Shown here: in pieces, positions 1 to 64,000 of the stretch | Position numbering within the stretch: position 1 is the stretch's first letter | How the letters are laid out: each line of letters opens with the position of its first letter | Program-made: the position numbers and the translations under genes | Origin: Cryptosporangium arvum DSM 44712 | Lineage (GTDB): Bacteria > Actinomycetota > Actinomycetes > Mycobacteriales > Cryptosporangiaceae | Direction of reading: 5' to 3' | Length of the DNA: 64,000 nt | NCBI RefSeq assembly: GCF_000585375.1 | Contig: NZ_KK073874.1 | Span: forward strand, 4,154,001 to 4,218,000 | The notes under the pieces: model-generated | What the model saw: only the letters and a program-made list of their open reading frames with translations | The model's database searches: none | What the model was told of the DNA's origin: nothing

Positions 1-623
1 CGGTGCGCCGACTCGACCGCGTCGCGCCCCGGCCCGTCGGCCAGTGCGGTGCGGGCCAGGCCCAGCGTCAGGGCCAGGGCGACGAGGCGCTGCTGGGTGC
101 CGTCGTGCAGATCACGCTCGATCCGGCGGCGCTCGGCGTCGGCCGCCTCGATCGTCCGGGCCCGGGAGCGGGCCAGCTCGGCCAGGCGGGCGTCGAGCGC
201 CTCGGCCGCGGTGGGCCCGAGCAGCCGCCGGGCCAGCGCGGCGTCGAGCCGGGCGAGCAGCGGGGCGGCACCGGCCGCGACGACCACCGGCACCACCCCG
301 ACCGGCCGGGAGGTCACCAGCAGCGCCAGCCCGTACGAGGCGGTGCCGGCCACCACCGCGAACCCGGCCGCGCTCACCGGCACGGCCAGCAGGTGGTAGC
401 CGGTCTGCCGGCGCACCGCGGTGACCTCGGCGATCCCGACGTCGAGCAGCGCGGCGAACCGCCGGCGCTGGGCCGCGGTACGCCCGGCCACGACCGCGCG
501 CAGCGGCCGCCCCGAGATCCCCGCGACGACGAGCACGGGCAGGATCAGGACGGCGCCGCCCAGCGCGACCGGCAGGCTGGTCAGCACGTGCACGACGGAC
601 GGCCAGAGGCTCCGCGGTCGCAT
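1..623 (-). CDS. Sensor histidine kinase, N-terminal part (cut by window edge)
   Basis: The 207 visible codons give the membrane sensor and the start of the kinase core; the ATP-binding domain lies outside the window. Start is the ATG at 623, preceded by a GGGAGGTGGGG ribosome site. Residues about 10-35 and 75-120 are hydrophobic membrane segments. A coiled linker rich in Ala/Arg/Glu leads to the dimerization and phospho-acceptor helix with the motif ERDLHDGTQQRL, His at about residue 173. That motif is the hallmark of HisKA_3 kinases that pair with NarL/LuxR-type response regulators. Inference: the partner regulator is probably encoded just upstream of this window. It is divergent from the LD-carboxypeptidase gene across a gap of about 73 bp. 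Family assignment is firm; the signal sensed is unknown. Confidence 0.85.
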   Translation of the reverse strand, partial: MRPRSLWPSVVHVLTSLPVALGGAVLILPVLVVAGISGRPLRAVVAGRTAAQRRRFAALLDVGIAEVTAVRRQTGYHLLAVPVSAAGFAVVAGTASYGLALLVTSRPVGVVPVVVAAGAAPLLARLDAALARRLLGPTAAEALDARLAELARSRARTIEAADAERRRIERDLHDGTQQRLVALALTLGLARTALADGPGRDAVESAH

Positions 624-696
624 CAGCTCACCCCACCTCCCGACGGGCAGCACAATAGTCGCCCGGTGTCCACTGAGTACGGCGAGGGAGCACGCG

Positions 697-1611
697 ATGA
701 GGGATATCCGTCCACCGCGGTTACGCCCCGGCGACCGGGTGGCGGTCGTCGCCCCGAGCGGCCCGGTGCCGGCCGACCGCCTCGACCGCGGCTGCGACCG
801 CCTGCGGAAGGCCGGGTTCGAGGTGACGCTCGGCGCGCACGTTCTCGCCCGGCACGGCTACCTCGCGGGCACCGACGCCCAGCGCGCGGCCGACCTCACC
901 TCCGCCTGGTGCGACGACGACGTCCGGGCGGTGCTGTGCGCGCGCGGTGGATACGGCGCCCTGCGGCTACTCGACCACCTCGACCCGGCGCGCTTCGCCG
1001 CCGCGCGGCCGAAACCGCTGCTCGGCTCCAGCGACGTCACCGTGCTGCACCGGTGGCTCGCTCGGCACGCCCCGGTGACGACGCTCTACGGCCCGATGGT
1101 GGCCGGCCGGGCGCTGGGCTCCGACGCGCTCGGCCCGCGCTGGGCCGAGCAGCTGATCAGCGTGCTGACCGCGCCGGACCGGTCCCGGCTCCTGCACAGC
1201 CCGCACGCGCGTGAGCTGGTCGCCGGACTCGCGACCGGCCCGGTCGTCGGCGGCAACCTCAACCTGCTGGCGGCGCTGCTCGGTACCACCGAGGTCGGCT
1301 CGGCGGACGGCTGTGTCGTGCTGCTGGAGGACGTCAACAAGGAGTCGCACCGGTTGGACCGGCTCTTCACCCAGTTGCTGCGGGCACGCTGGTTCGACGG
1401 TGCGGTCGGCGTCGTCGTCGGCAGCTGGCAGAACTGCGGCGAGGATGCGGACGCCATCCTGCTGGAGCGGCTCGGCCCGCTGGGGATCCCGGTGCTGACC
1501 GGCTTCGACGTGGGGCACGGCCCGCGTCAGCTCACGGTGCCGCTCGGCGTCCCGGCCGTGCTGGACACCGCGAGCCGCTCACTGCACTATCCGCGGCCGG
1601 CGCTGCGCTGA
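697..1611 (+). CDS. Peptidase S66 / LD-carboxypeptidase family protein
   Basis: A 304-residue protein of the S66 serine peptidase family, which includes murein LD-carboxypeptidase (trimming the tetrapeptide in peptidoglycan recycling) and the MccF microcin-immunity branch. The start at 697 follows GAGGGAG at good spacing; the open frame runs further upstream but lacks family similarity there. Family landmarks in order: VVAPSGP near residue 18, ARGGYGALRLL at 82-92, the nucleophile in LGSSD (Ser112), YGPM, GGNLNLL, LLLED (Glu211) and GFDVGHGP (His274), so the Ser-Glu-His triad is complete. No signal peptide is visible, so action is probably cytosolic. Its 3' end overlaps the convergent HAD gene by 25 bp. 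LD-carboxypeptidase versus MccF-like amidase cannot be separated here. Confidence 0.88.
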   Translation: MRDIRPPRLRPGDRVAVVAPSGPVPADRLDRGCDRLRKAGFEVTLGAHVLARHGYLAGTDAQRAADLTSAWCDDDVRAVLCARGGYGALRLLDHLDPARFAAARPKPLLGSSDVTVLHRWLARHAPVTTLYGPMVAGRALGSDALGPRWAEQLISVLTAPDRSRLLHSPHARELVAGLATGPVVGGNLNLLAALLGTTEVGSADGCVVLLEDVNKESHRLDRLFTQLLRARWFDGAVGVVVGSWQNCGEDADAILLERLGPLGIPVLTGFDVGHGPRQLTVPLGVPAVLDTASRSLHYPRPALR

Positions 1612-2258
1612 GACCGGCCGGGAAGGAGGTCGGTCAGCCGGACTCCGGCCAGCGACGTCAGCACGGTCTCGGCTCCCGAGAAGTCGTGGTCGACCGTGAC
1701 CGGGCCGGGCACGGCGACGCAGCGCACCCCGGCGGCCCGGGCGGCCGCGATGCCGGTCGCGGTGTCCTCGATGGCCACCGCGGACCCGGCCGGGACGTCG
1801 AGGGCGGCGAGCGCGGCCAGGTACAGGTCCGGCGCGGGTTTCCCGGCCCGGACGTCGTCCCGGCAGACCACGAGGTCGAACGCGTCGCGCAACCCGACGC
1901 GGTCGAGGTGGCCGTGCACCCACTCCCGGGTGGCGCCCGAGACGACGGCGGCGGGCACCCCGGCCGCCGCGATCTCGGTGAGCAACGCGTGGACTCCCGG
2001 CAGTACCGGCAGGTCGCCGCTGAGCTGACGCAGCCGGGCGCGGATCCGCGCGGCCGCCACCGCCGGGTCGCCGGTGGCGGGCCCGAGCACGGCCCGGATC
2101 CGATCCGGACGCAGGCTCGGGACGCCGACCGCCGCGACGAACGCCGCCCGGTCGAACGGAACGCCCAGCGCGGCGCAGTCCGCACGCCACGCGGCCACCA
2201 CGGCGGACTCGGTGTCGACGACGACGCCGTCGAAGTCGAAGAGCACCGCACCGTCCAC
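1587..2258 (-). CDS. HAD-superfamily hydrolase, beta-phosphoglucomutase/phosphatase type
   Basis: 223 residues from a GTG at 2258 with GGAGG five bases upstream; the longer open frame to 2399 would run into the gnd start region and has no HAD-like content. Motif I is FDFDGVVVDTES near the N terminus (nucleophile Asp8, acid/base Asp10), then a helical cap (subfamily I), motif II around VVSGATREW, the motif III Lys in AGKPAPD, and motif IV in AIEDTATGI. This order is that of sugar-phosphate phosphatases and beta-phosphoglucomutase-like proteins. The real substrate cannot be read from sequence. It is divergent from gnd with about 97 bp between the start codons. Confidence 0.88.
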   Translation of the reverse strand: MDGAVLFDFDGVVVDTESAVVAAWRADCAALGVPFDRAAFVAAVGVPSLRPDRIRAVLGPATGDPAVAAARIRARLRQLSGDLPVLPGVHALLTEIAAAGVPAAVVSGATREWVHGHLDRVGLRDAFDLVVCRDDVRAGKPAPDLYLAALAALDVPAGSAVAIEDTATGIAAARAAGVRCVAVPGPVTVDHDFSGAETVLTSLAGVRLTDLLPGRSQRSAGRG

Positions 2259-2355
2259 TGTCGCCTCCGTGGTTTCCCTAACCCTGAGATGCCCAGCGGT
2301 GACCAAGCGTAGATTAACGGCGCGAAACATCGCTTCGCGCTCACGGGGAGAGCTC

Positions 2356-3267
2356 ATGGACATCGGACTGGTAGGCGTAGGACGAATGGGCGCGGGCATC
2401 GCCCGCCACTGGCTGAAGGCCGGTCACCGGGTCGTGGCCCACGACCTCGACCGCGACGCCCTCGCGGTGCTGGCCCGCGACGGGGTGGAGCCGGTCGACG
2501 ACCTGGACGCGCTGGTCGCGGCGCTACCGGCGCCGAGGACCGTGTGGACGATGCTCCCCGCCGGCGCGCCGACCCGCGGCGTCACCGCGTTCCTCGAGGA
2601 CGCCCTGGCCGCGGGTGACCTGCTGATCGACGGGGGCAACACGAATTTCCACGAGTCGGTGGAGCGCGCCGGGCGGTGCCGGGACCGGGGGTTACGGTTC
2701 CTGGACGTCGGGACCTCGTCGGGCCTGCTCGGGCGCTCGGACGGCTACTGCCTGATGGTCGGCGGCGACCCCGATCTGGCGGCGGAGACGATGCCGCTGC
2801 TCCGGGCGATCGCGCCCGACGGGGGGTGCCGGTACGTGGGCCCGTCGGGTTCCGGCCACTACGTCAAGATGGTCCACAACGGTATCGAGTACGGGCTGCT
2901 GGAGGCCTACGCGGAAGGCTTCGAGGTACTCAAGGCCAGCGACTACAGCCTGGACCTGCCGGCGATCGCCGAGCTGTGGCGGCACAACAGCCTCGTCCAG
3001 TCCCGGCTGCTGGACCTGCTGGCCCGCAAGCTCGACGAGGATCCGGAGCTGTCGAAGTACTCCGACTACGTCGAAGACCTGGGCACCGGCCGGTGGACGG
3101 TGCTCGAGGCGATCGACAAGGACGTGCCGACCCCGGCGATCACCGCGGCGCTGCTCACGCGCCTGCGTTCCCGTCAGGACAGGTCGTTCGGCGGGCAGGT
3201 CCTCTCGTCCCTGCGCGAGGAGTTCGGCGGGCACGTCGTCGACCGGCCGACCGGTCCGGTGAGCTGA
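2356..3267 (+). CDS. gnd: 6-phosphogluconate dehydrogenase, short decarboxylating type
   Basis: 303 residues, the length of the short Gnd/GndA class that oxidises and decarboxylates 6-phosphogluconate to ribulose 5-phosphate. Start ATG at 2356 follows GGGGAGAG. The Rossmann motif GVGRMGAG is at residues 7-14, the IDGGNTNFHES segment at 91-101, and the catalytic stretch GHYVKMVHNGIEYG holds Lys171, Asn175 and Glu178. The usual FLDVGTSGG substrate loop reads FLDVGTSSGLLG here, a Gly-to-Ser change worth noting although the rest is canonical. glf follows 12 bp downstream, so the two are likely co-transcribed. An isolated gnd beside a nucleotide-sugar gene could serve pentose or NAD(P)H supply to glycan synthesis, but that is inference. 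Confidence 0.9.
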   Translation: MDIGLVGVGRMGAGIARHWLKAGHRVVAHDLDRDALAVLARDGVEPVDDLDALVAALPAPRTVWTMLPAGAPTRGVTAFLEDALAAGDLLIDGGNTNFHESVERAGRCRDRGLRFLDVGTSSGLLGRSDGYCLMVGGDPDLAAETMPLLRAIAPDGGCRYVGPSGSGHYVKMVHNGIEYGLLEAYAEGFEVLKASDYSLDLPAIAELWRHNSLVQSRLLDLLARKLDEDPELSKYSDYVEDLGTGRWTVLEAIDKDVPTPAITAALLTRLRSRQDRSFGGQVLSSLREEFGGHVVDRPTGPVS

Positions 3268-6164
<2,897 letters not shown>

Positions 6165-6168
<4 letters not shown>

Positions 6169-7925
6169 CGGGCCGGACCGCTCGTCGTGGTCTCCGCGGC
6201 GATCAGGACGTGCCGGTAGGCGGCGCTGCGGTGCATCAACTCCGCGTGCGTGCCGACGTCGACGATCCGGCGGTCAGCGAGGACGGCGACCCGGTCGGCC
6301 AGCCGGGCGGTGGCCGGGCGGCGCGCGATCAGCAGCGTCGTCACCGCGCCGAACTCCGCCCGGAGCCGCCGCTCGATCGTCTCTTCGGTGCGGACGTCGA
6401 GGGCCGACATCGGGTCGTCGAGCACGAGCAGTCGGGGCCGGCCGAGCAGCGCCCTGGCCAGCGTCAGCCGCTGGCGCTGGCCACCCGAGAGCGACAGGCC
6501 CCGCTCCCCGACGAGCGTGTCGAGCCCGTCCGGCAACGCGTGCACGAACTCGGCCCGTGCCACCGACAGCACCCGGTCGAGCTCCGCGTCGCTGGTGTGC
6601 TCACGGCTCAGCACCAGGTTGTCACGCACCGTCGCGGAGAACAGCGTGGCGTCCTCGAAGGCGATGCCGACCGCCGCGCGCAGCTCGTCCAGCGCGAGGT
6701 CCCGGACGTCGATGCCACCGATCAGGACGCGTCCGGCGCCGGGGTCGACCAGCCGGCCGACGAGGTCCACGAGCGTGGTCTTCCCGCTGCCGGTGGCTCC
6801 GACGAGCGCCACGGTCTCGCCGGCCGCGACGTCGAGATCGACGCCGTCGAGCGTCGGAGAACCCGCACCCGGGTAGGAGAAGCCGACCGCGTCCAGGCGC
6901 AGGGACAACGCGGGCGCGGGCGGCAGCGGCACGGGGTGCGGGGGATCGGTGACGTCCGGCTCCGCGGCGGTGATCTCGGCGATCCGCCGGGCCGCGCTGA
7001 TCTCCTCCTGCAGGCTCGCCAGGAGCGCACCGGCCACGTTGACCGGGAACAACATGCGCAGGTAGAGCGTCGCGAAGGCCACGAACGAACCGACCGACAC
7101 CGCCCCGTCGGCCACGGCCACGCCGCCGCCGACCACGACGAGGCTCAGCACGGCCAGCGGGTACACGGTCAGCCCCGCGCGGAACGACGCGTTGAGCCGT
7201 ACCTTCGCCAGTTCGGCGTCCCGGACACCGGCGGCGGCCCGGTCGAACCGGGCGGCGGCGAACCGCCAGCCGCCGACGGACGTCAGGACACGGACGCCGA
7301 GCACCGCCTCCTCGGTGACCGTGGCCAGGTCGCCGGTGCGGTCCTGAGCGAGCCGGGCGGCGCGTCCGAACCGGGTGCGGAAGCGGCCGCTGGCGACCGC
7401 CAGCGGGATCATCGCGGCGACGACGAGCAGGCCCAGCACCGGGTGGATGATGACCAGCATCGTCGCGGTGACGACCAGCGCGACCGTGTTCGAGACCAGG
7501 AAGACCAGCGTCTCCTGGTGCAGGAAACCGACCCGGGTGACGTCGCCGATGACCCGGGAGACGGCCTGACCGCTGCCGTGGCGGTCGTGGTGGAGCGCGG
7601 ACAGGCGCTGCAGCCGCCGGAACAGATCACGCCGGAGAGCCGCCTCCATCCGGGCCGAGTCCCGCGTCGGCCACCGGCGCAGCCCGTAGCAGACCGTCTG
7701 CAGCACGGCCAGCCCCAGCAGCACGGCCGCGTACCGCCAGAGCCCACGGTGGTCACCGTCGCGGATCGGACCGTCGATCATCCGAGCGAACACGAACGGC
7801 GTGACGGTCTGCGCGACGAGGCTGAGCACGTCGGCGACGACCATGATCGCCAGCCCGCGCCGGTACGGACGCAACCACGGCCACAGCGTGCGCCACGCCC
7901 CGGCGAGCGAGTGCTCAGCCCGCAT
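6165..7925 (-). CDS. ABC exporter half-transporter with degenerate ATPase site
   Basis: 586 residues with the same exporter layout (membrane domain about 1-310, nucleotide-binding domain after). Walker A GATGSGKTT and the signature LSLSGGQRQ are intact, but Walker B reads LLVLDDPMSALD, with Asp in place of the catalytic Glu, and the switch His is replaced (LLIARRPAT instead of IAHRL). This complements the neighbour, whose Walker B and His are intact but whose signature is degenerate. Known heterodimeric exporters of the TAP and TM287/288 type show this split. It overlaps the glycosyltransferase gene upstream by 11 bp and its downstream partner by 4 bp, so the three form an operon. Confidence 0.9.
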
Positions 7926-9087
7926 TCGCCACCGTGATCAGCCGGGCGATCGGCGGCACGAAGTTCGCCATGTCGTAGCGCTTCTTCAGCCGCCGGATGT
8001 TGTCGCGCAGCGCGTCGTAGAGCGAGGCGTCGACGACGAGCCGCTCCATCGCGTCGCGCACCGCGCCGACCGTGTTGTCGACGACCAGCCCGACGCCGTG
8101 CTCCTCGACGAACGCTCCGATCGCCCCGGGCCGGGACACGATCATCGGCTTCTCGTAGACCAGCATCTCGCGCATCCGCATGCTCAGGAACAGGTGCATC
8201 TGGAGGACCGAGCCGTAGGTCAGCACGAGCGCCCGGCACGACGCGAGGATCGCCGCCTTCGCGGAGAAGTCGGGTGGCGCGCCGAGTTCCACGTACGGGA
8301 GGTGCTCGTCGGTCTTCCGCCGGACGATGCGTTGGTGCGCGAGCGTGTGCTCGCCGGGATACAGGAACCGGAACCGGACGTCCCGGCCGGACTCGCGCAG
8401 CGCGGTGACCGCGTCGATCAGCAGATCCACGCCGTCGTAGTGGTTGTAGAGCCCGCCGTTCCAGAGAAACGTGTCGCCGGTCGGCTCGAGCGAGCCGGTC
8501 GGCAGGCTGCGCCGGTGGTAGCTCACCACGGGCAGCGGCAGGATCGTGTCGCCGAGCGAGACGTGGTCGGCCGGCCGCACCTGGAACGTGTTGATCAGCT
8601 CGCCGAGCTTGAGCAGCTTCTCCTGCGGTTCGCCGACGAGGTAGGAGCAGGCGAGCTCGTTGAACCGGGTGTGGGTGCGGATGACGCCGTGGAAGTAGTT
8701 CTCTTTCTGCTGGTCGTCCTCCATCCGCACCACCGACGCGAACGTCAGCTGTTCGACCGGGGAGAGGTAGGAGTCGTAGATCAACGACCGGTCGTGTCCG
8801 GCGAGGAACTCGATCAGGTCGGGGTCCTCGCGCAGACAGAAGAGGAACACGCGGGCGCAGGCGAGGATGTCGTCGGGGGTGAGCGTCTCCCGGTCCAGCA
8901 CGTCGACCGGGAGATCGTCGAAGTCGGTGGCGCCGGGGGCGACGATCGCGACCCGGGTACCGAGGTCGTGCAGGCTGAGCGCGAGTTCCAGGCAGCGGTA
9001 CCCGGCCCCGGTCTGGAATCGCCCGATGTGGAAGTTGGCGGAGAGGATGACGACGTCGTAGCGGAGCGTGTCGGCCGCCTCGGCCAT
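7915..9087 (-). CDS. Glycosyltransferase, GT-B fold (GT4-like)
   Basis: 390 residues, no signal peptide or membrane segment, so cytosolic. The N-terminal half opens with VVILSANFHIGRFQTGAGYR, resembling the acceptor domain of GT-B enzymes. The second half has LWNGGLYNHYDGVDLLIDA, an RFLYPGEH strand, and a donor-side region MLVYEKPMIVSRPGAIGAFVEE with the acidic residues typical of nucleotide-sugar binding, then GVGLVVDN. Start ATG at 9087 follows GGAAGGA. It is first in an operon with two ABC half-transporters and converges on gnd-glf. Inference: it may build a glycan that the exporter moves across the membrane, possibly with galactofuranose. Donor and acceptor are unknown. Confidence 0.72.
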   Translation of the reverse strand: MAEAADTLRYDVVILSANFHIGRFQTGAGYRCLELALSLHDLGTRVAIVAPGATDFDDLPVDVLDRETLTPDDILACARVFLFCLREDPDLIEFLAGHDRSLIYDSYLSPVEQLTFASVVRMEDDQQKENYFHGVIRTHTRFNELACSYLVGEPQEKLLKLGELINTFQVRPADHVSLGDTILPLPVVSYHRRSLPTGSLEPTGDTFLWNGGLYNHYDGVDLLIDAVTALRESGRDVRFRFLYPGEHTLAHQRIVRRKTDEHLPYVELGAPPDFSAKAAILASCRALVLTYGSVLQMHLFLSMRMREMLVYEKPMIVSRPGAIGAFVEEHGVGLVVDNTVGAVRDAMERLVVDASLYDALRDNIRRLKKRYDMANFVPPIARLITVANAG

Positions 9088-9362
9088 CGGGTGATCCTTC
9101 CGCCGGCTGCGTGTCCTTCCCGATTATGAGACGCCCCGGGTCCTCCCGATGCCGGACCCGCAAAGGCAGGAGGCGGGTCGGACGGGAGGTGCCGGACGTA
9201 CGGGACCCGGTCCGGCCGGGCTACTGTTGGCCCCACCGAGGTCTCTCCGAGCGTTGACAGCTTCGTCGGCGTCGTCCTGGGCGAACCGCGAACCGCCGGC
9301 CACCGCCGGGGACGGGCCGATGTCGTGACACCAGTTCTCTTCCGCCACCGTGCGGTCGCGCG
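9088..9362. other. Divergent intergenic region, no gene seen
   Basis: About 275 bp between the start of the glycosyltransferase (minus) and the hypothetical gene at 9363 (plus). It should contain both promoters. I find no convincing long palindrome, RNA gene or short coding frame with coding-like composition. Confidence 0.5.
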
Positions 9363-9980
9363 ATGACCGGCGTGACACTGGTGGCGTTCGTGCGGGTTCC
9401 GCCGGACCAGGCGCAGCAGCTGGCGTCCTACGAGAACGTCGTGCTGGGTTTACTGCCCACGCACGGGGCGCTCGTCGAGCGCCGGTGGCAGTCGGTGGAC
9501 GGGTGCACCGAGGCGCACCTGCTCAGCTTCCCGTCCCGGGAGGCGATCGACGCGTTCGACGCCGATCCGCGCCGGGCCGCGGCGCGAGCCGGCATCGACG
9601 GTTCGGGCGTGCGGGCGCTGCGGTTCGTGGTCGAACCTGAGGAGGGCCCGCAGGGCATCGTGCTCTGGCGGTTCCGGACCGACGGCCGGATCGGCATCCT
9701 GCTGAAGCGCGGACAGGACATCGCCGACGTCGACCTCCGGCTGACCGCCGACGTGCTGCTGTCCCAGGACCGCTACCTGGCGGCCGCGGAGCGGCTGGCC
9801 CGCACCACGCTCGGCGACGACGTCGAGCCGTCCGATCCGGAGTTCACGTTCTACGTGGGCCGCGAATGGGTGCTGCGGTTCGCCGAGGGCGGCCGGGACC
9901 CGTTCGGCATCTTCGTCGTGTTCGACGACCGCGACGCGGTCCGGCTGGAAGACCTCGAGCCCGGCGACGTCCTGGAGTGA
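9363..9980 (+). CDS. Hypothetical protein with N-terminal ferredoxin-like (dimeric barrel) domain
   Basis: 205 residues, not recognised as a named family. Residues about 1-90 (GVTLVAFVRVPPDQ, then YENVVLGLLPTHGA, RRWQSVDGCTEAHLLSFPSREAI in part) follow the beta-alpha-beta pattern of DUF1330/antibiotic-biosynthesis-monooxygenase dimeric barrels. The remainder (about 100-205) is acidic with LLKRGQDIADVDLRL and FYVGREWVLRF, which I cannot place. Cytosolic, no signal. Its stop codon at 9978-9980 abuts the stop of the convergent decayed regulator at 9981. The ribosome site is weak. Function unknown. Confidence 0.65.
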   Translation: MTGVTLVAFVRVPPDQAQQLASYENVVLGLLPTHGALVERRWQSVDGCTEAHLLSFPSREAIDAFDADPRRAAARAGIDGSGVRALRFVVEPEEGPQGIVLWRFRTDGRIGILLKRGQDIADVDLRLTADVLLSQDRYLAAAERLARTTLGDDVEPSDPEFTFYVGREWVLRFAEGGRDPFGIFVVFDDRDAVRLEDLEPGDVLE

Positions 9981-11751
9981 TCACCCCGGACCGGCGGTGC
10001 CCTCGTCGAGGCCCTCGAGCTGCCGCCGGGAGTTGAGGCCGAGCTTGCGGAAGATGTCGCGCAGGTGCGCGTCGACGGTGCGGGGGCTCACGTAGCGCCG
10101 GGCCGGCGATGTCGGCCGAGGTCGCGCCGGTCGCGGCGAGGCGGGCGACGTACCGTTCCCGCGCGGTGAGCTCGTCGTAGGGATGGGCCGACCGGCTGGG
10201 CGCGGTCCCGCCACTGGCGCGGGGTTCGTCGGCGGCGCGCCGGGCGAACGCGTCCAGGCCGGCGTCGGAGCAGAGCTCGTGGGCGAGGCGCAGCTGGCGG
10301 CGGCGGTCGCGGCAGCGGCCCCGGCGGCGGAGCCGGGCCCGGGGGCCGCGATGCCCGGCCCGGTCTCGGTCCCCCCGGCGCGGGCGCGTTCGGTCAACGC
10401 GTCCAGGGCGGTCCGGGCGGTCCCGGTCCGGCCGCGGCGCACCGCGGCTTCCACCAGTTCGGGCAGCGCGGCGCCGGCGAGGAAGAGGGCGCCGGACGCG
10501 ACCGCCCTGGCGGCGGCGTCGAGCGCGGCCGGGTGGTCGGCCAGCCCGTTGCTGAGCACGGCCATCGACCAGTGCACGTTGGCCACCAAGTGGCCGGACC
10601 CGGGTTCCGCGGCGGCCGCGGCGACGGTGTCGAACAGGGCGACGGCGTCCCGGTGGCCGCGGACGGCGGCGACGTGCAGGCGGTCGTAGTGCAGCGGAGC
10701 CAGACCGATCGCGTCGGCGATCGCCTCCCCCTCGATCATCGCGGCGACAGCACGGTCGAGGTCACCACTGAGCGCGGCGCTGGACGCGATCTGGCCGAGC
10801 CCGAGCCGGAGCACGAGGGGCGACCCGGAGGCGCGGCCGGTCTCGACGAGCGACTCGGCGATCGTCCGATGGGTCCGGACGTCCCACGGCTCGGCCGCGA
10901 GCAGGGTCGCGAGGGCGGGGCGGTGCGTCCACAGCGGCACCCGGGTGTTCTCCAGCTCGCGGCGGATCAGCGGCGCCGCCGCCTGTGGCCAGCGTGGCCA
11001 GCGTGGCCAGCGTGGCCAGCGTGGCCAGGGCGTGCAGGAGGTCCGGCGGGCGTCCGGCCGGGGAGGCGGACCGGGCGGAGTCGAGCACCAGGTCCATCAC
11101 ACCGGTGGCCCGGCCGACGAACCGGCTCGTCTCCAGCGCGTCGAGGAGGCATTCGCGGGCGCGGGGCGGGTCGGACTCCCGGAGCCGCTCGGCGGCGCGC
11201 CGCATGAACTTCGGGCCGTCGGTGGCGTCGTGGCGGGCGAGCGCGATCCGGCCGCGGAGGAAGTCGACGTCCGCGCCGGTCCGGGTCGGCGATCGGGTCG
11301 GTGGCGTCGGCGAGCGCCGCGTGGGCCGGTGCAGGTCGTTCTCGTCCGCCACGGTCCGGGCGGTGAGGACCAGGGCGATCGGCTCGGCGGCGAGCCGGCG
11401 CGCCACGAACGTGATCGCCTTCGCCGACGCGGGGTCGAGCCACTGCGCGTCGTCCACGAGGCACAGCAGCGGACGTTCCCGCGCCGCGGTCGCCAGCAGG
11501 TTCAACGCCGCCAGGCCGACCGTGAACAGCTCGGCGGCGCCGGGCGCGGCGGCGAACACGATCCGCAGGGCGTCGCGGTGCGCGGCCGGCAGGGCCGGGA
11601 GACGGTCGAGGAACATCGAACACAGCCCGGCCTCGCCGTGCAGCACCAGCGCCCCGCCCCGCCCCGCACGGGCAGCCGCGCTCAGCGCGTCGAGGCGCCG
11701 GATCTCGTCGTGGCGCCCGACGAGCCCGGCCGGGCGCGCCTCCGTCCACAT
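9981..11751 (-). pseudogene. Decayed LuxR-family ATPase regulator (LAL/AAA type)
   Basis: Similarity to large LuxR-type ATPase regulators persists across at least three reading frames. The N terminus (LVGRHDEIRRL, then LVLHGEAG) stops exactly where the Walker A IGK(S/T) should be and jumps to LDRLPALPAAHRDAL, so an internal deletion removed the P-loop. Walker B CLVDDAQWLD is intact. Further breaks occur near 11330 (frame scrambled after TARTVADEN), at the 9-bp tandem repeat near 10985-11029 (frame change before PLIRRELENTRVPLW), near 10340-10370 (frame change before RRQLRLAHELCSDAGLDAF), and near 10105 inside the DNA-binding domain (ELTARERYVARLAATGATSADI continues in another frame as YVSPRTVDAHLRDIFRKLGL). 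Normal family length is about 900 residues; this locus would yield under 600. Several independent lesions argue for a real pseudogene rather than a single read error. Confidence 0.85.
10985..11029. repeat. 9-bp tandem repeat (GTGGCCAGC), five units
   Basis: Five head-to-tail copies of GTGGCCAGC, the last ending GG. On the minus strand they encode repeated Leu-Ala-Thr within the decayed LAL regulator. The unit is a multiple of three, so copy-number change alone would stay in frame, yet the coding frame differs on the two sides of the tract. The repeat therefore marks a slippage-prone point in the decaying gene. Confidence 0.9.
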
Positions 11752-12218
11752 GGGCGAACGGTAACGCGTCCGGAGTGGGGGCCCGCGGGACGCCCGGGTA
11801 CGAGGGCCCAGCCGGCGCCGCCGCGACGGTGGGCCGGTGGGCCGGGGACCGCCAGGCGAGCCAGCCGCGGCACAGCACGTACGCGATCGCGGTCACCACG
11901 ATCCCGTCGATGATCGCGGTCTGGGTCGCGAACGGCAGCCCGAGGACGATCAGCGCGTGGAGGGTGACCAGCCCTTTCTGAAGCAGGATCAGCTCGACCC
12001 CCCCGTTGGGCCCGGGGGGCGACGGCGAGCAGCGCCCAGAGCCCGGCGAAGACCAGGTAGGCCGTCGTTCGCCGGAACTCGGTGAGCACGAAGTCGTCCG
12101 GCGCGTCGGAGATCCGGAGCGATCCGTCGACGAAAGCCCCCAGGGTGGCGACCGCGCGGACCGCGAGCAGGATGCGGCCGATTCGATCGGCGGCGGGGAG
12201 AGGAAGGTCGGTAGTCAC
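11752..12218 (-). pseudogene. Frameshifted small membrane protein, hypothetical
   Basis: From the ATG at 12218 the frame encodes a plausible membrane protein (RIGRILLAVRAVATLGAF, then AYLVFAGLWALLAVAP) up to a run of seven C on the plus strand at 11998-12004. Beyond it, hydrophobic coding sense continues only in another frame (VELILLQKGLVTLHALIVLGL, IVVTAIAYVLCRGWLAW). A one-base change in the homopolymer would restore a continuous membrane protein of about 150 or more residues. No clear stop follows in that second frame before the next gene, so the 3' end is approximate. Either a true frameshift, a slippage tract or a sequencing error; family not recognised. Confidence 0.6.
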
Positions 12219-12376
12219 CCGACCACCCGGTCCGCGCCGGCCGGGCCAACGCGTCGGTGACGCCTACGTGTCTTCCGGCCCGTCGAGCCGAGGATAGGTG
12301 GGTTTCGCCTAAGCGAAGCGGACTCGCCCTCTTCCACAATGGGCTGAGCCCTGTCCGCCCGACCTCTGGGATCTTC

Positions 12377-12838
12377 ATGAACGACATGCCGACCGTCGAC
12401 GAGACGGCCCCGGTGATCAGCCGGCACGAGCTGACGACCCCCGCATCGGCGGAGGACGTCTGGCGCGTGCTCACCGACATCGACTCGTGGACGACGTGGC
12501 TCCCCGACATCTCGCACGCCGGTCTCGAGACCCCGGGCCCGCTCGCCGAGGGCTCGGTCTTCCGATGGGTGGCACCCGGCCGGGACGTCGTCTCGACGGT
12601 CGTGCTGGCGCGCCCGTTCGAGCGGCTGGTCTGGACCGGCCAGGTCAACGGCCCCGGCGGCATCTCCGGCGTCTCCGCCTGGACGTTCACGCCCGGCGGT
12701 GACGGTCTGCTCGTGTCCGCCGCGGAGTCCCTCGCGGGTCCGCCCGCCGAGGCGGCCGCGGAGCAGATCCAGCCCGCTCTCGACGAGGGCCTCGCCCGCT
12801 GGATGCGTTTCCTGCTGAACGCCGCCGAAGCGAAGTAG
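12377..12838 (+). CDS. SRPBCC-family (polyketide cyclase/START-like) protein
   Basis: 153 residues. N-terminal beta strand, then AEDVWRVLTDIDSWTTWLPDI, the typical SRPBCC opening in which a helix packs against the hydrophobic cavity, then GSVFRWVAPGRDVVSTVV and a C-terminal helix (ARWMRFLLNAAE). The fold binds small hydrophobic ligands or acts as a cyclase/chaperone-like protein; no catalytic residue can be named. Start ATG at 12377 chosen because family similarity begins right after it; the ribosome site is poor. It lies divergent from the frameshifted membrane gene and convergent with the DUF998 gene 12 bp downstream. Confidence 0.82.
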   Translation: MNDMPTVDETAPVISRHELTTPASAEDVWRVLTDIDSWTTWLPDISHAGLETPGPLAEGSVFRWVAPGRDVVSTVVLARPFERLVWTGQVNGPGGISGVSAWTFTPGGDGLLVSAAESLAGPPAEAAAEQIQPALDEGLARWMRFLLNAAEAK

Positions 12839-12849
12839 AGCGCGATGGT

Positions 12850-13524
12850 TCACCGGGCCGCGGGCCCGGTGAACCACAGGGCCCGGCCCAGCAGCACGAA
12901 GCCGATGAGGAACGGGTAGAGGATTCCCCGTTCGGCCAGTCCGATGAGGATTCCGGCGCCGGAGCCGAGGACGACCGCGAAGGCGATGATCGAGACCAGC
13001 CCGACCACCCCGAGGCCCACCAGCACGCGGCCCAGCCGACGGGAGACGCCGAGGTACCGGTACGAGCGCCCCAGCAGCACCGACAGCACGTTGCCGGCGA
13101 CGAAGGCCAGCATCGCCCCGAGCCCGTGGTAGTCGGTCGTGCCGTCGTCGCCGGATCCCGGGTACAGGCCCACGAGGACGCCACCGACGCCGAGCGCCGC
13201 GCCGAGCCCGACCACGACCCGGCGGCGCCGCGGCGGCAGGCCCCGCAGCAGCACCACGCCGGCCAGCGCGGCCAGCCCGAACAGCACGAAGCCGGTGTTC
13301 ATCACCCACGCCAGCGGCGAGTACATGAACTGGCCGAACACGGTGGCCGGGCCGTGGACCCCCAGGTTGCTGACGAAGTGGTGCGTGTAGCTGTACGGCG
13401 GGTCCGACCACGCCGCCGCCGCGACGAACTCGGCGGTGAAGAACACCGCGCTGCTGGCGGCGAGTGCCGCCGCGGCCCGGCGGTTCACGACTGCTCCCGA
13501 GCCTGTACCGATGATGCCGATCAT
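12850..13524 (-). CDS. DUF998-family integral membrane protein
   Basis: 224 residues with about six hydrophobic helices (AALAASSAVFFTAEFVAAA, VMNTGFVLFGLAALAGVVLL, VVVGLGAALGVGGVLVGL, AMLAFVAGNVLSVLLG, VGLGVVGLVSIIAFAVVL, and a C-terminal segment). The YSYTHHFVSNLGV stretch after helix 1 and NxGF in the third segment match DUF998. Function is unknown for the family. Start ATG at 13524 has GGAGACC upstream. Next gene on the same strand starts at 14463. Confidence 0.82.
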   Translation of the reverse strand: MIGIIGTGSGAVVNRRAAAALAASSAVFFTAEFVAAAAWSDPPYSYTHHFVSNLGVHGPATVFGQFMYSPLAWVMNTGFVLFGLAALAGVVLLRGLPPRRRRVVVGLGAALGVGGVLVGLYPGSGDDGTTDYHGLGAMLAFVAGNVLSVLLGRSYRYLGVSRRLGRVLVGLGVVGLVSIIAFAVVLGSGAGILIGLAERGILYPFLIGFVLLGRALWFTGPAAR

Positions 13525-13602
13525 GAGGTCTCCTGCACGGAGTCGGAGGAACGAACCGTGCAGAAGACTGCGGGGGACGGCTGTCAGCGGGCTCTCACGG
13601 CG

Positions 13603-14463
13603 CTAACACGGACGCCGGGGCGGTGAGAGCAACCGGTCCAGTGCGCCGCGGGCGTCGGTGCCGGGCCGGGCCGTCAGCACCACGATCCGCAGGTCGCTGT
13701 CCTGGATCGGAAGGATGTTGGCGTCCAGCGCGATCTCGCCCACCTCCGGATGCACCGCGACCTTGTGCGCGCTCTCGTGCGCCGCGACGACCGGCCGCGC
13801 CCACAGCTCGCGGAACCGCGCGGTGCGGTCGAGCCGCTCGATCAGCGCCGCCACGTCGGGGTCGCCCGGGTAGCGACCGGCGGTGGTGCGGAGGTCGGCG
13901 ACCAGGGAGCGCTCGAACCAGTCCCGTTCCGCCGCGCTCTGGCGGACCCGCGGGTTGAGCCCTTCGAACTGGATGATCATCGCGTTGCGGTCGGCGGCCG
14001 GCGCCTCGGACGGGTCGCCCCACACCGCCGTGAACAGCGGGTTCCAGTGCAGCAGCTGCCAGGTGGCGTCGTGGACCGACAGCGGGTGGGCGTCCAGCTG
14101 GTCGACGACGCGGCGCACGCTCGCCGGGATCAGCCGGGGGACGCGGTCCGGGCCGACGACGTGGCCGGCCAGCCGTAGCAGGTGCGCCTGTTCGGTGTCC
14201 GACAGCTGCAACGCGCGTGCCAGGGCCAGGCAGACCTGAGCCGAGGGAGTGGCCCCCCGGCCCTGCTCCAGCTGCGCGACGTACTCGGCCGAGATCCCGG
14301 CCAGCGTCGCGAGCTCGCCGCGGCGCAGGCCCGTGACGCGGCGCGCCGCGTGCCGATCGACGCCGAGCGTCGCCGGGTCCGTCCGGTCGCGCCAGGCCCG
14401 GAGCGCGACGCCGAAGATGCTCCGCCCTTCCCGGGTAGTACTTCCGGTACGCGCATGATCCAT
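13603..14463 (-). CDS. XRE-family regulator with MmyB-like ligand domain
   Basis: 286 residues. N-terminal helix-turn-helix (TGLRRGELATLAGISAEYV followed by LEQGRG) at about 30-75, then the MmyB-like domain with the signature pattern WQLLHWNPLFTAVWGDP and RNAMIIQFEGLNPRVR; such domains bind small hydrophobic molecules. The start at 14463 follows GAGGGAGCC. Its 5' end is only 39 bp from the start of a divergent VOC-family gene, so the regulator most likely controls that gene and itself from one shared operator. Two other regulators of the same build occur in this window (ending at 42670 and 45611). Confidence 0.88.
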   Translation of the reverse strand: MDHARTGSTTREGRSIFGVALRAWRDRTDPATLGVDRHAARRVTGLRRGELATLAGISAEYVAQLEQGRGATPSAQVCLALARALQLSDTEQAHLLRLAGHVVGPDRVPRLIPASVRRVVDQLDAHPLSVHDATWQLLHWNPLFTAVWGDPSEAPAADRNAMIIQFEGLNPRVRQSAAERDWFERSLVADLRTTAGRYPGDPDVAALIERLDRTARFRELWARPVVAAHESAHKVAVHPEVGEIALDANILPIQDSDLRIVVLTARPGTDARGALDRLLSPPRRPC

Positions 14464-14502
14464 GGCTCCCTCTCCGAGGCCTCGGTGTTCCAGCATCGAC
14501 GG

Positions 14503-14970
14503 ATGTTCACAGTGACCCGGATGAACCACATCGGTGTGCCCGTCAGCGACCTCGACCGATCGGTGCGATGGTACGAGGACGTGCTGGGCATCGCCGCGAA
14601 CGGCGTGACGATCTCGGCCGACAACGCCGCGCTCGGCGCCGTGCTGGAGGTCGAGAACCCGGCGATGCGCGCGGCGTTCTCGCTCGCCGGTGACAACGTG
14701 CTGCTCGAGCTGATCCAGTACGACCGTCCGACCCCGAAGCCGTTCACCGGCCGCAACTGTGACGTCGGCATGATGCACCTCTGTTTCGAGGTCGACGACC
14801 TGGACGCCGCGGTGCGTGACCTGAAAGAACGCGGTGTCCACCTCAACGCGGACCCGGTGGTGCTGGCCGCCGGTGACGGGATCCACCCGGGTGCGCTGGC
14901 CGGTACCAGGATTCTCTACCTGCGTGATCCGGACGGCATCCAGCTGGAGCTGTTCGAGCTGGCCCGCTGA
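14503..14970 (+). CDS. Glyoxalase/VOC-superfamily protein
   Basis: 155 residues with two beta-alpha-beta-beta-beta modules of the vicinal oxygen chelate fold. The first starts NHIGVPVSDLDRSVRWYEDVLG (quoted in part), a typical metal-His entry; the second has MMHLCFEVDDLDAAV and the terminal IQLELFE with the metal Glu. Candidate metal ligands His (NHIG), Glu (LLELIQ), His (MHLCF) and Glu (LELFE) are all present, so it may be an active lyase, isomerase or dioxygenase. Start at 14503 (ATG); ATG at 14521 is an alternative. Divergent XRE regulator 39 bp away suggests inducible detoxification; substrate unknown. Confidence 0.82.
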   Translation: MFTVTRMNHIGVPVSDLDRSVRWYEDVLGIAANGVTISADNAALGAVLEVENPAMRAAFSLAGDNVLLELIQYDRPTPKPFTGRNCDVGMMHLCFEVDDLDAAVRDLKERGVHLNADPVVLAAGDGIHPGALAGTRILYLRDPDGIQLELFELAR

Positions 14971-15078
14971 CCCCGGCCGGCATCAGCCGCCGACACGCAG
15001 GACGTCGCCGAGCCGGCGGGCACCGGCCTCGATCGACGCGCTCGCCCGGATGGAGGCCGTAGGCCTCGTCGTCGAGGA

Positions 15079-15107
15079 GCCCCGGCGCAGCGACCCGGCG
15101 CCGGGGC
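15079..15107. terminator. Bidirectional hairpin terminator candidate
   Basis: Perfect 10-bp stem GCCCCGGCGC / GCGCCGGGGC with a 9-base loop, between the convergent VOC gene (ends 14970) and terpene synthase (ends 15122). No U tract, as is common in high-GC actinomycetes. The rest of the gap (14971-15121) shows nothing else. Confidence 0.55.
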
Positions 15108-15121
15108 CTCCGCTAACGGGC

Positions 15122-16159
15122 CTAAGCCGTACGCAGCTGGTCCCACCACCAGTCGATCGGCACCAGGTGCGGGGCGGCCGCGCGGCCGTCCGCGGGCGTC
15201 TCGGCCCACGGCGACGCCGAGCCGGTGCCGTAGCGCGGCACCCGGACGCTCCACTCCAGATTGCCGCGGATCAGGTGGTCGAGCCGGGTCAGGTGCCGTC
15301 GCACCGTGGACGAGCCGTCCTCGTCGAGCTGGGCCCGCAGGCCCAGGTAGAGGCACATCACCCGGTCGTGGAGCTCGACCGTGCGGGCCAGCGCCGCCTC
15401 CGCCGTGCCGCCGTCCCGGTGCCGGATCACGCCGACGATGTTGGACTCCAGCACGTCGTCGTCGGCCTCCTTGCGGAAGGAGAACAGGTCGTTGCCGATC
15501 GTGACGAGCAGGTTCGCGGCCTGGGTGACCGCCCGGACGGTGGGCTCCTCCCGGTCGGCGTCGGTCAGGACGCTGCCCTCGGCCAGCTCGATCAGCGAAC
15601 CGGTGAGCCGCATCGCCCGGTCCCGCGGCCCCAGGTTCAGGTACTCGGTGAGCGTCGGCATCGTGCCGGCCACCCGGTGCGCGGTCAGGCAGGCCACCGA
15701 GAAGAACCACTCCAGGTTGCCGTCGGCCCAGCGCCGGACCACCGCCGCGGGCGCGCCGGCCCGCGCCCGGGCCGACAGGTTCCGGAACGCGGCCGCGAAC
15801 GGGTCGTCGTCCGCGGGTGCCTCCGGGTGGTCGAGGGCGTGCATCAGCCGCATCATCAGCGGGATCAGCCGGCCGGGCCGGTCGGCGATCGGCCCGGCGT
15901 CGAACCGGGTGTCGTCGATCACGAACCCGAGGTGGGTCCAGTCCGAGACGAGCTGGAGGCCGGCCCCGGTGCCGCCGGGGGCGATCCGGCAGGCCCACTC
16001 GGCCGGTCGGGTGGCCCGGATCCGCTCGCGCGTCCGGTCGTCGTCGAGGAGCCCGAAGCGCTCCAGCCAGGCGACGCTGCGACGCCCGATCGGCCCCGAC
16101 TCCGGATGCATCCGCGTCGGCAACGGGCAGTAGAGCGCGGGTACCGGATCACGCGGCAC
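15122..16159 (-). CDS. Class I terpene synthase (terpene cyclase)
   Basis: 345 residues, the size of bacterial sesqui-/diterpene cyclases with a single alpha domain. The aspartate-rich motif is DDTRFD at residues 82-87, the NSE triad NDLFSFRKE at 223-231, both for the Mg-diphosphate cluster, an Arg-rich stretch GPRDRAMR near 177-184 offers the diphosphate sensor, and the C-terminal RY pair is at 309-310. All hallmarks of a catalytically competent cyclase are therefore present. Substrate chain length (GPP, FPP or GGPP) and product cannot be predicted by eye. Its start overlaps the upstream P450 gene by 11 bp, so hydrocarbon formation and oxidation are encoded as one two-gene operon. No prenyltransferase is nearby. 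Confidence 0.92.
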   Translation of the reverse strand: MPRDPVPALYCPLPTRMHPESGPIGRRSVAWLERFGLLDDDRTRERIRATRPAEWACRIAPGGTGAGLQLVSDWTHLGFVIDDTRFDAGPIADRPGRLIPLMMRLMHALDHPEAPADDDPFAAAFRNLSARARAGAPAAVVRRWADGNLEWFFSVACLTAHRVAGTMPTLTEYLNLGPRDRAMRLTGSLIELAEGSVLTDADREEPTVRAVTQAANLLVTIGNDLFSFRKEADDDVLESNIVGVIRHRDGGTAEAALARTVELHDRVMCLYLGLRAQLDEDGSSTVRRHLTRLDHLIRGNLEWSVRVPRYGTGSASPWAETPADGRAAAPHLVPIDWWWDQLRTA

Positions 16160-17543
16160 GGACGGGCTCCGGTGTCATCACGAGCCGGTCGGGGTGGATC
16201 GTCACCCGCGGCACCGGCTTGGGGGCACGGTCCCCGGTGGGCGTCATCCGCCACTGCCGGAACGTCTCGGCCAGGATGATCGTCATCTCGTCCCAGGCGA
16301 AGTTGTCGCCGATGCACTGCCGGGTTCCGGCGCCGAACGGCAGGAACGCGGTGCGTGGGATCGACGCGGCCCGCTCCGGCGACCAGCGGCCGGGGTCGAA
16401 CCGGGCGGGGTCGGGATAGACGACCGGGTCACGGTGGATGACGTACGGGCTGAACACGACGTCGGCGCCGGCCGGGAGCACGAAGTCCCCGAGGACGCCC
16501 GGGGCGCTGACCTTGCGGGTCAGCAGCCAGGCCGGGCCGTAGAGGCGCATCGTCTCGTGGATGATCCGGCGCAGGTAGGTCAGCGACTTCAGGTCCTCGG
16601 CACGCAGTGGACGCTGCCCGCACACCGCGTCGAGCTCCGCGTGCACCTTCCGCTCGACGTCGGGGTCGCGGCCGACCTCGTACAGCGCCCACAGGATGCT
16701 CGCGGTGGAGGCCTGGCCGTTCGTCGTCACGAACGTGATCACCTCGTCCTCGAGCTGCGTGCGGCTCATCCGCTGCCCGCTCTCCGGGTCCGCGGCGTCG
16801 AGCAGCAGGTCGAGCAGGCCGGCCCGGTCGGGATCGGCGGGGCCCCCGTCGTTCGAACGGGCGCCGTGCGCGTCGATCAGAGCGCCGATCGCCGTCCGCA
16901 GGTCGCGGAGGCTGGCCTGGTAGCGGCGCTGGGTCGGGGTCGGGATCGCGCCCAGCGCGCGCGGCAGGATCGTCGCCCGGATCGTGCCCGCCATCACGTC
17001 GGGCAGCACCCGCTGGAACTCCCGCCGGACCTCGGTCGGCGGTTGCGCCCCCAGCAGCGCGGAGAGGAACACCGACAGCGTCAGCTCCTGCATGTCGTCG
17101 TCGGTGCGGCGGGGCTCGCCGGGCGCCCAGCCGCCGACGACCGAGCGGGCCGTCTCGATCATCACCCCGGCGCGGCCGGCGATGAACGAGCGGCTGAACA
17201 TCGGCTGCATCAGCCGGCGCTGTCGCCGGTGCCGGTCGCCGTCCGGCACGGTCGCGAGACCGTTCCCGGCGAACCGGCTGAGCGCCTCGATCAGCCGCCC
17301 GCCTTTGTGGAACGAGCCGGATTCGGCGGTGAGCATCGAGTAGGTCAACTGTGCGTCGGTGACCACGTAGACCGGCACCCGCCCGAGACCGAGGCGGACG
17401 ACCGGGCCGTGCCGGCGCAGCTCGTCCATGAACTCCAGCGGACGCCGGAGCAGCGGTACCACGTGTCCGAGCAGCGGTAGCGCACCCGGAACCGCCGGAG
17501 GAGTGCCGCGGTCGGCGCTCGCGACCCCGTGTTGCAACGACAT
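16149..17543 (-). CDS. Cytochrome P450, terpene-tailoring candidate, atypical I-helix
   Basis: 464 residues. The heme-binding loop FGAGTRQCIG places the thiolate at Cys410, the K-helix ETMR is at 330-333, and PERF-like sequence DPARFDPGRW precedes it. The I-helix, which normally carries (A/G)Gx(D/E)TT for oxygen activation, reads NGQAST at 275-280: the acid is Ala and the first Thr is Ser. This is not loss of heme binding but could alter proton delivery. Start ATG at 17543; similarity begins within the first 20 residues. Co-transcribed with the terpene synthase, so it most likely oxidises the terpene hydrocarbon, as pentalenene-oxygenase-type P450s do. No ferredoxin or reductase gene is adjacent. 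Confidence 0.92.
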   Translation of the reverse strand: MSLQHGVASADRGTPPAVPGALPLLGHVVPLLRRPLEFMDELRRHGPVVRLGLGRVPVYVVTDAQLTYSMLTAESGSFHKGGRLIEALSRFAGNGLATVPDGDRHRRQRRLMQPMFSRSFIAGRAGVMIETARSVVGGWAPGEPRRTDDDMQELTLSVFLSALLGAQPPTEVRREFQRVLPDVMAGTIRATILPRALGAIPTPTQRRYQASLRDLRTAIGALIDAHGARSNDGGPADPDRAGLLDLLLDAADPESGQRMSRTQLEDEVITFVTTNGQASTASILWALYEVGRDPDVERKVHAELDAVCGQRPLRAEDLKSLTYLRRIIHETMRLYGPAWLLTRKVSAPGVLGDFVLPAGADVVFSPYVIHRDPVVYPDPARFDPGRWSPERAASIPRTAFLPFGAGTRQCIGDNFAWDEMTIILAETFRQWRMTPTGDRAPKPVPRVTIHPDRLVMTPEPVRAA

Positions 17544-17565
17544 GCCTTCGCCCCGTCCAAAGTAA

Positions 17566-17578
17566 GTAGGAGTCCTAC
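17566..17578. promoter_or_regulatory. Palindrome in the P450/kinase divergent control region
   Basis: Perfect 6-1-6 inverted repeat GTAGGA-G-TCCTAC about 25 bp upstream of the P450 start and about 70 bp upstream of the histidine kinase start. On the minus strand a TATGGT -10-like box lies just upstream of it, so a bound protein would sit at the P450 promoter. The adjacent NarL-type response regulator is the obvious candidate binder; this is inference. Confidence 0.45.
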
Positions 17579-17649
17579 CATACTCCGGGTGGTGCGAATT
17601 GGACTTTCGACAATGTCGGACCGCTCCGGAAACCCGTACCGTCGCCGCC

Positions 17650-19065
17650 GTGGACAGCACGCTGCTCGGCGCGAGGGCCGCGACCACCGGGTTCACCGTG
17701 GCCGCCGTCGTCGCCGCCGGTCTGAGCATCGGGAACGGGTGGTGGGCCGGGCCGGCCGCCCTCGCGGCCTTCCTGGCCGGGCAGCGGCCGGGGCGGACCG
17801 CACCGATCGCGTCGGCGCTGGTCGCGGTCCTCGCCGCCGGCGTCGTCGCGCTGGTGGTCGTCCCCGCGTGGCTCACGCTGGCCGGCCGGTTCGTCGTCGT
17901 CGTGAGCCTCGCGCTGACGCTGCCCTGGTTCACGGGTCGGTTCTGGCGCCAGTGCCGGGAACTCGTGCGTGCCGGTTGGGAGCGGGCCGCACAGCTGGAG
18001 CGCGAGCAGCAGCTGATCGCCGAGCACGCCCGGCTGCGTGAGCGGACCCGGATCGCCCAGGACATCCACGACGTGCTCGGCCACGATCTCAGCCTGATCG
18101 CGCTCTCGGCCGGGGCGCTGAAGCTCGCTCCCGGCCTCGAACCGTCCCATCGGCAGGCCGCCGGTGACATCAGGGCCAGGGCGGCGGCCGCCGTGGAGCG
18201 TCTCGGCGAGGTGATCGGTGTGCTGCGTGACGACGCCGACCAGCCCCCGACGGCTCCCGGAGACGCCGGTCTCCCGGAGCTGATCGCCGAGGCGTCCGCG
18301 GCCGGCCTGCCGGTTGAACTGCACGTCGGCGGCGACCCCGGTGCACTGCCCGCCGCGGCCGAGCGGGCCGTGCACCGCGTCGTGCAGGAGGCGCTGACCA
18401 ACGTGGCCAAGCACGCCGCCGGCGCCGCGGCGACGGTCCGGGTGCTCCACACGGCGGCCGGGACCCACGTCGTCGTCGAGAACGGTCCGCCACCGCCGGC
18501 CGCGGACCGGCGACCTCTCGCCCGGACGGGGGGCCACGGCCTGATCGGTCTCCGGGAGCGGGTGAGGCTGGCCGGCGGTTCGCTCGAGCACGGGCCGCAC
18601 GGCGGCGGCTACGCGGTCGCCGCACGCATTCCGCGGCAGCCGTCACGACCGGCGCCGGCGACCGCGCCCGGCGGCACGCTGCCCCCGGAGCACCGCCGGG
18701 CCCGGCGCCGGGTCGGCCGGGCGCTCGTCGCCGCGGTCCTGGTGCCGCTGGTGAGTGGAGCGGTGCTGAGCGGAGCGCTCATGGTCGCCGAGACGCTGTC
18801 GGCCTCGCGGTCGGTGCTGGACCGCGACGACTACGCCCGCCTGTCGGTGGGGCAGAGCCGCTCCGAGGTGGAGCGTTTCCTGCCGGACCGGCAGACCAAC
18901 CACCGACCGCGGGTGGCCGAGCCGACCGGAGACGGCATGACCTGTGAGTACTACGCGATGACGGCCGACCGCTTCGACGACCGCTCGGGCGACGCCTACC
19001 GGCTCTGCTTCCGAGGGAACACCCTGGAGTCCGTGGACGACCTCACGCCCGCGGGCAGCCGATGA
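17650..19065 (+). CDS. Histidine kinase with C-terminal membrane-anchored extracytoplasmic extension
   Basis: 471 residues from the GTG at 17650 (TTG at 17599 possible). Four hydrophobic helices (about 10-90), a coiled linker, then HisKA_3 with RIAQDIHDVLGHDLS (His140), N-box EALTNVAKHA (Asn251) and a G-box GGHGLIGLRERV near 294-305, so the kinase core is complete by residue 330. Unusually the chain continues: a Pro/Arg-rich linker, a further membrane helix (about 356-380) and a domain of about 80 residues with DYARLSVGQSRSEVERFLP, two Cys (432 and 453) and RGNTLESVDDL. This resembles the SmpA/BamE-type small beta fold. Four-base overlap with the response regulator. Divergent from the terpene operon. 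Confidence 0.88.
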   Translation: MDSTLLGARAATTGFTVAAVVAAGLSIGNGWWAGPAALAAFLAGQRPGRTAPIASALVAVLAAGVVALVVVPAWLTLAGRFVVVVSLALTLPWFTGRFWRQCRELVRAGWERAAQLEREQQLIAEHARLRERTRIAQDIHDVLGHDLSLIALSAGALKLAPGLEPSHRQAAGDIRARAAAAVERLGEVIGVLRDDADQPPTAPGDAGLPELIAEASAAGLPVELHVGGDPGALPAAAERAVHRVVQEALTNVAKHAAGAAATVRVLHTAAGTHVVVENGPPPPAADRRPLARTGGHGLIGLRERVRLAGGSLEHGPHGGGYAVAARIPRQPSRPAPATAPGGTLPPEHRRARRRVGRALVAAVLVPLVSGAVLSGALMVAETLSASRSVLDRDDYARLSVGQSRSEVERFLPDRQTNHRPRVAEPTGDGMTCEYYAMTADRFDDRSGDAYRLCFRGNTLESVDDLTPAGSR

Positions 19066-19742
19066 TCCGCGTCCTGATCGCCGACGACGAGGCGATGATC
19101 CGGGCCGGGGTGCGTGCCGTCCTGACCACGGACCCGACGATCGAGGTCGTCGCCGAGGCCGCCGACGGGCGGGACGCGGTGGAACTGGTCCGCCGTCACC
19201 GCCCGGCCGTGGCCGTACTGGACATCCGGATGCCGAAGGTCAACGGCATCGACGCGGCGGCCGAGATCCGCCGCGCCGTGCCGGCCACCGGCGTCCTCAT
19301 GCTGACGACGTTCGGCGAGGACGACTACATCCTCCGCGCGCTCGGTGGCGGCGCCGCCGGCTTCCTGGTCAAGTCGGGGGAGCCGGAGGAGCTGATCAGG
19401 GCCGTCCACGCGGTGGCCGAGGGTGCCGCCTACCTGTCACCGAAGGTCGCCGCCCGGGTCGTCGCGCATCTGGCCGCGACCGGCGTGGGAGCCCCGGCCG
19501 GTCGACGCTCCGCGGCCCGGGAGCGGGTGGCGGCTCTCACGACCCGGGAACGGGAGGTACTGGTCTTCCTCGGGGGCGGCCTGTCCAACGGGCAGATCGC
19601 TCGGCGGCTGCACGTCGTGGAAGGAACGATTAAAGCGCACGTCAGCTCCATCCTGGCGAGGCTCGGCGTGGACAACCGCGCGGCCGCCGCGGTGGTGGCC
19701 CACGAGGCCGGGATCGTTCCCGCGGCGCAGTCCGAGCCGTGA
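19062..19742 (+). CDS. NarL/LuxR-family response regulator
   Basis: 226 residues. Receiver domain 1-120 with the acidic pair Asp8/Asp9, phospho-acceptor Asp54 in VLDIRMP, Thr in MLTTFGE and Lys in FLVKSGEP. The C-terminal LuxR helix-turn-helix (about 158-213) starts LTTREREVLVFLGGGLSNGQIA and includes EGTIKAHVSSILARLGV. It begins inside the stop of the kinase gene (ATGA), so the pair is translationally coupled and is a cognate two-component system. Its last 306 bp are overlapped on the opposite strand by the open C-terminal tail of the PAP2 phosphatase gene. Likely targets by position: itself and the divergent terpene/P450 operon. Confidence 0.93.
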   Translation: MIRVLIADDEAMIRAGVRAVLTTDPTIEVVAEAADGRDAVELVRRHRPAVAVLDIRMPKVNGIDAAAEIRRAVPATGVLMLTTFGEDDYILRALGGGAAGFLVKSGEPEELIRAVHAVAEGAAYLSPKVAARVVAHLAATGVGAPAGRRSAARERVAALTTREREVLVFLGGGLSNGQIARRLHVVEGTIKAHVSSILARLGVDNRAAAAVVAHEAGIVPAAQSEP

Positions 19743-20408
19743 CACCGCCCACCGGGCGGGCGGCAGGAACACGAGCACGACGACCCCCACCGCGGTGGTG
19801 CCGACGACCGCGCCGGCGAGCACGTCGTGCGGGTAGTGCGCGCCGACCAGCACGCGCAGGATCGCGGCGAGCCCGGCCAGCGGCAGCGTGATCGCGGCGA
19901 GGCGGGGCCACAGCACCGCCAGGCCGACCGCCAGCCCGGCGGCCAGAGTGGCATGGTTGCTCGGAAAGGACCAGTCGCCGACGTCCGGGCAGTCCGCGAC
20001 CAGGCCGGCGGCCGCGTCGACGCCACGGCAGGGCCGCTCCTCCTCCACCACCAGCTTCACCGCCTCGCTCATCGCGTACGCCGCGACGGTGCCGAGGCCG
20101 ATCAGGGCGGCCCCGGCGACCCCGCGGGCGTCCTTCCGGCGGATCGCCGTCCACCCCACCCGGACCAGCAACAGCCCGAGGACCACGAGCGTGGCCTCGG
20201 TGGCCACCGCCAGGAGCGGGCCCACCCCGGACGGTGCGTGCGCCACCATCTCGACCACCCGCCGGTAGGCGGACGCCGACGCTCCACCGGTGAGGTCGAC
20301 CAATCCATCGGGGGAGAGGAGGCTGACGAGTCCGATTCCCCAGAGCGCGACCCCGGATGCTCCGATCAGCCGCGCGGTTCGTGTCGTCGTTGCCGGTTCT
20401 CGTTCCAT
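19437..20408 (-). CDS. PAP2-superfamily membrane phosphatase
   Basis: Start ATG at 20408; 323 residues if read to the first stop. About five or six membrane helices and the three PAP2 motifs: KLVVEEERP (Lys118 to Pro126), the PSNHA core around His152, and RVLVGAHYPHD with His191 and Asp195. These make a lipid-phosphate or undecaprenyl-diphosphate phosphatase acting at the outer membrane face. The family domain ends near residue 225, but no stop occurs until 19437, so the last 100 residues would be encoded antisense to the response regulator. They are polar, low in structure and probably mean a lost original stop. True translated length is uncertain. Upstream start has a weak ribosome site. 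Confidence 0.8.
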   Translation of the reverse strand: MEREPATTTRTARLIGASGVALWGIGLVSLLSPDGLVDLTGGASASAYRRVVEMVAHAPSGVGPLLAVATEATLVVLGLLLVRVGWTAIRRKDARGVAGAALIGLGTVAAYAMSEAVKLVVEEERPCRGVDAAAGLVADCPDVGDWSFPSNHATLAAGLAVGLAVLWPRLAAITLPLAGLAAILRVLVGAHYPHDVLAGAVVGTTAVGVVVLVFLPPARWAVSRLGLRRGNDPGLVGHHRGGRAVVHAEPRQDGADVRFNRSFHDVQPPSDLPVGQAAPEEDQYLPFPGRESRHPLPGRGASTGRGSHAGRGQMRDDPGGDLR

Positions 20409-20477
20409 CGGCCCGAAACTAGGAGCGAGCGCCGCGCCGGACCCGGATCGAACGGCCACCGCGACCCCTGACGATCG

Positions 20478-21206
20478 TCAGCCTTGACCGGCTCGTTCGT
20501 CCTCCAGTATCCGGGCCAGGTGGTAGTCGAGGGTGCGCCGGACGTCGGCCGTGCTCCGGCGCCGGTGCAGCAGGTCGACCCCGAGCCCGGTCACGCCGCT
20601 CACCAGCAGGTCCGCCTCCCGGGCCGGGTCGATCGACGGCCGGGGGCCTGCGGCGGTGATCAGCGTGGCGACCAGGTCCTCCAGGGGCGTCTCCGCGTGG
20701 AGGAAGACGGCCGCCAGCGCGGCGTCGGTGAGGCTCCACTCGTAGTAGGCGCTCAGCACGCGGAGGCTCCGGCGGCGCGGCGCGTCGAGGGGGAGCAGTT
20801 CCTCGAGGGTGGCCCGGAGCAGGACCCGGGGATCGGAGGCGTCGCGCAGCGCCGCCAGACGCGTCCGGGCGCGGCGCTCGTTGTCGCGGTGGAGGGCCTC
20901 CAGGGCACCGACGAGCAGCTGACGTTTGCTGGTGAAGTGGTACTGCACGACCCGCGGGGTCACGCCGGCCGTCGCCGCGACCTCCCGGATCGTCGCCCGC
21001 CGCAGACCGCGTTCGGCGGCGATCCGCCAGACCGCCTCGAAGATCCGATGCTGACGCGCGGGGACCGCGGGCGCCGGTTCGGGCGGGTTCTTGCGGGCCC
21101 GGTACGCCTGCGCCTGGCACGCGCGGGAGCAGTAGACCGGGCGTCGGCCCCGCCCGGACGGCCGCAGGTCCGCGCGACAGACCCGGCACCGCGTTTCGTC
21201 ACGCAC
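20478..21206 (-). CDS. TetR-family regulator with N-terminal zinc-ribbon-like motif
   Basis: 242 residues from a GTG at 21206. The first 35 residues hold four cysteines as CRVC (7, 10) and YCSRACQ (26, 30), a C-x2-C-x15-C-x3-C pattern suited to zinc binding, followed by a basic stretch RARK. From about residue 52 the usual TetR DNA-binding domain follows (IFEAVWRIAAERGLRRATI, VAATAGVTPRVVQYHFTSKRQL), then a C-terminal ligand domain with DLLVSGVTGLGVDLLHRR. The zinc motif could add DNA contacts or stabilise a dimer; that is inference. It is divergent from a 71-residue membrane protein gene starting at 21326. Confidence 0.87.
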   Translation of the reverse strand: MRDETRCRVCRADLRPSGRGRRPVYCSRACQAQAYRARKNPPEPAPAVPARQHRIFEAVWRIAAERGLRRATIREVAATAGVTPRVVQYHFTSKRQLLVGALEALHRDNERRARTRLAALRDASDPRVLLRATLEELLPLDAPRRRSLRVLSAYYEWSLTDAALAAVFLHAETPLEDLVATLITAAGPRPSIDPAREADLLVSGVTGLGVDLLHRRRSTADVRRTLDYHLARILEDERAGQG

Positions 21207-21325
21207 TTCTTCGACACTAGCAGGGCATTAGCGTGACGTATCGGCTTGCTTGCCGTTGTCAGCGCTCTACTCCCGGTGCTGTCATCGGTACAGACGTATC
21301 GCGGCAACTCGGGGAGCTGAAGCAC

Positions 21326-21541
21326 GTGCAGCGTCAGGTCGTTCTTGTGGTCGGCATGGTTCTTCTGGTCGTGGGAGCGCAGGGCGCCGTCCGGCTGATC
21401 GCCGATCACGACGACGGTGGACTTCTGGGGTGGGTGCCGGGCGGCTTCTGGGTCCGGGCGGCGTGCTACGCCCTCGCCGTCGTGGCCGGAGTCGGCCTGG
21501 CGGCACGGGGCGCCAAGGCGCGAGCGACCGACGACCGATGA
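21326..21541 (+). CDS. Small membrane protein, two predicted helices, hypothetical
   Basis: 71 residues from GTG at 21326, preceded by GGGGAGCTGA. Hydrophobic segments VVLVVGMVLLVVGAQGAV (about 5-22) and AACYALAVVAGVGLAA (about 45-60) are separated by a short acidic loop HDDGG; the tail is polar. No family recognised. An upstream open frame to 21233 adds a Cys-rich stretch without a ribosome site, so the shorter start is preferred. It may be the target of the divergent zinc-ribbon TetR. Confidence 0.6.
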   Translation: MQRQVVLVVGMVLLVVGAQGAVRLIADHDDGGLLGWVPGGFWVRAACYALAVVAGVGLAARGAKARATDDR

Positions 21542-21630
21542 CCCGGCGGCCCCGGCTCGCGGCGCCCTACCGGGCCGGAGCTGTCGGCGAGGGCGTCCCG
21601 GCCGCCTCCTCCTGGCGTCCACTCCGGATG

Positions 21631-22860
21631 CTAGCCGTGGGCCCGGGCCGTGAGCGCGGCGTGCAGCATCGCCGTTCCCGGGCCGGGCACCGTGTCCAGG
21701 CCGGTCAGCGCGGTGATCTTGCGTAGCCGGTAGTCCACGGTGTTGGGGTGGACGCAGAGCGCGGCTCCGGTCCGCCTGCGGTCGAGCGCGCACTCGAAGA
21801 AGGTGCGGAGCGTGTCCAGCAGCTCGGGCCGTCCGGCCAGCGGATCGAGCAGCGACGCGAGCTGGTCGCGGGCCGGGCCGGGGCGGCTGAGCTGGTACTC
21901 GAGCAGGACGTCGGGCAGGCGGTGGACGCCGGGGCCCCGGCCGGCCGCGGTGGCGACCTCGCGGACCTCGGCGGCGAGCCGGGCCGCCGCCGCGACACCC
22001 GGCGGGTCGGCCGCGACGGCGCCGACGGTGAGCTCGGCCGCGCAGTGGCGGCGGAGCCGGTCCACGTCGGAGCGCAGGTGCTGCCAGTCGTCGTCGGTCA
22101 GCCCGCCGGGAGCGGTGGCGATGGGCACCAGCACGAGGCCGCCGGTGCTGGAGAGCCGGGTCAGGGCCCGGCCGCGGGTTAGGTGGTGCAGCTCGGTGCG
22201 CAACCGGCGCAGTTTCCGGCTGGCCGCCACCGCGGGGTCGACCCCGGACACCGTCTCGTCGGGGTGCGGGGCGATGCCGATGCTCAGGACCAGGTAGCCG
22301 GCGGGCCGGGAGATCGCGGTGTGGTCGGCCGGGGGCCGGCCGTCCAGCAGGGCGGCCAGCAGGGCCTGCCGGGCGTCGCGGTCGGTGTTCCCGGAGGCGT
22401 TGGCGTGGTGCAGGTAGCCGGTCAGCACCGCCCCGACGACCGGCCGCAGATAGGCGAAGGCCGCGCCGCACAACCCCGGCAGCCCGGCGGCCTCGTGCGG
22501 TCCGGCCCGCCGGGCCACCTCGTCGAGGACGTGCTGGGCGCCGAAGAAGTACGCGTCGACGACGGTGCCGAGCGGCAGCCCCTCCTCGGCGCGGCGGGTC
22601 GCCGACTCCCGGAGCGCGAGGAGATCGTCCCCCTCGGGGAGCACCCCCTCGCGGAGGTACCGCGCGAACCCCCGCAGCGACTGCCGGACGACGCCGGTGA
22701 TGTCACGACGCAACTCCTCCGGCGGCAGCGACGCGTAGACCGGCAGGTGGTCGACGAGCGCCGCGACGACGCCCGGGACCAGCGCCGGTACCGATCGGGC
22801 GAGCCACTCGTCGGCGGCCACCCCTCCGACGGTCGGGACGGGCCGGTTGTCCGGCGTCAC
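21631..22860 (-). CDS. PucR/CdaR-type transcriptional regulator
   Basis: 409 residues. Start GTG at 22860 is preceded by GGGAGGTCC; the open frame to 22974 would overlap the promoter of the divergent lipase. The N-terminal half is helical (RDBS-like sensor). The central GGDEF-like region covers about 190-330. The C-terminal PucR helix-turn-helix has FFECALDRRRTGAALCVHPNTV in part and NTVDYRLRKITALTGLD near the end, the diagnostic sequence of this family. Such regulators often sense metabolites. The divergent gene encodes a secreted lipase 116 bp away, the likely target. Confidence 0.88.
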   Translation of the reverse strand: MTPDNRPVPTVGGVAADEWLARSVPALVPGVVAALVDHLPVYASLPPEELRRDITGVVRQSLRGFARYLREGVLPEGDDLLALRESATRRAEEGLPLGTVVDAYFFGAQHVLDEVARRAGPHEAAGLPGLCGAAFAYLRPVVGAVLTGYLHHANASGNTDRDARQALLAALLDGRPPADHTAISRPAGYLVLSIGIAPHPDETVSGVDPAVAASRKLRRLRTELHHLTRGRALTRLSSTGGLVLVPIATAPGGLTDDDWQHLRSDVDRLRRHCAAELTVGAVAADPPGVAAAARLAAEVREVATAAGRGPGVHRLPDVLLEYQLSRPGPARDQLASLLDPLAGRPELLDTLRTFFECALDRRRTGAALCVHPNTVDYRLRKITALTGLDTVPGPGTAMLHAALTARAHG

Positions 22861-22976
22861 AACGGACCTCCCGAAACGCTGGACCGGGTGCGGAAGCGCC
22901 GGGGCCGAGGCCGCCGCATGCTGGACCAGCCTGAACTTACCGGTCAGTAACCCCTTTTGTCGGAAGGACTTCACCG

Positions 22977-23906
22977 TTGAAGCTTCCCCGTCTCGGCCTC
23001 CTCGTCGCCGGCCTGCTGACGGCCGCCGTGATCACTCCGGCGCCCGCCGCGGCAGCGACCACCGAAACCCCGGTCGGAGACCTCGGCACCGCCGTCACCA
23101 ACTTCCTGACCAGCCCCGACCGGGTCGCCGGAGCGAACGACTGGTCGTGCCGGCCGTCCGCGGCGCACCCCGAGCCCGTGGTGCTGGTGCACGCCACGTT
23201 CGTCAACCAGGGCGCCAACTGGGTCGCGCTCGCACCGACACTGGCGAACGCCGGCTACTGCGTCTACGCGTTCAACTACGGCATGAACCCGGTGCTCTCG
23301 GCCGGGCGGGTGGGCGGGCTGACCGACATCGCCGGGTCCGCGCGGGTGATGCGTGCCTTCGTCGACCGGGTCCTGCGTGCGACCGGCGCCGCGAAGGTCG
23401 ACGTGGTCGGGCACTCCCAGGGCGGGCTGATGCCGCACTACTACCTCGAACGGCTGGGCGGTGCGCCGAAGGTGCGGACGTTCGTCGCGCTGGCGCCGAG
23501 CAACCACGGCACCGACCTCAACGGGCTGATCGGCGCGGCCAGGAGCCTGAACCTGCTGGGCTTCGCCAACCGCGCGCTGACGAGCTTCAACCTCGCCGGT
23601 CTGGTCCAGCAGGAGACCGGTTCGGCGTTCCAGCGCGGGCTGTTCGCGGACGGCGACACGGTTCCCGGGCCGCGGTACGCGGTGATCACGTCGAACCGGG
23701 ACACCGTGGTGACGCCGTACACCAACGCGTTCCTCACCGGGCCGAACGTCACGAACGTGCTGCTGCAGGATCAGTGCCCGGACGACCGGGTCGGTCACGT
23801 CGGGCTCTTCCTCGACAGCCCGGCCATCCAGAACGTGGTGAACCAGCTCGGCGACGGCGCGCCGGACTTCCGCCCGGTCTGCCGCGGCTACGGCCCGGCG
23901 GTCTGA
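22977..23906 (+). CDS. Secreted triacylglycerol lipase (class 2 / EstA-LipB type)
   Basis: 309 residues from a TTG at 22977, with GGAAGGA upstream. A signal peptide is clear: KLPR, hydrophobic LGLLVAGLLTAAVI, then PAPAAAA with a cleavage site near 27, so the enzyme is secreted. Alpha/beta hydrolase core: VVLVHATFVNQGANW, the nucleophile elbow VVGHSQGGLMP with the catalytic Ser, a later SNRDTVV supplying Asp, and RVGHVGLF supplying His. Four cysteines could form disulfides. The order and spacing match actinobacterial class 2 lipases acting on water-insoluble esters. Likely controlled by the divergent PucR-like regulator. Confidence 0.9.
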   Translation: MKLPRLGLLVAGLLTAAVITPAPAAAATTETPVGDLGTAVTNFLTSPDRVAGANDWSCRPSAAHPEPVVLVHATFVNQGANWVALAPTLANAGYCVYAFNYGMNPVLSAGRVGGLTDIAGSARVMRAFVDRVLRATGAAKVDVVGHSQGGLMPHYYLERLGGAPKVRTFVALAPSNHGTDLNGLIGAARSLNLLGFANRALTSFNLAGLVQQETGSAFQRGLFADGDTVPGPRYAVITSNRDTVVTPYTNAFLTGPNVTNVLLQDQCPDDRVGHVGLFLDSPAIQNVVNQLGDGAPDFRPVCRGYGPAV

Positions 23907-23914
23907 CCCGGCAC

Positions 23915-23944
23915 GGTGGCGGCCGGGTGTCTCCGGCCGTCACC
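23915..23944. terminator. Hairpin terminator candidate
   Basis: 12-bp stem with one mismatch, GGTGGCGGCCGG / CCGGCCGTCACC, loop of six bases, directly after the lipase stop and before the end of the convergent lipoprotein gene. Likely bidirectional; no U tract. Confidence 0.5.
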
Positions 23945-23966
23945 GCGGTCGGTGCCGCGCCCCGCG

Positions 23967-25019
23967 TCAGCGCCGGAGCGTGATCGTGGCCGCTTCCGGG
24001 GCGGTCACGCCGGACAGGTTCGCCCACGCGACCGGCGTGCCGTCCTTGCGCGGCGCGCGAGGCCTCACGGTCACGCGCACGGTCTTCGCCGACTCGGCGA
24101 CGTCGAACGCGGTCGCGCCGACCGGGTAGCGCCGGCCGTCGACCGTCACACCGACGATCGTCGGCTCCAGGCCGCTGAACCCGTCCGGCGGCGACGAGGT
24201 GCCCTCCGGCCCCATCCGCGGCGTCCAGTACGTCGCCGTGATGCGCGTCGTCATCCAGCAGCGGCCGCCCTTCGCCCAGCCCCGGCCCTCCAGATACGAC
24301 GTCAGCGACGCCGTGACCTCGAAGGTCGCCGAGAGGTACGCGTCGCCGCGCCGAGCTCCGAAGTGGGCGGAGTCGGTGCCGGCCGTCGCCCCGCAGGCAC
24401 CGGCGGCCGGCCCGCCCGGTTTCCCGGTACGCAGGCTGATCTCGGCGGTGCGCCCCTGATAGGTGTGGCGCAGGGTCGCGTCGGCGCCGACCGGAACCGA
24501 CACCACGACGAGGACGTCGGACTCGGACGGGTCCAGGTCCAGCGGCCGGGCCTTCCCGCCGACGAGCACCTGGTAGGGGCCCGGCTCCGGTTTGCCGGGC
24601 GCGGTCTTCACGCCGTCGGTCTCCGACAGGTAGGTGACGAGGAACTCGTGCCCGGGCGCGGCCAGCAGATCCATCTCGGGCGCGCGTCCGTAGGTGCCGT
24701 ACTTCTTGAGCCGGGAACCGAGGAACGCCTTGAACACCCGGGCGTCGTGGGCCTCGAGGTTCCGGACGGTCACCGACCAGCTCAGCGCGGTCCGCCACCC
24801 CTCGCCCTGCAGGAACGCGGACTCGCCGAACTTCCGGATCCCGTCGAACCGGGGAAGGAACGAGTCGGAGATGCTGCGGTCGACGTAACCGGCGTCGGCC
24901 GTCGACGCGGTCGGTACCGGGCTCGGACTCGACTCCGTCGGCGCGGGTTCGGCATCACCTCCGCACCCCGCGACCGCGAACACCACCCCGACCACGATCG
25001 CGCTCCACCAGCGGGTCAC
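23967..25019 (-). CDS. Putative lipoprotein, function unknown
   Basis: 350 residues. Signal sequence with lipobox VFAVAGCGG puts the acylated Cys at about residue 19, then a Ser/Pro/Thr-rich linker (PTESSPSPVPTAST), the usual tether of actinobacterial surface lipoproteins. The body is beta-rich with GWRTALSWSVTVRNLEAHD in part, repeated VTV/VGV strands and two Cys (about 204 and 248). I do not recognise a family; it does not look like a solute-binding protein. It stands alone between the lipase and the epoxide hydrolase, about 85 bp from the latter's stop. Confidence 0.75.
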   Translation of the reverse strand: MTRWWSAIVVGVVFAVAGCGGDAEPAPTESSPSPVPTASTADAGYVDRSISDSFLPRFDGIRKFGESAFLQGEGWRTALSWSVTVRNLEAHDARVFKAFLGSRLKKYGTYGRAPEMDLLAAPGHEFLVTYLSETDGVKTAPGKPEPGPYQVLVGGKARPLDLDPSESDVLVVVSVPVGADATLRHTYQGRTAEISLRTGKPGGPAAGACGATAGTDSAHFGARRGDAYLSATFEVTASLTSYLEGRGWAKGGRCWMTTRITATYWTPRMGPEGTSSPPDGFSGLEPTIVGVTVDGRRYPVGATAFDVAESAKTVRVTVRPRAPRKDGTPVAWANLSGVTAPEAATITLRR

Positions 25020-25103
25020 GACGCCACCTCCCGGCCCGGCTCCTGGCCGCGACGGTACCCACCCCCGGCACCCCGGCCCGGAGCGACCGGTCGATCAGGT
25101 CGA

Positions 25104-26246
25104 TCAGGAGCGCAGGCTGCGCAGGCCGGTGCGGATCTCGTCGACCAGGATCTCGGGCTGTTCCAGGGCCGCGAAGTGCCCGCCCCGGTCGGGCCGGCCG
25201 TAATGGATCAGGTCGGAGTAGGTGTCCTCGACCCAGTCGCGCGGCGGGCGGGGGACGTCCTTCGGGAAGATCGTCACCGCGACCGGGAGCGTCAGCTCGG
25301 GGCCGGTGAACGAGCCGGACGGGTTCTCCCAGTAGATGCGGCCGGACGACGCCGCGCTGTTGGTGAACCAGGAGAGCGCGATCGTGTCGAGGATGGCGTC
25401 GACGCTGAGAGCGTCCTCGGCGAGCCCGCGGTTGTCGGTCTTGGACTGGTACTTCTCGTAGATCCAGGCGGCCTGACCGGCGGGGGAGTCGGCCAGCGCG
25501 AAGCCGACCGTCTCCGGCTTCGTGCAATGGAGATGGTTGGAGCCGCCGAGCGGGCCGGTGTAGTAAGCGCGGCTCTCCACGGCCTCCTGCTGTTCGGGAC
25601 TCAACGCGTCGGGTAGCTCGGCCGGGAACGCCAAGGTGCTGGTCAGGTGGATCCCGAGCAGCCCGTCGGGGCGCGCGGCGCCGAGCGCGGTGGTGACGGC
25701 GGCGCCCCAGTCGCCGCCGTGCGCGGCCCACCGCGAATAGCCGAGCCTCCGCATCAGCTCGGCCCAGGCGGCGGCGGTGCGCGGTACCGTCCACCCGGTC
25801 CCGGTGGGCTTCTGGGAGAACCCGAACCCGGGCTGCGACGGCACGACGACGTCGAACGAGTCCGCGGCGTCGCCTCCGAACGACTCCGGGTCGGTGAGCG
25901 GGCCGATCAGCTTCAGGAAGTCGACGTTCGAGCCCGGCCAGCCGTGCGTGAGGATCAGCGGCAGCGCGCCGGGGTTCGCCGACCGGACGTGGACGAAGTG
26001 GATGTCCAGCCCGTCGATCTCGGTCATGAACTGGGGATGGGCGTTGAGCTCGGACTCCAGGCGGCGCCAGTCGTACCCGTGCTGCCAGTAGTCGACGAGC
26101 GCGCGGGCGTTCTCGACGCGCACTCCCTGCGACCAGTCGGGCACGGTCTCCGGGTCCGGCCAGCGGGTGCGGGCCAGACGCTGGTTCAGGTCCTCGATCT
26201 CCGAGTCCGGGATCGAGACGGTGAACGGGCGGACGAGATCGGTCAT
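25104..26246 (-). CDS. Epoxide hydrolase (EHN + alpha/beta hydrolase)
   Basis: 380 residues. Start ATG at 26246 follows GGAGGA. An N-terminal EHN region (PFTVSIPDSEIEDLNQRLART in part, with DWSQGV) precedes the hydrolase core: oxyanion HGWPGS, nucleophile Asp in HGGDWGA, ring-opening Tyr candidates in RAYYTG, and the catalytic His in RGGHFAALE near the C terminus. This is the microsomal-epoxide-hydrolase-like architecture that hydrolyses epoxides to diols through an alkyl-enzyme ester. The adjacent divergent TetR gene and three operator palindromes between them indicate tight substrate-dependent induction. Confidence 0.92.
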   Translation of the reverse strand: MTDLVRPFTVSIPDSEIEDLNQRLARTRWPDPETVPDWSQGVRVENARALVDYWQHGYDWRRLESELNAHPQFMTEIDGLDIHFVHVRSANPGALPLILTHGWPGSNVDFLKLIGPLTDPESFGGDAADSFDVVVPSQPGFGFSQKPTGTGWTVPRTAAAWAELMRRLGYSRWAAHGGDWGAAVTTALGAARPDGLLGIHLTSTLAFPAELPDALSPEQQEAVESRAYYTGPLGGSNHLHCTKPETVGFALADSPAGQAAWIYEKYQSKTDNRGLAEDALSVDAILDTIALSWFTNSAASSGRIYWENPSGSFTGPELTLPVAVTIFPKDVPRPPRDWVEDTYSDLIHYGRPDRGGHFAALEQPEILVDEIRTGLRSLRS

Positions 26247-26266
26247 CGTGTCCTCCAGGACGTAGT

Positions 26267-26282
26267 TGCACACTGGTGTGCA
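26267..26282. promoter_or_regulatory. Operator palindrome 1, TGCACAC-N2-GTGTGCA
   Basis: Perfect 7-2-7 inverted repeat (centre TG), first of three in the 99-bp gap between the epoxide hydrolase and its divergent TetR gene. It sits just upstream of the hydrolase ribosome site, so binding would block its transcription. Confidence 0.85.
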
Positions 26283-26293
26283 GCGTATGTCAC

Positions 26294-26309
26294 TGCACAC
26301 CCGTGTGCA
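26294..26309. promoter_or_regulatory. Operator palindrome 2, TGCACAC-N2-GTGTGCA
   Basis: Same 7-2-7 palindrome with centre CC, 27 bp from copy 1, extended by one more pair (C/G). It lies midway between both starts and could cover both promoters. Confidence 0.85.
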
Positions 26310-26318
26310 GTGTGACGA

Positions 26319-26334
26319 TGCACACAGGTGTGCA
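26319..26334. promoter_or_regulatory. Operator palindrome 3, TGCACAC-N2-GTGTGCA
   Basis: Third copy, centre AG, 25 bp from copy 2. It ends 11 bp before the regulator's GTG, giving autorepression. Confidence 0.85.
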
Positions 26335-26345
26335 ATGATTGGGTC

Positions 26346-26945
26346 GTGCGTACCGAGTCCTCCCGTGCGCGCTCGACGGCCGAGACCCGCGAGCGCATCG
26401 TCGACGTCGCTCTCGAGGTGCTGGGGGAGAACCCCGACGCGGGGATGGGCGAGATCGCCGTCGCGGCCGGTGTCGTCCGCCGCACGGTCTACGGCCACTT
26501 CCCGTCCCGCCTCGATCTGGTGCGGACACTGACCGAGCGGGCCGTCACCGCGATGTCGCTCGTCCTCGCCGAGGCCGACGCGTCCCACCCGGAGGCCGAC
26601 GCCACCTGGGCCGCGTTCGTCGGCAGCGTCTGGCCGGTCGCGTACCGGTACCGGGTGCTGCTGGCGCTGCGCCGGGGCGAGTTCGGCGGGACGATCCACG
26701 AACTGCTCGGCCCGATCGACGAACTCCTCGCCGACCTGATCGAGCGGGGCCAGGACGCCGGGGTGTTCGGCCGGCACGTGCCGGCCGACGTCCTGGGTCA
26801 GGTGGCCTACGGCGTCGTGTTCGCGATCGCCGACGCCGTGGGTTCGCACGAGGACCTCGGCGTCCGCGCCGCGATCGTCACCAGCCTGCTGACGCTGGGG
26901 GTTCCCCAGGCGCGCGCGATCGCGCTGACCGACGGACAACCCTGA
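26346..26945 (+). CDS. TetR-family repressor of the epoxide hydrolase module
   Basis: 199 residues. Helix-turn-helix at about 10-58 (TRERIVDVALEVLGENP, IAVAAGVVRRTVYGHFPSRLDL in part); the C-terminal ligand domain is helical with no recognised subfamily. GTG at 26346 chosen since family similarity begins there; another GTG at 26328 lies inside operator 3. No ribosome site, so translation may be leaderless. Divergent from the epoxide hydrolase with three identical-core operators between, so it very likely represses both genes and responds to an epoxide or its precursor. Confidence 0.9.
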   Translation: MRTESSRARSTAETRERIVDVALEVLGENPDAGMGEIAVAAGVVRRTVYGHFPSRLDLVRTLTERAVTAMSLVLAEADASHPEADATWAAFVGSVWPVAYRYRVLLALRRGEFGGTIHELLGPIDELLADLIERGQDAGVFGRHVPADVLGQVAYGVVFAIADAVGSHEDLGVRAAIVTSLLTLGVPQARAIALTDGQP

Positions 26946-26971
26946 CCGGCGGCCGGGCGCGCCCCGGCCCG

Positions 26972-26977
26972 TATATT
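26972..26977 (+). promoter_or_regulatory. -10 box TATATT, leaderless GntR-family mRNA
   Basis: TATATT ends 6 bases before the ATG at 26984, the spacing at which transcription starts at the start codon. No ribosome site is present between them. No good -35 is visible, so the promoter may need an activator. Confidence 0.55.
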
Positions 26978-26983
26978 GCACGC

Positions 26984-27730
26984 ATGGTTGCCCGCCCCGA
27001 CGCGTTCGCCCTTCCTCCACGTGGTCGGGCGGAACGGCTGGGAGTGGCGGTGACCAGCGAACTCGTCGAGATGATCGTCACCGGTGAGGTCGCGGAGGGT
27101 GACCTGCTGCCGCCCGAGGCCCCGCTCAGCGAGCACTTCGGCGTGAGCCGCACGGTGATCCGGGAGTCGATCAAACGGCTCGAGGAGAAGGGCCTCGTCG
27201 TCGTCGCGCAAGGCCGCGGTACCCAGGTGAACCGGTCCGGCTCGTGGAACATGCTGGACCCGATCATTCTCTCCGCGCTCATCGACAACGACGAGTCGCT
27301 GGGCATCCTGGACGAGCTGACGGTCGTGCGCGGCCACCTGGAGTCGGCGATGGCCGGCGCGGTCGCGGCGCGGAACACGCCGGACGAGCTCGAGCGCATC
27401 CGCCAGGTGCACGACACCATGCGCGGGATGCAGCAGGAGAGCGACGCGTCCCGGCAGGAGGACGTCGTCTTCCACCTGACGATCATGGAGATCTCACGCA
27501 ACCGGCTGGCCGAGAACATCGCGAAGCGGCTCTACCGGCGGGCGCTGGAGAGCACCCGGTACCAGGGCGCCGACTACGCGGGCGCGTTCGAGTCCACGAT
27601 CTCCGAACACGGGCGGGTGGTCGACGCGATCGCCCGCAACGACGTCGAGGGCGCCGAGCGGGCGATGCGCGAGCACATCCTCAGCTCGTGGCGGCGGCGT
27701 CGCCTGGCCGGCCCCCCGGAGAGCGCGTAG
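26984..27730 (+). CDS. GntR/FadR-family (FCD) transcriptional regulator
   Basis: 248 residues. The winged helix at about 18-85 has PLSEHFGVSRTVIRESIKRLE and GLVVVAQGRGTQVN. The C-terminal FCD domain carries the metal-binding pattern in LDELTVVRGHLES, DVVFHLTIME and ISEHGRVVDAI, with Asp and three His as candidate ligands. FCD regulators typically sense sugar acids or related carboxylates. It faces and overlaps by 50 bp the end of the sugar-catabolic operon (aldose dehydrogenase gene), so it is the best local candidate to control the island at 27.7-37.6 kb. Confidence 0.9.
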   Translation: MVARPDAFALPPRGRAERLGVAVTSELVEMIVTGEVAEGDLLPPEAPLSEHFGVSRTVIRESIKRLEEKGLVVVAQGRGTQVNRSGSWNMLDPIILSALIDNDESLGILDELTVVRGHLESAMAGAVAARNTPDELERIRQVHDTMRGMQQESDASRQEDVVFHLTIMEISRNRLAENIAKRLYRRALESTRYQGADYAGAFESTISEHGRVVDAIARNDVEGAERAMREHILSSWRRRRLAGPPESA

Positions 27731-28676
27731 GCACCGCGGCCGCCGGCAGGAAGCCCGCCGCGACCAGGTCGCGCCACAGCCCGTCCGGGACGTCGGCGGC
27801 GAACCGCTCGAGGTTCTCGTCGACCTCGCCCGGCGACCGCATGCCGACGGCGACCGCCGCGACGGCCGGGTGCAGCAGCGGGAACGCGAGGGCCGCGACC
27901 GGTAGCTCGACCCCGTGGTCCTCGCAGATCTCCGCGATCCGCCGGGTGCGGTCGAGCACGGCGGCGTCCGCGGGCCGGTACTCGAACGTCGCCCCGGCGG
28001 CGGGCCGGGCCGTCGAGAGCAGCCCGGTCGCGAACACTCCCACGGCCACGACCGCGACCCCGGCCTCCCGGGCCGGCTCGAGTACGGTCTCCAGCGCGCT
28101 GGCCTCGAGCAGCGAGTAGCGGTTGGCCAGCATGATCACGTCGACCAGGCCCTCGCCGATCAGCGTGGAGAGACCGGCGGTGGAGTTCGTGCCGATGCCG
28201 ATCGCCGAGACCAGGCCGGCCTGCTTCAGCCGCGCCAGCGAGGCCAGCGACTCCCGCGCGGCGGATCCCCAGGCCTGGTCGGGGTCGTGGGCGAAGAGGA
28301 TGTCGACCGCGTCGAGGCCGAGCCGGTCGAGGCTCTCCCGGAGGGACCGCTCGACGCCCTCGGGCGAGAAGTCCCAGCGTCGCTCCAGGTCACCCGGGAC
28401 CAGGAACCCGTCGTCGTCCCACTCGCGCGGCGGCACCCGGGGGACGAGCAGCCGCCCGACCTTCGTCGAGACGACGAACTCGTCGCGCGGACGCTCCCGC
28501 AGCGCGGCGCCGAGGCGACGCTCGGAGAGCCCGAGGCCGTAGTGCGGGGCGGTGTCGAAGTAGCGGATGCCGCGGTCCCAGGCCCGGTCCAGCGTGCGGC
28601 GGGCCCGGTCGTCGTCCATCGCGGCGGCGAAGTTGCCCAGCGGCGCGCCGCCCAAGCCGAGCGTTCCGGGAATCAT
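27681..28676 (-). CDS. Aldo/keto reductase, D-threo-aldose 1-dehydrogenase type
   Basis: 331 residues in the AKR TIM barrel. The start at 28676 gives TLGLGGAPLGNF, as in D-threo-aldose 1-dehydrogenases (L-fucose/L-galactose dehydrogenases). Catalytic tetrad: Asp and Tyr in YFDTAPHYG, Lys in VSTKVGRLL, His in FAHDPD. The C-terminal cofactor loop IAEICEDHGVE leads to the GMRSPGEVDENL segment. It would oxidise C1 of an aldose to the aldonolactone, feeding the lactonase gene immediately upstream in the operon (4-bp overlap, ATGA at 28673). Last gene of the seven-gene catabolic operon. L-fucose, L-galactose, D-arabinose and L-xylose fit the family. Confidence 0.85.
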   Translation of the reverse strand: MIPGTLGLGGAPLGNFAAAMDDDRARRTLDRAWDRGIRYFDTAPHYGLGLSERRLGAALRERPRDEFVVSTKVGRLLVPRVPPREWDDDGFLVPGDLERRWDFSPEGVERSLRESLDRLGLDAVDILFAHDPDQAWGSAARESLASLARLKQAGLVSAIGIGTNSTAGLSTLIGEGLVDVIMLANRYSLLEASALETVLEPAREAGVAVVAVGVFATGLLSTARPAAGATFEYRPADAAVLDRTRRIAEICEDHGVELPVAALAFPLLHPAVAAVAVGMRSPGEVDENLERFAADVPDGLWRDLVAAGFLPAAAVPTRSPGGRPGDAAATS

Positions 28677-29479
28677 GACCCGAGTCCGTACCACGCCGCG
28701 GCGGTCCCGCCGTCGATCGCCCGGCGTTCGCCGGTGCTCAGGTCGGCGACGAGCGCGTCCACCGCGGCCCGCCAGGACACCGGTCCGGCGCCGAGCAGCG
28801 CGAGCGGCCAGTCCGACCCGTACATCAGCCGGTGCGGGCCGAACGCGTCCAGCGCGACGTCGGCCACCCGCCGCAGCCGGTCCGCGTCGGACACCAGCGC
28901 GGCCAGGCCGGAGATCTTCGCGGTGACGTTCGGGAGGGCGGCGAGTGTCCGGAGGCCACGCTCCCAGCCCTCGTCGTCGTCGCACTCGGCGATGCCCCCG
29001 AGGTGGTCGAGGACGAACCGGGTGCCGGGGCGGGCGGCCGCGACCGACGCGGCCAGGTCCAGCTGCCACCACCGCACGACCAGGTCGAAGCCGAGGCCGT
29101 GCTCCGCCAGGGTGTCGAAGGACGCGCCCACGTCGGGCCGGCCGAGCCACTGCGGATCGGGGTCCACGTGGACGAGGTGACGGATCCCGACCAGCCGTCC
29201 GTCGGCGCCGAGCTTCTCGAGTTGCGCGGCGGCGTCGGCGGTGAGGTCGATCCAGCCGACGACCGGCTCCGACCGGCTCAGCAGCCGCTGGGTCTCGCCG
29301 AGGTCGTTCACGGTCTGGACGACCACCGCGGTGTCGACGCCGGTGTCCGCGAGCATCCGGGCGAGGTCGTCGGACCCGAAGTCGCGGTCGATCGCCCCCA
29401 TGGTGCCCGGATCGATCCAGGGCTGCGGGTCGGTGGCGCGGTGCCAGAGATGCACGTGCGCGTCGATCCGGCCGCTCAC
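28673..29479 (-). CDS. Amidohydrolase-2 family lactonase (L-fuconolactonase-like)
   Basis: 268 residues from GTG at 29479, which overlaps the mutarotase stop by 4 bp. COG3618-type TIM barrel: metal-binding IDAHVHLW at the N terminus, GWIDLTA, GIRHLVHVDPDPQW, FVLDHLGG with a later His, KISGLA, and the terminal YGSDWPL with the conserved Asp. Members hydrolyse sugar lactones (L-fucono-1,5-lactone, L-rhamnono-lactone, galactarolactone) or 2-pyrone dicarboxylate. In this operon the lactone role is the fitting one, between the aldose dehydrogenase and the acid dehydratase. Confidence 0.88.
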   Translation of the reverse strand: MSGRIDAHVHLWHRATDPQPWIDPGTMGAIDRDFGSDDLARMLADTGVDTAVVVQTVNDLGETQRLLSRSEPVVGWIDLTADAAAQLEKLGADGRLVGIRHLVHVDPDPQWLGRPDVGASFDTLAEHGLGFDLVVRWWQLDLAASVAAARPGTRFVLDHLGGIAECDDDEGWERGLRTLAALPNVTAKISGLAALVSDADRLRRVADVALDAFGPHRLMYGSDWPLALLGAGPVSWRAAVDALVADLSTGERRAIDGGTAAAWYGLGS

Positions 29480-29817
29480 GACAGGTGCCAGATCTCGTCG
29501 AGCGGCTGCCAGAGCGCGCCGGGCACCCGCTCGTCGACGATGCGGACCTGGCACGGGTCGGTGTGCGTCCACCACTCGCGGGTGACCGGATCCTCGGCGA
29601 CCCGGGCCAGGTCGGCGTCGTGGTCGTCGCCGACGTACTCGTAGTAGGCGAACAAGGTGTCGCCGGTCACGAAGATCGAGTAGTTGGTGACGTTCGCGTC
29701 CCGCAGCGTCTGCTCGACCTGCGGCCAGACCTCCCGGTGCAGGCGGAGGTACTCCTCCCGCCGCTCGGGCCGGAGCCCGACGACGAGCGCGTGGCGCTGC
29801 GGCTCGGCCGCGCTCAC
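29476..29817 (-). CDS. L-rhamnose/L-fucose mutarotase-like protein
   Basis: 113 residues, the standard length of the RhaM/FucU-like dimeric ferredoxin-fold mutarotases. Landmarks: an early catalytic His/Tyr region EEYLRLHREVWPQV, NVTNYSIFVTGDTLFAYYEY, and a C-terminal WW...HTDPCQ segment. It would interconvert alpha and beta anomers so the 1-dehydrogenase gets its preferred form. The RhaM signature (H..VWPEV with NYSI) favours a 6-deoxy-L-hexose or an L-sugar of similar configuration. Four-base overlaps on both sides place it firmly in the operon. Confidence 0.88.
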   Translation of the reverse strand: MSAAEPQRHALVVGLRPERREEYLRLHREVWPQVEQTLRDANVTNYSIFVTGDTLFAYYEYVGDDHDADLARVAEDPVTREWWTHTDPCQVRIVDERVPGALWQPLDEIWHLS

Positions 29818-30995
29818 GCCGAGGTCCCCAGCGCCGCCGGGGCGGGCGTCGCCCGGGCCGGGTCGGGTACCAGCCGCAGCCCGGCCCGGTCGGGGCGGAC
29901 GTGCGGCCCGGCGATCCCGGCGAGCGGAGTGGCCGGCGTCGCCGTCCGGATCACCGACTCGTCGACCCGGATGCCGAGCCCCGGCTCGTCGCCGAGCACG
30001 ATGCCGCCGTCGCTGAACTCCTGGTCGATCTCGAGCCCGACCGGCGAGTGCAGGTGCTGGATCTCGAACGACAGGTGGTTGGGGATCGCGGCGGCCGCGT
30101 GCGCGAGCGGGTTGCCGTGGTACGAGACCGGGCTCACCGGCAGGTCGCGGCTGTGCGCGACCGCGGCCACCCGCAGGAAGTGGGTGATGCCCCAGACGTT
30201 GCCGACCTGGACGACGTCGACCGCGTCGGCGTCGAGCAGCGGCCGGTACTGCTCCAGTCCGGTGAGGTTCTCACCGGTCGCCACCGCGGTCCGGACGTGC
30301 TGGCGCACGGACGCGTGGCCGGCGGCGTCCCACCGGCGGAGGGGTTCCTCGATCCAGGCGAGGTCGATGGCGCGCTCCAGTTCGGTCAGGTAACGGACGG
30401 CCTGCGTGCGGTTCCAGGACTCGTTCGCGTCGAGCATCAGCGCGGGACGGTCGGAGTTGCGGCCGAGGACGTCCCGGACCGCGAGCAGCCGGCGCAGGTC
30501 GTGCTCGACGTCGTGCCCGCCCTTGAGCTTGGCCGCGCTGAAGCCGCGATCGGCGTAGCGCTGGTAGAGCTGGACGAGTTCCTCGTCGCCGAGGGCGATG
30601 TCCAGACCGGAGGCGTACCCGGGCACGAACCGGTTCAGAGCCCCGAGGGTTCGCCACAGCGGCTCTTCGGCGTACTTCGCCTTCAGGTCCCAGAGTGCCA
30701 TGTCGATCGCGCCGATCGCCCCGAACGTGGCGCCGGCGTGGCCGGTCTTGAAGACCCGGTTGAGCATCCGGTCGTAGAGCGCGGTGACGGCCCGGGGGTC
30801 CTCGCCCTCGACGGCGTCGAACACCCGGTCGATGTCGCCGTGCGCGCCCACCCCGACGCCCTCGACACCGTCGTCGGTCTCGAGGATCAGCACGTGCACG
30901 TCGGTCCGCGGACCGGGCATCACGCCGTTGGCATCACCGGTCAGCCTGCCCCACTCGTGCGTGGTCAGCAGACTGCGATAACCGGTGACCTTCAT
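29814..30995 (-). CDS. Enolase-superfamily sugar-acid dehydratase (mandelate racemase group)
   Basis: 393 residues: capping domain about 1-125, (beta/alpha)7-beta barrel after. Base motif KLK at 156-158, metal ligands Asp189, Glu216 and Glu242 (LMLDANES, WIEEPL, ATGENL), then the His-Asp dyad His293 (SYHGN) with Asp260. KxK plus a His-Asp dyad is the arrangement of mandelate-racemase-type acid-sugar dehydratases. It removes water from an aldonate to give a 2-keto-3-deoxy acid; a cycloisomerase acting on 3,6-anhydro-sugar acids has a similar fold. The C terminus carries about 30 extra Pro/Ala-rich residues. Follows the permease gene with a 28-bp gap. Confidence 0.88.
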   Translation of the reverse strand: MKVTGYRSLLTTHEWGRLTGDANGVMPGPRTDVHVLILETDDGVEGVGVGAHGDIDRVFDAVEGEDPRAVTALYDRMLNRVFKTGHAGATFGAIGAIDMALWDLKAKYAEEPLWRTLGALNRFVPGYASGLDIALGDEELVQLYQRYADRGFSAAKLKGGHDVEHDLRRLLAVRDVLGRNSDRPALMLDANESWNRTQAVRYLTELERAIDLAWIEEPLRRWDAAGHASVRQHVRTAVATGENLTGLEQYRPLLDADAVDVVQVGNVWGITHFLRVAAVAHSRDLPVSPVSYHGNPLAHAAAAIPNHLSFEIQHLHSPVGLEIDQEFSDGGIVLGDEPGLGIRVDESVIRTATPATPLAGIAGPHVRPDRAGLRLVPDPARATPAPAALGTSA

Positions 30996-31023
30996 GGTGA
31001 CTCCTTCTTCGGGCGGACGGGGC

Positions 31024-31905
31024 TCACTCTTTGGTCCCGCCCGCGGTCATGCCGGCGACCAGGAAACGTTGTGAGACGAGGAAGACGACGAGCACCGGCA
31101 GCACCGAGACGACGGTCGCCAGCGCGAGCGTCGGGAGCTGCACGGACTGCGCGCCGGCCGAGCTCGGGTTGAACGCCGGCGTCGAGGCGAGCAGCGAGGT
31201 CAGCCCCACCTGCGCGGGGTAGCCGTCGCTCGAGGGCAGCATCACGAACGGCAGGAAGAAGTTGTTCCAGTTCTGCACGAAGCTGAAGAACGCGACCAGG
31301 GCCACGATCGGTGCGGCCAGCGGCAACGCCACCTTCGTGAAGACCTGGTACTCCCGGCAGCCGTCGATCCGGGCCGCGGCGAGCAGGTCCCGCGGGATGC
31401 TCGTCGAGAAGTAAATGTAGGTGAGGTACACCCCGAACGGGAAGAACGACATCGGCAGGATCACCGACAGCGGGCTGCCGATCAGCCCGACCACGTTCAG
31501 CTCGAGGAAGATCGGCAGGACGAGCGCGGTGTTCGGGATCAGCATGACGATCAGGGTCAGCACCAGCAGCAGCCGCCGGCCCCGGAACTCGGTGAGCGCC
31601 AGCGCGTAGCCGGCCGGGATGCTGGCGACGAGCGTGATGACGAGCGCGCCGATCGCGTACAGCGCCGAGTTCCCGATCCAGCTCGTGACCGCGCCGTCCT
31701 GGAACGAGAACAGCGAGCTCCAGTTCTCGGCCAGATCGCCGAGGCCGCCGGGGGCGAACGGGTTGTCGACGATCAGCCCCCGGGCCGACTTGGTGGTGGC
31801 CAGCAGCAGCCAGACGATCGGAATGGCGAAGAACAGCACGAACACCGTCAGTACGACGGCGACGATCGTCCGGCCGCTCCAGCCGCTGAGTTTCGCAGTG
31901 GTCAT
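31024..31905 (-). CDS. Sugar ABC transporter permease, MalG/LacG type
   Basis: 293 residues, six membrane helices starting with TIVAVVLTVFVLFFAIPIVW. The ATPase-contact EAA loop is LAAARIDGCREYQVFTKVALPL (quoted in part: AARIDGCREY), matching the CUT1 permease class. A periplasmic-facing loop between helices 1 and 2 is long. It pairs with the MalF-type permease 3 bp upstream and the binding protein. No ATP-binding gene is in the operon, so it probably shares an MsiK-like ATPase encoded elsewhere. Confidence 0.92.
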   Translation of the reverse strand: MTTAKLSGWSGRTIVAVVLTVFVLFFAIPIVWLLLATTKSARGLIVDNPFAPGGLGDLAENWSSLFSFQDGAVTSWIGNSALYAIGALVITLVASIPAGYALALTEFRGRRLLLVLTLIVMLIPNTALVLPIFLELNVVGLIGSPLSVILPMSFFPFGVYLTYIYFSTSIPRDLLAAARIDGCREYQVFTKVALPLAAPIVALVAFFSFVQNWNNFFLPFVMLPSSDGYPAQVGLTSLLASTPAFNPSSAGAQSVQLPTLALATVVSVLPVLVVFLVSQRFLVAGMTAGGTKE

Positions 31906-31908
31906 GGA

Positions 31909-32832
31909 TCAGTCCCGCTCGAACAGGCCGCCGCGCGTCACGAAGACGGCCGACAGCGCGAGGGCGATGACGAGCAGCAGCAACGAGATCGCGGCTGCTC
32001 CGTTGAAGTCGTTCTGCTGGAACGCGTACTGGTAGGCGAGCTGGTTGAGCGAGTAGTCGTTCGGCACGATCGCGTTGCTGGCCTGGGAGAGCAGCTGCGG
32101 CTCGACGAACAGCTGGGTGCCGGCGGCCAGCGACATGATGCCCATGTACGAGATCCACTTGCGCAGCATCGGCAGCTGGATGTTCCAGGCGATCTGGACC
32201 GGGCTCGCGCCGTCCATCCGCGCGGCCTCCATCACCTCGTCGCTGATGTTGTTCAGCGCGCCGTACATGATGACGATCCAGCCGCCCGCGCCGGTCCAGA
32301 ACGCGATGATCGCGAAGATCACCGGCAGGTTGCCCGGGACGATGACCTGCACGAAGCTGTCGAACCCGAACAGCGTGAGCAGGCCGCCGACCGGGCTCGC
32401 GGTCGGGTCGAGCACGAACAGCCACAGCAGCACGCTCGACGCCCCGGCCAGCGCGCCGGGCAGGTAGAAGACGAACCGCAGCGTCCGGCTCAGCCAGCGG
32501 ACCTTGATCGCGTGCACCACGATCGCCAGCACGGTGACCAGCACGACCAGGGCGACCAGCCAGATCAGCAGGTAGAACGCCACGTGGGTGACGGCCGGCC
32601 AGAAGCGGAAGTCGCCGACGACCTTCGAGAAGTTGGTGATCCCGGCGAAGCCGCCCTCGACGTCGGTGAAGGCGAGGTAGACCGCGTAGAGGGCGGGCAG
32701 GACGCCGAACGCCAGCGCGAGGGCCGCGTAGAGCGAGATGAAGCCGTAGCTCATCAGGCTGCCGCGCCGCCGGACGGGCGGCCGGTCGGCCGCCCGTCCC
32801 GTCGCCGGGGCCACCTCGGCGACAACGGTCAT
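31909..32832 (-). CDS. Sugar ABC transporter permease, MalF/UgpA type
   Basis: 307 residues; cytosolic N-terminal tail of about 25 residues with RRRG, then six to seven helices. EAA loop: MEAARMDGASPVQIAWNIQLP (20-residue core MEAARMDGASPVQIAWNIQL). Start ATG at 32832 overlaps the binding-protein stop (ATGA). Forms the heterodimeric channel with the downstream MalG-type protein. Confidence 0.92.
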   Translation of the reverse strand: MTVVAEVAPATGRAADRPPVRRRGSLMSYGFISLYAALALAFGVLPALYAVYLAFTDVEGGFAGITNFSKVVGDFRFWPAVTHVAFYLLIWLVALVVLVTVLAIVVHAIKVRWLSRTLRFVFYLPGALAGASSVLLWLFVLDPTASPVGGLLTLFGFDSFVQVIVPGNLPVIFAIIAFWTGAGGWIVIMYGALNNISDEVMEAARMDGASPVQIAWNIQLPMLRKWISYMGIMSLAAGTQLFVEPQLLSQASNAIVPNDYSLNQLAYQYAFQQNDFNGAAAISLLLLVIALALSAVFVTRGGLFERD

Positions 32833-34184
32833 TTGACCGTGTAGCCGTTCACTTGCGCCTGGTTCTTGATCGCCTGCTCCCACTCGGGCAGCAGCGAGAC
32901 CAGGCTCTTGCCGCCCGCGATCGCCGGGGTGATCGTCTTGGCCCAGACGGCTTCCTGGCTGAAGATGCCGGAGCCCCAGCCGTCCCAGATCGACGTGCCC
33001 GCCTCGACCACGGCGGTCAGGTCGGTGGCGTAGTAGCCGCTCGTCTCCTGCTTCTTCACCCACTTCTCCGCCGCCGGGGCGTAGGCGGGGTACCCCGGAG
33101 CGACGGCGACCTGGTAGTCGTCGGCCGTCGTGACGAACCGGACGAACGACTCCGCGGCCTTGAGGTTCTTCGAGTGGCTGCTGACGAACCAGGTGCCGCC
33201 GCCGACGTTGCCGGTCACCGCCTTGTCGCTGCCCCACGCGGGCGGCGGGGCGACGCCGAGCTGGCCCTTCGGGACGTTGAGCGACTCCGGGTTGTTGAAG
33301 ATCGCGCCCGCGTACCAGGCCGGACCGGGCATCAGGAGCACCTTGCCGGAGTACTTCTTGACGAACTCGGGTGTGAAGACGCTGACGTTGGGCGTGGTGC
33401 CGTTCGTGATCAGCGTGTCGAGCATCGTCGCCGCGCGCTTGCACTCCGCGCTGCCGGTGTCGACCGTGACCGCCTTCGGGCCGGTGATGCCGTTGGCCCG
33501 GCACTTGCTGGCCCAGAAGAAGACCTCGGGCGTCCAGGCATCGCCGACCGTGCCGACGATGTAGCCGGGGTGCTCCCGGCCGACCTTCTCGCCCAGGGCC
33601 TGGTACTCCTCCCAGGTCTTCGGGACCTGGTAGCCGAACTGGTCGAGCAGCGTCTTGTTGTACCAGAGCACCGCCTGGGCGAGGTCGTTGCGCAGGCAGT
33701 AGACCTTGCCGTCGACCGTGCACGGGTTCAGCGAGCCGCTGGTGAACTGATCGAGCGTGTCCTTGGCGACCAGCCCGTCGTTGAGCACCGCCGCGAACGC
33801 CTGCTTGCCGTTGCTTTTCTGGCTGGCCCAGGCGGCGTCGTTGTTCTGGGACGAGAACACCACGTCCGGCCAGCCGCTCTGGGCGCGGTCGAAGAGCTGC
33901 ACCTTCGTCCGGAACGAGTTCGAGCCGTTCGCCGAGCCGTCGTAGGTCACGACCTTGATCGGCGTGCCGGGGTTGGCCTTCGTGAACGCGTCCGCGGCCT
34001 TGGTCCGATCGGCGTCCACCCAGACCGTGATCGTCGCCTTGTCGTCCTGCTTGACCTGGGGGAAGCCGTACTCCCCGGCGGTGGATCCGCCGCCGCTGTT
34101 GCACGCGGCGAGCGCCAGGGTGAGCGCTGCGGCGCCGGCGATGGCCACCAACCGGGACCGTCGAGCGGCTCTGAACCGAACCAT
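32829..34184 (-). CDS. Sugar ABC transporter substrate-binding lipoprotein
   Basis: 451 residues, extracytoplasmic family 1 binding protein. Signal peptide with RRSR, hydrophobic LVAIAGAAALTLAL, lipobox LAAC at about residue 28. Body has ITVWVDADRTKAADAFTKAN, PDVVFSSQN, AQAVLWYNKTLLDQFGY, a KTWEEYQ linker strand, and aromatic residues (Trp and Tyr) suited to sugar stacking. Three extra cysteines sit near the middle. Start chosen at ATG 34184, preceded by AAAAGGA. First gene of the seven-gene minus-strand operon. Confidence 0.93.
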   Translation of the reverse strand: MVRFRAARRSRLVAIAGAAALTLALAACNSGGGSTAGEYGFPQVKQDDKATITVWVDADRTKAADAFTKANPGTPIKVVTYDGSANGSNSFRTKVQLFDRAQSGWPDVVFSSQNNDAAWASQKSNGKQAFAAVLNDGLVAKDTLDQFTSGSLNPCTVDGKVYCLRNDLAQAVLWYNKTLLDQFGYQVPKTWEEYQALGEKVGREHPGYIVGTVGDAWTPEVFFWASKCRANGITGPKAVTVDTGSAECKRAATMLDTLITNGTTPNVSVFTPEFVKKYSGKVLLMPGPAWYAGAIFNNPESLNVPKGQLGVAPPPAWGSDKAVTGNVGGGTWFVSSHSKNLKAAESFVRFVTTADDYQVAVAPGYPAYAPAAEKWVKKQETSGYYATDLTAVVEAGTSIWDGWGSGIFSQEAVWAKTITPAIAGGKSLVSLLPEWEQAIKNQAQVNGYTVK

Positions 34185-34288
34185 GTCATGTCCTTTTCTG
34201 ATCGTCGTCCTTGACGTCGAGTTCGTGGGGCCAGACCATAAGGTCACACGTATGATGTTTGCAAGAGGGCGAGAGAGCGAGGCCGTTG
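34185..34288. promoter_or_regulatory. Divergent control region of the sugar-acid catabolic island
   Basis: 104 bp between the binding-protein gene (minus) and the Zn-dehydrogenase gene (plus). On the minus strand TTGCAA (34259-34264) and TATGGT (34235-34240) are 18 bp apart, a usable -35/-10 pair for the import operon. Between and over them lies the imperfect dyad CCATA-N10-TATGA (about 34237-34255), a possible GntR-family operator. A TATGAT box at 34251-34256 could serve the plus operon. Confidence 0.5.
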
Positions 34289-35305
34289 ATGCAGGGTGTG
34301 GCGTACGAGGGTGGCGGGACGTTACGGGTCTCGACCACGGAGGTGGAACCGCCGGGGCCGGGAGAGCTGCAGATCGCGGTCGCGTACTGCGGCCTCTGCG
34401 GGACCGACCTGCACATCGCGCACGGCAACATGGACGCCCGGGTGCGGACACCGCTGATCTTCGGCCACGAGGCCGCGGGCACGGTGGCCGCGGTGGGGCC
34501 CGGCGTGACCGGCTGGGAGGTCGGCGACCCGCTCACCGTCATGCCGCTGCTGTGGGACGGGACGTGCTCGGCGTGTCTGGCCGGCCATCAGCACATCTGC
34601 CAGAACCTCACGTTCGTCGGCATCGACTCCCCGGGCGCGCTGCAGCAGCGCTGGAACGTGCCCGCCTCGATCGCCGTCCCGCTCCCGGCCGACCTGGACC
34701 TGCGCGCGGCCGCGCTGGTGGAGCCGGTGGCGGTCGCCGTCCACGACGTGCGCCGCTCCGAGCTGCAGGTCGGTGACCGCGTCGTGGTGCTCGGCGGCGG
34801 CCCGATCGGCGTGCTCATCGGCTGCGTCGCGCGCCACGCCGGGGCCCAGGTGCTGATCGCCGAGGTCGACGAGAGCCGCCGGGCCCGGATCGCCGCGCTC
34901 GGGTTCGAGACCGTGGATCCCGCCACCGACGACGTCGTCGCCGAGGTGGGGCGGTGGACCGGGGGCGATGGGGCCGACGTCGTGTTCGAGGTGTCGGGGG
35001 CCGCCGCGGCCGCACGCTCCACCACGGCGCTGGCCAAGGTCCGGGGCACGATCGTGGTCGTCGCCATCCACGCCGCCGCGCGCGAGATCGACCTGCAGCG
35101 GGTCTTCTGGCGTGAGCTGCGCCTGCTCGGCGCCCGGGTGTACCAGCGTTCCGACTTCGAGCGGGCGATCGCCCTGCTCGGCCAGGGTGTCATCCCCGCC
35201 GAGGAGCTCATCACCCGCGTCGTCCCGCTCGACCGGACGCCGGCCGCGATGGACGACCTGGCCGCGGGCCGCGCGATGAAGATCCTGGTCGAGGTGGGCG
35301 CGTGA
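34289..35305 (+). CDS. Zinc-dependent medium-chain dehydrogenase (polyol/threonine-DH-like)
   Basis: 338 residues. Catalytic zinc site: Cys in YCGLCGTD, His-Glu in FGHEAAG, and Glu in LVEPVAV. Only three Cys remain at the structural zinc lobe (TCSAC and HICQN), one fewer than usual. Rossmann motif VVLGGGPIGVLIG at about 165-177. Start ATG at 34289 with GAGG upstream; a TTG at 34259 is possible but unlikely. It overlaps the SDR start by 4 bp (GTGA). In the island it may oxidise a hydroxyl of the sugar acid or its keto-deoxy derivative. Confidence 0.88.
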   Translation: MQGVAYEGGGTLRVSTTEVEPPGPGELQIAVAYCGLCGTDLHIAHGNMDARVRTPLIFGHEAAGTVAAVGPGVTGWEVGDPLTVMPLLWDGTCSACLAGHQHICQNLTFVGIDSPGALQQRWNVPASIAVPLPADLDLRAAALVEPVAVAVHDVRRSELQVGDRVVVLGGGPIGVLIGCVARHAGAQVLIAEVDESRRARIAALGFETVDPATDDVVAEVGRWTGGDGADVVFEVSGAAAAARSTTALAKVRGTIVVVAIHAAAREIDLQRVFWRELRLLGARVYQRSDFERAIALLGQGVIPAEELITRVVPLDRTPAAMDDLAAGRAMKILVEVGA

Positions 35306-36057
35306 GCGGCCTGTTCGACCTGAGCGGCCGGCTCGCGGTCGTCACCGGAGCCCGGCGCGGCATCGGGCGCGCGATGGCCGAGGCCCTGGCCGGGGCCGGA
35401 GCGGACATCATCGGGGTCAGCACCCAGGCCGGGCCCGACGACGACGTCGCCACGACGATCCGGGGCCTCGGCCGGTCGTTCGAGGCGCGGGCGGTGGACT
35501 TCGCCGACCGGGAGGCCGTCGTCGCGCTCGGCACCGAGCTGGCCGCGCGTGCTCCGGACATCCTGATCAACAACGCGGGCACGATCGAGCGCGCGCCGGC
35601 GATCGAGCACCCCCTCGAATGGTGGGACCGGGTGCTCGAGGTCGACCTGTCCAGCCAGTTCGTCCTCACCCAGCTGGTCGCCGCGCCGATGCTCGAACGC
35701 GGCCGGGGCAAGGTCGTCTTCACGGCGAGCCTGCTCAGCTTCCAGGGCGGCATCAACGTTCCCGGCTACGCCGCGGCGAAGTCGGGCGTCGCCGGGCTCA
35801 CCCGGGCGCTGGCCAACGAGTGGGCCGCCCGGGGCGTGAACGTCAACGCGATCGCGCCCGGCTACATCGCGACCGACAACACCGCGGCGCTGCGCAACGA
35901 CCCCGATCGGTCCCGCTCGATCCTCGAGCGCATCCCGGCCGGGCGCTGGGGCCGCGGCGACGACCTCGCCGGGGCCACCGTCTTCCTCGCCTCGGCGGCG
36001 TCGGACTACGTCTCGGGCACGGTCCTGCCGGTGGACGGTGGGTGGCTGGGCAGATGA
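35302..36057 (+). CDS. SDR oxidoreductase, KduD-like (2-keto-3-deoxy sugar-acid dehydrogenase)
   Basis: 251 residues, classical SDR. NAD(P) motif TGARRGIG at about 15-22, NNAG at about 91-94, catalytic Ser in FTASLLS and YAAAK with Tyr/Lys at about 155-159. The opening LFDLSGRLAVVTG and the ending SGTVLPVDGGWLGR resemble 2-deoxy-D-gluconate 3-dehydrogenase (KduD) and 2-keto-3-deoxy-L-fuconate dehydrogenases. GTG start and 4-bp overlaps on both sides make it part of a tight four-gene operon. Likely role: redox step on the keto-deoxy acid made by the dehydratase. Confidence 0.87.
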   Translation: MSGLFDLSGRLAVVTGARRGIGRAMAEALAGAGADIIGVSTQAGPDDDVATTIRGLGRSFEARAVDFADREAVVALGTELAARAPDILINNAGTIERAPAIEHPLEWWDRVLEVDLSSQFVLTQLVAAPMLERGRGKVVFTASLLSFQGGINVPGYAAAKSGVAGLTRALANEWAARGVNVNAIAPGYIATDNTAALRNDPDRSRSILERIPAGRWGRGDDLAGATVFLASAASDYVSGTVLPVDGGWLGR

Positions 36058-36671
36058 CCACCACCGAGCTCGCGCGGATCCGGGTCCTCCCGGTCGTCGT
36101 CCTCGACGATCCGCGGCATGCCCTTCCGCTCGCCCGCGCGCTCGCCGACGGCGGTGTGCCGTGCGCCGAGATCACGCTGCGCACCCCGGCCGCCGTCGAG
36201 GCCGTCGCGACGGTGGCGGAGCTCGACGGGTTCCTCGTCGGCGCGGGCACCGTGCTCACGCCCGAACAGTTCGACCGCGTCGTCGACGCCGGAGCGCGGT
36301 TCGTGGTGAGCCCCGGCTTCAGCGCGGTGCTCAGCAACCGCGCGAGCCGGCGGGGCGTGCCCGCGATCCCCGGCGTGGCGACGGCGAGCGAGCTCATGTC
36401 GGCGCGCGCGGCCGGGCACACCGTGGTGAAGCTGTTCCCGGCCGCGCAGCTCGGCGGCGCCGCGCTGGTGCCGGCCCTGCACGGGCCGTTCCCCGACGTC
36501 CGGTTCGTGCCCAGCGGCGGGATCAGCATCAGCAACGCCGCCGAGTACGACCTCGAACCGGTCCTGACCGTCTCCACCAGCTGGATCACCCCGCGGGACG
36601 TGATCGCCGCCGGGCGCTTCGACGAGATCACCGCGCGGGCGCGCGAGTTCCGTGCGGCGGTGGGGCGGTGA
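36054..36671 (+). CDS. eda: 2-dehydro-3-deoxy-phosphogluconate (KDPG/KDPGal) aldolase
   Basis: 205 residues, class I aldolase of the KDPG/KHG family. Signature pieces in order: RVLPVVVLDD, catalytic Glu in CAEITLRT, GAGTVLTPEQ, SPGF, the GVATASE turn, the Schiff-base Lys in VVKLFPA, and the phosphate-binding SGGIS. Length and motifs match Eda/DgoA. It cleaves a 6-phospho-2-keto-3-deoxy acid to pyruvate plus glyceraldehyde 3-phosphate. Translationally coupled to the SDR upstream and the kinase downstream by 4-bp overlaps. Confidence 0.92.
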   Translation: MTTTELARIRVLPVVVLDDPRHALPLARALADGGVPCAEITLRTPAAVEAVATVAELDGFLVGAGTVLTPEQFDRVVDAGARFVVSPGFSAVLSNRASRRGVPAIPGVATASELMSARAAGHTVVKLFPAAQLGGAALVPALHGPFPDVRFVPSGGISISNAAEYDLEPVLTVSTSWITPRDVIAAGRFDEITARAREFRAAVGR

Positions 36672-37627
36672 TCGAGCGCGTCGTCACCGTCGGTGAGGCC
36701 CTGGCGGTGTTCCGGGCCGGTGACGACGGACCGCTGTGGAGCGCCCCGCGGGTGGCGGTCTCGACCGGCGGCGCCGAGGCCAACGTCGCGATGGCGCTGG
36801 CCCGCCGGGGCGTGCCGGTCAGCTGGTTCGGCCGGGTGGGCGACGACTCGCTGGGGCGCCGCGTCACCCGCGAGCTGCGTGCCGAGGGCGTCGACGTCCA
36901 CCCGGTCGTCGACCCGGGCGGCCCCACCGGGCTGCTGGTCAAGGAGCGCGGCGCCGACGGGCGCACCAGCGTCGTCTACTACCGGCGGGGGAGCGCGGGC
37001 AGCCGGCTGAGCCCGGCCGACGTCGAGCGGATCCCGCTGTCACGCACGACGCTGCTGCACCTCACCGGCATCACGCCGGCGCTGTCCGACGAGGCCGGGG
37101 CCGCGGTCGATCACCTGCTCGACCGGGCCGACGCGGCCGGTGCGACCGTGTCGTTCGACGTCAACCACCGCGGGCGCCTCTGGCCGGCCGAGGTGGCCGC
37201 GCCGGTGTACCGCGCGCTGGCCTCCCGGGCCCACCTGGTGTTCGCCGGCGTCGACGAGGTGCCGTTCCTGCTCCCGGGCCGGGGCGGGGCCGACGCCGGG
37301 GCGGCCGCACTCGCGCTGGCGGAGCGGGGACACGCGCACGTGGTCGTCACCGCCGGGGCGGCCGGCGCGGTGGCGTGCGTCGACGGTTCGCTGCACGCGG
37401 TGCCGGCGGTACCTCTCGACGGCCCGCTGGAGACGGTGGGCGCCGGTGACGCGTTCGTCGGGGGCTACCTGGCCGAGCTCGTCGCCGGTCGGCCGGTCGA
37501 GTGCCGTCTCCGGACCGGCGCCCGGCTCGGCGCGGCCGCGTGCCGCCATCCGGGCGACTGGGAAGGCGTCGCGGACCTCTCCGGCCTGGACCCGGCGGAG
37601 GCCTCCACCGACCCGGTCAGCCGATGA
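36668..37627 (+). CDS. PfkB-family carbohydrate kinase, 2-keto-3-deoxy-gluconate kinase-like
   Basis: 319 residues from a GTG overlapping the aldolase stop (GTGA). Ribokinase fold: N-terminal TVGEALAVFR with substrate-contact STGGAEANVAMALAR, FGRVGDDSLGRRV, the lid near VVYYRRGSAGSR, and the PfkB signature ETVGAGDAFVGGYLAEL with the catalytic Asp in GAGD. The YYR-GSAGS segment is seen in KDG kinases, where it contacts the carboxylate. With the aldolase it completes an Entner-Doudoroff-type lower branch: phosphorylate the keto-deoxy acid at O6, then cleave. Last gene before a strong terminator. Confidence 0.9.
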   Translation: MIERVVTVGEALAVFRAGDDGPLWSAPRVAVSTGGAEANVAMALARRGVPVSWFGRVGDDSLGRRVTRELRAEGVDVHPVVDPGGPTGLLVKERGADGRTSVVYYRRGSAGSRLSPADVERIPLSRTTLLHLTGITPALSDEAGAAVDHLLDRADAAGATVSFDVNHRGRLWPAEVAAPVYRALASRAHLVFAGVDEVPFLLPGRGGADAGAAALALAERGHAHVVVTAGAAGAVACVDGSLHAVPAVPLDGPLETVGAGDAFVGGYLAELVAGRPVECRLRTGARLGAAACRHPGDWEGVADLSGLDPAEASTDPVSR

Positions 37628-37630
37628 CCG

Positions 37631-37670
37631 CCGCGGGGTCGCTCGACACGTCGGGCGAGCGACCCCGCGG
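37631..37670. terminator. Strong bidirectional terminator hairpin
   Basis: Perfect 15-bp stem CCGCGGGGTCGCTCG / CGAGCGACCCCGCGG with a 10-base loop, in the 51 bp between the kinase stop and the end of the convergent GH114-like gene. It closes both units. Confidence 0.9.
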
Positions 37671-37678
37671 TGCTCACC

Positions 37679-38680
37679 TCAGCACTCGTTGTAGACGTAG
37701 CCGTCGGTGCCCGGCTTCGTCACGTTCTTGTCGCGCTGGACGACCGAGATCTTCGACTTCACCGCGGTGCAGGCCTTGCTGAAGCCGCTCGCGGAGTACT
37801 CGATGTCGACCCAGTTCCCGCCCCACACCTCGGCGTAGTCCCCGCACTCCGAGGTCGAGCCGCACTCCTCGACGACGGCCAGGTCGAAGCCGGCGGCCTT
37901 GCCTTCGTCCGCCAGCTCGGCCGTGTTCTTCTGGGCGATCGCCAGGTTCAGGCCGTGGGCCTTCTGGATCAGCAGGGTGGCGAACGCGAGCGCGTCGCTC
38001 TTGCTCATCAGCCGGGGAGCGCCTTCCTTGGGCTCCTTGCCCTCCCGGGCCAGCTTGCGGTCGGAGAGGTTGCTGTAGGCGCGGGTGAAGCTGTCGAGGT
38101 TGTCGACCTCGACGGCGTCGAACTTCTTGTCGGCGCAGGCCTGGATCTGCTTCCCGACGATCGCCGCGAGCGCCGCGCGCTTCGCGTCGGTGCGCAGGTC
38201 GAAGATGATCTCGTCCGGCCAGCCCGGGTCGACGTAGTACGGCTTGGAGTACTGCTGGTTCTCGGTGGCCGTCGGGTAGTCCGGCGTCGGGTTGGGCAGC
38301 AGCAGCTGCTTGCGGCTCGCGTCGTCGGCGAACCACTTGCTGGTGCCCTCGAGCGGCTGACCGTCGCTGCCCTTCTCGTCGGGCTGGGTCTGGAAGCCGT
38401 TGATGTAACAGATGTCGTAGCCGAGCCCGGCCGGCGTGTCCTTCACGTCCCGGCTGACGACCTTCACCCCGCTCGCGGGGGTGTAGCCCGTGCTGATCTG
38501 GTAGTCGAACTTCGCGTTCGGCAGGAACGTCTTCACGGCCGCGGCCCGGGTGGCGGCCGATGCCGGGGTGTCTCCAGCGACATCGGCGCATCCGGCGGCC
38601 ACCACCGCGAGAGCGGCGAACAGCATCGCCGCGCGGCGGAAGACGGGACGGCGGTCACGCCGTCCGTGGTTCGCGTGCAT
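37679..38680 (-). CDS. GH114-like glycoside hydrolase lipoprotein
   Basis: 333 residues. Twin-basic N region RRDRRPVFRR, hydrophobic AAMLFAALAVVA and lipobox VAAGC at about residue 32 make it a surface lipoprotein. The TIM-barrel domain of the endo-alpha-1,4-polygalactosaminidase family follows: FDYQISTGY, GYDICYINGFQTQ, WPDEIIFDLRTDAKRAAL, the characteristic FDAVEVDNLDSF with acidic catalytic candidates, LNLAIAQKNTAEL and DLAVVEECGS. Four or more Cys could be disulfide bonded. The family hydrolyses galactosamine-rich exopolysaccharides, and related domains occur in PelA. Placement inside a sugar-uptake island suggests it could release substrate from a glycan, but that link is only positional. 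Confidence 0.82.
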   Translation of the reverse strand: MHANHGRRDRRPVFRRAAMLFAALAVVAAGCADVAGDTPASAATRAAAVKTFLPNAKFDYQISTGYTPASGVKVVSRDVKDTPAGLGYDICYINGFQTQPDEKGSDGQPLEGTSKWFADDASRKQLLLPNPTPDYPTATENQQYSKPYYVDPGWPDEIIFDLRTDAKRAALAAIVGKQIQACADKKFDAVEVDNLDSFTRAYSNLSDRKLAREGKEPKEGAPRLMSKSDALAFATLLIQKAHGLNLAIAQKNTAELADEGKAAGFDLAVVEECGSTSECGDYAEVWGGNWVDIEYSASGFSKACTAVKSKISVVQRDKNVTKPGTDGYVYNEC

Positions 38681-38830
38681 GGTGTTGTGCTCCTGCGTGC
38701 CGAGATCTACCCCGCCTCGGGCGTGTCGCCCTGGCGTCGACGCCGGACTGCTGGAACCGGCTGGGTTCGATCACTCATCGCCATCAATGCGGCGATGTCG
38801 GCACGATAGGACACCCCCGCAAGGCCGTCG
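38681..38830 (-). other. Possible structured 5' leader of the GH114-like gene
   Basis: 150 bp between the downstream SDR stop and the GH114 start. Read on the minus strand it can form several hairpins in series: ATCGCC/GGCGAT (8-base loop), GCCGG/CCGGC (10-base loop), the self-complementary GGCGTCGACGCC and GGGCG/CGCCC (3-base loop), ending about 25 bases before the start codon. I could not match it to a riboswitch class I know. Confidence 0.35.
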
Positions 38831-39505
38831 TCAGTAGGTCGCGCGGCCGCCGCTGATGTCGTAGACGGCGCCGGTGGAGAAGCTGACCCGGTCGGAGGCG
38901 AGGAACGCCACCAGTTCGGCGACCTCCTCCGGGCGTCCGACCCGCTTCATCGGGATGAGGCCGGCGATGTGGTCCAGCACCTCGGGCGCGGTGTCGTCGT
39001 TCATCGGCGTGGCGATGACGGCCGGGGCGACGACGTTGACCAGCACCCCGCTGGTGGCCAGTTCCTTGCCGGCGGACTTGGTCAGGCCGATGACCGCGGC
39101 CTTGGTGGCGGAGTAGATCGACAGGTTCGGGTTGCCGTCCTTGCCGGCCATGCTGGCGAAGTTCACGACCCGGCCCCAGCCGCGCTCGCGCATGCCGGGG
39201 ACGAAGACACGCAGGGTGTTGACGGTGCCGAGCACGTTGACGTCGAAGACGCGGCGCCACTCGTCCGCGGTGGTGTCGAGCAGGGGCTTGTTGGGGCCGA
39301 TGACGCCGGCCGAGTTGACCAGGACGTCGACCGGCCCGATCTCGCCGGCGACGCGCCGCAGGGCGTCCTCGTCGGTGACGTCGGCGGTGACGTCGGCGCC
39401 GCGCAGATCGAGCGTGGTGACGGTGAGGCCGTCGGCGCGCAGGCGGGCGGCGCTCGCCGCCCCCAGGCCGCTGGCGCCGCCGGTGACCAGTGCTGACCTG
39501 CTCAT
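38831..39505 (-). CDS. SDR-family oxidoreductase (3-oxoacyl-ACP reductase-like)
   Basis: 224 residues, classical short-chain dehydrogenase. TGGASGLG cofactor loop at about 8-15, an Asp in TTLDLRGADV that favours NAD, NSAGV, FASMAGKDG with the catalytic Ser, and YSATK with Tyr/Lys. Shorter than average between strands 2 and 3. Start ATG at 39505 with GAAGGAG upstream. It is divergent from the IclR regulator and so is probably its target. Substrate unknown; the setting suggests a sugar or sugar alcohol. Confidence 0.88.
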   Translation of the reverse strand: MSRSALVTGGASGLGAASAARLRADGLTVTTLDLRGADVTADVTDEDALRRVAGEIGPVDVLVNSAGVIGPNKPLLDTTADEWRRVFDVNVLGTVNTLRVFVPGMRERGWGRVVNFASMAGKDGNPNLSIYSATKAAVIGLTKSAGKELATSGVLVNVVAPAVIATPMNDDTAPEVLDHIAGLIPMKRVGRPEEVAELVAFLASDRVSFSTGAVYDISGGRATY

Positions 39506-39645
39506 GTGTCTCCTTCGGTCCGGGCGACGCGGTCGAGGACCTCGACGACGTGTTCGAACGGGCGGCCGGTGGCCCGGGTCGGGGCGCGCCACGCTCACCA
39601 CCATGCTTCCAACTGTCGAAACGGTGGTCTATCTTTCGGAACGAG

Positions 39646-40443
39646 ATGGACACTACCCAGGCGGACGCGATCCCGCTCCAGGTCGCCCGGTTGGACGAGA
39701 GCCGGCTGGTCGGGTCCGACCGGGTGCTCGCCGTGCTCAAGGAACTCGCCCGCCACCCCGACGGGGCCGGGCTGGAGGAGCTGACCCGGGTGATCGGCAG
39801 CCCGAAGCCCACCGTGCACCGGGCGCTGGCCTCGCTGCGCCGGGCCGGCCTGGCCGACCAGGACGATCGCGGACGCTACGTGCTCGGCGACGAGTTCCTC
39901 CGGATGGCGTTCGCCCACCACGAGCTGCGCCCGGAGCAGGTGCGGATCCGCCCGGTCCTGGAGGCGCTGGCCGCCCGCTTCGGCGAGACCGCGCACTACG
40001 CGGTGCTCGACGGCCGGGAGATCGTCTACCGGGCGAAGGTCGATCCGCCGACCGGCGCGGTCCGGCTCACCTCCACGATCGGTGGCCGCAACCCGGCCCA
40101 CGCGACCGGCGTCGGCAAGCTGCTGCTGGCCTACCGGCTCGACTCGCTCGACGCGGTGCGCGACTGGATCGGCGGCGAACCGCTGGTCCGACGCACCGCG
40201 AACACCCTCGGCGACGCCGGCGCCCTGTACCGCGAGTTGCGGCTGAGCCGTGAACGCGGCTACGCGGTCGACGACCAGGAGAACGAGGTCGGCATCAACT
40301 GCCTCGCGCTCCCGGTCTACGCGACGTCACCGGCCACCCCGTCGGGGGCGATCAGCGTCAGCGCGCTGACCTACCGCACGCCGCTGTCGACCCTCACCGA
40401 CGCCGTCGAGGACGTGCGCCGCGCGCTCGGTGCCTACCGATGA
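39646..40443 (+). CDS. IclR-family transcriptional regulator
   Basis: 265 residues. Winged helix at about 20-85 (VGSDRVLAVLKELARHPDG, LTRVIGSPKPTVHRALASL), effector domain from about 95 with ARFGETAHYAVLDGREIVY, GRNPAHATGVGKLLLAY and GYAVDDQENEVGINCLALPVY, the last being the signature of the IclR ligand pocket. Start ATG at 39646. Just upstream, TCGAAA-N13-TTTCGG (about 39617-39641) is a candidate operator covering a TATCTT -10-like box. Overlaps the downstream Zn-dehydrogenase by 4 bp. Likely local regulator of the two dehydrogenases that flank it. Confidence 0.9.
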   Translation: MDTTQADAIPLQVARLDESRLVGSDRVLAVLKELARHPDGAGLEELTRVIGSPKPTVHRALASLRRAGLADQDDRGRYVLGDEFLRMAFAHHELRPEQVRIRPVLEALAARFGETAHYAVLDGREIVYRAKVDPPTGAVRLTSTIGGRNPAHATGVGKLLLAYRLDSLDAVRDWIGGEPLVRRTANTLGDAGALYRELRLSRERGYAVDDQENEVGINCLALPVYATSPATPSGAISVSALTYRTPLSTLTDAVEDVRRALGAYR

Positions 40444-41450
40444 GAGCCTTCGTCCTGCACGGCCCCGGGAAAGCCGCCGTCGAGGACGTTCCACCGCCGG
40501 TCGCCGTGCCCGGCGAGGTCGTCGTCGACGTCGAACGGGTCGGGGTGTGCGGCACCGACGTGGAGTTCTTCACCGGCGAGATGGCCTACCTGCACGAGGG
40601 CCACTCGTCCTACCCCATGCGGCTCGGCCACGAGTGGGCGGGCATCGTCGCCGCGGTCGGCGACGGGGTCGACCCGGCCTGGGTCGGGCGCCGGGTCATG
40701 GGCGACACGATGATCGGCGACGGAACCTGCCGCCGGTGCCGTCGCGGGCACCAGCACGTGTGCGAGCACCGCCAGGAGGTCGGTATCCGGGGCGGCCGGG
40801 CCGGTGCGCTGGCCGAGCAGATCGCCGCCCCCGTCACCTCGTTGCACGCGATCCCCGACAGCGTCGATCCGGTTCTCGGGGCCCTGGTCGAGCCCGGCGG
40901 GAACGCGTACCGCGCGGCGCGGGCCGCGGACGTCGGGCCCGGCGACCGGGTCCTGGTGCTCGGCCCCGGCACGATCGGCCTGCTCACCGCGATGTTCCTG
41001 CGTGCCGCCGGCGCCGAGGTGCACCTGCTGGGCCGCGACGAGGAGAGCCTCGCGTTCCCTCGCGGTCTCGGGTTCGCCGACGCGTGGACCGAGCCGACGC
41101 TGCCCGCGCTGCCGTTCGACGCGGTCGTCGAGGCCTCCAACGCCGCGCACCTGCCCGCCCGGGCGCTCGCGCTGGTCGAACCGGCCGGGCGGCTCGTCTA
41201 CATCGGGCTCGCCGGGAGCCCCAGCCTGATCGACACCCGCACGCTGGCGCTCAAGGACGTCACCGCGGTCGGGGTGCTCTCGGCCTCACCCGGTCTCGAC
41301 GCCACGATCGCGGCGTACGCGTCCGGTGTCGTCGACCCCCGCCCGCTGGTCGCGGCGACCGTCGGGCTCGACGAGGTCGCCGCCGTGCTCGCCGGCCATC
41401 GCCCCGCCGGAGCGGGGCCCGGCCCGAAGGTGCACGTCGCCCCGTCCTGA
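40440..41450 (+). CDS. Zinc-dependent medium-chain sugar/polyol dehydrogenase
   Basis: 336 residues. Catalytic zinc ligands in VCGTD, LGHEWAG and LVEPGGN; the structural zinc lobe has GTCRRC and HVCEH. Rossmann motif VLVLGPGTIGLLT near 180. ATGA overlap with the IclR stop, so the two are co-translated. A second Zn-dehydrogenase of the same type sits at 34289; the two are not close copies. Terminator-like hairpin at 41473 follows. Confidence 0.88.
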   Translation: MRAFVLHGPGKAAVEDVPPPVAVPGEVVVDVERVGVCGTDVEFFTGEMAYLHEGHSSYPMRLGHEWAGIVAAVGDGVDPAWVGRRVMGDTMIGDGTCRRCRRGHQHVCEHRQEVGIRGGRAGALAEQIAAPVTSLHAIPDSVDPVLGALVEPGGNAYRAARAADVGPGDRVLVLGPGTIGLLTAMFLRAAGAEVHLLGRDEESLAFPRGLGFADAWTEPTLPALPFDAVVEASNAAHLPARALALVEPAGRLVYIGLAGSPSLIDTRTLALKDVTAVGVLSASPGLDATIAAYASGVVDPRPLVAATVGLDEVAAVLAGHRPAGAGPGPKVHVAPS

Positions 41451-41472
41451 CGCGGGGCCCGCGCGGTGCGGA

Positions 41473-41495
41473 GCACGACGCCGAGGCCGTCGTGC
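41473..41495. terminator. Hairpin terminator candidate
   Basis: 8-bp perfect stem GCACGACG / CGTCGTGC with a 7-base loop, between the convergent Zn-dehydrogenase and TetR genes. Confidence 0.5.
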
Positions 41496-41519
41496 GGGCG
41501 CCGACGCCGGCCGCACGCG

Positions 41520-42134
41520 TCAGTCCCCGGTGCCGTGGAACTCCGGCGTCGATCCGCGCGGGTGCTGGTCGTCGCCGTGCGCGCCGAAACCGCCGACGAG
41601 CGTGTCGACCAGGTAGGAGAAGCTCCGGTCGACGTCGCGGGGGAGGCCGAAGCCGCCGCCGGCCTCGAGCGTGATGAAGCCGTGCAGGGCCGAGCGCAGG
41701 GCACGGGCGGCGTCGACGGCGCGGGGACCGGGCAGGGCGAAACCGGCGAGCACGTCGTAGAGGAGCCGCAGGACCTCGTCGGCGACCCGGCGGTCCTCCT
41801 CGTCGTCGGTGGCGGCGGCCCGGACACTCGTGGAGTAACGGCCCGGGTGCTCGTGGGCCCAGCGGCGCCAGCCGTCGGCGAGCGCGTGGACCGCGTCCGC
41901 GCCGGACCGACCGGCGGTGGCCCGGGCCAGGGCCTGGGTGAACTCCCGCCGGGCCTGGAGCGCGATGCCGCGGTGCAGCGCGTCGAGCGACTCGACGTGC
42001 TTGTAGAGCGACGGCGTCTTCACGCCGAGGCGCTCGGCGACCAGCCCCATGGTCAGGTTGGCCAGCCCGACCTCGTCGGCGAGGTCGGCGGCGGTCGCGA
42101 CCACCGTGGCCGGGACGAGGCCGGCTCTAGGCAC
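41520..42134 (-). CDS. TetR-family regulator with WHG-type C-terminal domain
   Basis: 204 residues from GTG at 42134. Helix-turn-helix with VATAADLADEVGLANLTM and VAERLGVKTPSLYKHVESLDAL; the C-terminal domain has ALADGWRRWAHEHPGRYSTS, the WHG pattern of this TetR subfamily, and RALRSALHGFITLE. It overlaps the end of the decayed hydrolase gene by 8 bp, so it is the second gene of what was a hydrolase-regulator operon. It probably binds the TTAGCTAA-type repeats upstream of that operon (42640-42677). Confidence 0.88.
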   Translation of the reverse strand: MPRAGLVPATVVATAADLADEVGLANLTMGLVAERLGVKTPSLYKHVESLDALHRGIALQARREFTQALARATAGRSGADAVHALADGWRRWAHEHPGRYSTSVRAAATDDEEDRRVADEVLRLLYDVLAGFALPGPRAVDAARALRSALHGFITLEAGGGFGLPRDVDRSFSYLVDTLVGGFGAHGDDQHPRGSTPEFHGTGD

Positions 42135-42621
42135 GGCCGGCGGCCTTCAGGAACGGGAGCATCAGGTCCACCGTCTCGTCGGGATACTGGGCGTGCGGGT
42201 AGTGCCCGGCACCCTCGATCATCTCCAACCGGCCCAGCCCGGCCGGTAGCGCGGCCACGATCGCTTCGCCCTCGGCGCGCGGGTCGGCCGTCCCCGCAAC
42301 GCCTTCTTCCGGCCCGGCTCACCGAGCACGGCGGCGAGGGCGGCCCAGTCGACGGGCTTGCGCCCGGGGTAGGCCTGGGCCCGGGTGAACGGCGCGATCT
42401 CGACGACGCCGGTGATCAGCTCGGGGGCCCGGGCCGCGGCGATCGGGGCGGCGCCGCCCGAGATCGAGTGCCCGACCAGCACCGCCGGGCCGCCGAGGTG
42501 GCGGATGAGCGCGAGCAGGTCACCGGCGATGTCGGTGCGGGTGTCGGACGGCCACTCCGCGCTGGACTCGCCGGCGCCGCGCAGGTCGGTGGTGGCCGTC
42601 GACGGGCAGGAAGTCGGTCAT
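42127..42621 (-). pseudogene. Remnant of an alpha/beta hydrolase
   Basis: The ATG at 42621 has a good GAGGAG site and reads MTDFLPVDGHH, then the hydrolase sense continues only in another frame as DLRGAGESSAEWPSD, RHLGGPAVLVGHSISGGAAP (nucleophile elbow intact), and EIAPFTRAQAYPG. After GRKKALRG a second frame break and loss of the whole lid region joins to TADPRAEGEAIVAALPAGL and the catalytic His segment IEGAGHYPHAQYPDE, ending KAAGRA. About 160 codons remain of the usual 260-280. Two frame breaks and two deletions make it non-functional, although its regulator and operator look intact. Confidence 0.85.
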
Positions 42622-42639
42622 CGTGCGCTCCTCGGTCTC

Positions 42640-42677
42640 GCTAATTGCATTAGCTAAAAGCTATGGCGATTAGCTAA
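42640..42677. promoter_or_regulatory. Operator with TTAGCTAA repeats
   Basis: Contains the perfect 6-3-6 palindrome GCTAAT-TGC-ATTAGC (42640-42654) and two copies of ATTAGCTAA (42649-42657 and 42669-42677), 20 bp apart. It is upstream of the decayed hydrolase/TetR operon, so TetR autoregulation is likely. The distal copy contains the stop codon of the upstream XRE gene. Confidence 0.75.
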
Positions 42678-43482
42678 GTCCGTCAAGGCTTCGGCCGGAC
42701 GCCGATCGGGCGCTCTCGTCCTGCTCCGCGCCCGGATCCAGATAGACGACGAGGGTCTGGTCCGGATGGTCGGCCACCTGGAACGACACATAGGACAGCG
42801 TGAGGACGCCGCGCCGGGGGTGGCGGACCCGTTTGGTGCCCGAGCGGGTCGCCCGGACGTCCTGGCGGGGCCACCAGTCGCGGACTTCGGGGCTGGCCTC
42901 GTGGAGGTCGGCGACGAGGCGGGTGAACCGTTCCTCGCCCGGGTGCCTGCCCTGCGCGGCGCGCAGGCGGGCCAGCACGTCCTGGGCGATCTCCGTCCAG
43001 TCGGGCAGCAGGTCGCGGGCGGCGGGGTCGGTGAACAGCCAGCGCGCGAGGTTGCCGATCCGGGGGAGCCCGGTGAACAGCTCCTCCGCGGCGGCGTTGT
43101 ACGTGAGGAGCGTGTAGTCGGCCGCCGTCACGTAGGCGGGATGGAGGCCGAGGGCGCCGGCGACGTCACCGACGTGAGGGGCCAGGGGTTCGGCCGGGGC
43201 GGCCGGACCGGGAAAACCGGCGAGCGCGTACACGTGGGCGCGTTCGGCCGGGCTGAGCCGCAGCGCGCGGGTGAGCGACGCGAGGACCTGGTCCGAGGCC
43301 CGGACGTCGCGACCCTGCTCGAGGTAGGTCAGCCAGGTGGTGCTGATGCCGGCGAGCATCGCCAGCTCCTCCCGGCGCAACCCCGGCGTGCGCCGGCGGC
43401 CGGTGACCGGCAGCCCCACGTCGGCGCAGGTGAGGACCTCGCGCCGGCTGCGCAGGAATTGGCCGAGCTCGCGTTTCTCCAT
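42670..43482 (-). CDS. XRE-family regulator with MmyB-like domain
   Basis: 270 residues. N-terminal FLRSRREVLTC, then helix-turn-helix TPGLRREELAMLAGISTTWL and TYLEQGRDVRAS, then MmyB-like domain with YTLLTYNAAAEELFTGLP and RWLFTDPAARDLL. Start ATG at 43482. Divergent from an MDR-type oxidoreductase 68 bp away; two direct repeats GATACCAGG lie in the gap. Its stop codon (42670-42672) is inside the operator of the next transcription unit. Confidence 0.9.
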   Translation of the reverse strand: MEKRELGQFLRSRREVLTCADVGLPVTGRRRTPGLRREELAMLAGISTTWLTYLEQGRDVRASDQVLASLTRALRLSPAERAHVYALAGFPGPAAPAEPLAPHVGDVAGALGLHPAYVTAADYTLLTYNAAAEELFTGLPRIGNLARWLFTDPAARDLLPDWTEIAQDVLARLRAAQGRHPGEERFTRLVADLHEASPEVRDWWPRQDVRATRSGTKRVRHPRRGVLTLSYVSFQVADHPDQTLVVYLDPGAEQDESARSASGRSLDGLS

Positions 43483-43494
43483 CGTGGCAGCCTC

Positions 43495-43526
43495 GATACC
43501 AGGATAAGCCGTTACTGGATACCAGG
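43495..43526. promoter_or_regulatory. Direct repeat GATACCAGG x2, putative XRE operator
   Basis: GATACCAGG at 43495-43503 and 43518-43526, 23 bp start to start (about two helical turns), filling the gap between the XRE regulator and its divergent oxidoreductase. Confidence 0.65.
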
Positions 43527-43550
43527 CTAGCAAGCGCGCACGCTGACGTC

Positions 43551-44603
43551 ATGCGTGCGTGGAAACTCAACTCGACCGACGACGGCCTGCGTGTACTGGA
43601 GGTGCCCGAGCCCCGGCTGCGGCCGGGCGGCGTGCTCGTCGACGTCCTCGCGGTGCACGTCCCCGCGTACTCCTCCGTCCTCACCGGCGGGGCCCGGGGA
43701 TCGCTCCCGACGCCGCTGGTGCTGGGGGTGGGAGGCCTCGCCAGGGTCGTGGCCGTCGCGGACGACGTGACCGGGTTCGCGCCGGGCGACGTCGTCGTCA
43801 ACGCGAGCCTGCTCCGGGAGGCCGGGGCGGAGTTCATCGTCGGCTGGACCGGGATCGGGGGGCGCGGCGAGCGGACCCCGGTCGTCGCCCGGCTGCGGGA
43901 GCGGTGGCGCGACGGCACGTTCGCCGAGCGCGCGGTGCTGCCCGCGTCGGTGCTGGTGGGCGTCCCGGGAGCCGGCGACGACCCGCGGCTGGCGTTCCTG
44001 CCGTGGCTGTCGATCGCGGCCGAGGCGCTGACCGCTCAGCAGCCGGGCGAGCGGGTCGCGGTGCTCGGTGCGACCGGGCAGCTCGGCGGCGCCGCCGTGC
44101 TGGTGGCGCTGGCCCGGGGCGCGTCCGGGGTCGTCGCCGTCGGCCGCAACCCCGCGGCGCTGGCGAGGCTCGCGGCGCTCGACGCCCGGGTGGCGACCGT
44201 CCGGCTCACCGGGGATCGTTCCGCGGACGCCGCCGCGATCCGCGCCGCCGGGGAACCCGACGTCACGGTCGACGCCCTGGGCGCGGTGCCCGACCCCGGC
44301 CCGACGCTCACCGGGTACGACGCGCTGCGGCCGGGCGGCACGCTCGTCCTGATCGGCGGCGTGCGCCAGAATCTGACCCTGCCCTACGGGGACCTGATGC
44401 GGCGCCGGATGACGGTCCGCGGTTCCTGGATGGCGCGGCCGGAGACCGTCGTCGCGGTGTGGCGGCTGGTCGGGAGCGGTGTGCTCGACCTGTCGGCGCT
44501 GGAGCCGCACGTCGTCGGCCTGGACGACCCGGCGGCGGCGCTCGAGCTCGCGGACTCGACGTCGGGCCTGGCGTTCGTCGTTCTGGTGCCACGCGCGGCT
44601 TGA
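43551..44603 (+). CDS. Medium-chain (quinone-oxidoreductase-like) dehydrogenase
   Basis: 350 residues. GroES-like N-terminal domain (PRLRPGGVLVDVLAVHVPAY in part) without the usual zinc cysteines, and a Rossmann domain with VAVLGATGQLGGAAVLVAL near 165. C-terminal part resembles zinc-less NAD(P)H-dependent oxidoreductases. ATG at 43551. Divergent XRE regulator suggests induction by a small hydrophobic compound. A MerR-type promoter begins within its last codons (44600). Confidence 0.82.
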   Translation: MRAWKLNSTDDGLRVLEVPEPRLRPGGVLVDVLAVHVPAYSSVLTGGARGSLPTPLVLGVGGLARVVAVADDVTGFAPGDVVVNASLLREAGAEFIVGWTGIGGRGERTPVVARLRERWRDGTFAERAVLPASVLVGVPGAGDDPRLAFLPWLSIAAEALTAQQPGERVAVLGATGQLGGAAVLVALARGASGVVAVGRNPAALARLAALDARVATVRLTGDRSADAAAIRAAGEPDVTVDALGAVPDPGPTLTGYDALRPGGTLVLIGGVRQNLTLPYGDLMRRRMTVRGSWMARPETVVAVWRLVGSGVLDLSALEPHVVGLDDPAAALELADSTSGLAFVVLVPRAA

Positions 44604-44630
44604 CTCTCCAGCCGCTGGAACGTCGAGGAT
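44600..44630 (+). promoter_or_regulatory. MerR-type promoter with 19-bp spacer
   Basis: TTGACT (44600-44605) and GAGGAT (44625-44630) are separated by 19 bp, the overlong spacer that MerR proteins shorten by DNA distortion. The spacer holds the dyad TCCAG-CCG-CTGGA (44607-44619). The MerR gene starts 7 bp after the -10 box. Confidence 0.75.
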
Positions 44631-44636
44631 CGTCGC

Positions 44637-45575
44637 ATGGACGAACGATCCGAACTCCTGACCATCGGCCAGCTCGCGGACCGCACCGGCATTCCCGTCC
44701 GGACGCTGCGGTTCTGGTCGGACGAGGGCGCGGTGCCGCCGGCGTCCCGGTCGGCCGGCGGCTACCGGTTGTACGACGCCGGTGGCGCGGCCCGCGCCGA
44801 GCTGGTGCGCACCCTGCGTGAGCTGAGCCTCGGGCTCGACGAGGTGGTCGGCGTGCTCGACGGCCGGGCCACGCTCGCCGCGGTCGCGGACACGCACGTC
44901 GCCGCGATCGACGCGCAGATCCGCGCCCTCAAGGTCAGCCGGGCCGTGTTGTCCACCGTGTCGAAGCGCAACTCGACGGCCCAGGAGGCTGCTCTCATGA
45001 ACCGGTTGGCCCGAATCTCCGCCACCGAACGCCTGCGAATCATCGACGACTTCAAGGCCGACGTGTTCGGCGGCCTCGATCTCCGCCCCGAGGTACGCGA
45101 CCGTCTCCGCGACCTCCGGATCGAGCTGCCCGACGAACCGACCCCCGACCAGGTGGACGCCTGGATCGAACTGGCCGAACTGGTGCAGGACCCCGGCTTC
45201 CGCACCCGGATGCGGACGTTCCTCGAGCTCAGCGTGCCGACGCCGGCGGGGGAGCCGAAACCGCCCGGCGCGCGCGTCTTCTGGGCGCGGCAGGTCGTGG
45301 AGCAGGTGCGCGAGGCCCGCGAGCGCGGCGTCGCCCCCGGGACGCCCGCCGCCGCCGGGTTCGTCGCGGCGACGTTCAGCGACGCGGAACCACTGGCGGC
45401 CGTGCTGACCTGCGTCGAAGCCGGGATCGACGCGCGGGCCGAGACCTACCGCGTGCTCGTGTCACGCGTCCGCGGTCAGCACGCCGCGGACGACGCCGGG
45501 GCGGACCTCGACTGGCTGGCCCACGCACTGCGCGCGGTGGTCGCCCGAGAGGCGCCGCGTCGGCGGACCGGGTGA
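44637..45575 (+). CDS. MerR-family transcriptional regulator
   Basis: 312 residues, longer than most MerR proteins. Winged helix: LTIGQLADRTGIPVRTLRFW, SAGGYRLYD; the dimerization helix follows (about 80-125). The remaining 190 residues (from RLARISATERLRIIDDF) are helical and not a TipAS or GyrI domain I recognise; they likely bind effector. Autoregulated from the 19-bp-spacer promoter directly upstream. No enzyme gene is divergent, so its targets are itself or elsewhere. Confidence 0.87.
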   Translation: MDERSELLTIGQLADRTGIPVRTLRFWSDEGAVPPASRSAGGYRLYDAGGAARAELVRTLRELSLGLDEVVGVLDGRATLAAVADTHVAAIDAQIRALKVSRAVLSTVSKRNSTAQEAALMNRLARISATERLRIIDDFKADVFGGLDLRPEVRDRLRDLRIELPDEPTPDQVDAWIELAELVQDPGFRTRMRTFLELSVPTPAGEPKPPGARVFWARQVVEQVREARERGVAPGTPAAAGFVAATFSDAEPLAAVLTCVEAGIDARAETYRVLVSRVRGQHAADDAGADLDWLAHALRAVVAREAPRRRTG

Positions 45576-45610
45576 CGTCCGGCGGTGCCGGCCCCGCCCA
45601 CCGCCCCGCG

Positions 45611-46483
45611 CTACCGGTTGCCGCGGGACGGCTCGCCGATCGCCTGGGCCAGCAGCGTCAGGGCCGTCGCCGAGGGTGAGCCGGGCTCGGTCGTCATCGT
45701 CACCAGCGACTGGTCGGGCGTCTGGTTGAGCTTGAGCGTGTGCTGCTGCACGCGGAGCGCGCCGACGAGCGGGTGGCGTAGGTCGTAGACGTCGCTCGCG
45801 CAGTCCTGGACGGTGTGGTCGGCCCACATCGCGGCGAAGTCGGGGCTGGCGACGGTGAGTTCGCCGATCAGCGCGAGCAGGTCGCGGTCGTGCGGGTGGC
45901 GCCCGGCGGCCAGGCGCAGGTTCCCGGCGACGACGCGGGCCTTGGCGTCCCAGTCGACGTACAGGTCCCGGGTGTGGGGATCGAGGAACACGATCTTCGA
46001 CATGTTCGGACGCTCGTCGGGCCGGGACGGACCGGTGACGTCCAGGTGCCCGGCCAGCAGGGCGTGCCCGAGCGGGTTCCAGGCCAGCACGTCGTTGCGC
46101 CGTCCGAGCACGACCGCGGGGACGCCGGTCATCGCGCCCAGCAGCGTCAGCAGGTCCGCCGAGACGGTCTCGTCCGGTGCCGGCTCTGCCTTCGCCGACC
46201 GGTGGCCGGGTGTGGCGAGCGAATGCAGGTAGGTGCGGTCGGCCGCGTCGAGCTGCAACGCGTCCGCGATCGCGTCCAGGACCTGCACGGAGGCGTTCTG
46301 CGACTGGCCCTGCTCCAGCCGGGTGTAGTAGCCGACGCTGACGCCGGCCAGCATCGCGAGTTCCTCGCGCCGCAGCCCCGGGACCCGGCGCCGCCGGACG
46401 CCGTCGGGAAGGCCGACGCCGTCCGGCGTCAGCTGGCTGCGGCGGACCTGGAGGAATTCGCCGAGTCGCGCGTGTCGTTCCAC
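45611..46483 (-). CDS. XRE-family regulator with MmyB-like domain
   Basis: 290 residues from GTG at 46483. ARLGEFLQVRRSQLTPD, helix-turn-helix VPGLRREELAMLAGVSVGYY with RLEQGQSQNAS, then MmyB-like VLGRRNDVLAWNPLGHALL and NMSKIVFLDPHTRDLY. Third protein of this build in the window. Divergent from the metallo-beta-lactamase-fold hydrolase and esterase genes 133 bp away, which it most likely regulates. Confidence 0.9.
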   Translation of the reverse strand: MERHARLGEFLQVRRSQLTPDGVGLPDGVRRRRVPGLRREELAMLAGVSVGYYTRLEQGQSQNASVQVLDAIADALQLDAADRTYLHSLATPGHRSAKAEPAPDETVSADLLTLLGAMTGVPAVVLGRRNDVLAWNPLGHALLAGHLDVTGPSRPDERPNMSKIVFLDPHTRDLYVDWDAKARVVAGNLRLAAGRHPHDRDLLALIGELTVASPDFAAMWADHTVQDCASDVYDLRHPLVGALRVQQHTLKLNQTPDQSLVTMTTEPGSPSATALTLLAQAIGEPSRGNR

Positions 46484-46616
46484 GGGGTCCAGTGTGCTCC
46501 GGCGGGCGGCGCGGAGCCTGCCCCCGCCAGGGATAGCTTGACGCGGGGCTGGTTGGCCCCGGCCCGCCCGTCCACTCTCGAATCCGCACACGCCCCACGC
46601 GTCGAGGAGACGGACG

Positions 46617-47522
46617 ATGGATCAGATCACCCTGGGTGAAGTCACGATCACGCGGGTCAAGGAGTCGTACGGCAGCGTCGGGATGACCCCCGACCAGTTC
46701 TTCCCCGGCACCGACCGGGCCCTCTGGGAGGAGCACCGCGACTGGGTCGTGCCGGACTTCTGGCACCCGGAGACCGACGAATGCCACAACGCCATCCAGA
46801 CGTGGGTGGTGCGCAGCGAGGGCCGCACGATCCTCGTCGACACCGGGGTCGGCAACCACAAGGAGCGGCCCTACGTCCCGAACTGGTCCCACCTGGACAC
46901 CGACTTCCTGGACAACCTGGCCGCGGCCGGCGTCCGTCCGGAGGACGTCGACGTGGTGATCAACACCCACCTGCACATCGACCACGTCGGGTGGAACACC
47001 CGCCTGGACGACCGCAGCTGGGTTCCGACGTTCCCGAACGCCACCTACCTGATCCCGCAGAAGGACTTCGACTTCTGGAATCCGGCGAACGAGAACGCGT
47101 CGGTGTTCGGGCGCGGCAACCAGAACGTGTTCGAGGACAGCGTCCTGCCGGTACACGACGCCGGGCTGACGACGCTGTGGGACGACTCGTACCGGATCGA
47201 CGGGAACCTGCGGCTCGAGTCGGCGCCCGGCCACACCCCGGGCTCGTCGATCCTGGTGCTCGAGTCCGGCGGCGACCGCGCGCTGTTCGTCGGGGACCTC
47301 CTGCACACCGGCGTGCAACTCGTCGACCCGGACGTCAACTCGTGCTTCTGCGAGGACCCGACCGAGGCCCGGACCACCCGGCGTGCGCTGCTCGGCCAGG
47401 CCGCGGAGACCCGCTCGCTGGTCTTCCCCGCGCACTTCGGCGGCCACGGCGGCGCCGAGATCACCCACGAAGGTTCCGGTTTCGCGGTCAAGGACTGGGC
47501 GGGTTTCCCCCGCATCGCCTGA
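46617..47522 (+). CDS. Metallo-beta-lactamase-fold hydrolase
   Basis: 301 residues, no signal peptide. Metal site HLHIDHVG (HxHxDH) near 120, GHTPGS with the third His, GDLLHT with the bridging Asp, and FPAHFGGHG with the last His. This order fits cytosolic MBL-fold lactonases or thioesterases rather than beta-lactamases. Start ATG at 46617 with GAGGAG upstream. Followed 12 bp later by a carboxylesterase, so the pair likely degrades an ester or lactone under control of the divergent XRE protein. Confidence 0.87.
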   Translation: MDQITLGEVTITRVKESYGSVGMTPDQFFPGTDRALWEEHRDWVVPDFWHPETDECHNAIQTWVVRSEGRTILVDTGVGNHKERPYVPNWSHLDTDFLDNLAAAGVRPEDVDVVINTHLHIDHVGWNTRLDDRSWVPTFPNATYLIPQKDFDFWNPANENASVFGRGNQNVFEDSVLPVHDAGLTTLWDDSYRIDGNLRLESAPGHTPGSSILVLESGGDRALFVGDLLHTGVQLVDPDVNSCFCEDPTEARTTRRALLGQAAETRSLVFPAHFGGHGGAEITHEGSGFAVKDWAGFPRIA

Positions 47523-47534
47523 GAGGACACGACT

Positions 47535-48932
47535 GTGCATCCGATCGTCGAGACGCCGGCGGGCGTGGTCCGCGGCCGGCGTGACGCGGCCGGTGAGCGT
47601 TACCGCGCGATCCCGTACGCGGCCGCGCCGACCGGCGCCGGGCGGTTCGGCCCGCCGGTCCCGCACCCGGGTTGGAGCGGCGTCCGGGACGGCACCCGGC
47701 CGTCGCCGACGGCGCCCCAGCCGGTGCGGAACTTCGGCCGGCTCGACCTGGCCCCGTATTTCGGCCCCGGCTGGGTGCGCGGCGACGAGTACCTGACCGT
47801 CGACGTCCACACGCCGGCCGCCGACGCCGGCCGGCGCCCGGTGGTGGTGTTCGTCCACGGCGGCGGCTTCGTCACCGGGTCCGGCCGGGCCGCGCTCTAC
47901 GACGGCCGGGCCTTCGCCCGCGACGGGGTCGTGCTGGTCACGCTCAACTACCGGCTGGGCGTCCCCGGCTTCCTGCACCTGGACGGAGCACCCGCGAACC
48001 GCGGCCTGCTCGACGTGCTCGCCGCGCTCGGCTGGGTACGCGACACGGTCGCCGCGTTCGGCGGGGACCCCGCGAACGTCACGCTCGTCGGCCAATCGGC
48101 GGGCGCGACGATCGTCGGCGCGCTGCTCGCGACGCGCGAGGCGAAGGGCCTGTTCCGACGCGCGATCGTGCAGAGCGGCAGCGGCACCGGCGCGTTCACG
48201 CCCGAACAGGCCCGCCGGGTCACCGCCGCCGCGGCGGCGGCACTGGACGTGGAACCGACCGTCTCCGCGTTCGGCGCGGTCCCCGACGAGCGGTTCGTCG
48301 ACGTCCTGCCGGCGTTGAGCGGGCTCGATCTCCGCACCGGCACCGCGACCGATCCGCTGGTGGGGCTCAGCCCGTTCAGCCTGGTGCTGGACACCCAGCC
48401 GGCCGACGCGCTGGCCGACGGTCCGGCCGCCGACGTCGACCTGGTGATCGGCACCAACCGCGAGGAAGGACATCTGTACCTGGTGCCGCAGGGGCGGTTC
48501 GAGACCTCGACCGACGCCGACGTGGCGGCTCTCGCCGCGCGCGTGGGCGCCGACGCGCCGGCGCCGGAGGGCTCGACGCCGGGGGAGCGGCGGTCGGCGG
48601 TGCTGGGCCGGGCGTTGTTCGGCGCCGGGACCGCGCGGATGACCGACGCGCACGCGCGGATCTCCGGCGGGCGTACGTACGCCTACTCGTTCGGGCACCG
48701 CTCCGGGGCCCTGGGCGGGCGCCTCGGCGCGACGCACACCGTCGAGCTGCCGTTCGTGTTCGACGTCGCCGACGAGCCCTGGCTGCACGGCGACACCGGG
48801 CTGCTCGGCCCGGGTCCGGCGCCGGCCGGGCTCGCCGCGCGGATGCACGGAGCCTGGGTCGCGTTCGCCCGGACCGGCGACCCGGGCTGGCCGCCGTACG
48901 CGCCGGGCCGCCCGGTGACCGAGACGTTCTGA
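47535..48932 (+). CDS. Type B carboxylesterase (para-nitrobenzyl-esterase family)
   Basis: 465 residues from GTG at 47535 with AGAGGACAC upstream. Oxyanion loop VFVHGGGFVTGSG, nucleophile VGQSAGA with Ser near 192, NREEGHLY region as the acid strand (Glu in the family), and catalytic His in THTVELPFVF near 397. No signal sequence, so intracellular. Co-transcribed with the MBL hydrolase. Shorter than the usual 490-520 residues, with a compact lid. Confidence 0.9.
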   Translation: MHPIVETPAGVVRGRRDAAGERYRAIPYAAAPTGAGRFGPPVPHPGWSGVRDGTRPSPTAPQPVRNFGRLDLAPYFGPGWVRGDEYLTVDVHTPAADAGRRPVVVFVHGGGFVTGSGRAALYDGRAFARDGVVLVTLNYRLGVPGFLHLDGAPANRGLLDVLAALGWVRDTVAAFGGDPANVTLVGQSAGATIVGALLATREAKGLFRRAIVQSGSGTGAFTPEQARRVTAAAAAALDVEPTVSAFGAVPDERFVDVLPALSGLDLRTGTATDPLVGLSPFSLVLDTQPADALADGPAADVDLVIGTNREEGHLYLVPQGRFETSTDADVAALAARVGADAPAPEGSTPGERRSAVLGRALFGAGTARMTDAHARISGGRTYAYSFGHRSGALGGRLGATHTVELPFVFDVADEPWLHGDTGLLGPGPAPAGLAARMHGAWVAFARTGDPGWPPYAPGRPVTETF

Positions 48933-48962
48933 CCGGCGTCCGGGTGCCCGGGCGCGACCGCG

Positions 48963-49913
48963 TCAGGGCGTCCGGATCAGGTCCGCCGAGACGGTCCAGA
49001 GCCTGGCCGCGGTGTCCGGGTCGAGGGCCCACCGCTTGACGCCGTGGCTGTGCTCGAACAGGTTCGCGTCGTCGCCGACGGTGTGCGCCTCGCGTCCGTC
49101 GTCGAGGTAGTGGCCGCCGGTACCGGCGAACTCGGGGGCGACCGCGGCGACGAGCGTGGTGGCGGCGCCCTGCGGGACGGTCTTGTAGGCGAAGGCCCCG
49201 GCGGCTTCGGCCCGGGCCAGGTAGTCCGTCTGCTCGGGGGTGAAGTCGCGCTGCAGCCCGGTCGCCACGCCGCCGGGGTTGACGACGTTGGCGACGATGC
49301 CGTCGGCCGCCCACCGGCGGGTGGCTTCGACCGCGACGAGCGAGGTGGCGGTCTTGGACTGGGCGTAGGCGAGCTGGGGGTCGTAGGCGCGTCGCTCGAA
49401 GTGGAGGTCGTCGAAGACCACGGGTGAGTTCATGTGCGCGGTCGAGCTGACCATCACGACGCGGGCCTGCCCCCCGGCCGCGAGCGCGCGGTGGAGGCCG
49501 ACGGTCAGGGCGAACGGGCCGAGGTGGTTGACCGCGAACTGCTGCTCCCAGCCCTCCGGCGTGCGGTGGAGCTCGCTGCGGAAGATCCCGGCGTTGTTGA
49601 TCAGCAGGTGCAGCGGCCCGGTCCAGCCCCGCACGAACCGGGCGACGGACGACCGGTCGGCCAGGTCGAGCGGCCGCACGTCGACGTGGGGGTTGCCGGT
49701 CGTCGCGGTGATGTCCCGGGCGACGCCGGCTCCGGCGGCGGTGTCGCGGACGGCGAGCGTGATCGCGGCGCCGGTCCGCGCGAGCGAGCGGGCGGTCTCC
49801 ACGCCCAGGCCGGAGGTGGCGCCGGTGACGACGGCGCGCCTCCCGGTGAGGTCGACGCCGCTCACGACGTCGTCGGCGGTGCTCGCGGCGTCGAACCGCG
49901 TGGTGATGGTCAT
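48963..49913 (-). CDS. SDR-family oxidoreductase, retinol-dehydrogenase-like
   Basis: 316 residues, extended SDR-like length. TGATSGLG at about 31-38, LINNAGIF, VMVSSTAH with catalytic Ser, YAQSK with Tyr/Lys. C-terminal region TGGHYLDDGREAHTV is seen in the WWOX/retinol dehydrogenase-like group. The start at 49913 lies 6 bp downstream of a TAAAGT -10 box, so the mRNA may be leaderless. Divergent from a TetR gene whose operator covers this promoter. Confidence 0.88.
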   Translation of the reverse strand: MTITTRFDAASTADDVVSGVDLTGRRAVVTGATSGLGVETARSLARTGAAITLAVRDTAAGAGVARDITATTGNPHVDVRPLDLADRSSVARFVRGWTGPLHLLINNAGIFRSELHRTPEGWEQQFAVNHLGPFALTVGLHRALAAGGQARVVMVSSTAHMNSPVVFDDLHFERRAYDPQLAYAQSKTATSLVAVEATRRWAADGIVANVVNPGGVATGLQRDFTPEQTDYLARAEAAGAFAYKTVPQGAATTLVAAVAPEFAGTGGHYLDDGREAHTVGDDANLFEHSHGVKRWALDPDTAARLWTVSADLIRTP

Positions 49914-49919
49914 GAACGC

Positions 49920-49948
49920 ACTTTACAAACTGTGCTTACTTTGTCTAG
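49920..49948 (-). promoter_or_regulatory. Promoter of the SDR gene overlapped by a TetR operator
   Basis: On the minus strand TAGACA (49943-49948) and TAAAGT (49920-49925) are 17 bp apart. An inverted repeat ACAAA-N10-TTTGT (49925-49944) covers the spacer. In the other direction TTTACA (49922-49927) may serve the TetR gene, so both promoters overlap the operator. Confidence 0.6.
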
Positions 49949-49966
49949 TTCGGGTACGGTCGAGCC

Positions 49967-50539
49967 ATGAGCGAATCGCCGGCCGGGGAGCCGGCCCGCC
50001 GGAAGCAGGTTCTCCGCGTCGCGCTGGGGACGTTCGCGCGCTTCGGCTACCGGAAGACGTCGATGGAGGACGTCGCGCGCGCGGCGGAGATCTCCCGGCC
50101 CGGCCTGTACTTCCTGTTCTCGTCCAAGGAGAACCTGTTCCGCGCCGCCGTGATCGACGCCCTCGACGACGACCTGGCGGCGGCGGCCTCGGTGCTCGCC
50201 GATACCGGCCGGCCGCTGCGCGAGCGGCTGATCGAGGCGCTCGACCTCTGGGCCGGGCGGTACGTCGGCCCGCTGGCCGGCGAGGTCACGGTGCTCGTCG
50301 ACGCCAACCCCGGGCTCCTCGGGGCGGTCGTCACGGAGTATCCCCGGCGCTTCGTCGAACTGCTCACGTCGGCGCTCGCCGACGCCGGAGCGGGTGGCGT
50401 GGCCGAGGACCTGGCCCGGACGCTGCACAGCACGGCCGCCGGTATCAAGCACGAGGTGGCCACCCGGGCGGAGTTCGTCGCGCGGATGACGGTCGGCGTC
50501 GACCTCATGCTGCCCGCGCTGGTGCGCACGCCGGGGTAG
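49967..50539 (+). CDS. TetR-family regulator, likely repressor of the divergent SDR gene
   Basis: 190 residues. Helix-turn-helix: RKQVLRVALGTFARFGYRKT, VARAAEISRPGLYFLFSSKENL. C-terminal helices with LLGAVVTEYPRRFVELL. Start ATG at 49967. Divergent SDR gene with a dyad between them suggests a standard repressor/target pair. Confidence 0.9.
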   Translation: MSESPAGEPARRKQVLRVALGTFARFGYRKTSMEDVARAAEISRPGLYFLFSSKENLFRAAVIDALDDDLAAAASVLADTGRPLRERLIEALDLWAGRYVGPLAGEVTVLVDANPGLLGAVVTEYPRRFVELLTSALADAGAGGVAEDLARTLHSTAAGIKHEVATRAEFVARMTVGVDLMLPALVRTPG

Positions 50540-50635
50540 GAGCGCCGCAGCCGCGCCGCACCCGGCCGGCACCGGTCGGCGCTCCGCGGGCCGCCGAGGG
50601 TGGAGCAGTCCACCGACCGCGATCTGGAGTCACCG

Positions 50636-51067
50636 ATGCGCCGCTTAGCCCTCTCCGTCCTGCCCCTCGTCGTCGGCGCGGTCGTGGCCGGTGCCCTCGC
50701 CGCACCCGCGCAGGCGGTGTCCCCGGTGCGAGCCGCACCGGCCGAGAAGGCTCCGGAGCACCGGAAGGCGCCCGAGGTCAGAAAGCCGGAGACCCGGAAG
50801 CCGGTCAAGGTCATCCGGTTCACGCTCACCGGCACGCTCACCGCGACGACCTCGACAAGCATCACGCTCACCGTGAAGGGACCGAAGCGCGAGCGCGGCA
50901 CCAGCGTCACGGTCCCGGTGGCCGGTACCGCGCGGATCGCGCTGGACGACGAGCCCGCCACGCTGGACGCGCTCCCGGCGGGCGCCCACGTCGTGGTCTC
51001 CGGCACGGCGACGACCGCGACCAGGACGGCGACCCGCGTGCACGCCGAAACCGGTTCCGACGACTGA
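50636..51067 (+). CDS. Secreted protein, DUF5666-like beta domain
   Basis: 143 residues. Start ATG at 50636 has GGAGT six bases before. Signal peptide MRRLALSVLPLVVGAVVAGAL with cleavage near AQA (about 29). Then a charged Lys/Pro/Glu linker with repeats (RKAPEVRKPETRKPVK), and a beta-rich domain (FTLTGTLTATTSTSITLTVK in part, TARIALDD, HVVVSGTAT) resembling the OB-like DUF5666 fold. Exported; the linker may contact the wall. Function unknown. Confidence 0.8.
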   Translation: MRRLALSVLPLVVGAVVAGALAAPAQAVSPVRAAPAEKAPEHRKAPEVRKPETRKPVKVIRFTLTGTLTATTSTSITLTVKGPKRERGTSVTVPVAGTARIALDDEPATLDALPAGAHVVVSGTATTATRTATRVHAETGSDD

Positions 51068-51090
51068 CCCGTCCGCGCCCGGCCGGCGGT

Positions 51091-51834
51091 TCAGGTGCGT
51101 AGCTGGGCCCGGAGCACGTCGAACTCGCACCCCGGCGCGTCCGGGTCGAAGCCGTGCTCGATCAGCCAGCGCGAGGCCACCAGGCTGCGGTGCGACCACC
51201 AGGCCCGGATCACGTCCCGGTCCGCGTCGGCGCCGTAACCGGCGAGCAGGTCGTCGAGGCGTTCCGGGTGCCCGAGGGTCAGGATGGCGAGGTCGTAGTG
51301 GGCGTCGCCGGGGGCGGCCTCGGACCAGTCGATCACGCCGGTGACCGCGTCGCCGTCGACGAAGACGTGGGTGATCTGCAGGTCGCCGTGGATGAACGCC
51401 GGGTGCCACGGCCGGAGCGCGGCCCCGGCGATCTCGCGGTTGCGCCGGATCACCTCCGCGGGCAGGGCGCCGTGGGCGAGCAGCCACGCGCATTCGCGCT
51501 CGAGTTCGGCGGCCAGGTCGTCGAGGCGGCGTCCCGGCCAGGGTGGGGGCGGCGCCTCGTGCAACCGGCGGAGGGCGGCGCCCGCCGCGGCCCACGCGGC
51601 CGGTGACGCCGCCGACGGTTCGCCGAGGACGCCCAGCGCGGTTCCCGGCACCGCGGCGATCGCGAGCGCCGGCGGCCGGTGCCAGAGCACCGGCGGGGTG
51701 GGGATCGGGGCCAGGGCCATCGCCCGCACCTCGATCTCGGCGTGCGCCGGGTCGCCGTCGAGCTTCACGAACACGTCGCCGACGCGCAGCGTGGCCCGCT
51801 GCCGATGGGCGACGACGATCTCGACCTCGTCCAT
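51091..51834 (-). CDS. Aminoglycoside-phosphotransferase-family kinase (APH/ChoK fold)
   Basis: 247 residues. Brenner motif FIHGDLQITHVFVD: the catalytic Asp is present but the usual metal-binding Asn four residues later is His. The DFG-like motif is VIDWSEAAPGD with the second catalytic acid. The N-terminal lobe has VGDVFVKLDGD with the ATP Lys. This family covers many small-molecule kinases; nothing indicates drug resistance. ATG at 51834 preferred over GTG at 51852. Downstream of the TetR gene (62 bp), so possibly co-transcribed. Confidence 0.8.
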   Translation of the reverse strand: MDEVEIVVAHRQRATLRVGDVFVKLDGDPAHAEIEVRAMALAPIPTPPVLWHRPPALAIAAVPGTALGVLGEPSAASPAAWAAAGAALRRLHEAPPPPWPGRRLDDLAAELERECAWLLAHGALPAEVIRRNREIAGAALRPWHPAFIHGDLQITHVFVDGDAVTGVIDWSEAAPGDAHYDLAILTLGHPERLDDLLAGYGADADRDVIRAWWSHRSLVASRWLIEHGFDPDAPGCEFDVLRAQLRT

Positions 51835-51895
51835 GCCGGCGTGCCCCCTCACGTGTCATCGCCGCCGTACCGGCCGGCGTCGGTCGTAGGGGCCG

Positions 51896-52504
51896 TCAGC
51901 CCCGGTCGAGCAGGACCTCCGCGGCCCGGTCGGCGAGCCATTCCTTCGCCCGGTCGTAGGACCAGCCGTTGTCCCGGACCAGGGTCGGGAACGAATACAG
52001 GCCGAAGTAGAACCAGAGCACGTCGACGGCCGACTCGACCGTGGTGCCCGCGCGGAGCGCGCCGAGTTCCTGCAGCCGGGTGGCGGAGATCCGCAGGTTC
52101 GCGCGGTAGCCGCTGACCACGCGCTCGGTCTCGTCGGCGATCTCCGGCACGGTCGTCGCGGTCTCGAACATCAGCCGGATCACCCGGGCGTACTTCTCGT
52201 GGCCGTCGCCGGTGGCGGCGGCCACCAGGCCGATGATCCCGCGCGGGTCGGCCGCCGCGGCGGCGGTGGCGACGCTCTCGTCGATCTCGGTCGCGTTCGC
52301 CGACCGCTGGACCAGCGTACGCAGCAGCGTCGTCTTGTTGCCCACGCTCGTGTAGACGGTGGCGACCGCGACGCCGGCCCGCGCGGCCACGTCGTTCACG
52401 GTGGTCGACGCGTAGCCGTGCGCGCAGAACAGGTCGAGTGCGGCTTCGAGGATGACCGTGCGCGTGTACGCCGCGCTGTCCTGTCGACGGGTGGCCGGTG
52501 CCAT
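51896..52504 (-). CDS. TetR-family regulator
   Basis: 202 residues. Helix-turn-helix: VILEAALDLFCAHGYASTTV, VAARAGVAVATVYTSVGNKTTL. C-terminal domain has RVIRLMFETATTVPEIADE and DVLWFYFGLYSFPTL, a common actinobacterial TetR ligand domain. GTG at 52507 directly before the ATG is an alternative start. Divergent from the glycosyltransferase with a perfect 10-3-10 palindrome at that gene's start. Confidence 0.9.
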   Translation of the reverse strand: MAPATRRQDSAAYTRTVILEAALDLFCAHGYASTTVNDVAARAGVAVATVYTSVGNKTTLLRTLVQRSANATEIDESVATAAAAADPRGIIGLVAAATGDGHEKYARVIRLMFETATTVPEIADETERVVSGYRANLRISATRLQELGALRAGTTVESAVDVLWFYFGLYSFPTLVRDNGWSYDRAKEWLADRAAEVLLDRG

Positions 52505-52530
52505 CACCGAAGTCTAGAGGGGACCTCATT

Positions 52531-52553
52531 TCATCAGAATGCTATTCTGATGA
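52531..52553. promoter_or_regulatory. Perfect palindromic operator over the glycosyltransferase start
   Basis: Inverted repeat TCATCAGAAT-GCT-ATTCTGATGA, arms identical over 10 bp. It spans the ATG at 52550 and ends 3 bases before the second ATG at 52556, and lies 27 bp from the TetR start. Bound repressor would block initiation of the glycosyltransferase gene. Confidence 0.88.
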
Positions 52554-52555
52554 GT

Positions 52556-53695
52556 ATGAAGATCCTCTTCTCAACGTCGCCGGCCTTCGGGCATTTCATC
52601 CCGCTTTTGCCGTTGGCGCGGGCGTTACGGGCACAGGGCGACACGGTGGCGGTGCTATCGGCGGAGATCCTGCGTCCCGCCGTCGAACCCGAGGGGTTCA
52701 CGTTCCTGGCCGCCGGCGTCCCGATGGACGTGGCGCTGGCCGAGTCGATCCGCCGCACCGGCCACAGTGCCGCCGACGACCCGGAGCCCGAGGGCGTCGC
52801 CGGGCTCTTCGCCGGTGCCCTCCTCGACTTCGCCGCCGACGAGGCGTTGCGCGTCGCGGCCGAGTTCGCGCCCGACCTGATCGTCAACGAGTTCACCGAC
52901 TTCGTCGGCCCGCTGGTCGCCGAGTCGCTCGGCGTCCCGTCGGTCACGATGACGTTCGGCCCGCTGCTGCCGTCGATCTACACCGACGCGATGACCCGGA
53001 CGGTGGCGTCCCGCTACACCGACCGCGGGCTCACGCCGCCGGCCACCACCCCGTCGGGCCGGTTGCTGCTCGACGTGTGCCCGCCGCAGTTCCAGTTCGA
53101 GGGGGCGACGCCGCCGATCGAGTCGGTGCTGCTGCGCCCCGAGGCGCACCGCGTGCCGGGCCTCTCGGTGTCGCCGACCGGGCCGTCGCACCGGTCCCGG
53201 GTGCTCGTCACGTTCGGCACGGTCTTCACCGAGGTGGACGTCCTGCAGCCGATCCTCACCGCGCTCGCCGACGTCGACGTGGATCTGCTGGTGACGCTCG
53301 GCCTGTTCGCCAAGCCCGAACAGTTCGACGTAAACCCCGAGCGGGTGGAGTTCACCCCGTTCGTGCCGCTCGCGCAGCTGCTCGACGGCGTCGCGGCCGT
53401 GGTCAGCCACGGTGGGGCGGGCACGACGCTCGGCACGCTCTCGCGCGGGGTGCCGATGGTGATCGTGCCGCAGGGGGCCGACCAGTTCCTCCAGGCCGAT
53501 CGGATCGTCGCGTCCGGTGCCGGCCTCGCGCTGCCGGTGGGGGCCGCGGAGCCCGCGGCCGTCGCCGACGCGCTGCGCCGGGTGCTGGCCGAGGAGTCGT
53601 TCGCCGCGAAGGCGCGTGAGGTGCAGGCGGGGATCGCGGCGATGCCGTCGCCGGAGGAGATCGCGGCGCACCTGCGCACGATCGTCCGGCCCTAG
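52556..53695 (+). CDS. Macrolide-glycosyltransferase-type (MGT/GT1) glycosyltransferase
   Basis: 379 residues, GT-B fold. N-terminal KILFSTSPAFGHFIPLLPLA (start of acceptor domain), linker, then donor domain with RVLVTFGTVF, FTPFVPLAQLLDGVAAVVSH and the sugar-nucleotide site HGGAGTTLGTLSRGVPMVIVPQG (quoted in parts: HGGAGTTLG, VPQGADQ). Typical of actinobacterial enzymes that glucosylate macrolides, flavonoids or own antibiotics. ATG 52556 matches the family start; 52550 in frame is possible. Under TetR control; overlaps the convergent methyltransferase by 4 bp. Acceptor unknown; self-resistance or detoxification is plausible. Confidence 0.88.
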   Translation: MKILFSTSPAFGHFIPLLPLARALRAQGDTVAVLSAEILRPAVEPEGFTFLAAGVPMDVALAESIRRTGHSAADDPEPEGVAGLFAGALLDFAADEALRVAAEFAPDLIVNEFTDFVGPLVAESLGVPSVTMTFGPLLPSIYTDAMTRTVASRYTDRGLTPPATTPSGRLLLDVCPPQFQFEGATPPIESVLLRPEAHRVPGLSVSPTGPSHRSRVLVTFGTVFTEVDVLQPILTALADVDVDLLVTLGLFAKPEQFDVNPERVEFTPFVPLAQLLDGVAAVVSHGGAGTTLGTLSRGVPMVIVPQGADQFLQADRIVASGAGLALPVGAAEPAAVADALRRVLAEESFAAKAREVQAGIAAMPSPEEIAAHLRTIVRP

Positions 53696-54516
53696 GGTTT
53701 GCGGGCGACCGCGCCGTAGAGGGACACCGTCTCGTCGGCCGGCCGGTCGCCGTCCTCGGTGTCCTCGCGCCAGCGGGCCACCGTCACGATGCCGGGCTCG
53801 ACCAGCTCCAGGCCGTCGAAGAACCGGGCGAACGCCGCCCGGTCCCGATCCACCACCGGCGACTTCGACCGGGCGTCCCGCTTGGCCATCTCGGCGACGA
53901 CCTCCGGCGGGATGAAGTCGCCGGTGGCGTGGGTCAGGGCCAGGTAGCTGCCCGGCGGCAGCGCGTCGACGAGCTCGGCGACGTGCGTGTGGGCTCCGTC
54001 GGCGTCGGGGACGAAGTGCATGATCGCCAGCAGGGTCAGCCCGATCGGCCGGTCGAAGTCCAGCGTCTCGCGCGCCTCGGCGAGGATCCGGGCCGGGTCG
54101 CGGACGTCGGCGTCGACGTACGTCGTCACGCCCTGGTCGGTGCCGGTCAACAACGCGTTCGCGTGCGCCAGGACGATCGGGTCGTTGTCGACGTAGACGA
54201 CCCGGGCCGACGGGTCGACGTCCTGCGCCACCTCGTGCAGGTTCGGCGTGGTCGGAATCCCGGTGCCGACGTCGAGGAACTGGCGCAGGCCGGCGTCGGC
54301 GGCGAGGAACCGGACCGCGCGACGCAGGAACTTCCGGTTCTCCCGGGCCGCGATCACCATGCCCGGGAACGCCGCGGCGATCGCGTCACCGGATTCCCGG
54401 TCGGCCGCGAAGTTGTCCTTGCCGCCCAGCCAGTAGTTGTACCGCCGGGCGGGGTGCGCCACCGACGTGTCGATGTCCGGCAGTTTCCCGTCCAGCGGCA
54501 TGTTCGCACTCCACAT
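53692..54516 (-). CDS. SAM-dependent methyltransferase, DUF574/SAV2177 family
   Basis: 274 residues. Actinobacterial family with diagnostic HPARRYNYWLGGKDNFAADR near 20-40. SAM site FLDVGTGIPTTPNLHE at about 80, acidic VVYVDNDPIV, and VDADVRDP; later LLAIMHFVPD. Cytosolic; substrate of this large actinomycete family is unknown. Shares its stop with the end of the convergent glycosyltransferase (CTAG). Confidence 0.9.
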   Translation of the reverse strand: MWSANMPLDGKLPDIDTSVAHPARRYNYWLGGKDNFAADRESGDAIAAAFPGMVIAARENRKFLRRAVRFLAADAGLRQFLDVGTGIPTTPNLHEVAQDVDPSARVVYVDNDPIVLAHANALLTGTDQGVTTYVDADVRDPARILAEARETLDFDRPIGLTLLAIMHFVPDADGAHTHVAELVDALPPGSYLALTHATGDFIPPEVVAEMAKRDARSKSPVVDRDRAAFARFFDGLELVEPGIVTVARWREDTEDGDRPADETVSLYGAVARKP

Positions 54517-54540
54517 CGGCTCGTTCGGACGAAAGCCCGC

Positions 54541-55497
54541 TCATGGTACTGACCCGGCGCCGCGCGGTGACGCCGGTCGGAGCGCCCGGCGTACGGCGTC
54601 GCGCAGCCACTGGTGGGCGCCGTCGGCCGAGTGGCGCGGGTGCCAGGCCATGCTGATCGTCAGCGGCGGCAGGGTCACCGGGATCTCCACCAGGTCCAGC
54701 CCCAGCGCCCGGGCGGCGTCGGTGATCGGGGTCGGCGGTTCGCCCGGCCGCGCGACCGGCACCAGGCACACCACGTCGCTCGCCGCGGCCAGCGCCATCG
54801 CGGCCAGGTGTCCGGGCAGGACGGCGGTGACCCGCCGGGTGAGCCCGTGCCCGGCCAGCGCGGCGTCGAGCGGGCCGCTGAAGTGCCCGCGACGGCTGAC
54901 CACCACGTGGTCGGCCTCGGCCAGCCGCGCGGGGGTGACGGGCCCCTGGCCGAGCGGGTGCCCGGCCCGGACGCCGGCCGCGAACCGGAGCGTGACCAGC
55001 TCCTCGATCCGGGTCTCCGGATCGGAGTGGTCGACCGCGCCGATCTCGAGGTCGACCCGGCCGTCGCGCAGCGCCGGGCCGGCCTCCCCGTCCTCGGTCA
55101 GCACCCGCAGCGACACGCCCGGCGCCCGGCTCCGGGCCGGCCCGAGCAGCCCCGGCGCCAGCGCCGCACCGACCAGATCGGACGCCTGGACGGTGAACGT
55201 GCGCACCAGCGCGGCGGGGTCGACGTCGCCGCCGGGGGCGAGGAGGGCCTCCAGCCGGCCCACCACCGCCGCGGCCTCGTCCCGCAGCGCCTCGGCCCGG
55301 GGCGTGAGCACCATCGTCTGACCGGCCCGGACCAGCAGCGGATCACGCAGCACCCGCCGGAGCCGGGCCAGCGTGCGGCTCATCGCCGCCGGCGAGGTAC
55401 GCAGGCGGGCGGCGGCCAGGGTCACGCTGCACTCGGCCAGTAGAGCATCGAGCGCGACGGCGAGGTTGGCGTCCAGGTTCGGGCTGCTCACAGGCAT
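54541..55497 (-). CDS. LysR-family transcriptional regulator
   Basis: 318 residues. LysR helix-turn-helix: NLAVALDALLAECSVTLAAA, RLRTSPAAMSRTLARLRRVL, with DPLLVRAGQTMVLTPRA, then the substrate-binding-like effector domain (TFTVQASDLVGAALAP onward). ATG at 55497; GTG 55491 possible. Divergent from the darcynin-like gene at 55602 with 104 bp between, so that gene is the likely target. Confidence 0.9.
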   Translation of the reverse strand: MPVSSPNLDANLAVALDALLAECSVTLAAARLRTSPAAMSRTLARLRRVLRDPLLVRAGQTMVLTPRAEALRDEAAAVVGRLEALLAPGGDVDPAALVRTFTVQASDLVGAALAPGLLGPARSRAPGVSLRVLTEDGEAGPALRDGRVDLEIGAVDHSDPETRIEELVTLRFAAGVRAGHPLGQGPVTPARLAEADHVVVSRRGHFSGPLDAALAGHGLTRRVTAVLPGHLAAMALAAASDVVCLVPVARPGEPPTPITDAARALGLDLVEIPVTLPPLTISMAWHPRHSADGAHQWLRDAVRRALRPASPRGAGSVP

Positions 55498-55601
55498 GAT
55501 TCCACTTCGGGCAACGATCCTTTGCTGAAGTTCCCATTGTGGCCGGGGGGTGGTGGTTCGCACCCTGGAGCGGCACTGATCCCGCTCTTCGGAGGTAACC
55601 G

Positions 55602-55967
55602 ATGTCCACTGCCCCTACCGAGTCCCCGGTCACCGCGTTCATGTTGGTGAAGACGACCCCGGAGTGGCTCGCGATGACCGTGGCCGAACGTGTCCGGGCC
55701 TTCACCACCGACGTCGTCCCGGTGATCGAGGCCAGGACCCGCGGTGTCCGCTCCCGCTTCTACGACACCGAGTTCTACTCGGCCCGGGTCACCGACATCT
55801 GGGTCTGGGAGGCCGACGACCACGACGCCTACCGCCTCCTGATCGACGCGCTGCGCGAGACGCCGTTCTGGGACCGCTACTTCGAGGTGGTGGAGTTGCT
55901 GGTGGGCGTCGAGAACGGCTACGCCCGCACCTACGACCTCCCACCGGCCGCCACCCTCGCCACCTGA
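55602..55967 (+). CDS. Darcynin-like small protein
   Basis: 121 residues. [39 protein letters not shown] and [15 protein letters not shown] are typical of the darcynin family, small ferredoxin-fold proteins of unknown function. RBS GGAGGTAACC before the ATG at 55602 is strong. Probably LysR-controlled. Confidence 0.82.
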
Positions 55968-55973
55968 GCGAAC

Positions 55974-56444
55974 TCAGAGTTCCTGGGCGGCCCAGCCCGG
56001 GGCGTCCAGGCGGATCGGGGAGTCGCCGACGAACTGGGCGAGCTGGGCCTCCAGGCGCTCGAGCTCCTCGACGCCCAGGCGGTCCGCCCAGCGGGCCCGC
56101 ACCTCGTCGAAGATCGCCTCGCCCGCACGCATCAGCGCCAGCCCGTGCTCGGTGATCTGGACGTGCTTGCGCCGGGCGTCGTCCGGGTGGGCCTCGGCGG
56201 TGACGTAGCCGCGGTCGAGGAGTACCGCGATCGTCTTCGCGGCGGCCTGCTTGGTGATCGCGAGCCGGCGGCCGAGCTCCGAGGCGTTGTCGGCGCCGGC
56301 CCGGATCGCGCGCATCGCGTACTCGTGCGACGGGCGTGAGTCGGGATAGCCGCGGGCGGCCAGCTCCCTGGTCACCTCGTCCACGAGGTTGCGGTAGCTG
56401 CCCAGCAGCAGCAAGGCGAGGTCGGCGCCCGAGCGAGAGGACAT
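55974..56444 (-). CDS. MarR-family transcriptional regulator
   Basis: 156 residues. Winged helix-turn-helix centre: NASELGRRLAITKQAAAKTI, VLLDRGYVTAEAHPDDARRK with the wing, ITEHGLALM. Start ATG at 56444 by family length; the open frame to 56501 would cross the operator. Divergent from an alpha/beta hydrolase with a pair of 11-bp palindromes between them. Confidence 0.9.
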   Translation of the reverse strand: MSSRSGADLALLLLGSYRNLVDEVTRELAARGYPDSRPSHEYAMRAIRAGADNASELGRRLAITKQAAAKTIAVLLDRGYVTAEAHPDDARRKHVQITEHGLALMRAGEAIFDEVRARWADRLGVEELERLEAQLAQFVGDSPIRLDAPGWAAQEL

Positions 56445-56470
56445 GGAGGCAGCGTAGGGGGCGTTGACAG

Positions 56471-56512
56471 AGACAACCAGGTTGACTACTTTAATAGCCA
56501 ACCTGGTTGTCT
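56471..56512. promoter_or_regulatory. Double MarR operator, 14-bp inverted arms
   Basis: AGACAACCAGGTTG (56471-56484) is repeated inverted as CAACCTGGTTGTCT (56499-56512). Each arm holds its own palindrome, CAACC-A-GGTTG and CAACC-T-GGTTG, 25 bp centre to centre. The 14-bp AT-rich spacer contains TTTAAT-like -10 sequence. It sits 18 bp before the hydrolase start. Confidence 0.9.
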
Positions 56513-56529
56513 ATTTTGGGAGGTGCGCC

Positions 56530-57393
56530 ATGGCGGCGACACTCGACGGCGTCACGCACCACACCGCGGGCGCCCTGCACTACGTCTCGGCCGGGACGAC
56601 CGGCTCGCCGATCCTGCTCGTGCACGGCTGGCCCGAGACCTGGTGGGCCTTCCGCGGGGTCATCCCGCTGCTGGCCGCCCACCACCGGGTGTTCGCGGTG
56701 GACCTGCGGGGCTTCGGCGACTCCGAGGCCGACCCCGGGGGTGATCACGACGTCGCCACCCTCGCCGAGGACCTGCACCGGCTGGTGGCCCACTTAGGCG
56801 TGGGTCCGGTGCACATGACCGGCCAGGACGTCACCGGAGGCCCGGTGTTCCGGTTCGCCGCCACGCACCCCGGGGACGTCCTCAGTGTCACCGCCGTCGA
56901 GACGACGCTCCCCGGGTACGGCCTGGAGAGGCTGGCCGACGTGCTCAACGGCGGCTCCTGGCACGTCGGGTTCCTCGCCGCTCCCGGGATCGCCGAGCTG
57001 TTCCTGGCCGGCCGGGAACGCACGATGATCGACTGGGCCGTCGACCTGATGACCGCGGTTCCGGGAGCGGTGACCGAGGCCGACCTCGACGAGTTCGTCC
57101 GGACCTACTCGCGCCCCGGCGGCTGGCGGGGCACCCAGGGGCTCTACCGCTCCTTGTTGGACGACGCCGCCCGCACCCGCGCGCTCGCCGAGTCGCAGCC
57201 GCTGACGATGCCGGTGCTCGCCGTCGACGGGATCAACGCGCCGCTCACCGAGACGACGATGCGCCAGGTCACGCGGGGTGACGTCCGCGCGGTCACGATC
57301 CCCGGCGTCGGACACCTCGTCGCGCAGGAGGCTCCGGCCGCGTTCGCCGCGACCGTCCACGAGTTCGTCGGGAGCGTCGACCGGAACCGGTGA
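56530..57393 (+). CDS. Alpha/beta hydrolase, epoxide-hydrolase/haloalkane-dehalogenase-like
   Basis: 287 residues. Start ATG at 56530 after GGGAGGTGCG. Oxyanion HGWPETWWAF, nucleophile Asp in TGQDVTGG (the Asp at this position marks epoxide hydrolase or dehalogenase chemistry rather than esterase Ser), cap domain about 130-205, catalytic His in GVGHLVAQEAP. MarR-regulated, so probably inducible detoxification of an epoxide or halide. Confidence 0.88.
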   Translation: MAATLDGVTHHTAGALHYVSAGTTGSPILLVHGWPETWWAFRGVIPLLAAHHRVFAVDLRGFGDSEADPGGDHDVATLAEDLHRLVAHLGVGPVHMTGQDVTGGPVFRFAATHPGDVLSVTAVETTLPGYGLERLADVLNGGSWHVGFLAAPGIAELFLAGRERTMIDWAVDLMTAVPGAVTEADLDEFVRTYSRPGGWRGTQGLYRSLLDDAARTRALAESQPLTMPVLAVDGINAPLTETTMRQVTRGDVRAVTIPGVGHLVAQEAPAAFAATVHEFVGSVDRNR

Positions 57394-57404
57394 GCGGCCC
57401 GGGC

Positions 57405-58331
57405 TCAGGGGAACATCGTCACCAGCGCGGGCTCGTGGAACTTCACGACGCGCGAGACGCCGGTGGCGGTGGGGGAGAGCACCACCACGCCGTCGGGCGC
57501 GCCGCGGTGATGGACGGCGGCGGGCTGGCCGTTGGCCGTGGTGGGGATCATCCGCCAGTCGCCAGGGCTCCCCAGGACGTAGCGCTCGAGCAGGCCGACA
57601 CAGTGGTCCCGGCCGGCCTGCCAGTCGGCGAACGGCGTCGCCTCCAGCGTGGCGTCGGTACGCAGCACGCGCTCCAGCAGGTTCGCGTCGGACCGCTCGA
57701 AGGCCGCGATGTAGCCGTCGAGCAGCGCGCGGGCCCGCGGGTCGGTCGGTTCGAGCAGGTCGTCCGGCTGCGGGTCCAGTTCGTCCAGCCGGGCCCGGGC
57801 GCGCTGCAGCCCGCTCTTGACCGCCGCGGTGGTGGTGCCGAGGATCTCCGCGGTCTCGGCGGCGGAGAACGCCAGCACCTCGCGCAGCAGGAGAATCGCG
57901 CGCTGACGGGCGGGCAGGTGCTGCAGGCCGGCGATCAGCGCCAGCCGCAGCGTCTCGCGCCGGACCACCACGGCGGCCGGGTCGTCAGCCGGTGCGGAGA
58001 TCCAGGCGTCCGGGAACGGCTCCAGCCACGCGGCGTCCACCGGGCGGGGCGGCCGGGTGGGATCGGCGGACGGCCCGGCGAGACCGGAGGGCAGCAGGCG
58101 GATCACGCGCGGCTCCACGGCCGTCAGGCAGACGTTCGTGGCGATCCGGTGGAGCCAGGACCGGACCGACGCGCGGCCCTCGAAGCCGGCGTACGCACGC
58201 CAGGCCCGCAGGTAGGTCTCCTGCACCAGATCCTCGGCGTCGTGCGCCGAGCCGACCATCCGGTAGCAGTGCGCCAGCAACTCCCGGCGGTAGCGCCCGG
58301 TCTCGGCCGCGAACCCGTCCCGATCGGTCAC
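57405..58331 (-). CDS. ECF41-like RNA polymerase sigma factor with SnoaL-like C-terminal domain
   Basis: 308 residues. Sigma-2 region: YRRELLAHCYRMVGSAHDAE, DLVQETYLRAWRAY; linker with AWLEPFPDAWI; sigma-4 region: LPARQRAILLLREVLAFSAA, TAAVKSGLQRARARL. The last about 110 residues (LLDGYIAAFERSDANLLERV) form a SnoaL-like domain typical of ECF41/SigJ. These sigma factors use that domain instead of an anti-sigma factor. GTG start overlaps the upstream quinone-oxidoreductase stop, in keeping with ECF41 clusters that include oxidoreductases. Confidence 0.92.
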   Translation of the reverse strand: MTDRDGFAAETGRYRRELLAHCYRMVGSAHDAEDLVQETYLRAWRAYAGFEGRASVRSWLHRIATNVCLTAVEPRVIRLLPSGLAGPSADPTRPPRPVDAAWLEPFPDAWISAPADDPAAVVVRRETLRLALIAGLQHLPARQRAILLLREVLAFSAAETAEILGTTTAAVKSGLQRARARLDELDPQPDDLLEPTDPRARALLDGYIAAFERSDANLLERVLRTDATLEATPFADWQAGRDHCVGLLERYVLGSPGDWRMIPTTANGQPAAVHHRGAPDGVVVLSPTATGVSRVVKFHEPALVTMFP

Positions 58332-59320
58332 GGCACCAGCGCCAGTTTCCCGACGGTCGTGCGGGCCTCCAGCGCCGCCAGCACGCGCGGTCCCTCGGCC
58401 AGGTCGTGGACGGCCGGTGCGCCGGGGACGAGCACGCCGGCGGCGGCCAGCGCGGACAGTTCCGCCATGACCTCACCGAAGATCCGCGGCGCGCGGCCGA
58501 TCAGCACCCCGAGGTTGAGGCCGATGACGTGCACCTGGTGGTCGTAGACCAGGCCCCGGTTGCTCAGCACGGCGTCGCCGCCGGCCAGGCCGTAGACGAC
58601 GACCCGGCCGGTGACCGGCGTGGCCACGGCCAGGCTCGCGGCGAACGCCGTACCGCCGGCCGATTCGAGCACCAGGTCGACACCCTTTCCGCCGGTCAGC
58701 TCGCGCACCGGCCCGGTGAGGTCGCCGTCGGACGAGTCCAGGACGTGGTCGGCGCCCAGGGCCGACACTACGTCGTGCTTGCCCGGCGAGGCGGCCGCGA
58801 TCACCGTCGCCCCGTAGTGCTTGGCGAGGCGGACCGCGGCCTGGCCGGTCCCGCCGGCCGCGGCGTGGATCAGCACGGTCTGTCCGGCGGCCAGCCGGCC
58901 GAAGGGCTTGAGTGCGGCCAGCGCGGTGGGCCAGTTCACGACCAGGCCCAGCGCGTCCCGGTCCCGCCAGCCCGGCGGCACCGGCACGGCGGCCGCTGCG
59001 GGCAGGGCCAGGTACTCGGCGAACGCGCCCTCCCCGATCCCGGTGACGCGCGCGCCGAGCGGCGGGTCGCTCACCCCGGTGCCGGCCGCGACGACCTCGC
59101 CGACCGCCTCGAAGCCGGCCACGAACGGCGGACGCGGATCGCCCGGGAACGCCTCCCGGGACCGCATGACGTCGCGGAAGTTGACGCCCGCGGCGGAGAC
59201 CCGGATCAGGACCTCGCCCGGCCCCGGGCCCGGCACCGGCGCGTCGGGGACCAGCCGGAGCGCCTGCGGGCCGTCGAGTGACATCTGCCGGAGTGCGCGC
59301 ATGGTGGGGGGAGTGTTCAT
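58328..59320 (-). CDS. Zinc-less quinone oxidoreductase-like dehydrogenase
   Basis: 330 residues. GroES-like N domain with AGVNFRDVMRSREAFPGDP, GFEAVGEVVAAG; NADPH motif HAAAGGTGQAAVRLAKHYGA near 155; no zinc ligands. ATG at 59320 preferred. Followed by the sigma factor (GTGA overlap). Divergent from the SRPBCC/ArsR operon; two ArsR-type palindromes lie in the gap, one nearer this gene. Confidence 0.88.
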   Translation of the reverse strand: MNTPPTMRALRQMSLDGPQALRLVPDAPVPGPGPGEVLIRVSAAGVNFRDVMRSREAFPGDPRPPFVAGFEAVGEVVAAGTGVSDPPLGARVTGIGEGAFAEYLALPAAAAVPVPPGWRDRDALGLVVNWPTALAALKPFGRLAAGQTVLIHAAAGGTGQAAVRLAKHYGATVIAAASPGKHDVVSALGADHVLDSSDGDLTGPVRELTGGKGVDLVLESAGGTAFAASLAVATPVTGRVVVYGLAGGDAVLSNRGLVYDHQVHVIGLNLGVLIGRAPRIFGEVMAELSALAAAGVLVPGAPAVHDLAEGPRVLAALEARTTVGKLALVP

Positions 59321-59397
59321 CGGTGGTGGGCCTCGGTCTTCTCGGGGAGTGGACGTCTCCCTGTACAGACCGGCGCCGGACCTCAAAGGAATCGATG

Positions 59398-59414
59398 TGC
59401 AACCAAGGGTTGCG
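59398..59414. promoter_or_regulatory. ArsR-type operator A
   Basis: GCAACC-AAG-GGTTGC inverted repeat (outer pair T/G mismatched), 45 bp upstream of the second copy, between the quinone oxidoreductase and SRPBCC genes. Confidence 0.75.
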
Positions 59415-59442
59415 CTTGGCGTCGCCGGCTGGGTAGGCTTCC

Positions 59443-59459
59443 TGCAACCAACGGTTGCA
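59443..59459. promoter_or_regulatory. ArsR-type operator B
   Basis: TGCAACC-AAC-GGTTGCA, perfect 7-3-7 palindrome, ending just before the AGGAGG ribosome site of the SRPBCC gene at 59470. Probably bound by the ArsR-type protein encoded in the same operon. Confidence 0.85.
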
Positions 59460-59469
59460 GGAGGATGTC

Positions 59470-59931
59470 ATGGAGTACGGAGAGATCGCCCGCGAGATCT
59501 ACGTCGACGCGTCGCCCGAGGTCGTGTTCGACGTGGTGAGCAGCCCGCAGCACCTGGCGCGGTGGTGGCCGGACGCCGCCCGGTTCGAGCCGGCGCCCGG
59601 CGCGATCGGTGAGATCACCTTCGGCGACCCCGGCGCCGGGGGCAAGGCGGTGCCGTTCACCGTGGTCGACGCGGTGCCGCCACGCACCTTCTCGTTCCGG
59701 TGGGCGCATCCGGCCGACCGGCCCGCGACCGAGCGCAACTCGCTGCTGGTCACGTTCGACCTGCGGCCGTCCGGGGCGGGCACGGTCCTGGCGTTCCGCG
59801 AGACCGGTTTCCGGGAGCAGGGCTGGGAGGCCGCGGTGCTCGAGCAGCAGTACCGCGAGCACGTCACCGGCTGGGACCACTTCCTGCCCCGCCTGGCCCC
59901 CTACGCCGTGACGCTCCAGGTGCGGCCGTGA
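59470..59931 (+). CDS. AHSA1/SRPBCC-family protein
   Basis: 153 residues. EIAREIYVDASPEVVFDVVS, HLARWWPDAARF, then the beta sheet and a C-terminal helix (YREHVTGWDHFLPRL). AHSA1-like SRPBCC proteins are typically paired with ArsR regulators in actinobacteria, as here. AGGAGG eight bases before ATG 59470. Overlaps the regulator by 4 bp (GTGA). Ligand unknown. Confidence 0.88.
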   Translation: MEYGEIAREIYVDASPEVVFDVVSSPQHLARWWPDAARFEPAPGAIGEITFGDPGAGGKAVPFTVVDAVPPRTFSFRWAHPADRPATERNSLLVTFDLRPSGAGTVLAFRETGFREQGWEAAVLEQQYREHVTGWDHFLPRLAPYAVTLQVRP

Positions 59932-60281
59932 CGTCGCTCGCGGCGGTCGACGACGACCTGTGGTCGGCGATCGGGGACCCCACCCGGCGCCGGATGCTCG
60001 ACCTGCTGCTCGCCGACGGGGGCGGCACCGCCACCTCACTCGGCCACCGGCTGCCGGTGACCCGCCAGGCGGTCGCCAAGCACCTCGGCGTGCTCGACCG
60101 GGCCGGTCTGGTCCGGTCGACCCCGGCCGGCCGGGAACGGCGCTACCGGGTCGACGACGCGCAACTGGCCCGCGCCGTGGCCCAGCTGACCGCGGTCGGG
60201 ACCGCCTGGGACGCCCGCCTGCACCGGATCAAGCAGATCGCCGAAGCCATTCAGCGCGGCGCAACGGATACGGAGGACTAG
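59928..60281 (+). CDS. ArsR-family regulator
   Basis: 117 residues from GTG at 59928. LWSAIGDPTRRRMLDLLLAD, VTRQAVAKHLGVLDRAGLV, GRERRYRVDD: winged helix without the metal-binding Cys motif, so it is the non-metal subgroup found with SRPBCC genes. Flanked on both sides by SRPBCC genes; autoregulation through palindromes at 59398 and 59443 is likely. Confidence 0.9.
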   Translation: MTSLAAVDDDLWSAIGDPTRRRMLDLLLADGGGTATSLGHRLPVTRQAVAKHLGVLDRAGLVRSTPAGRERRYRVDDAQLARAVAQLTAVGTAWDARLHRIKQIAEAIQRGATDTED

Positions 60282-60284
60282 GGA

Positions 60285-60731
60285 ATGGTCGACATCCTGC
60301 ACCGCGTCGGGGTCCACGGCGTGCCCCCGGACGAGGTGTTCGAGGCCCTCACCACGGCGGAGCAGCTCGCCGGTTGGTGGACCGAGGACACGACCGGCGA
60401 CGGCCGGGCGGGTGGCCGGCTGCAGTTCCGCTTCCCGCCGGTCGGCGGCTTCGACATGGACGTCGTGGCGACCCGCCCGGCCGCCCGGGTGACCTGGCGG
60501 GTCGCCGACGGCCCCGCGGAGTGGATCGGCACCACGATCGACTGGACGCTCCGCCGGGACGGCGACTACACGATCGTCCTGTTCGCCCATCGCGGCTGGT
60601 CCGAGCCGGTCGAGTTCATGCACCACTGCAGCACCAAGTGGGCGACGTTCCTGCTCAGCCTCAAGGCCCGGCTCGAGACCGGCCGGGGTGCACCGGCGCC
60701 GGGCGACGTGGCGATCAGCGACTGGCACTGA
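60285..60731 (+). CDS. AHSA1/SRPBCC-family protein
   Basis: 148 residues. LHRVGVHGVPPDEVFEALTT, LAGWWTEDTTGDG, FRFPPVGGFDMDVVA, VTWRV, EWIGTTIDW, and a C-terminal helix (CSTKWATFLLSLKARL). Starts 3 bp after the ArsR stop, so the operon is SRPBCC-ArsR-SRPBCC. Function unknown. Confidence 0.88.
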   Translation: MVDILHRVGVHGVPPDEVFEALTTAEQLAGWWTEDTTGDGRAGGRLQFRFPPVGGFDMDVVATRPAARVTWRVADGPAEWIGTTIDWTLRRDGDYTIVLFAHRGWSEPVEFMHHCSTKWATFLLSLKARLETGRGAPAPGDVAISDWH

Positions 60732-60735
60732 CGGG

Positions 60736-61884
60736 TCAGGCTCCGGCGGCGCAGGCGGTGATGACGTCGCAGTAGGCGGCGGACACCGGGGAGCCGATGA
60801 TGCCGGGCTGCATCTGGTTCATCATGTAGCTGATCGTCATCCGGCGCTCGACGTCCACGATGATCAGCGAACCGCCCCACCCGCCCCAGAAGCACACCCG
60901 GCCCGCCGGGACGAACGGCGTGCCCTCGGGCTCCGGGAGCGCGTACCCGATACCCCAGCGCAGCGGGATCCCCAGGAAGAGATCCGGGCCGTGGGCCTGC
61001 TCGTCGAAGATCAGCTCGATGGTCTCGGGGTGCAGCAACCGCACGCCGCCGGTGACACCGCCCAGCGCCAGCGCGGACACGATCCGGGCCACCGACCGGG
61101 CGTTGCCGTGGCCGTTGCAGGCGCCGTTCTCGGCCGCGAGCCACTCCGGGGTGTTGGCGATCGCGGGGTCCTGGAACGAGCCCATCAGGGTCTTGGTGAA
61201 GACGCTGCCGGGGTCGGGAGGGGGCAGCTCGGCCGGCGGGGCCGCTTCCGGTGACAGCATCGTGGCGATCCGGCCGTGGTCCGCCGGGCGGGCGCCGAGC
61301 TGGAAGTCGGCCCCGGCCGGGCCGGCGATCTCCTCGGCGACGAAGTCGGTCAGGCTGCGCCCGGACACCCGGCGCACCAGCTCTCCGACCAGGTGTCCGA
61401 AGTTGCTGGCGTGGTAGCCGCTCGCGGTGCCGGGCTCCCACCAGGCCGGCTGGGCGGCGAGCTTGGCGGTGGACGCGGCCAGGTCGAAGCTGTCCTCGGC
61501 CGCGAACGGCTGCTCCCAGGCCGAGACGCCGGAGGTGTGGCTGAGCAGGTGACGTACCTCGACCGCGTCCTTGCCGTTGGCGGCGAACTCCGGCCAGTAG
61601 CGGGCGACCCGCTCGTAGGGGTCGAGCAGGCCCCGGTCGACGAGCATCAGCGCGGCCAGGCTCGTCACGGTCTTGGTCGAGGACCAGACGGTGACGATCG
61701 TGTCCTCGGTCCACGGCCGGGTGCGCGCCGCGTCCCGGTGCCCGCCCCAGATGTCGACGACGGTCTCCCCGCCGATGTCGACGACGAGGCTCGCGCCCAC
61801 CTCGACGCCGTCGGCCAGGTTCTTGGCCAGTGCGTCGCTCACGGCGGAGAAGCGGTTGTCGACGTGTCCGTGCACCTCGGTCAT
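60736..61884 (-). CDS. Serine hydrolase of the beta-lactamase/esterase (class C-like) family
   Basis: 382 residues, no signal peptide, so it is unlikely to be a resistance beta-lactamase. Start ATG 61884 with GAGG upstream. S-x-x-K in VWSSTKT (Ser68, Lys71), YxN-type YHASN, and a GWGG segment in place of KTG near the C terminus. Such proteins are esterases or D-amino-peptidases of the EstB type. Divergent-operator logic: the palindrome 61902-61929 lies between it and the TetR gene upstream on the same strand. Confidence 0.87.
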   Translation of the reverse strand: MTEVHGHVDNRFSAVSDALAKNLADGVEVGASLVVDIGGETVVDIWGGHRDAARTRPWTEDTIVTVWSSTKTVTSLAALMLVDRGLLDPYERVARYWPEFAANGKDAVEVRHLLSHTSGVSAWEQPFAAEDSFDLAASTAKLAAQPAWWEPGTASGYHASNFGHLVGELVRRVSGRSLTDFVAEEIAGPAGADFQLGARPADHGRIATMLSPEAAPPAELPPPDPGSVFTKTLMGSFQDPAIANTPEWLAAENGACNGHGNARSVARIVSALALGGVTGGVRLLHPETIELIFDEQAHGPDLFLGIPLRWGIGYALPEPEGTPFVPAGRVCFWGGWGGSLIIVDVERRMTISYMMNQMQPGIIGSPVSAAYCDVITACAAGA

Positions 61885-61901
61885 GTCCGTGCCTCTCGGC
61901 C

Positions 61902-61929
61902 GCTGCAACGTTTCGGAAAATGTTGCAGC
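61902..61929. promoter_or_regulatory. Operator palindrome GCTGCAAC-N12-GTTGCAGC
   Basis: 8-bp perfect arms, 12-base spacer containing TTTCGGAAAA, 18 bp upstream of the serine hydrolase start and 16 bp after the TetR stop. The TetR protein is a likely binder. Confidence 0.75.
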
Positions 61930-61944
61930 ACCGGCGTCACCCGG

Positions 61945-62547
61945 TCAAGGGCCGTCGGCCCGCAGGATCGCCGCGACCGCGGTCTCGACCTTCGCGGCCT
62001 CGGGCTCCTCGCCGGTGATCAGGTCGGCGTAGATGAACGACTCGATGATCCGCACGATCAGGTAGGCGAGGTCGTTCGTCCCGAGTGGATGGCGCAGCTC
62101 ACCCCGGGTGGATTCGTGCGCGAGGAGGCGGGCGAACTCGTCGACGACGCGCCGCTGCACCGGGCTGGCCTTCGTCGTGATCAGACGGAGGGCGCGTTCG
62201 GGTTCCCGCCGCATGAACTCCCGGTAGTACGACGCGTCGATGAGCGCGGCGGCGTACGCACCGGCGATCCGGGCGACGCGCCGCCCGCCGGTGCCCTCGG
62301 CGTCCCGGACGATCGTGCGCAGCGTGGGGTCGCTGAGCGAGATGAGGATGTCGACCAGGAGCTGGTCGCGGTTGCCCAGCCACCGGAACAACGTGCTGCG
62401 GTCGACGTCGAGCTCGGCCGCGAGCCGCTTCAGGTCCACCCGCTCGCCGGCCAGGAACGTCCGCCGGGCGAGCCGGAACGCGTCGGTGGCGGTCGGCCGG
62501 GCGCTCACCGGCGCCCGCGCAGCGCCGCGGAATCGGACATGCCGCAC
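61945..62547 (-). CDS. TetR-family regulator, QsdR-like
   Basis: 200 residues from GTG at 62547 (GTG 62508 also possible). Helix-turn-helix: TDAFRLARRTFLAGERVDLK, LAAELDVDRSTLFRWLGNRD, DQLLVDILISLSD, which match the QsdR branch (quorum-signal-degradation regulators of Rhodococcus). C-terminal domain: VQRRVVDEFARLLAHE, YLIVRIIESFIYADLI. In Rhodococcus QsdR controls a lactonase; here the downstream gene is a serine hydrolase 61 bp later. Whether signal molecules are degraded is unknown. Confidence 0.85.
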   Translation of the reverse strand: MRHVRFRGAARAPVSARPTATDAFRLARRTFLAGERVDLKRLAAELDVDRSTLFRWLGNRDQLLVDILISLSDPTLRTIVRDAEGTGGRRVARIAGAYAAALIDASYYREFMRREPERALRLITTKASPVQRRVVDEFARLLAHESTRGELRHPLGTNDLAYLIVRIIESFIYADLITGEEPEAAKVETAVAAILRADGP

Positions 62548-62568
62548 ATCCTAGGGCGCGGCTCGCCC

Positions 62569-62599
62569 TTGACTTGAGGCGCTTCAGGTGCGGCAGGCT
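62569..62599 (+). promoter_or_regulatory. MerR-type promoter, 19-bp spacer
   Basis: TTGACT (62569-62574), 19-bp spacer with the dyad TGAGGCGCTTCA, then weak CAGGCT (62594-62599). Drives the MerR-like gene at 62606 and would be its own target. Confidence 0.6.
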
Positions 62600-62605
62600 C
62601 GGGAC

Positions 62606-63081
62606 ATGGTGGCGACTCAGGAAGTCGCGCGGCGCAGCGGTCCGCCCGAGGCGACGCTGCGGTACTACGAGCGCATCGGGCTGATCGCGCCGGTTCCGCG
62701 CGACGAGAGCAGCGGGCACCGCCGCTACGACCCGGACACCGTGCGGACGATCGAGGCGCCGGCCTGCCTGCGCACGGCCGGGATGGGCATCGACGCGCTG
62801 CCCGCCTACATCCGCTCGAAGGCGATCGCCGAACGCGCCGCCTGGGACCACGCCGCCGCGGTGGGCGCGGACCTCGCGGTGAGCAGATCGCCCGGATCCT
62901 CCGGCGCCGGTTCGCGGAGCGGGCCGACCGGCTCCCGGCCGCAGAAGCCCCCGGGCCGGACGTCCCGGTGAAGGCGTACCGCATCGAGCGGATCCGGACC
63001 GTGCTCGGCTGGGATCCGCGCCCGGCCGAGGAGGCGATCGTGGGGACGGCCGAGAGCCTGCTCGGACGCCGCCGGCCCTGA
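62606..63081 (+). pseudogene. MerR-family regulator, frameshifted
   Basis: ATG 62606. N-terminal winged helix is good: TQEVARRSGPPEATLRYYER, GLIAPVPRDESSGHRRYDPD, CLRTAGMGIDALPAYI. At about 62878 the family-like sense leaves this frame (which runs on as low-complexity SRSPGSSGAGSRSGP to a stop at 62971) and continues one base over as GEQIARILRRRFAERADRLP, ending at 63081. One base lost near 62878 explains it. The remaining tail (VKAYRIERIRTVLGWDPRP) is not one I recognise. A frame-disrupted gene or a sequencing error; the DNA-binding domain could still be made. Confidence 0.65.
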
Positions 63082-63150
63082 CCCGGAAGCCGTCACACGA
63101 TCGGGCCCGGCGGTGTCCTGTGGGCGACCACCTCACCTCCGGGAGCTCCG

Positions 63151-63528
63151 ATGAACCTCGCGCTCTGGGTCGCCGCGTCGCTGCTGGCGACCGTCCTGCT
63201 GATCAGTACGTCCAAGATGTTCGTCCCGCGGGAGCGGATCGCCGCGGTGGGGCACGCCGGGGCGTGGGTGATGGACTTCAGCCCCGCCGCGCTCCGGGGC
63301 ATCGCCGTGCTCGAGCTGCTCGCCGCGGCCGGACTGATCCTGCCGGCCGTGCTCGGGATCGCACCCGTACTGGTGCCCGTCACCGCGGCGTGCGTGGCAC
63401 TGCTCTTCGTGGGGGCCACGGGTATGCGGCTCCGCCGGGGTGAGCGGGCCACGATCGTCCCCGACCTGCTCTACCTCGCGGTGGCGGTCTTCGTCGCCTG
63501 GGGCCGGTTCGGGCCGGAACCGTTCTGA
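63151..63528 (+). CDS. DoxX-like family membrane protein
   Basis: 125 residues with four hydrophobic helices (LALWVAASLLATVLLI; AALRGIAVLELLAAAGLILP; VLVPVTAACVALLFVGA; LLYLAVAVFVAWG). Sequence MFVPRERIAAVG between helices 1 and 2 is typical. Function in actinobacteria is unclear. Start ATG 63151 with GGGAGCTCC upstream. Confidence 0.85.
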   Translation: MNLALWVAASLLATVLLISTSKMFVPRERIAAVGHAGAWVMDFSPAALRGIAVLELLAAAGLILPAVLGIAPVLVPVTAACVALLFVGATGMRLRRGERATIVPDLLYLAVAVFVAWGRFGPEPF

Positions 63529-63613
63529 CCCGCGGAGGGTCGTGGACGCGTCCGCGGTGAGGGGTCGCCGTGGCCGAAACAGGCCACCGCGTCGTACACC
63601 CGGGACGAGCCGG

Positions 63614-64000
63614 TCAGCGTGCGCGCTGGACCAGACGGTCGCGGTTGAGGAGCACGATCGAGCGACCGTCGAGCCGGATCCACCCGCGGGTCGCGAAGTG
63701 CGACAGCGCCTTGTTGACGGTCTCGCGCGAGGACCCGACCAGCTGGGCGAGCTCGTCCTGGGTCAGCTCGTGGTTGAGCCGGACCGCGTCGTCGGGGCCG
63801 GAGCGTTCGGGGAGGCCGAAGCGCTGCGCCAGGTCGAGCAGGGCCTTGGCCAGCCGCCCGGGCACGTCGGTGAAGATCAGGTCGGCCTGCTGATCGCCGG
63901 TGCGGCGTAACCGGCGCGCGAGCACCCGGAGCAGTTGCGGTCCGATCTCCGGGTGCTCGGCGATCCACGGCCGCAGCTGGTCGCGGCGCATCTGCGCGAC
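63614..64000 (-). CDS. Crp/Fnr-family regulator, C-terminal part (cut by window edge)
   Basis: 129 codons visible; the cyclic-nucleotide-binding domain lies beyond 64000. The dimer helix [20 protein letters not shown] leads to the Crp helix-turn-helix: [40 protein letters not shown]. This matches actinobacterial cAMP receptor proteins (GlxR/Crp-type), which control many catabolic genes. Internal ATG at 63991 is not the true start. Whether it binds cAMP cannot be seen. Confidence 0.9.

Follow-up and report, generated by a model that had tools for sequence, protein, structure and literature searches.

A candidate oxidative L-galactose regulon in Cryptosporangium arvum that appears to join two known half-pathways

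A divergent gene cluster in Cryptosporangium arvum DSM 44712 likely constitutes one regulon for the complete oxidative catabolism of L-galactose, with every substrate and product predicted from sequence. It lies within the window, the 64,000-nucleotide stretch of DNA that was analysed, and most plausibly joins two known half-pathways into one L-galactose route. A first-pass annotation of this DNA had proposed a hybrid of this kind. Its central idea is that an upper half of the L-fucose type feeds a KDG/Entner-Doudoroff half by way of two redox steps at C5. This is supported by synteny, a shared conserved operator and the match to a published agar-degrader module, whereas its suggestions of an anhydro-sugar or D-galactonate as substrate do not stand, and the lack of an FAH-fold branch that it noted holds only for the cluster. 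L-galactose is the best-fitting candidate among the substrates that it named.

All eleven genes previously assigned to the island are present, occupying positions 27681–37627 in two runs, seven on the minus strand and four on the plus strand. Gene coordinates give a 4-base overlap at seven of the nine junctions within these runs, which are therefore read as two divergent operons. A twelfth member, missing from the first-pass annotation, is the gene for a FadR-type GntR/FCD transcriptional regulator predicted to act on both operons (26984–27730, plus strand; Pfam FCD 84.7 bits and GntR 68.0 bits; 90% identity to its collinear counterpart in G001). Of three further genomes of the genus that were searched, G001 has all 12 genes in collinear order, with 73–94% identity in local pairwise alignments and dN/dS values of 0.13–0.42, and the cluster is therefore not a chance assembly; neither G002 nor G003 has a dehydratase close to this one. 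The genes apparently form a single co-regulated set.

The minus-strand operon is, by its predicted enzymes, an L-fucose-type upper pathway whose last step is an enolase-superfamily acid dehydratase. It encodes an ABC solute-binding protein (32829–34184; Pfam SBP_bac_1, 80.4 bits), sugar permeases 1 (31909–32832; BPD_transp_1, 37.6 bits; collinear in G001, 94%) and 2 (31024–31905; BPD_transp_1, 61.7 bits; collinear in G001, 92%), the dehydratase, a predicted L-galactonate dehydratase (29814–30995; Pfam MR_MLE), a RhaM-family sugar mutarotase (29476–29817; PF05336, 99.1 bits), an Amidohydrolase_2 lactonase predicted to act on L-galactono- and L-fucono-lactone (28673–29479), and an aldo/keto reductase (AKR; 27681–28676; PF00248) predicted to be an L-galactose (L-fucose, D-arabinose) 1-dehydrogenase. 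All five PDB sequences matching the AKR at E≤1e-20 are L-galactose dehydrogenases by name. The sole NCBIfam match of the lactonase at E≤0.001 is L-fucono-1,5-lactonase (NF052480; 160.6 bits, below the cut-off of 400), and it also matches PDB 4dlf (1.2e-27); the mutarotase scores 51 bits as an L-rhamnose mutarotase, below the cut-off of 99.6. Lactonase, mutarotase, dehydratase, and the kinase and Zn-dehydrogenase of the other operon, each fall below the curated cut-off of their best NCBIfam match. The available text of one report describes an AKR-superfamily enzyme of P. mimosarum with D-arabinose, L-fucose and L-galactose as substrates, and a C2–C4 configuration common to D-arabinonate, L-fuconate, L-galactonate and D-altronate (PMC6336799). 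L-fucose and D-arabinose, whose acids have this same configuration, are probably also accepted by the upper enzymes. Relatives of the dehydratase adjoin L-fucose- and D-arabinose-type branches, and the upper half is therefore probably promiscuous.

A search for the dehydratase returned 80 loci among the matches listed, of which 11 with a dehydratase match below 55% were left out and 69 named loci were counted; all counts out of 69 below are among the matches listed. K156 and K158 (KxK), D189, E216 and E242 are invariant in 69 of 69 loci, and alignment finds no canonical His-Asp dyad in the family across these loci. The protein is a distant relative of a cycloisomerase (5xd7, E 2.1e-30), an enzyme type in which the dyad is Asp-270 and His-297 in SCO3480, according to the available part of the source (PMC9706016). 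Presumed cycloisomerases keep the Asp (QPD) and the His (SHG or THG) in six of six cases; in all 69 dehydratases the loop carrying the Asp aligns as two residues shorter, and Val or Ile stands at the position of the His. The missing dyad thus argues against a cycloisomerase, with the reservation that D260 (67/69) lies nearby and could serve in another register. On a quick dehydratase tree (66 inner branches, 25 starred, 25 open) the branch type changes 12, 8 and 5 times; because of this, and because relatives adjoin L-fucose- and D-arabinose-type branches, the dehydratase sequence does not fix the substrate, and a substrate assignment from the tree was rejected on account of the scattered branch types.

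The plus-strand operon looks like the known module leading from 2-keto-3-deoxy-L-galactonate to KDG, its activities being predicted. A Zn-dependent MDR dehydrogenase (34289–35305), predicted to be a 2-keto-3-deoxy-L-galactonate 5-dehydrogenase from its likeness to seven plasmid-borne pairs, is directly adjoined, with a 4-base overlap, by a KduD-like SDR (35302–36057), a predicted 2,5-diketo-3-deoxy acid 5-reductase giving KDG. A KDPG/KHG aldolase (36054–36671; TIGR01182, 216.9 bits, above the curated cut-off of 156.05) and a PfkB-family kinase, a predicted KDG kinase (36668–37627; best NCBIfam match KDG/KDGal kinase, 184 bits, cut-off 440), follow. In all seven plasmid contexts opened (seven of 14 listed matches with an identity of at least 42%) the SDR gene directly follows the Zn-dehydrogenase gene, as here, with identities of 42–52% for the dehydrogenase and 58–65% for the SDR; an MR/MLE gene and one for an aldehyde dehydrogenase are also found in five of the seven stretches. 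The SDR of one such pair, in Catenovulum, is annotated as 2,5-didehydro-3-deoxy-L-galactonate 5-reductase. Our SDR scores 314.4 bits against kduD (TIGR01832), just under the cut-off of 338.85, and those of the Catenovulum and Persicobacter pairs are also under it at 326.6 each. The best NCBIfam match of the Zn-dehydrogenase is threonine dehydrogenase, and most of its plasmid relatives carry the label alcohol dehydrogenase domain protein. In anhydrogalactose-type clusters the pair turns 2-keto-3-deoxy-L-galactonate into KDG (EC 1.1.1.389 and 1.1.1.127), as given in the available portions of two reports (PMC5943477, PMC10163077).

In the proposed route, L-galactose would be imported by the ABC transporter and its anomers exchanged, the AKR would oxidise it to the lactone, and the lactonase would open this to L-galactonate. 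The enolase-superfamily enzyme would then form 2-keto-3-deoxy-L-galactonate, the Zn-dehydrogenase would oxidise C5 to give the 2,5-diketo-3-deoxy acid, and the SDR would reduce C5 to the other configuration, yielding KDG; we take the C4/C5 descriptors of these three intermediates to be (4S,5S), (4S) and (4S,5R) respectively. KDG would pass through KDPG to pyruvate and glyceraldehyde-3-phosphate. The kinase requires a C6 hydroxyl, and L-fucose and D-arabinose are therefore a misfit with the lower branch.

The 104-bp gap between the operons contains a conserved operator, TTGCAAACATCATACGTGTG (34245–34264, minus strand), recognised by conservation and a genome pattern scan and kept in 11 aligned divergent gaps. 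Across the 9.2 Mb genome the pattern has this one exact site and one site with three mismatches, and the reversed control has 0; no second operator site was found by the scan, and therefore none at the regulator gene. Among the matches listed, 28 exact copies of the consensus occur in 18 of the 69 dehydratase loci, with 0 in each of five shuffles, and within one mismatch it is present in 14 of the 18 loci with the Zn-dehydrogenase/SDR pair versus 15 of the 51 others (0–1 sites in five shuffles). Four loci (L022, L024, L026 and L027) repeat the operator ahead of several cluster units. The putative FadR-type regulator probably controls both operons through this one shared operator, its ligand and site being predicted.

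The pair of Zn-dehydrogenase and KduD-like SDR occurs in 18 of the 69 loci, all with a dehydratase at least 55% identical; branches in relatives were counted by tblastn with identity thresholds of our own choosing, and genes were called with our own codon-bias caller, which missed or mis-started some. Neither aldolase nor kinase exceeds the identity threshold in 13 of the 18 pair loci, counted within fetched stretches some of which end early, and six loci among the matches listed have a different gene of PfkB type (cluster 33, in which Pfam confirms one member). The dehydratase stands with an FAH gene and SDR in nine of the 69 loci; in a further five, FAH is the only one of the two to pass the thresholds. 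A Streptomyces plasmid carries it (65%) with AKR, importer, GH95 and mutarotase genes and no Zn-dehydrogenase/SDR pair within the stretch, and a Bifidobacterium simiarum locus has a family member with AKR, lactonase, an MFS gene and a DHDPS-family aldolase. We see about equal grounds for and against a broader proposal: that the dehydratase belongs to an enolase-superfamily branch dehydrating L-galacto/D-arabino aldonates without the His-Asp dyad, and acts as a shared gateway into which a C5-epimerising KDG branch (L-galactose), an FAH branch (L-fucose) or a 2-oxoglutarate branch (D-arabinose) may be plugged, with two or three of these combined in some loci (L040, L057, L077), the window holding the L-galactose version, a route not found described in the literature searched. 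GH141 and GH95 genes accompany 33 and nine of the 69 loci respectively, query loci counting themselves. The C. arvum genome has no GH95 and only a partial, weak GH141 match (42%), so no sugar-releasing enzyme was found in the search for these two families, and the GH links of the relatives are not transferable.

The same genes could be read in another order, with D-tagaturonate formed by the Zn-dehydrogenase through C5 oxidation of L-galactonate, the SDR reducing this to D-altronate and the enolase-superfamily enzyme dehydrating the latter directly to KDG, as in E. coli and Luteolibacter. Such an order is found in the Luteolibacter pathway (PMC12632266), and D-altronate and L-galactonate have the C2–C4 configuration noted above in common. 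A C5-blind dehydratase could perform either reaction. We nevertheless think it unlikely, as the SDR is KduD-like, the pair sits in clusters where, in the accessible text, the published substrate is a 3-deoxy acid (PMC5943477, PMC10163077), and dehydratase relatives adjoin L-fucose- and D-arabinose-type branches for which no prior C5 epimerisation is expected. A 3,6-anhydro-L-galactose (agar) cluster, suggested by the lower module and by the distant kinship of dehydratase and cycloisomerase, is very improbable and was rejected on gene content and missing catalytic residues: the cluster has no aldehyde dehydrogenase, no obvious use for its lactonase and mutarotase is seen with that sugar, and by alignment the dehydratase has neither the Asp nor the His kept in all six presumed cycloisomerases. 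D-galactonate, also named earlier, is unlikely, since a better fit to it is offered by another cluster, at 7.89 Mb. That cluster carries an enolase-superfamily gene together with a PfkB kinase (44%), an aldolase (40%) and a GntR gene, and its role is itself predicted.

The claim that FAH-fold and unphosphorylated-aldolase endings are absent is correct for the cluster, which has neither FAH hydrolase with KDF dehydrogenase nor unphosphorylated aldolase, but fails genome-wide for the FAH-fold branch. Six of ten genome FAH matches were examined, and an FAH hydrolase/SDR pair lies at about 2.414 Mb, 1.77 Mb from the cluster and beside an IclR-family gene, with 59% (FAH) and 60% (SDR) identity to a pair of L-fucose type in Nocardioides mangrovi (L040). 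The minus operon might thus serve L-fucose (and D-arabinose) with lower steps supplied in trans from this locus, leaving the plus operon to another source of KDG, and the loci combining dehydratase and FAH lend this some support. It is nonetheless unlikely (a shade less probable than the altered order of steps): the two operons share an intergenic region with a conserved operator, in other genera too, the dehydratase is paired with the Zn-dehydrogenase and SDR in 18 loci among the matches listed, and the 2.41 Mb locus has no operator site within three mismatches.

Taken as an L-galactose route, the cluster resembles several known systems in part. Its lower half is like that of the agar-degrader 3,6-anhydro-L-galactose pathway (EC 1.1.1.389, EC 1.1.1.127, KDG kinase and KDPG aldolase), with a homologous pair in the same order followed by kinase and aldolase functions, but its upper half has lactone-forming oxidation and dehydration in place of aldehyde oxidation and cycloisomerisation. 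The upper half is of the same kind as in the oxidative L-fucose pathway (fucose dehydrogenase, lactonase and L-fuconate dehydratase, e.g. the bifidobacterial fum locus); the final steps of L-fucose routes are carried out by an unphosphorylated aldolase or by a 4-dehydrogenase and FAH hydrolase, whereas here C5 is predicted to be turned over and C6 phosphorylated. L-galactose catabolism in Luteolibacter sp. LG18 and the L-galactonate route of E. coli have substrate and end in common with it (KDG, KDPG, pyruvate and glyceraldehyde-3-phosphate), but in them oxidation and reduction of L-galactonate, via tagaturonate and altronate, come before the dehydration (PMC12632266), whereas we propose dehydration before the redox steps.

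L-galactose is found in plant and algal polysaccharides, and few accounts of its use by bacteria were found in the open-access literature searched. In its accessible part, a 2024 review states that the entry of 2-keto-3-deoxy-L-galactonate into E. coli metabolism is still to be elucidated (PMC11219438), and the available text of Watanabe et al. mentions an unpublished L-galactonate dehydratase of '(unidentified) L-galactose metabolism' (PMC6336799). The C. arvum cluster supplies a candidate gene for each step of such a route. Assignment of the Zn-enzyme would supersede vague labels such as threonine dehydrogenase and alcohol dehydrogenase domain protein, and we suggest that the lower branch standing beside a promiscuous upper half may act as a barcode for the substrate.

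All eleven genes claimed in the first-pass annotation are present as placed, seven on the minus strand (27681-34184) and four on the plus strand (34289-37627), and a FadR-type regulator gene absent from its list (26984-27730, plus strand) brings the cluster to 12. The window has a G+C content of 73%, and the host genome is a single contig of 9.2 Mb. Profile scans covered all 12 proteins with Pfam and 10 with NCBIfam, and among those 10 the aldolase is the only protein above a curated NCBIfam cut-off in the rows shown; the names of the other enzymes therefore rest on weaker likeness and context. A GH114-family glycoside hydrolase gene (37679-38680, minus strand; Pfam 137 bits) lies between the cluster and a second sugar-oxidation-like set directly downstream (38831-41450), composed of an SDR (36% identical to the L-fucose-type SDR), an IclR-family regulator and another Zn-dehydrogenase (32% identical to the cluster's own, Zn-DH).

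Three other genomes of the genus were searched for the cluster. In G001 the full set of 12 is collinear, with 73-94% identity in local pairwise alignments and dN/dS of 0.13-0.42; no close dehydratase was found in the other two (G002 and G003). A survey of 61 genomes, this one included and most of the others belonging to its order, gave a dehydratase relative (E<=1e-60) in five, the G055 copy having an in-frame TAG, and the SDR at 69% identity or more also in five. Both occur in four, in one cluster in the host genome (G000), G001 and G018 and on different contigs in G055, and the cluster is therefore patchy, not core. Loci in G055 (L113) and G047 (L114) contain Zn-DH, KduD-like SDR and lactonase genes, with a mutarotase too in L114, beside a different enolase-superfamily gene, 31% identical to the cluster dehydratase, which possibly replaces it there.

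Among the best 80 of 562 named dehydratase loci, 69 encode a dehydratase at least 55% identical to that of the cluster. Zn-DH and the KduD-like SDR occur together in 18 of these 69, and L066 has Zn-DH without the SDR; nine have an L-fucose-type FAH and SDR pair, five more the FAH only, and nine a FAH-fold protein of another kind. Branches are combined in L040, L057 and L077. The L040 FAH protein matches 8gsr, L-2,4-diketo-3-deoxyrhamnonate hydrolase (7.2e-68), and the L031 FAH-fold protein matches 9kkt, named only FAH family protein (1.2e-125), and 2q18, 2-keto-3-deoxy-D-arabinonate dehydratase (2.2e-13); this protein may mark D-arabinose use. A type III CoA-transferase and an enoyl-CoA hydratase stand beside sugar-acid genes in 12 of the 69 (L031, at 13214-16325, L032, L034, L040-L044, L046, L049, L075 and L077), 11 of which also have a binding-protein-like gene; the single one tested against Pfam, that of L031, gave no match. 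Aldonate breakdown would not be expected to involve CoA chemistry.

A putative operator, TTGCAAACATCATACGTGTG (34245-34264, minus strand), lies in the 104-bp gap between the operons. It is the sole exact site in the genome, with one 3-mismatch site elsewhere and none for the reversed control; the pattern was derived from this site, so that its own match is no proof and the cross-locus comparison carries the weight. The element is conserved across 11 aligned divergent gaps, as ATACGTATG in eight, ATACGTGTG in the window and G001, and ACATGTATG in L030. In the 69 loci from the best 80 of 562, the consensus ACRTNATACGTATG has 28 exact copies in 18 loci, versus none in each of five first-order Markov shuffles, and 59 copies in 29 loci within one mismatch, versus 0-1 in the shuffles; at the latter stringency it is present in 14 of the 18 Zn-DH/SDR-pair loci versus 15 of the 51 others. 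In L022, L024, L026 and L027 the sites lie by the GH141-like gene, in the AKR/Zn-DH gap, before the binding-protein gene and at the regulator gene. We infer that the FadR-type protein binds this operator. The cluster is a conserved, and probably co-regulated, catabolic unit.

A tblastn search of 72,556 plasmid records with Zn-DH matched 1328, all below 60% identity; 14 of the 25 listed matches reach at least 42%, and gene contexts were opened for seven of these. In all seven the gene after Zn-DH is an SDR, and the window pair is 42-52% (Zn-DH) and 58-65% (SDR) identical to these pairs. Five stretches (Bacteroides uniformis pBUN1, Catenovulum, Microscilla, Paracoccus and Roseibium) also have an aldehyde dehydrogenase and an MR/MLE-family gene, the Rhodobacteraceae S2214 stretch has the MR/MLE gene only, and the Persicobacter stretch has neither. 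The Persicobacter pair (L104, 1033-9377) is accompanied by two CoA-transferases, two SBP proteins, a MaoC-domain protein and an alpha-L-fucosidase. The route that leads to KDG is set out in PMC5943477, with Lee et al. 2014 as its cited source. Although the plasmid records never mention agar, the five stretches can be read as anhydrogalactose clusters, because a passage of PMC10163077 assigns an Aquimarina four-gene row, whose arrangement matches that of pBUN1 and Microscilla, to 2-keto-3-deoxy-L-galactonate (L-KDGal) 5-dehydrogenase, a KduD-type enzyme, anhydrogalactose dehydrogenase and cycloisomerase.

Residue roles in the dehydratase were assigned by alignment with the SCO3480 site, as given in PMC9706016, and PDB 2pp0. 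Across the 69 members (from the best 80 of 562 loci) K156, K158, D189, E216 and E242 are invariant, fitting the superfamily requirement, and the His-Asp dyad was not found. The loop carrying the cycloisomerase Asp is two residues shorter in all 69, and the residue aligned to the cycloisomerase His is Val in 54 and Ile in 15; both residues are retained in all six presumed cycloisomerases compared. D260, present in 67 of 69, lies close by, as does a His further on at 299 (57 of 69), so these residues may serve in a shifted arrangement.

In the proposed route L-galactonate would lose water to give 3-deoxy-L-threo-hexulosonate (4S,5S), oxidation at C5 would produce the KduD diketo acid, and its reduction would yield KDG (4S,5R). 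The kinase must phosphorylate a 6-hydroxyl, which L-fucose does not have, and C6 is missing altogether from D-arabinose; the lower half therefore points to L-galactose as the substrate. The upper half presumably cannot discriminate, since a P. mimosarum AKR-superfamily enzyme took D-arabinose, L-fucose and L-galactose according to a passage of PMC6336799. An IclR-family regulator, a FAH-fold hydrolase and an SDR at ~2.413-2.415 Mb of the same genome (L096, 7798-10170) represent an L-fucose lower branch; no upper-pathway gene was recognised in this 17-kb stretch, and the upper enzymes of the window may work with the pair at 2.41 Mb to complete L-fucose use. GH141-like parallel beta-helix proteins are encoded in 33 of the 69 loci from the best 80 of 562 (e.g. 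L009, 2706-4751) and match 5mqp (BT_1002; 1.5e-43), and GH95 in nine (L051, L053, L056, L060-L062, L070, L072 and L076), which suggests that these organisms draw on plant L-fucose/L-galactose side chains.

L-galactose in Bacteroides vulgatus and the fungal L-galactonate dehydratase have reportedly been studied. L-galactose use in Luteolibacter is described in PMC12632266, the anhydrogalactose pathway is also documented, an unpublished L-galactonate dehydratase has a one-line mention in PMC6336799, and papers on Roseobacter litoralis and Salmonella carry the words 'growth on L-galactose'. No description of these two halves combined was found in the open-access literature searched. The cluster is two known halves in an apparently new combination; on its best reading, which we hold to be quite likely, it serves to break down L-galactose oxidatively via L-KDGal and KDG.
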